The notes below the pieces were generated by a model that saw only the letters and a list, made by a program, of their open reading frames with translations, was not told where the DNA came from and made no database searches. DNA of 35,308 bases, taken from positions 1 to 35,308 of the forward strand of contig JAFPZY010000058.1 of assembly GCA_017417025.1 (NCBI GenBank), given 5' to 3'. Source of the stretch: Paludibacteraceae bacterium. Lineage in GTDB: Bacteria > Bacteroidota > Bacteroidia > Bacteroidales > Paludibacteraceae. Position 1 is the first letter of the stretch, and every line of letters starts with the position of its first letter. A program made the position numbers and the translations under genes. Positions 1 through 35,308 of the stretch are shown one piece after another.

Positions 1-117
1 CTGTAAATCTCTTTTAACAGCATAAAAAGCCGGTGACAACCGCTTGCCCTGGCTCGTCATCTCTTGCTCTATAGAGAGTACATAATCGAGATTCTCTTGT
101 TTTCTTCTCTTAGTCAT
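1..117 (-). CDS. Unknown protein, N-terminal fragment running off the window edge
   Basis: An open frame starts at the ATG at 117-115 and stays open for 39 codons to the first base of the window, so only the N terminus is seen. The visible residues are polar and basic (starting MTKRRKQENLDYVLSIEQEM) with no signal peptide and no motif I recognise. A well-formed promoter lies just upstream (158-188), giving a leader of roughly 35 bases, which supports a real gene start. The function is unknown. Confidence 0.5.
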   Translation of the reverse strand, partial: MTKRRKQENLDYVLSIEQEMTSQGKRLSPAFYAVKRDLQ

Positions 118-157
118 AGTTATTGGCGTTATTTTTAATCTTTGCAACTTTTGGCTG

Positions 158-188
158 CAAAGTTACGGATTTTTTTTGATATATGCAA
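158..188 (-). promoter_or_regulatory. Bacteroidota-type promoter for the edge gene
   Basis: Reading the minus strand, a -7 box TAACTTTG (165-158) is preceded by TTG (188-186) in the context TTGCATA, with 20 bp between them. This fits the TTTG / TAnnTTTG consensus of the Bacteroidota primary sigma factor. Transcription would start near 150. Confidence 0.7.
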
Positions 189-239
189 GGATTTCATGGA
201 AATTCGTTTGCGGACGTGCTTTTTTAGAGTTTGGGTGGA

Positions 240-755
240 CTAAGCTGTCGGTTGTTGGGCAGACTGGTCGGATTTGAGGGATTGATAGACCAGGGAGCGG
301 ATGAAGTTGTCGAGGCGGAAATAGCGTTTCGGGGCGTGGGTGGTTTTGTCTATCGGGGCCTGCGGGTCGGGGTGGGTGCCGCGAGTGGAAGGGAGTTGGG
401 CTGTGTAGCGCCGGCGGTAGTCGGCGAGCAGGGAGAGAGCCTCCTCTTTGGCGAGGTACTTGGGACGAGGCGGAAAGACGGAGGCGGTAGGTGTGGTCTC
501 GGGTTTCTCCGCATCGAGAATCTCTTTGGTCATAAGGCTGGCCTGGCGGAAGAGGTTGATGTGCTCCAGCTCTGCGCCCTTTGGCGGGTTCTTTTTGTAG
601 TCGCGCGGATTGCGGACGGCATAGGATTCCTGCACGCCTTCATGGATGATACGACCGTCATCGGCCTGGAACTTCTTCATGCGGTTGATGATGTCTTTGC
701 GTTCAAGTGCGCCGTGGAGTTCACGGACGGGGTGTTCAAGGGTAGTTGTTGCCAT
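240..755 (-). CDS. Conserved-looking hypothetical protein, 171 aa
   Basis: The frame starts at ATG 755 and encodes a soluble, charged, proline-rich protein with no signal peptide or membrane segment. I do not recognise a domain. The minus-strand reading is preferred over the opposite-strand open frame at 231-773. It has an ATG start and a normal amino-acid mix, and a consensus promoter lies upstream at 1112-1142. That promoter would give a leader of about 350 bases containing two arrays of 11-bp repeats. The C-terminal third (RYFRLDNFIRSLVYQSLK) looks helical. It could be a small DNA- or RNA-associated protein, but nothing in the sequence proves it. Confidence 0.55.
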   Translation of the reverse strand: MATTTLEHPVRELHGALERKDIINRMKKFQADDGRIIHEGVQESYAVRNPRDYKKNPPKGAELEHINLFRQASLMTKEILDAEKPETTPTASVFPPRPKYLAKEEALSLLADYRRRYTAQLPSTRGTHPDPQAPIDKTTHAPKRYFRLDNFIRSLVYQSLKSDQSAQQPTA

Positions 756-840
756 ATTTTTGAGTGTTTTTGAATCGCCATGTATAGGCGGATATTGTTA
801 TTCCGTTATGCTATTATAGGCTTGCTGTCCGCATAATAAC

Positions 841-881
841 GTACTAATCACCTACTAATCACCTACTAATCACCTACTATT
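841..881. repeat. 11-bp tandem repeat array (CTACTAATCAC unit)
   Basis: Three full units and a partial fourth of the 11-mer CTACTAATCAC follow each other without spacers. The array is non-coding and lies directly next to a second 11-bp array with a different but related sequence. Both end in AAT-type steps. Confidence 0.85.
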
Positions 882-883
882 GA

Positions 884-1004
884 AAGCCTGCAATCTGCCT
901 GTAATCTGTTTGTAATCTGTTTGTAATCTGCTTGCAATCTGCTTGTAATCTGTTTGTAATCTGTTTGTAATCTGTTTGTAATCTGCTTGAAATCTGCTTG
1001 TATA
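884..1004. repeat. 11-bp tandem repeat array (CTGYTTGTAAT unit), 11 copies
   Basis: Eleven consecutive 11-mers of the form CTGYYTGYAAT run from 884 to 1004, most being CTGTTTGTAAT or CTGCTTGTAAT. Variation is mostly C/T at fixed positions. Because 11 is not a multiple of 3, all three frames read an 11-residue repeat, which produces artificial coiled-coil-like open frames on the minus strand. The array falls within the predicted leader of the 171-aa gene at 240-755. Confidence 0.9.
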
Positions 1005-1111
1005 TAGAATGACAATCGCAGGTTGGTGGTTTTTCCTTTCAGGGGGAGGGCACTCCTCCCGTTGCTTAGCCACAAGGGGACGATTATTTCAGCGGGAGGA
1101 CGTTCAGGGTG

Positions 1112-1142
1112 CAAAGATAGTGTATTTCCCTCAAATATGCAA
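1112..1142 (-). promoter_or_regulatory. Promoter upstream of the 11-bp repeat leader
   Basis: On the minus strand TATCTTTG (1119-1112) is preceded by TTGCATA, with TTG at 1142-1140 and a 20-bp spacer. The next gene downstream is the 171-aa frame starting at 755. The transcript would therefore begin with about 350 bases of leader that include both 11-bp arrays. Confidence 0.65.
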
Positions 1143-1187
1143 ATAAAATCAGATTTTCCAGGTGCAAATAAAATCAGATTTTCCAGG
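1138..1187. repeat. 25-bp direct duplication overlapping a promoter element
   Basis: The 25-mer beginning TGCAAATAAAATCAGATT occurs twice head to tail (1138-1162 and 1163-1187), identical in both copies. The first copy contains the TTG of the minus-strand promoter's -33 element, so that element is also duplicated upstream without its -7 partner. Confidence 0.9.
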
Positions 1188-1248
1188 AACTGAAAGCAAT
1201 GTTCAAAGAGCGGGCGGAGAGGACATGGTCCGCAGAGGTAAGGGAGTG

Positions 1249-2676
1249 TCAGTCGGGGCGTGGGGTGAAGTCGGGGAGGAAGACGGCTTTTTTTGCCCGT
1301 GTGAGTGCTGTGTAAAGCCAACGTCTTCTTTCCGCTTCATCTTCTTCGTTGTCAGCGTCTTGCGTGCGTCTTTGCTCATCGATGAAGACATTGTCCCATT
1401 GCCCCCCCTGCGCCTTGTGGCAGGTGACGGCATAGGCAAAACGTATTTGCAGCGCGTTGAGATACGGCGATTGGCGTATGAGGCGGTCTTTCTCTCTGCG
1501 GCTTCTTATCTCCGGATAGTCCTCGGCTATTCGCTCATATAATTGCTTGTATAGCCGGTAGTTGTCTTCTGGCGACGGGGTGTTGAGCGTATCAAGCCAG
1601 AGGAGGGCATCAATTTCCCAGTCATAGTCGAGCGAGCGCAACGAGGCGTTGATGAAGTTGAAGCCGTACATTTCCGTCTCTCCGCCGAGCCGCTCCACTT
1701 CCAGCGTGTCGCCGTTGGCGAGGAAGGGGAGATTGTCGTATTGTGCAGTCCAGAAATAGTTGTTGCGGCTGACCATGAGCCTGTCGCCAGCGGAGATGAG
1801 TCCTTCTTTCCAGAGCACGGACGCGCGTATGCCCTGGTTGTACATGTTGGCGCGCTTGTTGCTGCGCGTGAGGATAATGGTTTCCGCCACCCCTGATTCG
1901 GCGTATGCACGCTCTATCTCCTCCTGCATCTGTGCCGGCGGAACGAGGTGAATGTCAGTGTCTTCCGCGATTTCCATGCTTCCTCCCTCCCGTATAAGCG
2001 TGGCGTTGCGGAGTATGCCGCTGTCGAGTGCCTGCCTTGCAACTTCGGTGAGGACTCCTGCCGTTACGTCAAGGCCATAGCCGCCGAGAAAATCCGGGTC
2101 GAGCGCCGGCGAAGCCGTCCTGCCTACAGGCGGCAACTGGGCATCGTCGCCGAGCAAGAGGAGGGAGTTGCCCGAGTCGGTTATCGTGATGCCGGGCGGC
2201 GGGCTGAAGACAAAGCGGACGAGGTCGTCAAGCAGACTGCCCGAGCCGAAGACGGGGTTGTCGCGGTCGGCCGACACCATACTTGCCTCATCTACAATGA
2301 ACAGCGTGTGTGTGAGCATGTTGTCGGCCAGGCGGAACTGCCCCGTGCCGGTGTCGGCGCCAATGTTTTCGGCACCTCTGTAAATCCATTTGTGGATGGT
2401 GAAAGCGGGCGTTCCGGCATAACGGCTCATCACTTTTGCCGCTCTGCCAGTGGGGGCGAGGAGGACACAGTTCTGCTGCATCTGCTGCATTGCGTGGACG
2501 AGCGCGGCAATCATCGATGTTTTGCCGGTGCCGGCATAGCCTTTCAGGACGAAGGTCTTGCGCGGCGTTGTTGAAAGAAGGAAGTGCGCCAGCTGTGCGG
2601 CAAGAAATCTCTGGCCTTCGTTGGGGACGAAAGGCAGCGAGCGGATAATGTGCGATATGATGAAATTTTCGAGCAA
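1249..2676 (-). CDS. RecD-like ATP-dependent DNA helicase (SF1)
   Basis: This is a 475-aa superfamily 1B helicase of the RecD/RecD2-like type common in Bacteroidota. A Walker A loop GYAGTGKTS lies at residues 46-54, a Walker B VDEAS at 128-132, a UvrD_C_2-type motif (TCHKAQGGQW) near 430, and a C-terminal ALTRAKKAVFL motif VI. It probably unwinds DNA during repair. The frame has no ATG near its beginning. A TTG at 2676 gives an N terminus (MLENFIISHIIRSLPF) of the length expected before the Walker loop, so I take TTG as the start. The nearby SRP RNA promoter diverges from it. It is not linked to recB or recC here; the AddAB-like pair lies 7 kb away. Confidence 0.9.
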   Translation of the reverse strand: MLENFIISHIIRSLPFVPNEGQRFLAAQLAHFLLSTTPRKTFVLKGYAGTGKTSMIAALVHAMQQMQQNCVLLAPTGRAAKVMSRYAGTPAFTIHKWIYRGAENIGADTGTGQFRLADNMLTHTLFIVDEASMVSADRDNPVFGSGSLLDDLVRFVFSPPPGITITDSGNSLLLLGDDAQLPPVGRTASPALDPDFLGGYGLDVTAGVLTEVARQALDSGILRNATLIREGGSMEIAEDTDIHLVPPAQMQEEIERAYAESGVAETIILTRSNKRANMYNQGIRASVLWKEGLISAGDRLMVSRNNYFWTAQYDNLPFLANGDTLEVERLGGETEMYGFNFINASLRSLDYDWEIDALLWLDTLNTPSPEDNYRLYKQLYERIAEDYPEIRSRREKDRLIRQSPYLNALQIRFAYAVTCHKAQGGQWDNVFIDEQRRTQDADNEEDEAERRRWLYTALTRAKKAVFLPDFTPRPD

Positions 2677-2710
2677 AACGGTGACAAAAACAAAAAAAAG
2701 AGAGAAAAAT

Positions 2711-2741
2711 TTGGCAGGTTCAAAAAAAAGGCTTACCTTTG
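2711..2741 (+). promoter_or_regulatory. Promoter of the SRP RNA gene
   Basis: TTG at 2711-2713 and TACCTTTG at 2734-2741 are separated by 20 bp. Transcription would begin near 2748, about 25 bases before the SRP RNA stem. No plus-strand protein gene follows, which fits a promoter for the RNA. Confidence 0.75.
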
Positions 2742-2773
2742 CACGTTTTTCATGGTGAAAACATCATATCATT

Positions 2774-2870
2774 GGGCAAGTCCTATACGACCAGCTCCCT
2801 TTGAATTCCCCCAGGTCTTGACCGAAGCAAGGGTAGGAGGTTGTAGCGGTGCGATATAGCAAGCTTGCCC
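2774..2870 (+). ncRNA. ffs: Signal recognition particle RNA, small bacterial type
   Basis: The ends pair as GGGCAAG (2774-2780) with CTTGCCC (2864-2870). The apical part contains the near-universal Ffh-binding region, CAGGTC (2812-2817) followed by a short loop and GAAGCA (2824-2829). This is the conserved asymmetric loop of domain IV. The length of about 97 nt suits a 4.5S-type RNA, which works with Ffh and FtsY in co-translational membrane targeting. A T-run follows immediately. The boundaries are inferred from pairing; a primary transcript would start about 25 bases upstream. Confidence 0.88.
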
Positions 2871-2878
2871 TTTTTTTA
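2864..2878 (+). terminator. T-run terminator at the 3' end of ffs
   Basis: The closing stem strand CTTGCCC is followed by seven T residues (2871-2877), which fits intrinsic termination. The T-run meets the stop codon of the convergent protease gene (2876-2878, minus strand). Confidence 0.6.
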
Positions 2879-3931
2879 TTCGTTGTCGGCTCTGATGCCG
2901 GTCGGCAGATACCATATTCCACTCCTTATTATATATATAGTGCCGTTTTTGAGTATTTTTGCGGCGCTCCGGTTGTCTGTCGCAGTGTTTTCGTCGGTCG
3001 GCGTTTTGCCTGCGAGCCATGCTTTACCTGCGTCAGGTATGCCGTAGCCGAGCTGATAGTCAGGCGAGTCGTATTGGTGGGCCGACTTGATGATGAGTTC
3101 GCGTATCTGCATTGCCGTTTTGCCGGGCAGAGCCTGCCATAGGCACGCCGCCATGCCTGCGATTTCGGGTGTGGCGTATGATGTGCCGCTGCCATAGGTG
3201 AGTTCGCCGGAGTCAAGGTTGATGATGCGTGTGGACTGTCCCCATGCCGCCACTTCGGGTTTCTGCCGTCCGTCCGCCGCCGGTCCCCAGCTTGTGAACG
3301 GAGCCGGCATGCTGTCGAGCGAACATGCCCCCACCGTGAGTATGCTGTCTGCATCGGCGGGCAGGTCGATGTAGTGCCAGGGCTTGTTGCCGTCGTTGCC
3401 CGCCGCCACGCATACGAGCCGCCCTTTGCGAGCCATCTCTGTGGCGGTCTGCGAGAGACGGTTCCTGCCGTTCATGTCGGCGTAGGCGTAGTTGGTGGCG
3501 GGGTCATCAAAAGTGCTGTAACCCAGCGAGATAGTGATTATGTCTGCCCCGAGTTTGTCAGCCAGCCGCATGCCTTTTTCCAGTCTGTCCAACTCGCCCT
3601 GATATTCGTGTGGCAGGTCCTCGGTGCGGATAAGGATATAGTTCGCTTCGGGGGCGGTGCCGGTGAAATCCTTTGACTGACAGAGCATTGTGCTCAGGCA
3701 GTGTGCCCCGTGTGTGTCGTTGGGGTCGCTGAAAATGTCGGGGCGGTTGATAGAGTCCTCTTTGAGCAGGTCATACACCCCGATGATGCGCTCCTGGTTG
3801 AAAATTTTGCTGTTGTTGGCGTTGTAGAAGCCGCAGTCGATGATGGCGATGGTCATGCCCTGACCTTTGTAGCCGGCCTCGTGCAGGGGCTGCAGTCCGA
3901 GTATGTATGTGAGTATGGATAGTAGTAACAT
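2876..3931 (-). CDS. Subtilisin-like (S8 family) serine protease, exported
   Basis: The 351-aa product has the subtilase catalytic triad: Asp32 (IAIIDCG), His74 (DTHGAH) and Ser251 (GSGTSYATP). The oxyanion-hole Asn179 is in AAGND. A short hydrophobic N terminus (MLLLSILTYILG) looks like a signal peptide, so the enzyme probably acts in the periplasm or outside the cell. There is no room for the usual I9 propeptide, because Asp32 lies only about 20 residues after the signal and the upstream gene ends 12 bases before the start. The C-terminal 50 residues after the subtilase fold are of unknown role. It lies directly downstream of rlmD and is probably cotranscribed with it. Confidence 0.9.
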   Translation of the reverse strand: MLLLSILTYILGLQPLHEAGYKGQGMTIAIIDCGFYNANNSKIFNQERIIGVYDLLKEDSINRPDIFSDPNDTHGAHCLSTMLCQSKDFTGTAPEANYILIRTEDLPHEYQGELDRLEKGMRLADKLGADIITISLGYSTFDDPATNYAYADMNGRNRLSQTATEMARKGRLVCVAAGNDGNKPWHYIDLPADADSILTVGACSLDSMPAPFTSWGPAADGRQKPEVAAWGQSTRIINLDSGELTYGSGTSYATPEIAGMAACLWQALPGKTAMQIRELIIKSAHQYDSPDYQLGYGIPDAGKAWLAGKTPTDENTATDNRSAAKILKNGTIYIIRSGIWYLPTGIRADNE

Positions 3932-3943
3932 ATTGTGTATGTG

Positions 3944-5344
3944 TTATTTGCGTTTCTCGAGGCGCACGACGTTCTCGACATGCTGTGTGTGCGGAAACAT
4001 GTCCACGGGCTGCACGGCAGTCACCTTGTAGAGCGGGTCAAGCAGGCAGAGGTCGCGCGCCTGTGTAGCGGGGTTGCAGCTGACATATACAATGCGGCTC
4101 GGTGCGGCGTTCATTATCACTTTCACCACGTCTTCGTGCATGCCGGCACGCGGCGGGTCGGTTATAATGACCTCAGGGCGGCCGTAAGTGTCTATGAACG
4201 AGTCGGTAAGTATGTCTTTCATGTCTCCTGCGAAGAAGAGAGTGTTGGCGAGGTTGTTGAGTCCGGCGTTCACTTTTGCGTCTTCAATGGCCTCGGGGAC
4301 ATACTCGATGCCGATCACCTGCCTGGCCCGCCCTGCGACAAAGTTGGCTATGGTGCCGGTGCCGGTATATAGGTCATACACCAGTTCGTTGCCTGTCAGG
4401 GCGGCAAAGTCGCGCGCCACTTTGTACAGCTCGTATGCCTGCTCTGTGTTGGTCTGGTAGAAGGACTTGGGGCCGACCTTGAACCTCAGTCCCTCCATCT
4501 CTTCCATTATGTGGTCTTGTCCGTGCCATGTCAGCACCTCCCGGTCGCCGATGGTGTCGTTCATCTTCATGTTTACGCAGTACATAAGACTCACTATTTC
4601 AGGGAAGTGCGCCTGTATGTCGTTCATCATGGCTTTGCCTGCTTCGCTCATCTCGCTGCCGAAAACGACCACAAGCATAATCTCGCCTTTGTGGTTGCTG
4701 CGCAGGATGAGTGTGCGCAGTTCGCCTTCGTGTGTGCGCTCGTTGTAGAAACTGAGCCCGTGGCTGACAGCGTATTCGCGTATGTGGTTGCGCAGGCGGT
4801 TGTTGATGTCGGGCATGAGGTGACATTCCTGAATATCAAGCACTTTGTCGAAGCAGTTGGGGATATGGAAGCCTAATCCGGGCTCGAATGGCACGCCCGC
4901 TTTCATCTGCTCGGCGGTGAGCCATTTGTGGTCGGCAAAGCTGAATTCCAGCTTGTTGCGGTAGCCGTAAATCTTGTTGCTGCCGAGGGTGGGGCGTATC
5001 TCCGGCAGTTCCACTTTGCCTATGCGCGTCAGGTTGTCCTCCACCTGCTGCCGCTTCCAGCGTAGCTGCTCGTCGTAGGGCAGTATCTGCCATTTGCAGC
5101 CGCCGCAGGTCCCGTAATGCCGGCATACGGCCTCGCAACGCTTGTCCGAGGGGCGTATTATCTTTTCCACACGGGCCTCCATGAAAGAGTGCTTCTTTTT
5201 TGTAACTTGCAGATTGACAATGTCTCCAGGCACGCAGTATGGCACAAACACAACTTGCTCGTCCACACGTGCCAAAGCTTTGCCCTCGGCGGCTATGCCT
5301 GTAATCTCTATGTTTTCCAGCAGGGGAAGATTCTTCTTTTTCAT
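3944..5344 (-). CDS. rlmD: 23S rRNA (uracil-5-)-methyltransferase RlmD/RumA
   Basis: The 466-aa protein is a TRAM-domain tRNA/rRNA uracil-C5 methyltransferase. An N-terminal TRAM domain (about residues 8-62) is followed by the iron-sulfur cysteines C74, C80 and C83 (CRHYGTCGGCKW), with a later Cys in IQECHLM as a probable fourth ligand. A SAM-binding loop (YDLYTGTGTI) and the catalytic cysteine motif (VYVSCNPATQ) lie in the C-terminal half. It would methylate a specific uridine in 23S rRNA (U1939 in E. coli). Bacteroidota often carry more than one paralogue, so the exact target uridine is inferred. A consensus promoter lies 18 bases upstream. Confidence 0.93.
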   Translation of the reverse strand: MKKKNLPLLENIEITGIAAEGKALARVDEQVVFVPYCVPGDIVNLQVTKKKHSFMEARVEKIIRPSDKRCEAVCRHYGTCGGCKWQILPYDEQLRWKRQQVEDNLTRIGKVELPEIRPTLGSNKIYGYRNKLEFSFADHKWLTAEQMKAGVPFEPGLGFHIPNCFDKVLDIQECHLMPDINNRLRNHIREYAVSHGLSFYNERTHEGELRTLILRSNHKGEIMLVVVFGSEMSEAGKAMMNDIQAHFPEIVSLMYCVNMKMNDTIGDREVLTWHGQDHIMEEMEGLRFKVGPKSFYQTNTEQAYELYKVARDFAALTGNELVYDLYTGTGTIANFVAGRARQVIGIEYVPEAIEDAKVNAGLNNLANTLFFAGDMKDILTDSFIDTYGRPEVIITDPPRAGMHEDVVKVIMNAAPSRIVYVSCNPATQARDLCLLDPLYKVTAVQPVDMFPHTQHVENVVRLEKRK

Positions 5345-5361
5345 AAAATTCTTTCAGCCTG

Positions 5362-5392
5362 CAAAGATATAAAAAAAATCGCGGGTATGCAA
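5362..5392 (-). promoter_or_regulatory. Promoter of rlmD and the protease gene
   Basis: On the minus strand TATCTTTG (5369-5362) is preceded by TTGCATA (TTG 5392-5390) at 20 bp. The start site would be near 5356, leaving a leader of only about 12 bases before the rlmD ATG. Confidence 0.75.
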
Positions 5393-5515
5393 ATAAAAAT
5401 GCAGCAAAAAGAAAACAAGTGTGCGAAAGGCGTGCTATTGTTTAGAAAAAGAGGTCAATTTTTAAGATGGGTGACGATATTTGGCCTTTTCTTTTTTTTC
5501 CTCGTTTATTTTTAT

Positions 5516-5523
5516 TATCTTTG
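5516..5523 (+). promoter_or_regulatory. -7 box of the steroid-reductase operon
   Basis: TATCTTTG at 5516-5523 is a perfect -7 box 30 bases before the first ATG of the operon. The expected -33 position (5493-5495) reads TTT rather than TTG, so the promoter is weaker than its neighbours and may need an activator. It diverges from the rlmD promoter. Confidence 0.55.
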
Positions 5524-5553
5524 TCGCCGAATTTAGCATAATAGTTTTTGCTT

Positions 5554-6330
5554 ATGGATCAGTTCTACTTTTTTATTTTCGTAGTCGCTCTTATCGGCGT
5601 TATTGTCTTTGTGTCCCTCTATTTCGTTGATGCCGGATACGGCAAGATGATTTCCGAAAAGTGGGGGCCGGCTATCAACAACAAGGTGGGGTGGATGCTT
5701 ATGGAGTGCCCCGTGTTTTTTATGATGATTTTTATGTGGGGCAGCAGTAGCGTGCGTTTTTCGCTGCCTTATATAGTCTTTTTCCTGATGTTCGAGTTGC
5801 ACTATTTCCAGCGCTCCTTTGTCTTCCCGTTGCTGATGAAGGGAAACAGCAAAATGCCACTTGTCATTATGGCGCTGAGCATAGTCTTCAACTTCATAAA
5901 CGGCTATATGCAAGGCTATTGGCTCTTTGTCAAAGCTCCGCAGGAGAGTTTTTATCAGGACATCTACACCGCTTCCTGGTTCACCGACCCGCGTTTCATC
6001 ATCGGCACCCTGCTTTTCTTTGCAGGCATGATTATCAACTGGAACAGCGACCATATTATCCGCCACCTGCGTAAGCCTGGCGACACCGCGCACTACCTGC
6101 CAAAAGGCGGAATGTACAACTATGTCACATCTGCCAACTACCTCGGCGAAATCATCGAATGGGCAGGCTGGGCTTTGCTCACGTGGAGCTGGGCGGGATT
6201 CGTCTTCTTCTGGTTCACATGCGCCAACCTCGTCCCGCGTGCAAACGCCATCTGGCACAAGTACTCAGTCGAGTTCGCCGACGAGTTCGGCAAACGCAAC
6301 CTGAAGAGAATTTTCCCTTATATATATTAA
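5554..6330 (+). CDS. 3-oxo-steroid 5-alpha-reductase (SRD5A family), integral membrane
   Basis: The 258-aa multi-pass membrane protein aligns by eye along its whole length with animal SRD5A1/2. Landmarks are the LMECP segment with Glu51, HYFQRSFVFPLL with Tyr84, NSDHIIRHLRKPGD, GGMYNYVTSANYLGEIIEW, and a C terminus ending KRIFPYIY. Family members reduce the C4-C5 double bond of 3-oxo-delta4 steroids with NADPH, giving the 5-alpha product. The residue before Glu51 is Met50, where the human enzymes have Gln. I start at ATG 5554, after the -7 box; a TTG six bases upstream is less likely. It is followed 29 bases later by an OYE-family gene and then an SDR gene, a set known from gut bile-acid metabolism. 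Confidence 0.92.
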   Translation: MDQFYFFIFVVALIGVIVFVSLYFVDAGYGKMISEKWGPAINNKVGWMLMECPVFFMMIFMWGSSSVRFSLPYIVFFLMFELHYFQRSFVFPLLMKGNSKMPLVIMALSIVFNFINGYMQGYWLFVKAPQESFYQDIYTASWFTDPRFIIGTLLFFAGMIINWNSDHIIRHLRKPGDTAHYLPKGGMYNYVTSANYLGEIIEWAGWALLTWSWAGFVFFWFTCANLVPRANAIWHKYSVEFADEFGKRNLKRIFPYIY

Positions 6331-6359
6331 GGTGTATTTTTTGATATAGCAGAAAAACA

Positions 6360-7643
6360 ATGACTGATAACAAACTTTTCACTCCTTTTCAACTGGGGCC
6401 AGTAACGCTGCGCAACCGCTTCATACGCTCGGCGGCGTTTGAAAATATGTGTACGGGCAACACGCCCTCGCAGATGCTGCACGACTATCATGTCAGTGTC
6501 GCGCATGGAGGTGTGGGCATGACCACGGTCGCTTATTGCGCTGTAGATCTTAGCGGTGTCAGCTTCGACGGGCAGCTTTACGTCCGTCCTGAAGCGCTGC
6601 CGGGCCTGAAAAAACTCACTGACGCTGTGCACGCCGAGGGCGCAAAAGCCAGCATTCAGCTCGGGCATTGCGGCAACATGACCCATTTCTCCACTTGCCA
6701 CTGCATGCCTGTCAGCGCCTCAAGCGGCTTCAACCTCTACAGCCCGACCATACATCGCGCGCTCAAAAAAGAGGAAATCAAAACGCTGGTCCGCAAGTTC
6801 GGAGAGGCGGTGGACTTCTGCCGCGAGGCGGGCTTTGACTGCGTTGAGATACATGCCGGTCACGCCTACCTCATCTCGCAGTTCATCAGTCCGCGCACCA
6901 ACCGCCGCCGCGACGAGTACGGAGGCTCCTTCGAAAACCGCGTCCGCTTCATGAACGAGGTCCTCGACGAGGTCATGCTCCATGCCAAAGACGACATGGC
7001 GGTCGTTGTCAAAACCAACATGTGGGACGACTGCTGGGGGGGCTCCGATATTGAGGAAGGCATACGCGTGGCGAAAGAGATTGCCAAACACAAAGTGCAC
7101 GGCATCGTCCTCTCCGGAGGCACCGTCAGCCGCTCGCCGATGACCATTCTCGGAGGCGCTATGCCCGTGAACACGCTCGCGCACTATATGCCGATGAAGT
7201 CGCTCTGGTGGCTCAAAGCCGCATTGCATATCCCCGGAGTCGGACCGCTGATGACCCCCACCAAACCCTTCAAAGAGCTCTATTTCATGGAGCAGGCAAA
7301 GCGCTTCCAGCAGGAGATAAAGGGCACCACGCTCATTTATGTCGGCGGCGTGCAGTCAGGCGACAACTGCCGCAGGATTATGGACGAGGGCTTCGAGCTG
7401 TTCCAGCTCGCGCACGTCCTCATCAAAGACCCTGATTTTGTGCACCATGTTGAGGCTGACGGGCACTATCATGCCGGCTGCAAACGCTCCAACTACTGCG
7501 TCGGACGCATGTACTCAAAGGAGATGAAATGCCACGACTGCGTCGAGCGCGACGGAGAAAACATACCCGCGTCCCTGAAAAAAGAGATTGCGCGCCTTGA
7601 AAAGAATGCGCAGAAATCAATCGACGCGCAGAAAAACAGATAA
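6360..7643 (+). CDS. Old Yellow Enzyme-family NADH:flavin oxidoreductase, probable 3-oxo-delta4-steroid 5-beta-reductase
   Basis: The 427-aa protein has an OYE-type TIM barrel: an N-terminal FMN-binding LGPVTLRNRFIRSA, the His165/His168 pair in EIHAGHAYLISQF, SPRTNRRRDEYGG, and a C-terminal phosphate-binding region (IYVGGVQSG). After the barrel comes a four-cysteine cluster, C374, C380, C391 and C394, which could hold an iron-sulfur centre or zinc. It lacks the FAD/NAD(P)H-binding domains of 640-680-residue BaiCD/BaiH-type enzymes, so it must take electrons in another way. Its place between an SRD5A homologue and an SDR suggests it reduces a steroid or bile-acid enone, possibly to the 5-beta product. 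Other enoate substrates are possible. It lies 3 bases before the SDR gene. Confidence 0.85.
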   Translation: MTDNKLFTPFQLGPVTLRNRFIRSAAFENMCTGNTPSQMLHDYHVSVAHGGVGMTTVAYCAVDLSGVSFDGQLYVRPEALPGLKKLTDAVHAEGAKASIQLGHCGNMTHFSTCHCMPVSASSGFNLYSPTIHRALKKEEIKTLVRKFGEAVDFCREAGFDCVEIHAGHAYLISQFISPRTNRRRDEYGGSFENRVRFMNEVLDEVMLHAKDDMAVVVKTNMWDDCWGGSDIEEGIRVAKEIAKHKVHGIVLSGGTVSRSPMTILGGAMPVNTLAHYMPMKSLWWLKAALHIPGVGPLMTPTKPFKELYFMEQAKRFQQEIKGTTLIYVGGVQSGDNCRRIMDEGFELFQLAHVLIKDPDFVHHVEADGHYHAGCKRSNYCVGRMYSKEMKCHDCVERDGENIPASLKKEIARLEKNAQKSIDAQKNR

Positions 7644-7646
7644 CCT

Positions 7647-8426
7647 ATGCTGGCACTTGTAACAGGAGCTTCATCGGGCATCGGGCTGCAGTATGCTACG
7701 GCGCTTGCCCGCGACTATCACACCGACCTGCTGCTCGTCAGCAACCAGCTCGAGGAGCAGAAGCAGGTCGCGCTCAAACTGGCTGAAGAATACGGAGTTA
7801 AGACCGTCCCGCTCTACATGGACCTCTCCTTGCCTGATGCCGCCGAGCAGCTGCACTCATGGTGCTGCGGACAGGGGCTGGAGGTGGACATCCTCATCAA
7901 CAACGCCGGTGTCTTCTTCTTCAACCCGTTCGTGGAGACTGATATCAAGCGTCTTGAGCTCATGCTCATGCTCCATGTCGTCACGGTGGCTAAGATGTGC
8001 CGCTTGTTCGGCGAAGACATGTGCAGGCGCGGCAACGGCTACATACTCAACATGTCAAGCATGTCGGCGTGGATGGCGTATCCGGGCATACAGACCTACA
8101 ACTCCACTAAGGCCTTCATCTACAATTTCTCCAAGTCATTGTGGTATGAATTCCGCCCGAAAGGGGTCGGCATTACGGTTATGACCCCCGGAGCCGTGGA
8201 CACGGCCCTCTTCGGCCTGGCACCCAAATACAGGAAACTGGCAGTGAACCTCACGGTCAGCATTCCGCCCGAAAAACTGGTGGTCAAGGCGCTCAGGCGC
8301 ATGTTCAAAAAGAAAAAATGGGGCATGCCCGGACTGCTCAACCACCTCGCCACACCGCTGCTGAAGCACACCCCCGACTGGCTCGTCTTCCTCACCTACC
8401 GCTGGGTCGCGCAGTTCCAGAAATAG
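7647..8426 (+). CDS. Short-chain dehydrogenase, probable 3-hydroxysteroid dehydrogenase
   Basis: The 259-aa classical SDR has the cofactor loop TGASSGIG (6-13), NNAG (85-88), and catalytic Ser138, Tyr151 and Lys155 (TYNSTK). The usual tetrad Asn is replaced by His110 in LMLHVVT. The overall layout, with a basic, hydrophobic C-terminal tail, resembles 17-beta-HSD12 / 3-oxoacyl-CoA reductase relatives that associate with membranes. As the last gene of the operon it would interconvert a 3-oxo and a 3-hydroxy group on the reduced steroid; a 3-beta product is suggested by the published triads. Stereochemistry cannot be read from the sequence. Confidence 0.82.
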   Translation: MLALVTGASSGIGLQYATALARDYHTDLLLVSNQLEEQKQVALKLAEEYGVKTVPLYMDLSLPDAAEQLHSWCCGQGLEVDILINNAGVFFFNPFVETDIKRLELMLMLHVVTVAKMCRLFGEDMCRRGNGYILNMSSMSAWMAYPGIQTYNSTKAFIYNFSKSLWYEFRPKGVGITVMTPGAVDTALFGLAPKYRKLAVNLTVSIPPEKLVVKALRRMFKKKKWGMPGLLNHLATPLLKHTPDWLVFLTYRWVAQFQK

Positions 8427-8494
8427 GCAGAGGCAGGGGGCGGAAAACCTGGCTCATAGCGCGCACGGTATTGGCTCTTCTTGCGCTGGTTCGT

Positions 8495-8527
8495 ACCGTA
8501 TCACTACCGTATCACTACCGTGTCACG
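8495..8527. repeat. Short 11-bp tandem repeat (ACCGTATCACT unit), 3 copies
   Basis: Three 11-mers, ACCGTATCACT twice then ACCGTGTCACG, follow each other in the 194-base gap between the SDR gene and rmuC. The gap has no clear terminator and no full-consensus promoter for rmuC. Confidence 0.75.
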
Positions 8528-8620
8528 AACCGTCCTTCTTCCCTCGCAGTACCCTTGCAGCGCCTGTCTGTGCTTCTTGAAAAAGCATCATAGTTTGAGA
8601 TAAAAACATCATAGCCCGAT

Positions 8621-9991
8621 ATGACAATCACAACCTTGATAATCATCGCCGTCACCGTCCTTTTTGCAGGTGTGGCGCTCTTTTTCTCTGCTAAGCAGGG
8701 CAGGGAACGGCTCGCTGACGAGCAGCGCAGGACCGAAGAACTGAAAAACGACTATGAGTGCCGCTTGGCTGCACTGAAATCCGAGTGCGACAAGCGTCTG
8801 GACGAAATGAGGATTGAGGCCGACAGACGTGTCCGTGAAGCCAAAGACGAGGCGCGCGCCAACTACGAGAGGGCGCTCGAAGGGCAGAAACAGTTCTTCG
8901 ACAAGTCGTTGGCGGAAATGAAAGCCTCCGTCAACGCCGCCACAAAGCAGATGCTTCAGGACAGCAGCAACGACTTCTCCGAGCAGAGTGGCAAGCGTAT
9001 CAGCGAAATCCTCACTCCCCTCAAAGAGAAACTCAAAGAGATGAAGGAGTCTATGGACGCGGGCAAAGTCTCGCAAACTGAGCTCAGAACTGCAATGGAG
9101 GAGCAGATCCGGCACCTCATGGAGCAGACCAAACTCACGGCGGACTCGGCTGATGAACTGGCCAGAGCACTCACGCACGACCCCAAGTACCAGGGCGACT
9201 GGGGAGAGCGAGAGTGTGAGGAACTCCTTAAAAGCCAGGGACTTCGCGAGGGATATGAGTACGACAGGCAGGTCGATATCCGCTATAAGGACGAGACTGG
9301 CCGCGAGCGCCAGTTCCGCCCCGACTTTGTCCTCCACCTCGACCGCAAACGCGATGTCATTGTGGACTCCAAAGTCAGTCTCACCGCTTTCCGCGACTAC
9401 TGCGCCGCCACTGACGAAACAACGCGCCACGAGGCGCTGATGAGACATCTGGACAGCATGGAGAAGCACGTTAAAGAGCTGTCTGACAAGGACTACTCCT
9501 CATATCTCAAAGTCGGCACCACCATGAACTTCGTCATCATGTTTGTCCCCGTTACAGGGGCGCTCTGGACTGCCTTGAAAGAGAACCCTGCCCTCTGGAG
9601 GCGCGCCATGGACCAGCATGTCTATATCGCCGACGAGCAGACACTCTTCGCCGCTCTTAGCATTATACGCATGACTTGGACCAAGGTTGCACAGTTGCAG
9701 CATCAGGAGGAACTTTACGCTCTCGCCACGGAGATGGTCAAGAGGGTTGGCATGTTCTACAGCCACTTCCGCTCGGTCGGCGCGGCGCTTGACAAGCTGC
9801 AAAGCGAGTACAAGCAGTCATGTGACAAGCTTGAGGACCGTGGCACCAGCATCATCGTCACTGCCAACCAGCTTGTCAGGCTCGGGGCAAAGGCGGGTTC
9901 AGGTGCTTATGCGCTGCCCGAACTCACCGACGTGGACGACATTGCGGGCATTGCTCCGGCTGCACCCGCAGAACAGGGGGCGGAACTATGA
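8621..9991 (+). CDS. rmuC: DNA recombination protein RmuC homologue
   Basis: The 456-aa protein has an N-terminal membrane anchor (about residues 3-22), a long charged coiled coil (about 25-180), then the RmuC domain. That domain contains the restriction-endonuclease-like core: YQGDWGERECEELL, RPDFVLHLD and VIVDSKVSL supply the acidic and lysine residues of a PD-(D/E)XK fold. RmuC limits inversions and large rearrangements at repeats in E. coli, but its biochemical role is not settled. The stop codon overlaps the next gene's start (ATGA, 9988-9991), so it is translationally coupled to the AddA-like helicase. That supports a role in double-strand-break processing. Confidence 0.92.
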   Translation: MTITTLIIIAVTVLFAGVALFFSAKQGRERLADEQRRTEELKNDYECRLAALKSECDKRLDEMRIEADRRVREAKDEARANYERALEGQKQFFDKSLAEMKASVNAATKQMLQDSSNDFSEQSGKRISEILTPLKEKLKEMKESMDAGKVSQTELRTAMEEQIRHLMEQTKLTADSADELARALTHDPKYQGDWGERECEELLKSQGLREGYEYDRQVDIRYKDETGRERQFRPDFVLHLDRKRDVIVDSKVSLTAFRDYCAATDETTRHEALMRHLDSMEKHVKELSDKDYSSYLKVGTTMNFVIMFVPVTGALWTALKENPALWRRAMDQHVYIADEQTLFAALSIIRMTWTKVAQLQHQEELYALATEMVKRVGMFYSHFRSVGAALDKLQSEYKQSCDKLEDRGTSIIVTANQLVRLGAKAGSGAYALPELTDVDDIAGIAPAAPAEQGAEL

Positions 9992-12900
9992 ACAAAACTT
10001 TGACTGTTTGTCGCGCTTCGGCAGGGACGGGCAAGACTTATAGTCTCGCTGCCAACTACGTCGGGCTGCTCTTTTCCGGCGTGAGTTACAGGTCTATTCT
10101 CGCTGTCACCTTCACCAACAAGGCCACGGCGGAGATGAAGGAGCGTATCCTCGTTTTTCTTAACGGCATAGCCTACGACCCTGACAACCAGGCTTCTAAG
10201 GACGCTCTCAAGGCGGCACGGCAGCGCATGATTGCCAATCTCAAGGCCTCCGATGCCGATTTGCGGAGAATGGCCGGTGACTGCTACAGGAGCATGCTCT
10301 CCGACTACGACAACATCCACATCTCCACCATCGACCGCTTCATGCTGCGGCTCCTTCGCGGCTTGAGCCAGATGCTCGGCACTGTAGGGGCAAGCGCGGA
10401 GGTGGAACTTGACTACGACTATCTTGTTTCACGCACTGTGGACAGGCTTCTCACCGACACCGGCGGCGATGATGTCAGGGAGAGGCTCATGCATATTGCC
10501 GGAGAGACTGTGCAGAGCGGAAAGGACTGGGACATAAGGCATAGCTTGGTCAGTCTGGCAAAGGAGATGTACAACGAGCAGGTGATGGTGATGGAGGCGG
10601 CGGGCGATATTGATTTCTCTCCTGAGCGCATTCTCGCCTACAAAAAGAATGTGGACTGGCACAACTCTGCGCGCTATCCTGAGTTCGGGCGCTTGCGCCG
10701 TTTGTTGCCTCTTGTGCAGTCATGTGCTGACAGAGAGGAGATTGACAAGGGGCGCAACTACTACAGTTTCATCTCCCGTGTCAGCAACAGCCTCAAAGGG
10801 CGTGCTGTGGAGCCTTTCAAAGGGCTGGGGGAGCGTGATGCCGCTGCTCTTGACGGCGATGGGGCAAAGTTCATGAAGAAAATACAGGACGCAGGGCGCG
10901 CAAAGCTCATTTGTGACACTCTGCGCGAGATGAACGCTCTCTGCACGAAATGCCGTGAAAGCTACATAAACGCTTCTCTCACAACGTCTTTGCTTGACAA
11001 TATGGCTCTGATGGGCGACATCCGCCGCGTCATGGGCGATATACTGGCTGAGGAAAATCGCCTTCTGCTGGCGCAGACGGCTGACATCTTGCAGCGTGCA
11101 CTGAAAAGCGGAGATGCGGACTTCATCCTTGAAAAGGCGGGAATAAGATACCGTCACATCATGATTGACGAGTTCCAGGACACCAGTGCACTTCAGTGGC
11201 GGAATATCCTCCCCCTTGTGCAGGACCTGCTTGCTCAAGGCGGAACAACACTGGTCGTCGGCGACATCAAACAGAGCATTTATCGCTGGCGCAACGGCGA
11301 TTGGAGGATTATGCAGAACCTCGGTCAGGACAAGGACGAGGCTGACCCGTCAAGGGACACGCTGAAGGACTATTTCACTGCAATGAGCCTTGTTCGCAAC
11401 CATCGCTCGCGCCGTCAGATAGTTATGTTCAACCGCATGTTCTTCCGCCGTGCTGCGGCTCTCTTGCAGGCGGAAGTCCCCTCTCTTGCAGATATTTATG
11501 GTGTCGCGCTGCCGGATGCGGACGAACATGAGTATTACTTGGAAGGCAACGAGGGCGGACATGTGGAAGTGCATGTTGAGCCTAAAGAGGCGCAGGACAC
11601 AGGGACCGGACTTGAGACTATGTTCTCTGTGATGGAGACTCGTCTGGAGGCTGGCGACAAAGCCTCCGACATGATGGTCTTGATACGCTACAACCGCGAG
11701 GCGGAAGAGTTGGTTGCTGCTTTCCGTGCGCTGGACAGCACTGATTTCAGCCGGCTTAAGCAATGCCGGATAGTCTCTTGCGACAGTTTTCACCTTGAAA
11801 GCAGTGTCTCTGTGATGACTGTTATTAACGCCTTGCGCTATCTTGTTCGCGGTGATGCTGTGGCTAAAATGTATATTGACAATGTGTTGGACAGCACTCA
11901 GGCGGAGGCTTTGAGGGAGCAGAGCATTAACATTCCGCTTGTGGAACTTATCAATGCCCTTGTGCAGAAACTGCTGCCGCACAATCTCCCCGACCTCGCT
12001 TATGTTAATGCGCTGATGGACCAGACGCGCGACTATGTCGGCCGCTATGGCTCTGATAATGAGACATTCTTGCGTTTCTGGGACGACCGGATGCACTCCA
12101 TGTCTGTTTCTGCGCCTGAAGGTGACGCAATACGGATTATGACTGTGCATTCCGCCAAGGGGCTGCAGGCTAAAAATGTCTTCCTCCCATTCTTCCACTG
12201 GAAGTTGCATGACAAGAAAGGTTATCTTTGGCCGCATGCCGGGCTTGAAACGACCGACGGAGCTGGGATGGAAGGTTGCATTCCCGTGACCAAAAACAGC
12301 AGTCTGCTGGACGAAAGCGTCTATGCGCAGGTTGCTGCCAATGAAAGAAATGCGGAGACGGTGGACAATATGAATCTCATGTACGTTGCATTGACACGTG
12401 CGGAGGAAAATATGTATATCAGGGCTGTTGTCCCTGAAAAACAGATGGATAAACCTGTGCAGGACACCGTGGCAGGACTCTTGCTTAATGTCCTTGAAGG
12501 TGATTTGACTCAGACTGACAACGGGCTTGTTTACAGCACAGAAGAGGAAAAAGCAGGGAAAAGAAAGAAGAATGTGCGGCTGAAAAACCCGTTCTCAATG
12601 GAGGATGCTCAAGTACTTACGGCGGAACTGCATGTGGGGGAGCGTCCGGTGCAGTTCTGCCAGTCGCAGGAGTCGCTGCTGATGGAGGAATGGCAGGGGG
12701 AAAAGCGTATGGCGCGTATTAATCTCGGCAATCTCTGCCATGATATTTTTGCGCACATGGAGACACGTGACGACGAGGAGGCGGCAATCGGCGGAGCACG
12801 GACTAAAGGGCTGCTTCCTGATAAAGAGACGGAGGACAAAGTCCGGCACTTGATTGACAAAGCTTGGGCTGTGCCTGAGTTATGTGACTGGTTCTCCGGA

Positions 12901-13152
12901 AAATACGACCTGCTGCGGGAGGTGACTTTCCTGACCGCCTATGGACGCGACCAGCGCCCCGACCGCGTAATGATAGACAGACAGAGCCGGAAAGCGGTAG
13001 TGCTTGATTACAAGTTCGGCAAGCAGCATGAAGAGGAATATAATGGTCAGGTCAGGCGTTATATGGCACTGATGCGCGGCATTGGATATGAGCATGTGGA
13101 AGGGTGGCTCTGGTATGCGGAAGAAGGGCTTTTGCTCAAAGTCGGTTTATGA
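9988..13152 (+). CDS. addA: AddA-like UvrD-family helicase/nuclease
   Basis: This 1054-aa superfamily 1A helicase starts with the Walker A loop ASAGTGKT at residues 10-17. It continues with a motif II (HIMIDEFQDTS) and motif III region (LVVGDIKQSIYRWRNGD), and ends its helicase part with LMYVALTRAEENMYI. A RecB-type nuclease domain lies at the C terminus, with PDRVMID, VVLDYKFG and a following QVRRY as the PD-(D/E)XK core. It would pair with the next gene product as an AddAB (RecBCD-type) complex that resects double-strand breaks. Its length and gene order fit. Similar Bacteroidota proteins are usually named only UvrD-helicase domain protein. Confidence 0.88.
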   Translation: MNKTLTVCRASAGTGKTYSLAANYVGLLFSGVSYRSILAVTFTNKATAEMKERILVFLNGIAYDPDNQASKDALKAARQRMIANLKASDADLRRMAGDCYRSMLSDYDNIHISTIDRFMLRLLRGLSQMLGTVGASAEVELDYDYLVSRTVDRLLTDTGGDDVRERLMHIAGETVQSGKDWDIRHSLVSLAKEMYNEQVMVMEAAGDIDFSPERILAYKKNVDWHNSARYPEFGRLRRLLPLVQSCADREEIDKGRNYYSFISRVSNSLKGRAVEPFKGLGERDAAALDGDGAKFMKKIQDAGRAKLICDTLREMNALCTKCRESYINASLTTSLLDNMALMGDIRRVMGDILAEENRLLLAQTADILQRALKSGDADFILEKAGIRYRHIMIDEFQDTSALQWRNILPLVQDLLAQGGTTLVVGDIKQSIYRWRNGDWRIMQNLGQDKDEADPSRDTLKDYFTAMSLVRNHRSRRQIVMFNRMFFRRAAALLQAEVPSLADIYGVALPDADEHEYYLEGNEGGHVEVHVEPKEAQDTGTGLETMFSVMETRLEAGDKASDMMVLIRYNREAEELVAAFRALDSTDFSRLKQCRIVSCDSFHLESSVSVMTVINALRYLVRGDAVAKMYIDNVLDSTQAEALREQSINIPLVELINALVQKLLPHNLPDLAYVNALMDQTRDYVGRYGSDNETFLRFWDDRMHSMSVSAPEGDAIRIMTVHSAKGLQAKNVFLPFFHWKLHDKKGYLWPHAGLETTDGAGMEGCIPVTKNSSLLDESVYAQVAANERNAETVDNMNLMYVALTRAEENMYIRAVVPEKQMDKPVQDTVAGLLLNVLEGDLTQTDNGLVYSTEEEKAGKRKKNVRLKNPFSMEDAQVLTAELHVGERPVQFCQSQESLLMEEWQGEKRMARINLGNLCHDIFAHMETRDDEEAAIGGARTKGLLPDKETEDKVRHLIDKAWAVPELCDWFSGKYDLLREVTFLTAYGRDQRPDRVMIDRQSRKAVVLDYKFGKQHEEEYNGQVRRYMALMRGIGYEHVEGWLWYAEEGLLLKVGL

Positions 13153-13177
13153 TGTTTTCTAAAAGATGGTAGGTGTT

Positions 13178-15982
13178 ATGATGTTTCTTGAGGAACTTAC
13201 AGAAAATTTGATATCTAAGTACGGACTTGACGGACTGGGCGGATTGACCATTGTTTTTCCGACACGTCGTGCGGCGCTTGTGGTGAACGGCTGCATAAAG
13301 ACTCATCTTGAACAGCATGATATACGCCGTCCTGTGCAGGCTCCGGTAATGACTACGTTGAGCGGATTGTTCGACTCGTTGAGCACTTATGGGCAGGAAG
13401 ATGAATTGCGCTTGGTGAGCAAACTCTATGACATTTATTGTCGCTACGCTGAGCATATTCCGCCGTTGGACGTGTTCTATGGCTGGGGGCGGCAGTTGCT
13501 GCAGGATTTCTCCATGATGGACAAGGGCTGGCCCGATTTGCAGCCTGACGCTTTTCTTAAAAATGCATCGGCTGCACGCCGTCTTGAGGAATTGGAGCTT
13601 GACGAAGAGGTGCGCAGCCGTCTTGAAACTCTGGTGGCGGTGAACAGAAATGACAATGCTGCGGCCGGGTCTTCACGGCGGATATTCGAGTGTCTGTGGG
13701 AGAGCTTGCCTCGTATGTATGCGGACTTGCAGGTGGCTGCAGGCACGCGCACGTATGAGGGGGCGAGGATGAAAAAGGTGCTGGTTGACTGGAACTCTGA
13801 CTTTGTGCAGAAACAGCTTCGTGGAAAAATGTTTGTCTTTGCAGGCTTCAACTATCTGGTGCCTGCTGAATTGGAATTGATGCGTAGGCTGCAGAGTGCC
13901 GGACAAGCGCTCTTCTACTGGGACTATCCTGCGGCGGGAACATTCAGCTGTAATCCTAAAGCTTTCAAGTGGGTGCAGCGGAATGTTGAAAAAGTAATAA
14001 AATCCAACGAACTTCCTGTGCGCCCCTGGGAGCCAAAGGACGTAGAACTTGTTACAACAACTTCGGTGCATGCCGAGGCGCAGTTTGTCTGGCAGTGGTT
14101 GAAAGAGCACCACCATGCAGGTGACAGGACAGGAGTTGTGCTTTGCGACGAGACTATGCTTGAGCAAGTCATTTCCGCACTGCCTGATGCAGAGGAAGGC
14201 GACCCGCGTTTTGCAAGAATAAACATCACAAAAGGCTTCCCGCTTAAATATACGCCTGTCTTTGCTTTCGTGAAGAACTGGCTTTCTGACAAGAGCAATG
14301 ACAGGGCAGAAGATGAAACTTGGGCAGATGTGGTGAGAAGGTTGCTGACGGCTGTCAGTGAATATGGCAAAGTGACTCCCGCAGAACAGGAGAACTTGGT
14401 TGTGACCGGCGAAGTGACGGAAGAGTGGAGTGTGCTGCTTTCAAGAGAGGCGCATTATCGGATGATGCTGGCTCTTAACAGGTTCTGCTCTGTCGTTGAT
14501 GATGAACTTGCAGGCAAACTGAGGTCTCTGACTGCATTGCGTCTCTTGCTCAAAAGATATCTTGAGGGCATTTCTCTGCCTTTTCATGGCGAGCCGCTTA
14601 CTGACATACAGATAATTGGTGTGTTGGAAACTCGGGCTATGGATTTCGACAATCTGTTGATACTGAATGTGGAAGAAGGTGTAGTGCCGCAAGTGGGAGA
14701 AGACTTGTCCTATTTCCCGTTCTATCTGCGCAAGGCATACGGCATGCAGACTGCTGAAGAGAGCACAGATGTATATGCCTATAATTTCTTCAGGCTGATG
14801 CGGCGTGCGCGGCATGTTACTCTTACTTATTGCGGGAGCGAGAGTAAAAACAACCGCAAAACAATGTCCAGATTTGTTATGCAGATGTTGGCAAGCAACG
14901 ATTTCAATATACGTAAATTTGCTCTGAATGAGCGGAATGAGATGCGCCCTCCTGTCTGTCAGCAGCCCGACAATCAGGAGAACAGTTCGTTGTTGTCTTT
15001 GTTGCATCCTGGTGAAGACGGTATGTTGTGCCGTCCGGACGGCAAAGTTATGCGCTTGTCGCCGTCGGCCCTGAATACATACCGCACTTGTCCGATGGAG
15101 TTTTATCTGGCTTATGTCAAAGGCATACGTCCTGAAGAAGAAACCGGTGATTTGCTCTCACGCGCCGAACTTGGCAGACTTGTGCATCAGACCATCCAGT
15201 GCCTGTATGAACATCTTAACGGCGGTAGAATAGAGCAGCCTATGCATGTCACGGAGGAAATGATTGACAATGTGGCAGATGGTTTGCTGGAGGAGATGCT
15301 TGGTAGGTCTTATTGTGTGCTGAATGAAGAGTGGGAACGTGAGCATAAGGGGGAAGTTTGTCACTATATGAAGGAGCAGCATGCTGTAGAAAATCTGACG
15401 GTTCTGCATTATGTGCGGCATATATTGTCGGCTGACAGACTTGCTGCAGAAAAAGGACTTCGTATATTGGCGTTGGAGCGTGACTGCTCGTTTGTCATTG
15501 AGCTGCCTGAAATAGGCAAAATCAGGGTTGGGGGCCGTGCCGACCGCATAGACATGCTTGGCGGGCAGGTTAGGATTGTGGACTACAAAACCGGCAGCGC
15601 TGATGTCTCTAAACTGCGAATTCCGCCTGCAGAGACAGAAGAAGATAGTATTAAGGAACTTTTCGTACAAAGCGATAAGCCCGGCTATCAGTTGCAGACA
15701 CTCATATATTCAGAGGCTTATAGTGCACAGAAAAATGGAGATACAGCGGTGTTGCCTGTTGTATATTTTGTGCGCGAACAAGGCGAGGACATAGCGCAGT
15801 CAGTCACCATGAATAATGCCCCTCTGGATTATAGCCGTGTGCGTCAGGTTTTTCTGGATACTTTGACTGAATATGCAGGAATGATTCTTACCGACACTGA
15901 ACACCGCCGTGCAGAAGAAGGGCATTGTGACCCTTATTGCCCCTTCTATATGCTTTGCGACAGACAAAAAAAGGATTTTTGA
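13178..15982 (+). CDS. addB: AddB-like PD-(D/E)XK nuclease subunit
   Basis: This protein of about 934 aa opens with a degenerate helicase-like domain (LTIVFPTRRAALVV) and ends with a nuclease domain. The nuclease region shows RTCPMEFYLAYV, GRLVHQTIQ, GGRADRID and VDYKTG. Near the C terminus CDPYCPFYMLC gives a C-X3-C-X5-C set that, with the Cys of RTCP, matches the four-cysteine iron-sulfur staple known from AddB. Three in-frame ATGs (13166, 13178, 13181) are possible starts; 13178 or 13181 gives the N terminus MFLEEL that best suits the family. A strong bidirectional terminator follows at 16025. Confidence 0.87.
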   Translation: MMFLEELTENLISKYGLDGLGGLTIVFPTRRAALVVNGCIKTHLEQHDIRRPVQAPVMTTLSGLFDSLSTYGQEDELRLVSKLYDIYCRYAEHIPPLDVFYGWGRQLLQDFSMMDKGWPDLQPDAFLKNASAARRLEELELDEEVRSRLETLVAVNRNDNAAAGSSRRIFECLWESLPRMYADLQVAAGTRTYEGARMKKVLVDWNSDFVQKQLRGKMFVFAGFNYLVPAELELMRRLQSAGQALFYWDYPAAGTFSCNPKAFKWVQRNVEKVIKSNELPVRPWEPKDVELVTTTSVHAEAQFVWQWLKEHHHAGDRTGVVLCDETMLEQVISALPDAEEGDPRFARINITKGFPLKYTPVFAFVKNWLSDKSNDRAEDETWADVVRRLLTAVSEYGKVTPAEQENLVVTGEVTEEWSVLLSREAHYRMMLALNRFCSVVDDELAGKLRSLTALRLLLKRYLEGISLPFHGEPLTDIQIIGVLETRAMDFDNLLILNVEEGVVPQVGEDLSYFPFYLRKAYGMQTAEESTDVYAYNFFRLMRRARHVTLTYCGSESKNNRKTMSRFVMQMLASNDFNIRKFALNERNEMRPPVCQQPDNQENSSLLSLLHPGEDGMLCRPDGKVMRLSPSALNTYRTCPMEFYLAYVKGIRPEEETGDLLSRAELGRLVHQTIQCLYEHLNGGRIEQPMHVTEEMIDNVADGLLEEMLGRSYCVLNEEWEREHKGEVCHYMKEQHAVENLTVLHYVRHILSADRLAAEKGLRILALERDCSFVIELPEIGKIRVGGRADRIDMLGGQVRIVDYKTGSADVSKLRIPPAETEEDSIKELFVQSDKPGYQLQTLIYSEAYSAQKNGDTAVLPVVYFVREQGEDIAQSVTMNNAPLDYSRVRQVFLDTLTEYAGMILTDTEHRRAEEGHCDPYCPFYMLCDRQKKDF

Positions 15983-16024
15983 GTGTTTTGGCATAAACTC
16001 AAAAATCCATGTCCTGTCATCTAT

Positions 16025-16058
16025 AAAAAACACACGAATAAAATTCGTGTGTTTTTTT
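16025..16058. terminator. Bidirectional intrinsic terminator
   Basis: The hairpin CACACGAAT (16031-16039), loop AAA, ATTCGTGTG (16043-16051) is flanked by six A on the left and seven T on the right. It can stop the addB transcript on the plus strand and the small secreted-protein transcript on the minus strand. Confidence 0.9.
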
Positions 16059-16105
16059 ACTTTTACTTATATAGTTTTTATTTTTACTTTTACTTTTACT
16101 TATAG
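16055..16105. repeat. TTTTAC hexamer repeats
   Basis: Two TTTTAC units (16055-16066) and three more (16082-16099), each set followed by TTATA, form a small low-complexity tract between the terminator and the stop codon of the minus-strand gene. Confidence 0.7.
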
Positions 16106-16113
16106 TTGTTAGT

Positions 16114-16446
16114 TTATGCTTTTTTGCGGCGAATTGCAACAGCAGTTGCTGCTACTCCTGTAAAGAGCAACATTATATAAGGAGCACCAATGGGAGATTC
16201 CGTGTCACCGTTTGGGTCACCTGGTGTTAGGAATCCGTTTCTTCGGTTAGAAACTCCGCTTGGAGCATCCATAGAAGAGTATGTTATATTCTCGGCACCG
16301 ACAGGAGATATCTGTGAAGAATATGAACTTCCGCTCTGCATCATTGAGGATGTACTGTTCCAAGAAGCGGAGGGCTCTTGTGCATATAAATTGAGCCCGA
16401 GCATAAATATGCAAGCAAATGATATGATAATCAGTTTCTTAATCAT
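16114..16446 (-). CDS. Small secreted protein with C-terminal sorting-signal-like tail
   Basis: The 110-aa product has a signal peptide (residues 1-22, LGLNLYAQ cleavage region). A Ser- and Asn-rich low-complexity middle follows, and then a three-part C terminus: Pro85-Ile86-Gly87, one membrane-spanning stretch (about 89-104), and a basic end RRKKA. This arrangement resembles sortase- or exosortase-type sorting tails, although no such enzyme is in the window. It has its own strong promoter (16490-16520) and ends at a strong terminator, so it is a single-gene unit. I do not recognise a named family. Its position at the edge of the glycan locus is suggestive only. Confidence 0.7.
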   Translation of the reverse strand: MIKKLIIISFACIFMLGLNLYAQEPSASWNSTSSMMQSGSSYSSQISPVGAENITYSSMDAPSGVSNRRNGFLTPGDPNGDTESPIGAPYIMLLFTGVAATAVAIRRKKA

Positions 16447-16489
16447 GTGGAGTTCGTTAAACGACTATACTTCTATTACAACTTGTGCG

Positions 16490-16520
16490 CAAAAGTACTA
16501 CATATTTTTTAATTGTGCAA
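16490..16520 (-). promoter_or_regulatory. Promoter of the small secreted protein
   Basis: On the minus strand TACTTTTG (16497-16490) is preceded by TTG (16520-16518) at 20 bp. The start would lie near 16483, leaving about 37 bases before the ATG. Confidence 0.75.
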
Positions 16521-16567
16521 ATATTTTTTAACAAAAAAGTGTTTTTATTGTCAAATGTGCATCTTTT

Positions 16568-18508
16568 TTAATCCAATTGCTCATAAATGGAGTTTTTGCT
16601 CTTGTATTCCGGCACAATCTGTTTCATTTCTTTCACTGTTTTCATCGGTTTGTCAAGTGCCGCGGTCTCAATCAGACTGTCAATAAGCGGGCTTACTACG
16701 TCATATTCCGACTCGCGGACTTTGGCTATCATTATTTTCTTGTTGGAGGTCGGCATGGTAGTCTCTTTCTGGTTAAGGACTTCCTCATATAGCTTTTCCC
16801 CCGGACGCAGACCTGTGAATGTTATCATTATGTCCTCTCCAGGCTTGTATCCGGCGAGACGTATCATGTTCTTGGCTAAGTCGTAAATGCGGACCGGTGT
16901 CCCCATGTCGAACACAAATATCTCTCCTCCGTTACCCAGTGTGGCAGCTTCAAGGACAAGTGTGCAGGCTTCCGGTATGGTCATAAAGAAGCGTGTAATA
17001 TCGGGATGTGTAACCGTAACCGGTCCTCCGGAGGCAATCTGTTTTTTGAAATATGGTATTACAGAGCCGTTTGACCCGAGCACATTGCCGAATCTGGTGG
17101 TTATGAACTTGGTGCAGTTTTCGTTTTGCTGCTGAAGTTTGCGGAATAGCGACTGTACGTATATTTCGGCGATGCGCTTTGAGGCCCCCATGACATTGGT
17201 GGGATTCACAGCCTTGTCGGTGGAAATCATAATAAATCGCTTAACGTCATATTTGACACTTAAATCCGCCACGTTTTTTGTTCCGAGTATGTTTGCCATC
17301 ACAGCCTCGTTGGGATATTCCTCCATCAGCGGAACATGCTTGTATGCTGCAGCATGGAATACTACGTCCGGGCGGTATTCGCGCATTACTTCTTCAAGCC
17401 GCTCACGTTGGCGGACATCGCCGATGACTGCAATGACAGATGTGTCAGGGTGCAGATTGCGTAAATCCATGCGGAGGTCGTGCAGCGGCGATTCGGCTTG
17501 CTCGAACAGGATGACGGCTGCCGGATTGAAGCGCAGTACCTGGTGTACAATCTCTTGTCCGATACTTCCTGCTGCTCCTGTTACTAACACCACTTTGCGG
17601 CGGAGAACCTGCTCCACATGGTCGGTGTTTATTTGTATCACAGGGCGCTCAAGCAAGTCTTCTACGCGTATCGACTCTATGGCACCTATTCTTTTTTGCA
17701 TGTTTGTCTCAACGTTCTCGGAGTTGCTCGGCTCGATGTCAGTGAAGTGCGGCGTGGTCAGCACTGAGATGCCGTTGTCTATAAAGATGTGTAGGTCGGT
17801 CAGAGGGTTCAGTTGCTTGAATTTGACAGGAGAAATAATGACATAGCGTATGTTTTTCTCCAGCATCATCGGCACAAGTTTGGAGTCGCGCACATACACC
17901 GGCAGCCCCAGCAAATCGTGTCTCATGTCATCTGTCTTGTCGGCTATAAAACCTATAGGGCGGTATAGGCTCTCAATGTCTGATTTCAGCATCTTGGCTA
18001 TGCTGATGCCGGCACTCTGTACACCATATACAAGTACTTTTTTTGTGCGGTTGCCGACATGTGACATGTACTCAAAGCTTGTCTTGATGGTCACGCGCCA
18101 TGTAAACAGCAGTACTATTCCGATGAATACATATATAATAATCAAAGAGTTAAGGAACAGTTTGCTGTTAAATCTTGTAGCGATTGTGTTTACAAACAAT
18201 ATTAGTGCTCCTGAAGATATTACCGACAAGCCCACCCGTATTATGTCATTGAAGTTTGAATAGCGGAGAATACCGGCGTATGTGTGGAACACGAGGAAGA
18301 ATACTGTCTGCACCAGAAGTACTGACATTGCCTGCTGCCACGCGGGCATGGTCATGTCTTCAGGTCTGTATGTAATGAGTTGGTAGCCTATAAAATAGCT
18401 TGTGGCAAAAGCAATCAGGCATATAAGCATGTCAAGCAGCAACACTCCCCAACGCGGCAAATAGTCGAGAGTGATAATATAATCAAGAAAGTCCCTCCTT
18501 TGTTTCAT
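16568..18508 (-). CDS. Membrane-bound nucleotide-sugar 4,6-dehydratase (WbpM/FlaA1/CapD type)
   Basis: The 646-aa protein is the long WbpM-type form. It has four N-terminal membrane segments (about 18-42, 60-80, 94-114, 118-138), a first Rossmann-like domain, then an SDR domain with GAAGSIG at 311-317. The catalytic region STDKAVNPTNVMGASK has Met440 in place of Tyr and Lys444, the signature of large UDP-GlcNAc 4,6-dehydratases. It probably converts a UDP-HexNAc to the 4-keto-6-deoxy sugar that the adjacent aminotransferase uses. It is the last gene of the glycan unit, 61 bases downstream of the aminotransferase, with a 20-bp repeat in between. Confidence 0.92.
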   Translation of the reverse strand: MKQRRDFLDYIITLDYLPRWGVLLLDMLICLIAFATSYFIGYQLITYRPEDMTMPAWQQAMSVLLVQTVFFLVFHTYAGILRYSNFNDIIRVGLSVISSGALILFVNTIATRFNSKLFLNSLIIIYVFIGIVLLFTWRVTIKTSFEYMSHVGNRTKKVLVYGVQSAGISIAKMLKSDIESLYRPIGFIADKTDDMRHDLLGLPVYVRDSKLVPMMLEKNIRYVIISPVKFKQLNPLTDLHIFIDNGISVLTTPHFTDIEPSNSENVETNMQKRIGAIESIRVEDLLERPVIQINTDHVEQVLRRKVVLVTGAAGSIGQEIVHQVLRFNPAAVILFEQAESPLHDLRMDLRNLHPDTSVIAVIGDVRQRERLEEVMREYRPDVVFHAAAYKHVPLMEEYPNEAVMANILGTKNVADLSVKYDVKRFIMISTDKAVNPTNVMGASKRIAEIYVQSLFRKLQQQNENCTKFITTRFGNVLGSNGSVIPYFKKQIASGGPVTVTHPDITRFFMTIPEACTLVLEAATLGNGGEIFVFDMGTPVRIYDLAKNMIRLAGYKPGEDIMITFTGLRPGEKLYEEVLNQKETTMPTSNKKIMIAKVRESEYDVVSPLIDSLIETAALDKPMKTVKEMKQIVPEYKSKNSIYEQLD

Positions 18509-18525
18509 AGTCTTCTGATTTGTAC

Positions 18526-18585
18526 GTGTTCAGACAATGTCCTTTGTGTTTAGACAATGTCCTTTGCGTTTAGATAATGTTTTTT
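18526..18585. repeat. 20-bp tandem repeat, 3 copies, overlapping a gene end
   Basis: Units at 18526-18545 and 18546-18565 (GTGTTYAGACAATGTCCTTT) differ at one base. A third, more diverged unit at 18566-18585 runs into the stop codon and last codons of the aminotransferase gene. This suggests the repeat grew outward from the gene end. Confidence 0.85.
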
Positions 18586-19811
18586 ATAATGCTGTTTATG
18601 ATAAACTGCACGTCTTCGTCACTGACCATAGGTCCTGACGGCAGGCACAGCCCGCGTTTGAAAAAGGCTTCGGCATTGCCGTTTATGTAAGCCGGTGCAT
18701 TGCGGAAAACGGGTTGTTTGTGCATCGGTTTCCAGAGCGGACGGCTTTCAATTCCCTCTTTGTCAAGTGCAAGGCGCATTGCTTCCACGTTGCGGTTGGG
18801 CTCACAATCGGTGTGAACCGAGCCGCCGGCATGCACAACGCCTGCTGCACCGCCGACAGCCCCACTGACGGCTTCGGCGTATGCGTTTTCCTCTCCACGG
18901 ACATGCATGTTGTCGTCAAGCAGGATGGTGCTGAGCCAGAAATTGCTGTCGTGACGCGCAGACGGGTTGTCGTGATAAGTAATACCGGCAACATGTTGAA
19001 ATGCCTCTTTGTAGAGTTGTGCAATATGTTTGTGGTGTGCAAGGTGGTCGTTGATTACGGTCATCTGTCCGCGTCCTATGCCTGCGCAGATATTGGAAAG
19101 GCGGTAGTTGAAGCCAATGGCCTCGTGCTGGTAATACGGATATGCCTCACGCGCCTGTGTGGCGTACCACATTATTTTGTCTTTGGCCGCTTTGTCAGGA
19201 CACACAAGCGCTCCGCCTCCTGAGGTGGTAATCATCTTGTTGCCGTTGAACGAAAGAATACCGTATTCACCGAATGTGCCGCACACCTGGTCGTCAAAGC
19301 GGCTGCCGAAACCTTCGGCTGCATCCTCAATCACCGGAATGTTGTATTTGGCGGCTATTGACATTATCTCGTCAATGCGTGCCGGCATGCCATAAAGATA
19401 TACGGGAATGATGGCTTTCGGATAACGTCCGGTTTTCTCCTTGCGGTCTGTTATTGCTTTTTCAAGGAGCTCAGGGTCCATGTTCCAGGAGTCAGGCTCC
19501 GAGTCTATGAATACAGGTTTGGCACCCAGATATGTAACAGGGTTGGCTGAAGCGCAGAATGTGAACGACTGGCATATCACTTCGTCGCCCGCCTGCACTC
19601 CGCAGGCGATAAGTGCAAGGTGAATGGCTGCCGTGCCGGAAGAGAGGGCTACTACCTCTTTGTCCTGCCCGACAAACTGCCTGAGGTCGTCTTCAAAACC
19701 GTTTACATTGGGGCCGAGGGGGACAACCCAATTGGTGTCGAAAGCCTCCTGTATATACTTTTGCTCCTTTCCGGACATGTGTGCGAGGCAAAGATAAATT
19801 CGCTTGTTCAT
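18570..19811 (-). CDS. DegT/DnrJ/EryC1/StrS sugar aminotransferase (PglE-like)
   Basis: The 413-aa PLP enzyme shows the sugar-aminotransferase hallmarks: VALSSGTAAIHLAL, EDAAEGFGS with the PLP-binding Asp163, and SFNGNK with the Schiff-base Lys192. It ends with ESRPLWKPMHKQPVF and LCLPSGP. It would place an amino group on C4 of the 4-keto-6-deoxy sugar made by the neighbouring dehydratase, as PglE does in bacillosamine synthesis. Residues 309-340 carry a Gly/Ala/Val-rich stretch before the PLWKPMH region. This may be normal for Bacteroidota relatives. The start overlaps the end of the cytidylyltransferase gene by 4 bases. Confidence 0.92.
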   Translation of the reverse strand: MNKRIYLCLAHMSGKEQKYIQEAFDTNWVVPLGPNVNGFEDDLRQFVGQDKEVVALSSGTAAIHLALIACGVQAGDEVICQSFTFCASANPVTYLGAKPVFIDSEPDSWNMDPELLEKAITDRKEKTGRYPKAIIPVYLYGMPARIDEIMSIAAKYNIPVIEDAAEGFGSRFDDQVCGTFGEYGILSFNGNKMITTSGGGALVCPDKAAKDKIMWYATQAREAYPYYQHEAIGFNYRLSNICAGIGRGQMTVINDHLAHHKHIAQLYKEAFQHVAGITYHDNPSARHDSNFWLSTILLDDNMHVRGEENAYAEAVSGAVGGAAGVVHAGGSVHTDCEPNRNVEAMRLALDKEGIESRPLWKPMHKQPVFRNAPAYINGNAEAFFKRGLCLPSGPMVSDEDVQFIINSIIKNII

Positions 19812-20509
19812 TGCTCTGTCTGTTCTTTTTCCAGCAACATCTGCATCAACAGCAGGTCTTGCGGATTCGTGATTTTTATATTCCGGCTCTCGCCTTTTAT
19901 AATCTTTATTTTTTCTTTCTCCAAATATCGTGCCACAACGCTGCAGTCGTCAGTGGGGCGGGAGCCGGTGTCGGCAGCCGCGAGGCTGTAGGCTTCCGCT
20001 ATTACGCTGCATCTGAAGACCTGCGGAGTCTGTGCCAGAAAGAGTGTCTCCCGTGGCGGAATAGCGCATAGTTGTCTGTCGGTGCCGGCCTGCCATACGG
20101 TGTCTGTGGCCGGTATTGCCACTCCGGCGGCATTGCAACTTTCCATCGCCGATATGCAGTCGCTGATGATGCGGCGGCTTACCAGCGGGCGTGCTCCGTC
20201 GTGAATAAGAAGAATGTCGTCTGCTTCATAGAGTTTTATTGCCGCCTGCGAAGAGTCAGAGCGCTCTTTTCCTCCTGTAATTATGTGTCTGACTTTGCTG
20301 AAGCCTGCCCGGGCTATAACAGCCTTTGTTTGTGTCATCCAGTCTGCGTGGCTCACTATGCATATTTCGTCAATAAGCGGGTGCTCCTCAAATGCGCTTA
20401 TTGTATATTCAATAATCGTCCGCCCGCCTGTCTGCAGCAGTTGTTTGGGTATGTCTGCACCGATGCGCCGGCCTGTGCCCCCCGCTAATATGATTGCCGC
20501 TGTCTTCAA
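19808..20509 (-). CDS. IspD/TarI-family cytidylyltransferase
   Basis: The 233-aa protein carries the IspD-family motifs: the nucleotide-binding LAGGTGRRIGADIPKQ, HDGARPLVS in the middle, PPRETLFLAQTPQVF, and PTDDCSVV. The family transfers CMP to a polyol phosphate. IspD makes CDP-methylerythritol for isoprenoids, while TarI/Bcs1 make CDP-ribitol for surface polymers. Its position inside a glycan operon, overlapping both neighbours by 4 bases, favours a glycan role such as CDP-ribitol. The sequence alone does not separate the two, and no TarJ-type reductase is adjacent. Confidence 0.85.
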   Translation of the reverse strand: MKTAAIILAGGTGRRIGADIPKQLLQTGGRTIIEYTISAFEEHPLIDEICIVSHADWMTQTKAVIARAGFSKVRHIITGGKERSDSSQAAIKLYEADDILLIHDGARPLVSRRIISDCISAMESCNAAGVAIPATDTVWQAGTDRQLCAIPPRETLFLAQTPQVFRCSVIAEAYSLAAADTGSRPTDDCSVVARYLEKEKIKIIKGESRNIKITNPQDLLLMQMLLEKEQTEQ

Positions 20510-21114
20510 TTTGTGCCGTCAAAATATGGTGCAGTCGCCTGCTCGTTTGCCGAAATGCCCTCACGGACAAACACTTTCTTTATCGTGAGGAGGAATATTT
20601 TTACGTCAAGTCTGAAAGAGAGATGGTCAACATACCATACATCGTATTCAAACTTCTTTGTGTGCGTTATTGTGTTCCGCCCGTTTACCTGTGCCCAACC
20701 TGTAATGCCGGGCCGCACTTCATGGCGTCGGTGCTGCTCTGCGGAATACAGGGGCAGGTATCTAGTCAGCAGCGGGCGTGGTCCGATGAGCGACATGTCG
20801 CCTTTTATCACGTTCAGCAGTTGCGGCAACTCGTCTAACGACAGCGACCGGACCATGCGCCCTGTTCCTGTTATTCTGTCTTTGTCAGGCAGCAGGTTCC
20901 CGTTCTTGTCGCGTTTGTCGTTCATCGTTTTGAACTTTATCAGTCTGAAGAGCCTTTCTCCTTTTCCAGGGCGCTCTTGTGTGAAAAACACTCCGGCTCC
21001 CTCGTTGGCGACTGCAAGCAGAAGCATTGTAAGTAACAACAGCGGACTCAGGCAGAGCAGTGCCATGAGGGCAATGCAGAAATCCAACAGCCGTTTTATG
21101 AAGTTCTTGTACAT
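20506..21114 (-). CDS. Initiating phosphoglycosyl transferase (PglC/WcaJ-type bacterial sugar transferase)
   Basis: The 202-aa protein has one N-terminal hydrophobic segment (about 10-35), followed by the small monotopic phosphoglycosyl-transferase domain. Its motifs are QERPGKGERLFRLIKFKTM, LSLDELPQLLNVIKGDMS, LIGPRPLL and RPGITGWAQVNGRN. The short length is that of PglC rather than the longer WbaP. It would transfer a sugar phosphate from a UDP-sugar to undecaprenyl phosphate at the inner membrane face, starting assembly of the repeat unit. Given the neighbours, the likely donor is a UDP-diamino-trideoxy sugar. It overlaps the cytidylyltransferase by 4 bases and abuts the upstream acyltransferase gene. 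Confidence 0.93.
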   Translation of the reverse strand: MYKNFIKRLLDFCIALMALLCLSPLLLLTMLLLAVANEGAGVFFTQERPGKGERLFRLIKFKTMNDKRDKNGNLLPDKDRITGTGRMVRSLSLDELPQLLNVIKGDMSLIGPRPLLTRYLPLYSAEQHRRHEVRPGITGWAQVNGRNTITHTKKFEYDVWYVDHLSFRLDVKIFLLTIKKVFVREGISANEQATAPYFDGTN

Positions 21115-21531
21115 TTATTCCGCAATTTGTCCGTCTCTGACTTTGATGCCTGTTTTTATCACTGTTGCCGGATTGCCGGCCGCAACAGAGTGGGAGGGAA
21201 TATCTTTTGTTACTACGCTGCCACCTCCTATGATAACTTCATCCCCTATATGTACTCCCGGCATGATGATGGAGTTGATGCCTATTACGCAGTCACGTCC
21301 GATAAAAGTGTCCGTGCGCAGTGCGCGGCAGTGGTCGTGTGCAAGCACGAAAGCCCCGTTAAGAACCCATGTGCGCTCACCTATATGTACGCCTTTGGGG
21401 TTGATTGATTTGTCGAGGTGTGCATGGTGTGATATGCGCACTCCACGACCTAAGTCCATGCCGTAAACTTTCCTGAGGAAGGCAGGGTAAAGGTCTGTGA
21501 CTACTGTCCATATTTTGCTGCGGAGGCTCAT
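21115..21531 (-). CDS. Hexapeptide-repeat (left-handed beta-helix) acyltransferase
   Basis: The 138-aa protein is built of hexapeptide repeats (for example GVHIGERTWVLNG, FIGRDCVIGINSIIMPGV, HIGDEVIIGGGSVV). It ends with the typical IPSHSVAAGNPATVIK of maltose O-acetyltransferase/WcaF-type enzymes. It would move an acyl group from CoA, or here perhaps from an acyl carrier protein, to a sugar or other hydroxyl or amine. It overlaps the KAS III-like gene by 4 bases. This is the second such enzyme in the operon; the other is the PglD-like protein at 25940. Confidence 0.88.
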   Translation of the reverse strand: MSLRSKIWTVVTDLYPAFLRKVYGMDLGRGVRISHHAHLDKSINPKGVHIGERTWVLNGAFVLAHDHCRALRTDTFIGRDCVIGINSIIMPGVHIGDEVIIGGGSVVTKDIPSHSVAAGNPATVIKTGIKVRDGQIAE

Positions 21532-22592
21532 ATTTCAATCAGTTCAGGTATTGTCATGTCATGTACGCTCAGCAGCATTGTCCCCCAGCTCAGCCCGAGT
21601 CCGAAAGAGGAGGCAAGCATGCGTGTCTTTTTGCTGCTGCGCAGAGTGTCAGCAATGCGCGTCACCATCAGCGAGGGGATGCTGGCTCCGCCCAGATTGC
21701 CGAACTCCTCCAGGTCGTACGGCACTTTGCCGGCCGGCAGGTGCAGCTTCTTCACAACGCGGTCCACTATCAGCTTGTTCGCCTGATGGATAAGATAATA
21801 GTCAATGTCGTTTTCTATGTCAATGTGGTAGTCTTCAATCAGCTGCTGTATGGATTTAGGCGGGCGTGAGATGGCGAAAGTGAACACTGCCAGACCGTCA
21901 ATCAGTGTGTCTTTCGGTGCGCGGATAATGCCGTTGCCGAAGTCCTCCTGCACAAACGACTCCTTTGTCAGCGGATTGCGGAAGCCGCCGTGAGGTGTCA
22001 TCAGAGCCTTGTAGCCGCTGCCTTGTGTCTGAAAATCAATCACTATGTCTTCCGCCGTAGTGTCATACTCAAGCGCGATGGCAGTCCCGCAGTCGCCGAA
22101 GAGCGGTACTCTGCTCTTGTCCTGCATAGAGCCCATGCGCAGTGCCGTGTCACCAACAAGCAGCAGCGCGCGGCGTATATTGCCGGCAGACAGCATGTTG
22201 CCCGCCACATTGACTGCATACAGCGTGCCGCAGCACCCCATCGGCAGGTCAAGGCAGAAGCAGCTTTGCGGCAGCCCCATGCGGTCCTGCAGTATGCAGG
22301 ATGTGGGTGGAGTGGGGTGGAAGTCAGGCGTAACAGACTCAAACACAAGCATGTCAATGCTTTCCCGCTCCCAGCCGAGGTCGGCGAGCAGTTTCTCTGC
22401 TGCGGCCTGGCACATATCCGATGCGCACAGCGTGTCCGGACCTATGCGGCGCTCTTTGATGCCCACCGTGTTGTCGAACACTTGCGCTTCTTCAGCAGTA
22501 AACAGCGGTATGTCAGCAGTCTTGACAACCTGCTTCGGCATACAGGCGCTCACACCTGCAAAGCGTACGTTCTTTATAGTCCAGCGTGCCAT
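21528..22592 (-). CDS. 3-oxoacyl-ACP synthase III-like (FabH-type) condensing enzyme
   Basis: The 354-aa thiolase-fold protein has the KAS III catalytic set: Cys120 in LDLPMGCCG, His in YYLIHQANK, and Asn in FGNLGGASIPS. It would condense an acyl-CoA or acyl-ACP with malonyl-ACP, or act as an acyl transferase or esterifying variant as some cluster-specific FabH homologues do. The active-site Cys is followed by a second Cys where FabH usually has Ala or Ser. It lies 3 bases after an acyl carrier protein gene, so the substrate is probably delivered on that carrier. Confidence 0.9.
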   Translation of the reverse strand: MARWTIKNVRFAGVSACMPKQVVKTADIPLFTAEEAQVFDNTVGIKERRIGPDTLCASDMCQAAAEKLLADLGWERESIDMLVFESVTPDFHPTPPTSCILQDRMGLPQSCFCLDLPMGCCGTLYAVNVAGNMLSAGNIRRALLLVGDTALRMGSMQDKSRVPLFGDCGTAIALEYDTTAEDIVIDFQTQGSGYKALMTPHGGFRNPLTKESFVQEDFGNGIIRAPKDTLIDGLAVFTFAISRPPKSIQQLIEDYHIDIENDIDYYLIHQANKLIVDRVVKKLHLPAGKVPYDLEEFGNLGGASIPSLMVTRIADTLRSSKKTRMLASSFGLGLSWGTMLLSVHDMTIPELIEI

Positions 22593-22595
22593 AAT

Positions 22596-22835
22596 TTACA
22601 GTTCAATCCCGTTTCTGCCGAGTATCTCTTTCCCTGCATTGTAGCTTGTGCAAGCCATTATGTCCTCAGGGTCAAGCATAAGGTCAAACGTCTCTTCCAT
22701 GAGAGCGATGATGTTCAACTGGTGGACGGAGTCCCAGGCGGGGACATTCTCTTTGCTGTAGTTGTCGCCTAATTCTCCGGCTTTTGCGCCGAACACCTGT
22801 GCGAAGATGTCGTTGTATTTTTCTGTGTTTGTCAT
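22596..22835 (-). CDS. Acyl carrier protein (first of two)
   Basis: The 79-aa acidic protein has the phosphopantetheine-attachment motif WDSVHQL with Ser36, followed by the helix pattern of an ACP (MEETFDLMLDPEDI). It would carry an acyl group as a thioester between the ligase, reductases and KAS III-like enzyme of this operon. The start overlaps the stop of the ligase gene by 4 bases. Confidence 0.9.
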   Translation of the reverse strand: MTNTEKYNDIFAQVFGAKAGELGDNYSKENVPAWDSVHQLNIIALMEETFDLMLDPEDIMACTSYNAGKEILGRNGIEL

Positions 22836-24190
22836 ATCTTGTCTAATTTGCTGTATAGTTTTTTCCCTGTTTCGTTTTTGGGTATAGCATCAATCACCCG
22901 GATCTCGAATGATGTTGCCACAATATGTGTCTTCTCTGCCAGCGTGTCTTTCACTGCCTGTGTTTTGGCTGCGTCCGTTATATAGACAATCATCTTTTCG
23001 TCCGTGCCCACGCAGGCGCAGTCTGTTTGGCAGTTGTCGGCTATAATCTGCTCGCATTCGTCCAAGCCCACGCGCATGCCGAACAACTTCAGGAAGCGTC
23101 CTTTGCGTCCGGCAATGTAGTAGCAGCCGTCTTCGTCGAAGTAGGCGAGGTCGCCTGTGCGGATTGAGCCGTTGCGCTCGTCGCCTTTTGCGAGGTCGGC
23201 TGTGCAAGCGGCATAGCCCATGGTCACGTTCTTTCCGCGGTAGCACATCTCGCCTTCCGTGTGCGGTGTGGTTATCCGATTCCCGTTTTCGTCAATCAGC
23301 CATAGTTCGCCGTTGGGCACCGCTATGCCAATGCTCCCTGCTTTCTCCACAGCCCATTGCGGCGGCAGATAGGCCATGCGGGCTGTGCACTCAGACTGTC
23401 CGTAGGTCGCTATCCACCTCTTATTGTGGTCGCGGCACCACTCTGCGAACTTAATGTTCAACTCGCGCGGCATTTTGCCTCCTCCCTGTGTCAGCAGTTC
23501 CAAGTCCGGGAGGTCCATGCGGAAGAAGCGCATCAGGCTGAGTATCCGGAAAGAGTAGGGGACACCGGTAAAGGAGGTGGCGCGCGCGTCCTTCATGAAC
23601 TTCCAGAAGGCGGCATCGGTCATGCTCAGGTTGGTTATCAGCACTGTAGCTCCTACGCGCAAGTGGCTGAACAGCATAGACATCCCCATTGTGTAGTACA
23701 GCGGCAGGACCATCAGCGGGCGGTCTGTCTCCTTGAGCCCGAAGAAGGTGGCTATGTTCAGTCCGGCGGCTTCGATGTTGCCGTAGCAGTGTCTTACAAG
23801 TTTCTGGCTGCCGGTGCTGCCTGATGTGGGCAGCAGGTGGCTCAATTCAGGGTGAAGTTCTGTTATGGCATTGTTTGTGCGAATCAATTCTCCTCCCTGC
23901 CAGATGTATGCCGGCTTGTAGGTGTCCAGCAGGCGGTTGTACAGCGCCTCGTCAGTCTTTGCGCTGATGACGAGCGGCACTAACCGGCGGCTGACGAGCG
24001 AAGCCATGACCCATTCCACGCTGCACACGTTGTTCTCTACCAGCATGAAGCATAAACTCCGCTCGCGGACAGCGGAGGTGATATAGTCTGCGCGGCGCAT
24101 AATGTCGCCGTATGTGAGTCTGCCGCCATTGCTGTCAATTGCCGCAAGCCTGCCTGGTGCTATATTGTCAATGCCTAATATCAACTGCAA
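22832..24190 (-). CDS. AMP-forming acyl ligase (acyl-CoA/ACP synthetase type)
   Basis: The ANL-superfamily adenylation enzyme shows the P-loop-like LLPTSGSTGSQK, IATYGQSECTA, RTGDLAYFDEDG and GRKGRFLKLFGMRV. The C-terminal catalytic Lys is in PKNETGKKLY. It would activate a carboxylic acid as an adenylate and load it on CoA or on the adjacent acyl carrier protein. The first in-frame ATG (24277) would overlap the upstream SDR gene by 79 bases and add a basic, unfamily-like leader. Two in-frame TTG codons (24190 and 24184), just after the SDR stop, suit the family's N terminus and the packing of this operon better. The start therefore remains uncertain. Confidence 0.88.
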   Translation of the reverse strand: MQLILGIDNIAPGRLAAIDSNGGRLTYGDIMRRADYITSAVRERSLCFMLVENNVCSVEWVMASLVSRRLVPLVISAKTDEALYNRLLDTYKPAYIWQGGELIRTNNAITELHPELSHLLPTSGSTGSQKLVRHCYGNIEAAGLNIATFFGLKETDRPLMVLPLYYTMGMSMLFSHLRVGATVLITNLSMTDAAFWKFMKDARATSFTGVPYSFRILSLMRFFRMDLPDLELLTQGGGKMPRELNIKFAEWCRDHNKRWIATYGQSECTARMAYLPPQWAVEKAGSIGIAVPNGELWLIDENGNRITTPHTEGEMCYRGKNVTMGYAACTADLAKGDERNGSIRTGDLAYFDEDGCYYIAGRKGRFLKLFGMRVGLDECEQIIADNCQTDCACVGTDEKMIVYITDAAKTQAVKDTLAEKTHIVATSFEIRVIDAIPKNETGKKLYSKLDKI

Positions 24191-24198
24191 AGTGCCAA

Positions 24199-24927
24199 TT
24201 AAATAGAAGCGCAGCCGTCCACGCCCAAGATATGTCCTGATATATAACTTGCTTTGTCCGAGGCGAGGAAGGCGCATGCGTTGGCAATGTCTTCCGGTGT
24301 TCCGAGCCGGCCGAGAGCTATACGGCTGATGCGCTCGTCTATTTTCCCGCCGTCGGCCTCATAGAGTTCCGCAAAACGCTCGGTTCTGATTATCCCGGGA
24401 GCGACGGCATTGACGCGTATGCCCTGCGGAGCGAGCTCTTTTGCAGCAGACTTGGTGAGGGCTATCACCGCACCTTTGGTTGCGGAGTAAGCCACCTGCC
24501 CCGGGGAGCCGAGCACGGCAGTCACCGACGCTATGTTCACTATGCTCCCGCCTCCGTTGCGCGCCATGAGGCGGCTGACCAGCTGTATCAGCTCCAGGAC
24601 GGCTATCACATTGACGCGGAACATCAGTTCGGTCTCTTCGCGCATTATCATGCCTATCTTGCGGTTGAAGACCACGCCGGCGTTGTTCACCAGCACGTCA
24701 ATCCGCCCTTCTGCCTTGAATATCTGCATCATAGCCTGCTTCACTGCCGCTGCGTCGGTTATGTCGCATACGACGGGGTGGATATGCCCGCTGCCAGTGG
24801 CGAAGTCCTGACGGTCGCAGGCATACACAGTGGCCCCGTCTTGGGCAAACTGCCGTGCTATCTGCCTGCCAATGCCTTGTGCCGCACCGGTGATGACGCA
24901 TATTTTGTTTTCAAGAAGTCTTTCCAT
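24199..24927 (-). CDS. FabG-like SDR, 3-oxoacyl-ACP reductase type (first of two)
   Basis: The 242-aa classical SDR has TGAAQGIGRQ, NNAGVVFNRK, and the catalytic Ser-Tyr-Lys set in NIASVTAVLGSPGQVAYSAT followed by KG. It ends with the FabG-like SGHILGVDGC. It would reduce a 3-oxoacyl group on an acyl carrier protein with NADPH, or alternatively a keto-sugar. It is separated by 17 bases from a second SDR gene, and the two are clearly different in sequence. Confidence 0.88.
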   Translation of the reverse strand: MERLLENKICVITGAAQGIGRQIARQFAQDGATVYACDRQDFATGSGHIHPVVCDITDAAAVKQAMMQIFKAEGRIDVLVNNAGVVFNRKIGMIMREETELMFRVNVIAVLELIQLVSRLMARNGGGSIVNIASVTAVLGSPGQVAYSATKGAVIALTKSAAKELAPQGIRVNAVAPGIIRTERFAELYEADGGKIDERISRIALGRLGTPEDIANACAFLASDKASYISGHILGVDGCASI

Positions 24928-24944
24928 GAAATGTCAATTATCAA

Positions 24945-25688
24945 TTATATCAGCGTTCTGCCGCCGTCGATTTTCAGTGCAGTGCCTGTCATCCACCGTG
25001 TCGTGTCCGACAGGAGGTACACCGCTGCTTGCGCCACTTCTTCCGGCCTCCCGTATCTGCGGAGCGGATAGTTGGCAAGGTCTTTCTCTTTCATGGCTGC
25101 GTCCTGAACGGCGGCAATGGCTTCGGTCTCTGTCATTGCGGGGTTCACCGAATTGCATCGTATGCCTTTTCCTGCCAGTTCCAGCGCCGCTGTGCGCATG
25201 AATGCGTCCAATCCGCTTTTGGTGGTTGCGTAGATGGCGTTGCCCGCTGATGTCCTGTACACGCCTGCCGCCGATGCCATGAACACTATAGATGCGCCGT
25301 TGGCAAGTTTCTTCTGTCTGGCGAGTTGGCGGGTCAGGAGTATGGGGGCATTGAGGTTGATGCGCTGCATCTGCTCCAGTTTGGCGGCGGTTATGGCCAC
25401 TACAGGTGCCAGCCCCATAATCCCGGCATTCAGCACTGCGCCTTCCAGCAGCGGCAACTCCCGCACAAGGGTGCAGACAGCCTCCTCGTCGGTCAGGTCC
25501 GCAACGATATATCTGTGCCCTTCGCCTTCCAGTTGGCGCAGAGTTTCTTGCAGGCGCTCCTCGTTGCGGGCTGTCAAGACCACAGTCGCACCCATCTTAG
25601 AGCACTCTATCGCAGTAGCGCGGCCTATGCCAGAAGAGGCACCGGTCACAAGAACGGTCTTGCCAGAGAGGGAGAAGGGATTGTACAT
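24945..25688 (-). CDS. FabG-like SDR (second of two)
   Basis: The 247-aa classical SDR has [19 protein letters not shown], the catalytic region [20 protein letters not shown] followed by TK, and ends [14 protein letters not shown]. It starts within the stop codon of an acyl carrier protein gene (one-base overlap at 25688), so an ACP-bound substrate is likely. NNAG is changed to LNAG, so its substrate pocket or cofactor geometry may differ from the first SDR. Confidence 0.88.
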
Positions 25689-25915
25689 CAGAGTTTGCTG
25701 TTTACGAGGTCGAACAACTCTTTTATAGTCTGTGTCTTGCGCATTTCTTCCGGCGGAAGGACCACGCCGTATTCCTCGTCCACCATAGTGATGACGAGCA
25801 ACGCCACCAGTGATGTCCAGCCTTCCACTTCGCGGAAGCGTGTTTCCGGTGTCAGTCCGGTGTTCAGGTCGTCGAACTGCTCCGCCACGTTCTCAATAAA
25901 TTTCTGTATCTCCAT
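25688..25915 (-). CDS. Acyl carrier protein (second of two)
   Basis: The 75-aa acidic protein, started at ATG 25915, has the carrier-protein helix pattern and a presumed phosphopantetheine Ser35 in EGWTSLVAL, where the usual motif is DSL. A Thr in place of the Asp before the Ser is seen in some specialised carriers. It overlaps the following SDR by one base. It differs strongly from the carrier at 22596, which suggests each serves a separate step or partner. Confidence 0.85.
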
Positions 25916-25939
25916 AAAAATATCAGTTATCAATTAACT

Positions 25940-26569
25940 TTACATCAGTCTTTTTGCCGGATTGCCCATGACGGTTGTCCCGCTTTTGACGCGGCGTATG
26001 ACGAAGCTGCAAGCCGCCACGCGCGAGCGGCTCTCCACAGTCACGTTGTGACTTATCATCGCCCCTGTGTGTATGTCCGCTTCGTCCTCGACAATCGTGC
26101 CGCCGACCAGTGTCACGTGTGTGTCTATCCTGTTCCAGTCGCCTATCCGGCTGTCGTGGCCGACCACTGTGTATGACTGTATCATGTTGTATTTGCCCAC
26201 TTTGGCATCGGCTCCTATGGTGGTGAAAGCGCCGATTACGGTCCCTTCGCCTATCTCCGTGTTGGTCCCGAGCCGTGCCGTCCGGTGAATCATGGTGAGG
26301 AAACGTCCGCCCCGAGCTATTATCTCCTCCATGCACTTGCGCCTTGCGCTGCCGCCAATAGAGCACACGAACACCTCGTCTTCAGCGGGTAGGTGGCCGC
26401 TTATCGTCCCCAGCATGGGGGGGTAGTTGTCAAACCCGTCCAATACGGCGGTGTTGTCGTCAATGAAACCTTTTATGTCATATTCAGTGCCATAGCCGAT
26501 GCTTTCGCGAGCCATGTCGTAGAATGTGCGTCCCATGCCGCCTGCTCCTATTATAACCAAGTGTTTCAT
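25940..26569 (-). CDS. PglD/NeuD-type sugar O/N-acetyltransferase
   Basis: The 209-aa protein has the N-terminal Rossmann-like domain of PglD/NeuD (VIIGAGGMGR) followed by left-handed beta-helix repeats. The catalytic-type His lies in VVGHDSRIGDWN, and the end is RRVKSGTTVMGNPAKRL. PglD transfers acetyl from acetyl-CoA to the 4-amino group of a UDP-amino sugar, finishing bacillosamine. It is the first gene after the promoter at 26647, so it leads the operon. Whether the donor is acetyl-CoA or the acyl made by the neighbouring carriers is open. Confidence 0.9.
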   Translation of the reverse strand: MKHLVIIGAGGMGRTFYDMARESIGYGTEYDIKGFIDDNTAVLDGFDNYPPMLGTISGHLPAEDEVFVCSIGGSARRKCMEEIIARGGRFLTMIHRTARLGTNTEIGEGTVIGAFTTIGADAKVGKYNMIQSYTVVGHDSRIGDWNRIDTHVTLVGGTIVEDEADIHTGAMISHNVTVESRSRVAACSFVIRRVKSGTTVMGNPAKRLM

Positions 26570-26646
26570 CCGGTAGTTTTCAGTATTTCGTCTCTGCTTC
26601 TTTCCTGTTGTCCCATTTGCCGCGCAGGGCGGTTTTATTCAACTTG

Positions 26647-26677
26647 CAAAGGTAATACATTTTTTCCGATTATGCAA
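26647..26677 (-). promoter_or_regulatory. Promoter of the acyl/amino-sugar glycan operon
   Basis: On the minus strand TACCTTTG (26654-26647) is preceded by TTGCATA (TTG 26677-26675) at 20 bp. Transcription would start near 26640. Genes from 26569 down to 16568 follow with overlaps or very short gaps, so one long transcript is likely. Confidence 0.8.
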
Positions 26678-26849
26678 ATATTTTTGCAAAATAATGTCAC
26701 TATGCTTCAATTTTCTGCATATTTTTTATGGAAAAGTCGTTGTGACATTTTCCAAATAGAGAGTCGGACAGGGGAGTGGAAAACAGGTTGCGGGCACGGG
26801 CATATAACAGTCAGGGGGAAGTCAGGGAGATGTATTCTTTCTCTCCCAT

Positions 26850-26904
26850 CTTTTTGCCGTCTTTTTGCCGTCTTTTTGCCGTCCTTTTGCCGTCTTTTTG
26901 CCGT
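26850..26904. repeat. 11-bp tandem repeat array (CTTTTTGCCGT unit), 5 copies
   Basis: Five 11-mers run without spacers; four are CTTTTTGCCGT and the fourth has a single T-to-C change. It is another of the unrelated-sequence but same-length arrays seen in this window. Confidence 0.9.
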
Positions 26905-27012
26905 AATAGAATGCAGAGAGGCTGCATCCCTCTTTTGCTGCGGCAGCAGAGAGGGCGTGTTTCCCCGTGCCAGCCACGTTGCGTGGCCGGCGAAGGTGGG
27001 AAGTTGCAGTTT

Positions 27013-27032
27013 TGTCATCAATATTGATGACA
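27013..27032. repeat. Perfect 20-bp palindrome
   Basis: TGTCATCAAT (27013-27022) is followed directly by its reverse complement ATTGATGACA (27023-27032). With no loop it looks more like a dimeric protein-binding site than a terminator. It lies about 360 bases upstream of the 26.65 kb promoter. Confidence 0.7.
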
Positions 27033-27080
27033 GGCCTTTGGGACAGGAGTCTGAAAGAGTGTGTCCACCGATGCAAATCA

Positions 27081-27121
27081 AATAAAAGACAATGCGCGAA
27101 AACTTCATTCCGCGCATTGCC
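27081..27121 (-). terminator. Terminator of the GT4 / ATP-grasp operon
   Basis: CAATGCGCG (27090-27098) pairs with CGCGCATTG (27111-27119). On the minus strand the stem is followed by TCTTTTATTT. It lies beyond the 14-bp repeat array, so the array would be transcribed as the 3' untranslated end of the operon. Confidence 0.75.
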
Positions 27122-27130
27122 AGTGTTCCT

Positions 27131-27312
27131 TAATCACTATTTGCTAATCATTGTTTGCTAATCACTGTTTGCTAATCACTGTTTGCTAATCACTGTTTGC
27201 TAATCACTGTTTGCTAATCACTGTTTGCTAATCATTGTTTGCTAATCACTGTTTGCTAATCACTGTTTGCTAATCACTGTTTGCTAATCATTGTTTGCTA
27301 ATCACTGTTTGC
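27131..27312. repeat. 14-bp tandem repeat array, 13 copies
   Basis: Thirteen units of TAATCACTGTTTGC run end to end over 182 bases. Copies 2, 8 and 12 have T instead of C at unit position 6 or 7, and copy 1 ends in CTATTTGC. There are no spacers, so it is not CRISPR. It sits between the stop codon of the ATP-grasp gene (27349) and a terminator. Confidence 0.95.
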
Positions 27313-27348
27313 GTTATGTGCCTGCATTATTCTTAATTACAGACAGTT

Positions 27349-28440
27349 CTACATTATGTTTTTCCGGTAAGTATGATACTCTTTTCTGGACTTCATCTGC
27401 ATATTGATGTCTTCCGCGAAAGGACGGAGGAAGGGGCCTGATGCCAATTGTTCCGCTGCCAGTCCGGGGCATGTCATGTTCAGCTCTATCACGCTGATAT
27501 TGTTGTCCTTGTCGATGGTGATGTCCCAGCCGATGATGCCGCATTGGGGGAATAGTTGTTTGTGGGTGTTTTCCACAAAACTTATTATCTGTTTGTAGAG
27601 CGGGATGCATCCATCTTTGAAAGGAAGGCCGTTGTCAGATTTATCAACGCGGCGCAAGTGGTTGTCATAGCCGTATTCACCGAAGCGGCCTTCAGTGTCG
27701 ATGTTGATTATGTAGCTGCTGTTCCAGTTGTCTTTTATGCTATCCGCTTTGCCTATTTTGATGATGGTACTGGTGGCAAAACGGTTGTTTATGTAGATGG
27801 AGGTCACGCGGCAGGTGTTGAGAGATGTGGGGTTGAACTTCTCCAAATCAGGGTGTTGGCTGATTGTCTTTTGCACGATGAAGTCTTTTCCTGTTGCCAG
27901 GAACAGGTTGCGCAGTTTCTCCTCATTAAGAGATGGGGTGACATGCACTTTCCGGACTCCTTTGCCTTGCATGGTCTCCACAGACGGCTTTATGATGAAG
28001 CTATCCTCTTGTGTTATGACGGACAAGGCTTGTGACAGCGAAAGGGGATTGAGCCGGCGGTCGTACAAAATGCCGCCTATAGACCTGACAAGCACTTCGG
28101 GATAGGGGATTTGGGGGAAATATACATCGCACAACGCCTTGTTCTGCAGGCTGACCACCTGGTCGTAAGGGTTGAGTTTCTCAAGCATATACCACACTTG
28201 CATTTCGCTCATATAATATGGCGAGAACCCGTTCTCTTTCTTGTAGATGCGGTGCCAGATGTAGTCCGTCGGGCGGAATTTCATAGCAGGCCATGTGGTC
28301 TTAAGCGCATCTTTTTCCGCCGTTGTCAGTCGCGGAAATGCGCCGTCTTTCAGGAAATGTCGTTGTGACAAATAGAAGCCCCAATGGTGGCGATAGAGGT
28401 TGATGTTGTATAGTATGTTGTCAATCCGGCTTATGTTCAT
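27349..28440 (-). CDS. Sugar-transfer-associated ATP-grasp protein (first of two)
   Basis: The 363-aa protein resembles the ATP-grasp proteins found in polysaccharide loci (the ATPgrasp_ST type). ATP-binding landmarks include FIIKPSVETMQGKGVRKV in the middle and GIIGWDITIDKDNNISVIEL near the end, with an Asn/Glu metal-binding triplet ELN. Such enzymes use ATP to join a carboxylate to an amine or hydroxyl, and in glycan loci they may attach amino acids or organic acids. The substrate is unknown. The start overlaps the end of the upstream glycosyltransferase by 20 bases. Confidence 0.82.
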   Translation of the reverse strand: MNISRIDNILYNINLYRHHWGFYLSQRHFLKDGAFPRLTTAEKDALKTTWPAMKFRPTDYIWHRIYKKENGFSPYYMSEMQVWYMLEKLNPYDQVVSLQNKALCDVYFPQIPYPEVLVRSIGGILYDRRLNPLSLSQALSVITQEDSFIIKPSVETMQGKGVRKVHVTPSLNEEKLRNLFLATGKDFIVQKTISQHPDLEKFNPTSLNTCRVTSIYINNRFATSTIIKIGKADSIKDNWNSSYIINIDTEGRFGEYGYDNHLRRVDKSDNGLPFKDGCIPLYKQIISFVENTHKQLFPQCGIIGWDITIDKDNNISVIELNMTCPGLAAEQLASGPFLRPFAEDINMQMKSRKEYHTYRKNIM

Positions 28441-29590
28441 TTTTGTAGTTGTTTATTGTGTCTTGGAATACTCCGGACAGTTGTCCGGCTATCACTTCCG
28501 GCGAGAAGCGGCTTCTGCATTCGGCCGCTATAGCCTTGTTGTCGTAATCCTGTATGTGTGCCGCCATTTGTTCGATTGCATGTGTCAGTGCAGTGACATC
28601 TTCGACGGGGACGATGATTCCGTTTTTCACGTTTATGCAGTCGCGTGCTCCGCCGCAGTCGCTGGCTATAATAGGCAGACCGCATGCTTGGGCTTCAATG
28701 AGGGCGACGGAGAAGTTCTCATATCTGGACGGCATCAGAAATACTGACGATGACAGGAGTATATCCCGCACTTCCAGCCGCTCTTTTTTGCCGGCAAGCA
28801 GAATCCTGTCATGCAGGTGCGCTTCGTCGATTTGTTGTTGCAAGGCCTTTTTTATGCTGCCGTCGCCGACAATCGTTAGCGACCATCCGGTGTCGGGCAA
28901 CTCCGCTTTCTCAAAGGCTTTTATCAGGAGGTCGTAGCCTTTTACTCTTCCCAAAGTGCCCACTGCGACAAAGTTTATTCTCTTGTTGCTTCTTGCGGGT
29001 ATGTCCTCGCATAGAAATTCGCGCCCGAACATGTTGTTTACTACTACAGATGTCTTTTTCAGATGGTGATATATCCGCTCTTGCAGAATTTTCGATACTG
29101 CTATTATCCGGTCGGTGTGATTGTATGCCAGTCTTGCTGAAAAAGCGGTTTGCGGCGACAGTCGGGCTTCGTTGAAAATGCCGTTATGTTCCACACATAC
29201 AAGCGGAATAGCCTCTTCTTCTTTTATCCGCACGCCCAAGTAAGCGCAAAAAGAGAACTCTCCGCAGATGATGTCCGGTTTCCCGTGCTCCGCTTTGATT
29301 TGTTTGTATATTTGTCTGAACTGCCTCTCTTTGACAGCCCATGTCAGTTTGTAACCGAAAATGTCGGTTACGGCTCCGGGGATGAGGAAGGAGTTGTAGT
29401 AGTCGATGCCGTTGATGATTTGGTGCGTTATGCCGAGCCGCCTGTATGTCAGCCGGAAACGGCTGTCCACGGAGGCTACCACCACTTTGTGGCCAAGTGC
29501 GGCGAGGGCCTCTGCCTGGTCCTTCTCAAAGCAGCCCCATTGCGGTTCCCGGGCAGTGGGTATGCCGCGCGAAATCATCAGAATAAACAT
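28421..29590 (-). CDS. Glycosyltransferase family 4 (GT-B fold)
   Basis: The 389-aa protein, started at ATG 29590 two bases after the upstream stop, is a GT4-type retaining glycosyltransferase. Its N-terminal half has the acceptor-side CFEKDQAEALAALGHKV. The C-terminal donor domain shows VGTLGRVKGYDLLIKAF, IVGDGSIKKAL, and the E-x7-E region SVALIEAQACGLPIIASDCG. It would add a sugar to the undecaprenyl-linked repeat unit on the cytoplasmic side. The donor sugar cannot be read from sequence. Confidence 0.9.
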   Translation of the reverse strand: MFILMISRGIPTAREPQWGCFEKDQAEALAALGHKVVVASVDSRFRLTYRRLGITHQIINGIDYYNSFLIPGAVTDIFGYKLTWAVKERQFRQIYKQIKAEHGKPDIICGEFSFCAYLGVRIKEEEAIPLVCVEHNGIFNEARLSPQTAFSARLAYNHTDRIIAVSKILQERIYHHLKKTSVVVNNMFGREFLCEDIPARSNKRINFVAVGTLGRVKGYDLLIKAFEKAELPDTGWSLTIVGDGSIKKALQQQIDEAHLHDRILLAGKKERLEVRDILLSSSVFLMPSRYENFSVALIEAQACGLPIIASDCGGARDCINVKNGIIVPVEDVTALTHAIEQMAAHIQDYDNKAIAAECRSRFSPEVIAGQLSGVFQDTINNYKNEHKPD

Positions 29591-29592
29591 GG

Positions 29593-30576
29593 TTAAAAGT
29601 GTTTTAGAATGGCTTTGTATTCCTTCCACAGGCCTTTGTTGTGGAGTTGCTGGAAGTCGTGGTCGGCGTTGTCGTTGGCCTCAATGAGGCACATGGTGCC
29701 GTCGGGCCTGACCACCAGGTCCCAGCCGACATAGCGGACAGTGGGCATTCGGCGCGCGGCGCTTTCGATAAAGCGTTTGCACTCCTCCCACTGCGGCATT
29801 TGGAAGCCTATTATCTGCTTGCCTGTTAGCGGGTGGACGAGGTAGGTGCGGTTGCGGGCATCGTAGCCCACGCCGTTGATAATGCCGCTATCGATGTCGA
29901 TGTTGGCACCTATGCCGTCGAAGTGGAAATTGTCCACGTTGTTTTTCTTGTTGCCCATGCGGAGGCGGGCGTTCATGAAGTGGACAATGCCGGTGGTTGT
30001 GTCATAAAGGGTGACAATGCGTATGGTGTTTATCGACCACGGGTGGAACTCTTGTATGGACTCTGTCTCTGTCAGAGGCTCTTCGAGTATGTAGTGGGTC
30101 TGAGGGTCTTTGGTCCATTCGTGCAGCATCTTCTCCGCGTCCAGGCCCCGGCTTTCCATCCGGCTTACGCCTATCCCCCTGAACGACAGAATCTCTTTCA
30201 CGAAAAAGTAGGGGTGTCTTCCGGCAAATTGTTTTATGTCCTCAGCCGTTGCTTTGCGCGTGTCGAGCCATTCGCGGCCGAGCAGGTCGGCGAAGTACTC
30301 GTTGAAGTGTATTTTGCTGCGGCAGATGTCTATGTCCTTCGGGTCGTTGGCTTTGCGCAGGATGTAGTGAAAGCGGCGGTAGGTTATGTACTCCTGCTTG
30401 CCGCGGCTGCGCAGTTTGTAGAAGCCGTAGGCGAAATAGTCGCTTATAGAGGCTCCGTAAATGAGGAAGTCGGTCAGCCAGCCCGCCCACAGGCAGCATG
30501 TGCGCAGGGCGCTTGTTTCGCCTATGTAGTCGTGCTTCAGCTGGTTGAACCTGTTGATTATGTATCTGATTGTCAT
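29593..30576 (-). CDS. Sugar-transfer-associated ATP-grasp protein (second of two)
   Basis: The 327-aa protein shares the ATPgrasp_ST layout with the one at 27349. It has YFFVKEILSFRGIGVSRME in the nucleotide-binding part, FHPWSINTIRIVTLYD, and the metal-site ending VRYVGWDLVVRPDGTMCLIE followed by AN. The two are clearly diverged, so they probably act on different substrates. The gene lies between two GT4 genes with gaps of 2 and 5 bases, consistent with one operon. Confidence 0.82.
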   Translation of the reverse strand: MTIRYIINRFNQLKHDYIGETSALRTCCLWAGWLTDFLIYGASISDYFAYGFYKLRSRGKQEYITYRRFHYILRKANDPKDIDICRSKIHFNEYFADLLGREWLDTRKATAEDIKQFAGRHPYFFVKEILSFRGIGVSRMESRGLDAEKMLHEWTKDPQTHYILEEPLTETESIQEFHPWSINTIRIVTLYDTTTGIVHFMNARLRMGNKKNNVDNFHFDGIGANIDIDSGIINGVGYDARNRTYLVHPLTGKQIIGFQMPQWEECKRFIESAARRMPTVRYVGWDLVVRPDGTMCLIEANDNADHDFQQLHNKGLWKEYKAILKHF

Positions 30577-30581
30577 GCTGT

Positions 30582-31682
30582 TTAGAATAATTGCTCGTAT
30601 TGGTCAAGTATCTTCTCCCTGTCGAACAGGTTGCGTGCTTTGGCTGCGTTGGCAGCCCCCATAGCCTGCAGCTGTTGCGGGGCGGCGGCAATGAACCTGC
30701 GCAGTGCGGCGGCTATGCTGTCGGCCGACTCGGGGTCTGCAAGAAAGGCGTTCTCCCCGTCTTTCAGAAGCAGAGGTATGTCGGACACACAGGTCGCTAT
30801 TACAGGCTTGCCTAAATACATGCCTTCGCATATTGCGTTGGGGAAGCCTTCGAATTTGCTGAACAGCGCCACTGCGTCGGCTTCGTTCATTTTTTGGTAG
30901 ATGTCAAGCGTCGCGTCGTGGAAGCGGAACACGTCTTCCAGGCCGTAGTCTTTTATCTTCTGCTGCCCCTCTTCCAGCGAGTGGTCGTAACTGCTGAACT
31001 TGTTGTGGCCGTACCAGTTGATAACCAGCTGTTTCCGCTCGTCTTCCGTCAGCCGGCGGACAGCTTCTATCAGTCCGTCAAGGTTCTTCAGATACTGGTG
31101 GGAACTGGCCACAAGGATATTCCTTTTTTCTCCGCTGCAGAACACGAAGCCTTCGTCGGGGGTCAGTTTTTCGGGGTTCATGCTGTTGTATATAACATGC
31201 AGTTTCTTTTTGTCCAACTCTGGCGCTACCTGCCTCACTATCTTCAGGTTGGCCTCCGAGTTAGCCACCACCGCGTCTGCAAACCTGTGGCAGTGGAGGA
31301 AGAACCGCAGCCGCCTTTGGGCAAGCTTCTTCGGGCTGGCGCTCCGCTCGCCCGCTATCAGCCTCCAGCGGTGGGGGAGAAGACCCGACATCTCCGCTAT
31401 GAAGGCGGGCACCTCAAGAAAGGCTATCACCGCGTCGGGAGAGTAAGCGTATATCTTGCGGCGCATCTTGAGAATCCGCAGCAGGTAGTTGCTCTCGTCC
31501 ACATCGTCAATCTCTATCCCTGCTGCCGACAGGGTGCTGTCGTAGTAGTCGCTGAAGGCCTTGTAATAGACCAGGAACCGCACGTCATACCCGCGCTTTT
31601 TGAAGCCGCAGGCGAGTTCCACAAGCTGCCGTTGTGCGCCGCCTGCTGCAAGGGTGTCTATCATGCACAGTATCTTTTTCAT
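30582..31682 (-). CDS. Glycosyltransferase family 4 (GT-B fold), first gene of the operon
   Basis: The 366-aa protein begins ILCMIDTLAAGGAQRQLVEL, a typical GT4 nucleotide-sugar transferase start with the GGAxR loop. It continues with ILVASSHQYLKNLDGLIEAV and the C-terminal FSKFEGFPNAICEGMYLGKP, whose acidic pair fits the GT4 E-x7-E region. It is the first gene after the promoter at 31724. It would act on the glycan intermediate with an unknown donor. Confidence 0.9.
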   Translation of the reverse strand: MKKILCMIDTLAAGGAQRQLVELACGFKKRGYDVRFLVYYKAFSDYYDSTLSAAGIEIDDVDESNYLLRILKMRRKIYAYSPDAVIAFLEVPAFIAEMSGLLPHRWRLIAGERSASPKKLAQRRLRFFLHCHRFADAVVANSEANLKIVRQVAPELDKKKLHVIYNSMNPEKLTPDEGFVFCSGEKRNILVASSHQYLKNLDGLIEAVRRLTEDERKQLVINWYGHNKFSSYDHSLEEGQQKIKDYGLEDVFRFHDATLDIYQKMNEADAVALFSKFEGFPNAICEGMYLGKPVIATCVSDIPLLLKDGENAFLADPESADSIAAALRRFIAAAPQQLQAMGAANAAKARNLFDREKILDQYEQLF

Positions 31683-31723
31683 CCGCCTTTGCGTCTTTCT
31701 TGTGCCGTCTTGGTTTTAGCCTG

Positions 31724-31754
31724 CAAATATACAGCTTTTTGTCAGACTATGCAA
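31724..31754 (-). promoter_or_regulatory. Promoter of the GT4 / ATP-grasp operon
   Basis: On the minus strand TATATTTG (31731-31724) is preceded by TTGCATA (TTG 31754-31752) at 20 bp. The expected start is near 31717, 35 bases before the ATG. Confidence 0.8.
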
Positions 31755-31854
31755 ATTTTTCTGCAAAATAATATGTATGTGCCTGTGCTTCTGTGGTTTG
31801 TGCGGAGTTCTCTTTTTTTCTTTTTGCGGGAGTCTGTTTTTTTGCCAGTAAAAT

Positions 31855-31885
31855 TTGGAAATCCGTCTTTTTTGTTGTATCTTTG
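31855..31885 (+). promoter_or_regulatory. Promoter of the MscS channel gene
   Basis: TTG (31855-31857) and TATCTTTG (31878-31885) are 20 bp apart. The TTG is an in-frame codon of the mscS frame, so a frame started there would be an artefact of the -33 box. The true start is the ATG at 31909. Confidence 0.8.
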
Positions 31886-31908
31886 CACCCGAAAAAAACA
31901 TTAAGACC

Positions 31909-32898
31909 ATGCTGCTTCAGATTGACATTCCCGCTCCGAATATTCTCCCGCCCGACTCAGTGCGCGAGGCAACAAAGAACATGCTCGTCAAGATGCAGAC
32001 CGAGCCGGATGTGTTCTGGAACGAGTTTCTGCAGAACGCGCTTCATTTCGGGCTCAAGGTTCTTGCCGCACTCCTTATATATATTATAGGCTCCTGGCTC
32101 ATCGGCAGAATCAAGAAAATGCTGCGCCGTGTTTTCGACCGCAGGCACACGGAGCGCACACTCGCCTCTTTCATCACCTCGCTTGTCACCATCTCCCTCA
32201 CCGTCCTGCTCGTTATCATCACGGTGAGCACGCTCGGCGTGAACACCACGTCGCTTGCGGCTCTGCTTGCCGCCGGAGGTATGGCTATAGGTATGGCGCT
32301 TTCGGGGACTGTCCAGAACTTCGCGGGAGGCATCATGCTGCTGGCTTTCAAGCCTTTCAAAGCGGGCGACTTTATTGCAGCACAGGACTTTAGCGGAAAG
32401 GTGGTGGAGGTGAATATCACTTCAACCAAGATCCTCACCACCGACAACAGGGTGGTCATTCTCCCAAACGGGGCACTCTCCAACGGCACTATCGACAACT
32501 ACTCCGCACGGCCGCTGCGCCGCGTTGAGTGGCAGGTGAGTGTCGCCTATGGCACCGACGCGCAGGCTTTCCGCGACAAGGTGCTCGGCATGCTTGCCGC
32601 CGACCAGCGCGTATTGCAGGCGGACACCGACATGAACGCGCTTTACAAGCAGCTCAATATCTCCGCATTCCAGCTCTCCACTGTCGGCTATCGCATGGAC
32701 GCAATCCCCGCACCTATGGTCGCGCTTGATTCGCTCAATGCCAATGACATAACTTTTGTGGTCCGTGCCTGGGCGCGCACTGACGACTATTGGGACCTCT
32801 ATTACGACATGCAGCAGCGTTTCTACACCGAGCTTCCGCAGGCAGGCTTCTCCTTCGCCTATCCGCACCTTGATGTTACCATGCTCCCGACGGCCTGA
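31909..32898 (+). CDS. mscS: Small-conductance mechanosensitive channel (MscS family)
   Basis: The 330-aa protein, started at ATG 31909 about 20 bases after the -7 box, has three membrane segments (about 45-66, 84-108, 112-143). The third is the Gly/Ala-rich pore helix (LLAAGGMAIGMALSGTVQNFAGG). The MscS beta domain follows with FKAGDFI, TKILTTDNRVVILPNGALSNG and a C-terminal alpha/beta region. The channel opens under membrane tension during osmotic downshock. It stands alone, with its own promoter, divergent from the glycan operon. Confidence 0.93.
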   Translation: MLLQIDIPAPNILPPDSVREATKNMLVKMQTEPDVFWNEFLQNALHFGLKVLAALLIYIIGSWLIGRIKKMLRRVFDRRHTERTLASFITSLVTISLTVLLVIITVSTLGVNTTSLAALLAAGGMAIGMALSGTVQNFAGGIMLLAFKPFKAGDFIAAQDFSGKVVEVNITSTKILTTDNRVVILPNGALSNGTIDNYSARPLRRVEWQVSVAYGTDAQAFRDKVLGMLAADQRVLQADTDMNALYKQLNISAFQLSTVGYRMDAIPAPMVALDSLNANDITFVVRAWARTDDYWDLYYDMQQRFYTELPQAGFSFAYPHLDVTMLPTA

Positions 32899-32970
32899 CG
32901 TTTGTATCCGCCACTGCCTGAGGGGCTACTGATTGACAGGGCACCCTTCCGCTGTAGGTTTTTGTATTTC

Positions 32971-33003
32971 CCGCGTGCGTATATGCGCGCGGGACGCGCG
33001 CAT
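32971..33003. terminator. GC-rich hairpin, possible terminator for mscS
   Basis: ATGCGCGC (32983-32990) pairs with GCGCGCAT (32996-33003), with GGGAC between. An alternative stem CCCGCG/CGCGGG competes with it. The T-run is poor on both strands, so termination is only a guess. It would also end the short minus-strand transcript from 33166. Confidence 0.4.
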
Positions 33004-33005
33004 GA

Positions 33006-33128
33006 TTATTTAAGGTCTTCTGCGGGCAGCAATGAAATATCAATTATTCCCCCTTGCTTGGCGCACTGCAGGCGCAAGCCGGCAGCACAAAAAACTATGT
33101 CACAAAAAACGTCCGTTTTTTGTGACAT
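33006..33128 (-). CDS. Possible 40-aa small ORF starting inside a palindrome
   Basis: A minus-strand frame of 40 codons begins at ATG 33128, within the left arm of a 16-bp-stem hairpin, and ends at TAA 33006. A full-consensus promoter (33166-33196) lies about 30 bases upstream. The first eight residues (MSQKTDVF) are dictated by the palindrome itself. The rest has no recognised motif. It could equally be a non-coding transcript of about 175 nt. Confidence 0.25.
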   Translation of the reverse strand: MSQKTDVFCDIVFCAAGLRLQCAKQGGIIDISLLPAEDLK

Positions 33129-33129
33129 A
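33086..33129. repeat. Palindromic element copy 1, perfect 16-bp stem
   Basis: TATGTCACAAAAAACG (33096-33111) pairs perfectly with CGTTTTTTGTGACATA (33114-33129) across a 2-base centre. The preceding CACAAAAAAC (33086-33095) repeats part of the arm. Copy 2 lies 230 bases downstream. Confidence 0.85.
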
Positions 33130-33165
33130 TATTTCTTGTTTCCTTCGGTTTCTCTTTTTCGCCTG

Positions 33166-33196
33166 CAAAGATAATACAAAAAAATCGTTCCCGCAA
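33166..33196 (-). promoter_or_regulatory. Promoter reading into the palindromic element
   Basis: On the minus strand TATCTTTG (33173-33166) is preceded by TTG (33196-33194) at 20 bp. No established gene follows for more than 1 kb, so its product is either a small RNA or the 40-aa frame. Confidence 0.6.
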
Positions 33197-33315
33197 ATTT
33201 TTCTTGCACTTTTTGTAATTTTTACAGCTTTTTACCTTTACTTTTGTCTGTCGCAGCCCCTGTTTTATTTCAAACTCTGCCTGTGCTGATGGCGTTTTTC
33301 AGCCCGTTTTATTAC

Positions 33316-33358
33316 CACAAAAAACTATGTCACAAAAAACGGACGTTTTTTATAGCAT
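33316..33358. repeat. Palindromic element copy 2, imperfect stem
   Basis: The left arm (33316-33341) is identical to copy 1 for 26 bases, but the right arm reads CGTTTTTTATAGCATA, with two mismatches. Both copies are followed by ATATTTCTT. This suggests a dispersed REP-like element rather than a gene part. Confidence 0.8.
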
Positions 33359-33584
33359 ATATTTCTTTTGTAGCAAGTGGCTGTAAAGGTGCCATACGCA
33401 AGAGTTTTGTTCCGCGGGAATGACACACCGGAGCCGTTGTGGAAGCGCACAGAGTGTCAGCAGCCGGGCAACAAAAGACAGGTGTATAGGTCACAAAAGA
33501 CGCAGGATACAATACCGGTTTTGCTCTTGGTGACCTTTGACACGCTGATATTACTGCAAAAAACAATTATTTTTGCCAGAACAC

Positions 33585-33615
33585 TTGCATATTCCGCAAA
33601 AAAGCAGTACTTTTG
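33585..33615 (+). promoter_or_regulatory. Promoter of the mntA-hepT pair
   Basis: TTGCATA (TTG 33585-33587) and TACTTTTG (33608-33615) are 20 bp apart. The start would be near 33621, about 20 bases before the mntA ATG. Confidence 0.75.
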
Positions 33616-33642
33616 CCCCCGAAATGCCGACAAAACAACCTT

Positions 33643-33942
33643 ATGAACGCCAACTTGAAAAATATTATAGTCAATTATCTCAAGACTCAGCCGGTGGAGA
33701 GAGCATGGCTTTTCGGCTCTTTCTCGCGTGGCGAGGAGCGAGAGGATAGTGATATTGACATCTTGGTGGATTTTGAAAAAGACGCAAAGATAGGCTTCAG
33801 ATATTTCGGAATGATTTGTGACTTGGAAGAGATGCTGCGCCGTCCTGTGGATTTGGTGGTGTCAGGCAGTATAATGCCATTCGCAAAAGACAGTATAAAC
33901 AGAGACAAAGTGCTTATTTATGAGAGAACCGGCAAGGGATAA
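33643..33942 (+). CDS. mntA: MntA-type nucleotidyltransferase antitoxin
   Basis: The 99-aa protein, started at ATG 33643, is a minimal nucleotidyltransferase with GSFSRG at 25-30 and DSDIDILVDF carrying Asp37 and Asp39, the expected catalytic acids. In characterised MntA-HepT systems the antitoxin transfers AMP onto a tyrosine of the HEPN toxin and silences it. It overlaps the next gene by 23 bases, as such pairs often do. Confidence 0.9.
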   Translation: MNANLKNIIVNYLKTQPVERAWLFGSFSRGEEREDSDIDILVDFEKDAKIGFRYFGMICDLEEMLRRPVDLVVSGSIMPFAKDSINRDKVLIYERTGKG

Positions 33943-34267
33943 AGGGCGTTTGGAGCACATTTTGGATGCGATTGAACATATACAGAATTATGTGGAGGGT
34001 GTTACTTTTGAGCAGTTGCAGTCTTCTCCTATTGTTAAACATGCATCTGCTTACAACATTCAGATAATGGGCGAGGCTGCCTATTGGCTTACAAATGAGT
34101 TCAAACAAGCCCATCCTGCTACGCCGTGGAAAATGATTGAAAAGACAAGACATGTTTTGGTGCACGATTATTATCAAATCAACGATGAAATTCTGTGGTC
34201 GATTATTATAGACGATTTGCCTCCTCTGAAAGAGCAGGTAATAAGGTATATTGAAGAATTTAATTGA
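33920..34267 (+). CDS. hepT: HepT-type HEPN ribonuclease toxin (DUF86)
   Basis: The 115-aa helical protein has the HEPN active-site motif R-X4-H-X-Y as Arg77, His82 and Tyr84 (RHVLVHDYY). In known systems Arg and His cut RNA and the Tyr is the residue AMPylated by MntA, so all key residues are intact. It is followed by a good terminator at 34286. The pair is typical of accessory or defence-related DNA. Confidence 0.9.
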   Translation: MREPARDKGRLEHILDAIEHIQNYVEGVTFEQLQSSPIVKHASAYNIQIMGEAAYWLTNEFKQAHPATPWKMIEKTRHVLVHDYYQINDEILWSIIIDDLPPLKEQVIRYIEEFN

Positions 34268-34285
34268 CTTTTCACAGTCAAGTGC

Positions 34286-34326
34286 AAAGCGGTAATATCA
34301 GTAAAATCGGTATTGCCGCTTTTTGT
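34286..34326 (+). terminator. Terminator of the mntA-hepT pair
   Basis: AAAGCGGTAATA (34286-34297) pairs with TATTGCCGCTTT (34311-34322), with one G-T wobble, and is followed by TTTTTG. It lies 18 bases after the hepT stop. Confidence 0.8.
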
Positions 34327-34522
34327 GTGTATGCCATGACGCTGCCGCGCGAAGACACCGGTGGCGACGGTTTCGTGTGCGATGAGAAGAAAAAAAGTGA
34401 CACACGATATACACGCGGAGATGCGACAAGGTAACGTCTCTACAAAAACCGGCCAGACCGACCAAACAAATACTAAATAAAAACAAAATATAAGTTTAAC
34501 CCTCAAAAAAAACCGAATTATT

Positions 34523-34665
34523 ATGAAAAAACTATTTTCAATCTTCTGTTGCCTATTGCTATCCGCAAGCATGGTAACACAGAATGAAAGGAAATAGTGG
34601 AGTTGAAAATAGGACTAAACCAACACCCGGGAACCAACAGCATAGCTGCCCCAATCGACCTTTGA
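34523..34665 (+). pseudogene. Remnant of a small secreted protein gene
   Basis: ATG 34523 opens a clear signal peptide (MKKLFSIFCCLLLSASMVTQ) that ends at a TAG after only 24 residues. In another frame (34591-34665) the text continues as EIVELKIGLNQHPGTNSIAA before a second stop. The pattern of an intact signal, a frameshift and a short tail looks like a decayed gene for a small exported protein, perhaps of the DUF3244 kind common in Bacteroidota. That family guess is weak. Confidence 0.4.
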
Positions 34666-34696
34666 CGTATTGATTTGCCTGAAAAATACAAAAAAA

Positions 34697-34715
34697 GTTT
34701 GCATATATTGCAAAC
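34697..34715. promoter_or_regulatory. Inverted-repeat operator over the Bro-N promoter
   Basis: GTTTGCA (34697-34703) and TGCAAAC (34709-34715) form a perfect 7-bp inverted repeat with a 5-bp centre. It covers the -33 element, a typical place for a repressor site. Confidence 0.55.
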
Positions 34716-34729
34716 CTGTTGTACCTTTG
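34699..34729 (+). promoter_or_regulatory. Promoter of the Bro-N gene
   Basis: TTGCATA (TTG 34699-34701) and TACCTTTG (34722-34729) are 20 bp apart. The start would lie near 34735, about 18 bases before the ATG. Confidence 0.75.
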
Positions 34730-34752
34730 CACAAATTATCAAGAGAAACACT

Positions 34753-35308
34753 ATGCAAGACCAACTTTCATTATTCGACGGACAACTGATTCGTTACGTC
34801 TGGGACGAGAACGAGGAGAAGTATTTCTTTTCCGTAGTGGATATTATATCCGTTCTGACCGAGAGCAGCACGCCGCGCCGCTATTGGAGCGACCTGAAGC
34901 ACAAGCTGCAGGCAGAGGGAAGTGAAGTGTACGATAAAATCGTACAGTTGAAAGTTACTGCACCCGACGGCAAGCAACGCCTCACCGATATGGCTGATAC
35001 AGAGCAGGTTTTCCGTATCATCCAATCCGTCCCCTCCAAGAAAGCCGAGCCGTTCAAACTATGGCTGGCACAGTTGGGACGGCAGCGTCTGGAGCAGATG
35101 CAAGACCCCGAACAGAGCATAGAGATGGCTGTCCGCGATTACCGCCGTCTCGGATATTCGGAGGAATGGATCAACCAGCGTATCAAGACCATCGAGATTC
35201 GAAAAGCCTTGACCGATGAATGGAAACGAGGTGGGATGAAAGAGGAAACGGATTACGCCGTACTGACCGACATCATTTCCAAAGCATGGAGCGGAATGAC
35301 AACACGGC
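34753..35308 (+). CDS. Bro-N domain protein, DinD/antirepressor-like, N-terminal part
   Basis: A frame opened by ATG 34753 stays open for 185 codons to the window end. It begins MQDQLSLFDGQLIRYVWDEN, continues with FFSVVDIISVLTESSTPRRY and WLAQLGRQRLEQMQDPEQSI, and then has YRRLGYSEEWINQRI. This is the Bro-N/antirepressor pattern, here in the chromosomal form related to DNA-damage-inducible protein D. Such proteins are probably DNA-binding regulators. The C terminus is missing from the window. Confidence 0.82.
   Translation, partial: MQDQLSLFDGQLIRYVWDENEEKYFFSVVDIISVLTESSTPRRYWSDLKHKLQAEGSEVYDKIVQLKVTAPDGKQRLTDMADTEQVFRIIQSVPSKKAEPFKLWLAQLGRQRLEQMQDPEQSIEMAVRDYRRLGYSEEWINQRIKTIEIRKALTDEWKRGGMKEETDYAVLTDIISKAWSGMTTR

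Follow-up and report, generated by a model that had tools for sequence, protein, structure and literature searches.

A predicted three-gene steroid A-ring operon in a ruminant Paludibacteraceae bacterium, with an SRD5A homologue, an OYE-family flavoenzyme and a short-chain dehydrogenase

Three adjacent genes on a 35,308 nt stretch of Paludibacteraceae DNA (hereafter ‘the window’) probably form an operon of a kind found in Bacteroidota, for the isomerization and reduction of the steroid A-ring in 3-oxo-delta4 steroids. They encode an SRD5A homologue (5554–6330, 258 aa from the ATG at 5554, with an in-frame TTG at 5548), an OYE-family flavoenzyme (6360–7643, 427 aa) and a short-chain dehydrogenase (SDR; 7647–8426, 259 aa). 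The ORF coordinates place all three on the plus strand with intergenic gaps of 29 and 3 bp, confirming the arrangement given in a preliminary description of this DNA; the family assignments and the operon itself also stood, based on Pfam matches and conserved adjacency. To the left is a divergent gene for the 23S rRNA methyltransferase RlmD (3944–5344, minus strand; NCBIfam TIGR00479, 349.4 bits against a cut-off of 183.55), which is outside the operon, and 194 bp downstream is a gene for an RmuC-family protein (8621–9991, plus strand; Pfam RmuC, 3.3e-79), which we also take to be outside it. The operon had been placed behind a single Bacteroidota -7-like box; the box is present upstream (TATCTTTG, 5516–5523, plus strand), but the window holds 28 copies of the pattern TANNTTTG, where 16.5 would be expected, and the TTTG partner at the usual -33 spacing, which accompanies nine other box sites in the window, is missing here. 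The promoter evidence is therefore weak, and we rejected the box as a strong indicator.

The assignment of the first gene product as a predicted membrane 3-oxo-steroid 5-alpha-reductase homologue of the SRD5A family is firm, as judged by sequence, modeled fold and the catalytic Glu and Tyr. The protein matches Pfam Steroid_dh (PF02544; 8.5e-40, 136.6 bits against a gathering score of 22.6), and its best sequence match among solved relatives is the bacterial PbSRD5A (7c83, 2.9e-57), followed by human SRD5A2 (7bw1, 9.4e-40; 34% identity in the structural alignment). A Foldseek search with the AlphaFold model (pLDDT 86.8, from 21 sequences) gave TM scores of 0.86 to 7c83 and 0.80 to 7bw1, with the third-ranked match at E 0.19. 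Residue mapping, in which 17/17 and 13/13 named residues agree, equates E51 and Y84 with the catalytic E57 and Y91 of SRD5A2 and identifies N162, D166, R173, N195, Y196, E199, T222, N225 and R229 at the NADPH site; the catalytic Glu and Tyr are kept in 121/121 Bacteroidales loci. The enzyme had been called ‘animal-like’, and the family is indeed shared with animals, but transfer from an animal was rejected because the best solved relative is bacterial and the gene is carried by nearly every genome of the genus. It is also present in many other Bacteroidales families.

Some active-site positions differ from those of the solved enzymes. The QEY motif reads M-E-Y, with M50 replacing the Gln, and every one of the 121 Bacteroidales loci, including Phocaeicola, has Met at this position. 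The enzymes examined in PMC7815742 keep the Gln, which is no Pfam criterion; the same paper gives the SRD5A mechanism and reports that human Q56A/L lost activity. M50 lowers confidence in equal activity, though not in membership of the family. Other changes relative to PbSRD5A are Lys for R34, H180 for Y177 and I233 for H230, and relative to human SRD5A2, in a stretch where the alignment is less sure, W234 for H231 and S238 for Y235. A weak match (1.1e-5) to art-1, an enoyl-CoA reductase, and the fact that SRD5A3 acts on polyprenols, could point to a non-steroid lipid pathway in which this fold works on a polyprenol or enoyl substrate. We consider such a pathway very unlikely, since sequence and fold are much closer to the steroid 5-alpha-reductases and disruption of the 5-alpha-reductase (5AR) gene in P. 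merdae altered bile acids, preventing formation of alloLCA derivatives (PMC10382948).

The second gene product is a putative ene-reductase of the OYE/FMN family (Pfam Oxidored_FMN, 2.6e-56) and the only PF00724 match in its genome (89% complete). The FMN-barrel family was its sole match, with no FAD domain matched; Y170 lies in the motif HAGH-A-YLISQF, and Cys 374, 380, 391 and 394 are near the C-terminus. The preliminary description had likened the cluster to ones with a 5-beta-reductase, but our results do not support that role for this enzyme. Against NCBIfam BaiCD (NF041087) it scored 171.6 bits, where the curated cut-off is 825, and the match spans only positions 2–255 of the 642-position profile. 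The two clade-defining positions, placed by motif relative to the catalytic Tyr, are A169 and Q174; the corresponding residues are N and S in hormone 5-beta-reductases, and Tyr or Ser and Glu in the bile-acid enzymes, so that the window protein has the residue pair of neither clade as set out in PMC12238238. Across the OYE family (97 rows, one with X), the residue before the Tyr is A (50), G (41) or S (5), and the residue four after it is Q (96). Both the BaiCD and the hormone-type 5-beta-reductase identities were therefore rejected.

That this OYE is almost always accompanied by SRD5A is new support for the two acting in one pathway. Among 344 Bacteroidales genomes, OYE (E≤1e-100, a limit of our own choice) is present in 48, SRD5A (E≤1e-20) in 78 and both in 47, compared with about 11 expected, although the genomes are related to one another and a chance probability should not be taken at face value. 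The two genes are on different contigs in 11 of the 47 genomes holding both. Against a single pathway, 31 of the 78 SRD5A-bearing genomes lack this OYE at our threshold, and the label for SRD5A-OYE linkage requires 7 changes on the SRD5A tree. The tblastn counts from 80 named relatives place OYE downstream of SRD5A in 77 and within 600 bp in 76, an adjacency that is not due to chance. The fact that OYE is hardly found without SRD5A (47/48 genomes) would also fit an enzyme that is no 5-beta-reductase, and that instead readies delta4 substrates for SRD5A as a delta1- or delta6-3-ketosteroid reductase or some other enone reductase. The A/G/S and Q residues at the clade positions agree with this, and a delta6-3-ketosteroid reductase family is described in PMC12238238; however, the literature takes the OYE of the Bacteroidota cluster as a 5-beta-reductase, as a hypothesis in PMC10382948 and as fact in PMC12697870, and we regard this alternative as unlikely.

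The third gene product is a classical short-chain dehydrogenase (Pfam adh_short, 4e-35), which we presume to catalyze a 3-keto/3-hydroxysteroid step. In the SDR tree it belongs to one of two separate groups, SDR-A, while the SDR of the Phocaeicola massiliensis cluster, to which it is 25% identical, belongs to the other (SDR-B). Among the 80 named loci, SDR-A is present in 64, within 300 bp of OYE in 61, and was not found in 16, three of which (L081, L120 and L128) end too soon to tell. Judged by identity and tree position, the window SDR and the third gene of the Phocaeicola cluster (the one named example found) are not orthologues, and the third slot of such clusters is used by two distinct SDR types; annotations copied between species may consequently be wrong at the dehydrogenase step. 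A paralogue with 44% identity is encoded elsewhere in the same genome, in a neighborhood that by eye has no steroid genes. The earlier claim that the SDR sets the stereochemistry at C3 thus has no clear support.

In the steroid A-ring pathway that we favor, SRD5A would deliver a hydride from NADPH to C5 on the alpha face of a 3-oxo-delta4 steroid, yielding a flat 5-alpha (A/B-trans) 3-ketone. The OYE flavoprotein would handle a neighboring ring double bond, most likely interconverting 3-oxo-5-beta and 3-oxo-delta4 forms. Acting as a pair, the two enzymes could turn kinked 5-beta steroids into 5-alpha steroids, or delta4 steroids into either isomer, and the SDR would then reduce the 3-ketone. 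These reactions, along with the stereochemistry of the OYE step, the position reduced by the SDR and a substrate that may be a bile acid, a host hormone or a plant-derived sterol, are what we infer for the operon. Of the earlier proposal that the organism reduces 3-oxo-delta4 bile acids or hormones, steroid A-ring chemistry survives as the best reading, but bile acids as the native substrate are unproven given the forestomach origin of the nearest kin, the presence of SRD5A in 59/61 genomes of the genus and the lack of a bile-salt-hydrolase (BSH)-family match in the organism's own genome.

The natural substrate may therefore not be bile acids. The nearest named relatives are Paludibacteraceae from deer omasum and reticulum, reindeer and rumen; the omasum, reticulum and rumen lie upstream of bile entry. 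The BSH family is found in 18/61 genomes of the genus, and full-length BSH-family genes (>200 bits) occur in 0/8 genomes with forestomach or abomasum in their titles (three of the eight have partial matches of 35–42 bits, above the cut-off) versus 4/5 with hindgut titles, although the latter look like close kin and the split does not represent independent cases. These results argue against a bile-acid specialist whose operon, selected for bile acids, would turn secondary bile acids into iso-allo forms, as proposed for P. merdae and Odoribacteraceae. We hold that reading to be doubtful. In its favor, the gene types match the reported cluster (PMC10382948), alloCA and 3-beta epimers arose when bile acids were added to rumen contents (PMC11193847), the hindgut members of the genus that can be named mostly do carry full-length BSH-family genes, and the window's own genome has one match to SBF (bile acid:Na symporter superfamily), just above the cut-off (25.9 vs. 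24.3 bits).

Somewhat unlikely, in our estimate, is that the operon serves forestomach sterol or hormone handling, converting plant-sterol or saponin enones, or hormones of the host in saliva and feed, to 5-alpha/5-beta stanols. SRD5A and OYE occur together in 16/17 loci with a forestomach or abomasum site in the title (sites for the 80 loci were taken from titles: 17 forestomach/abomasum, 13 hindgut/faeces, and 50 left out with no such site or an unused title), and SRD5A is kept across the genus far more widely than the BSH family. PbSRD5A responded mainly to progesterone (PMC7815742), and PMC12238238 suggests that the enzymes it describes, from other bacteria, may also act on bile acids and phytosterols. 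On the other hand, no sterol gene was recognized among the scanned window genes. Comparably unlikely is a broader view in which SRD5A and OYE are an ancient, near-obligate enzyme pair of Bacteroidales for steroid A-ring isomerization, selected for a substrate other than bile acid. In ruminant Paludibacteraceae the pair would act genus-wide in the forestomach on enones of plant sterols or hormones, alongside an SDR type unlike that of the Phocaeicola cluster. If this were true, promiscuity of the pair could explain the alloCA formed in rumen contents with added bile acids.

The Bacteroidota 5AR cluster has drawn discussion as a source of immune-active allo bile acids in the human colon; with its SRD5A near-universal in a ruminant genus that has forestomach members, one may ask whether its native substrate is a bile acid in the first place. 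The window cluster is also a candidate source of the alloCA in bile-acid-fed rumen contents; the 15 enzymes named, of a list of 82, in the portion of PMC11193847 concerned do not include 5-alpha-reductase. Our literature search found no reported activity of a Paludibacteraceae enzyme.

The window cluster is of a kind already reported in Bacteroidota (PMC10382948) and is not new in kind, which upholds the likeness drawn in the preliminary description. In that report, strains of P. merdae, O. laneus and B. dorei convert 3-oxo-delta4-LCA to isoalloLCA, and the 5AR gene lies in a cluster with genes for a BaiCD/BaiH-like oxidoreductase and what is predicted to be a 3-beta-HSDH. Our own sequence comparisons for this cluster covered unnamed Bacteroidales families and Phocaeicola. 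By cluster description, the 5AR/5BR/3-beta-HSDH cluster (PMC10382948, PMC9645264, PMC12697870) has the same gene types and is also from Bacteroidales: in the window the SRD5A-type gene and the BaiCD/BaiH-like NADH:flavin oxidoreductase gene are 29 bp apart, while the 3-beta-HSDH place is taken by an SDR of type A. The window differs in coming from a ruminant member of the Paludibacteraceae with forestomach kin. PbSRD5A and human SRD5A2 share with the window protein the fold, the catalytic Glu and Tyr and most NADPH-site residues, and PbSRD5A differs in having Gln (of QEY), R34, Y177 and H230 in place of Met, Lys, His and Ile. BaiCD and the gut steroid-hormone 5-beta-reductases (PMC12238238) have in common with the window OYE the catalytic Tyr (Y170, by motif) as well as an FMN barrel of the OYE/FadH type, but the BaiCD profile is 642 positions long compared with 427 aa, and the clade-position residues differ. 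A plasmid search returned Phocaeicola massiliensis record OY726067.1 (L140; a plasmid according to the assembly) and one Nocardia record (35%), with no other match. The Phocaeicola cluster has the same gene order and strand, with 53% identity for SRD5A and 55% for OYE; it differs in its SDR-B third gene and in the citrate synthase gene upstream.

The window is the entire contig C34 of a 2.18-Mb genome assembly (64 contigs, 89% complete). As the preliminary description had it, three adjoining plus-strand genes, spaced by 29 and 3 bases, encode an SRD5A homologue (5554-6330; Pfam Steroid_dh, 8.5e-40), an OYE-family reductase (6360-7643; Oxidored_FMN, 2.6e-56) and an SDR (7647-8426; adh_short, 4e-35), and the Pfam matches bear out all three family assignments. 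The trio is flanked by a divergent RlmD gene on one side and a co-directed RmuC gene on the other. Evidence for the proposed promoter is weak: the TATCTTTG box is present at 5516-5523, but it has no TTTG partner (nine other sites in the window do), and the pattern TANNTTTG is common in the window (28 occurrences vs. 16.5 expected). The trio is a real operon, whose role is most likely steroid A-ring reduction and isomerisation.

Elsewhere in the window, a UvrD-like helicase gene adjoins a PD-(D/E)XK nuclease gene (9988-15982), a pair that we take to be AddAB-like. Over a long stretch of the minus strand (16568-31682), sugar and lipid genes follow one another; they encode a polysaccharide synthase/epimerase, a DegT aminotransferase, a sugar transferase, KAS III-like and AMP-binding proteins, two adh_short_C2 SDRs, a hexapeptide transferase, two sugar-transfer ATP-grasp proteins and two glycosyltransferases; as a set, these resemble a cluster for a surface glycan or a glycolipid.

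The best solved matches of the window SRD5A are PbSRD5A, a bacterial homologue (2.9e-57), and human SRD5A2 (9.4e-40). Its AlphaFold model (pLDDT 86.8) superimposes on the same two structures with TM scores of 0.86 and 0.80, respectively, the third-ranked match having an E-value of 0.19. Mapping of the site residues given in the accessible part of PMC7815742 indicates that the catalytic Glu and Tyr are retained (E51, Y84), as are N162, D166, R173, N195, Y196, E199, T222, N225 and R229. Substitutions relative to PbSRD5A are R34 to Lys, Y177 to His and H230 to Ile; H231 and Y235 of human SRD5A2 lie opposite W234 and S238 of the window protein, in a region of less certain alignment. In the QEY motif, Met stands instead of Gln in the window and in 121/121 loci (106 with ≥47% identity, 15 lower), including Phocaeicola. 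Since the human mutants Q56A/L had no activity according to the same part of PMC7815742, this Met is a point against equal activity of the window enzyme.

Relatives were taken as the best 80 of at least 586 confirmed SRD5A matches in named genomes. These 80 belong to Paludibacteraceae or other uncultured Bacteroidales, and those closest to the window were sampled from the omasum and reticulum of roe deer, from reindeer and from rumen, with some titles naming no site. Steroid_dh is above cut-off in 59/61 sampled genomes of the genus, and all 26 of good quality have a match at E≤0.001. Across the Bacteroidales, 85/344 genomes match the window protein at this threshold; the 78 at E≤1e-20 were kept as SRD5A-bearing and seven weak matches left out.

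Within these best 80 of at least 586, tblastn located an OYE in 77 loci, ≤600 bp downstream of SRD5A in 76 and ≤200 bp in 72, and an SDR of the window's type (type A) in 64, ≤300 bp from the OYE in 61. Among the 16 loci without type A, three (L071, L109, L114) also have no OYE in the flank, and in three others (L081, L120, L128) the sequence stops in or shortly past the OYE. These counts make the SRD5A-OYE pair the core and the SDR a loose part. At a self-chosen limit of E≤1e-100, this OYE occurs in 48/344 Bacteroidales genomes, 47 of which also bear SRD5A (~11 expected, the genomes being related), while 31 SRD5A-bearing genomes lack it at that limit. The two genes lie on separate contigs in 11 of the 47, which argues, despite genome relatedness, for one shared pathway. 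The sole OYE-bearing genome without an SRD5A match is G325 (f105). The window's own genome, 89% complete, has no PF00724 match beyond the OYE.

In 13 more distant Bacteroidales loci (SRD5A identity 34-42%) no OYE adjoins SRD5A, and in at least three genomes of this set (G136, G188, G236) the OYE is on another contig. In a quick SRD5A tree (71 rows, one long row flagged), a branch with support of 100 divides these loci from the gut type, and the OYE-linkage label needs 7 changes on this tree. A gene of 324-335 aa ends directly upstream of SRD5A in seven of the 13 (L162, L164, L166, L168, L170, L172, L180); the L162 gene was scanned against profiles, three more were assessed by sequence and the others by length alone. 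The L162 gene (5207-6184, minus strand) matches Epimerase and 3Beta_HSD, has below-cut-off matches to HpnA (1e-65) and to SdmB, a sterol demethylase (4e-59), and may form a sterol gene pair with SRD5A.

The window OYE matches BaiCD (NCBIfam) at 171.6 bits (cut-off 825), with the barrel alone covered. Across 97 rows (window plus 96 relatives), C104 is present in 97, H168, Y170, S173, Q174 and Cys 374, 380 and 391 in 96, and Cys 394 in 78. The FadH-type catalytic Tyr was assigned to Y170 by motif; it is preceded by A (50), G (41) or S (5), and four residues past it stands Q (96). At these two positions, the accessible part of PMC12238238 gives N and S for the reductases that act at 5-beta on hormones, and Tyr or Ser followed by Glu for the bile-acid clade; the OYE has neither pair. 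Judged by these residues, it looks like a third type, shared by the Phocaeicola OYE (55% identity).

In Phocaeicola massiliensis, the sole named Bacteroides-type record found, the third gene is a type B SDR with only 25% identity to the window SDR. Bacteroidales loci L140-L159 carry type A or B after the OYE, singly or in tandem, with A then B in nine (L143, L144, L146-L149, L152-L154). Both are classical adh_short proteins, with identities of 33-80% within A (rows compared), 33-71% within B and 16-32% between them, and a branch with support of 100 puts them on opposite sides of a quick tree (36 rows). Nothing in the window's own genome is close to type B (best E-value 5.8e-10, 25-36% identity), but a second type A SDR (44% identity; L210, 6118-6984) lies in a different neighbourhood, between an M16-type peptidase and a phosphoribosyltransferase (both named by eye). 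Because the slot holds two types and a type A paralogue lies elsewhere, C3 as the site of action, assigned from position, is a guess.

The proposed bile-acid role is favoured by a published cluster of the same kind (accessible part of PMC10382948) and by rumen contents fed bile acids, which gained alloCA and 3-beta epimers (accessible part of PMC11193847). A role confined to bile is less likely, given where the loci and bile-salt-hydrolase (BSH) genes occur. Again among the best 80 of at least 586 matches, SRD5A is accompanied by OYE in 16/17 forestomach/abomasum-titled loci as well as in 13/13 hindgut-titled ones, the 50 other titles being left out. A profile search found no BSH-family match in the window's own genome, which has one SBF-family match (25.9 vs. 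cut-off 24.3 bits). BSH is above cut-off in 18/61 genomes of the genus and full-length (>200 bits) in six, two of them outside the 13 site-titled genomes compared (all SRD5A-bearing by construction). Within those 13, full-length BSH occurs in 4/5 hindgut vs. 0/8 forestomach/abomasum genomes (Fisher p 0.007; the hindgut ones are apparently close kin), with partial matches of 35-42 bits in three of the eight.

No report of the cluster from Paludibacteraceae was found in the literature, where subscription papers were mostly beyond reach. The kind of operon is already known, and the likeness put forward in the preliminary description is supported: earlier reports from Bacteroidota describe clustered 5AR, BaiCD/BaiH-like oxidoreductase and predicted 3-beta-HSDH genes. 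To these the present analysis adds the setting in ruminants, close to the forestomach, a QEY motif in which Met is fixed, the division of the SDRs into two types and the finding that this OYE hardly ever occurs without SRD5A.
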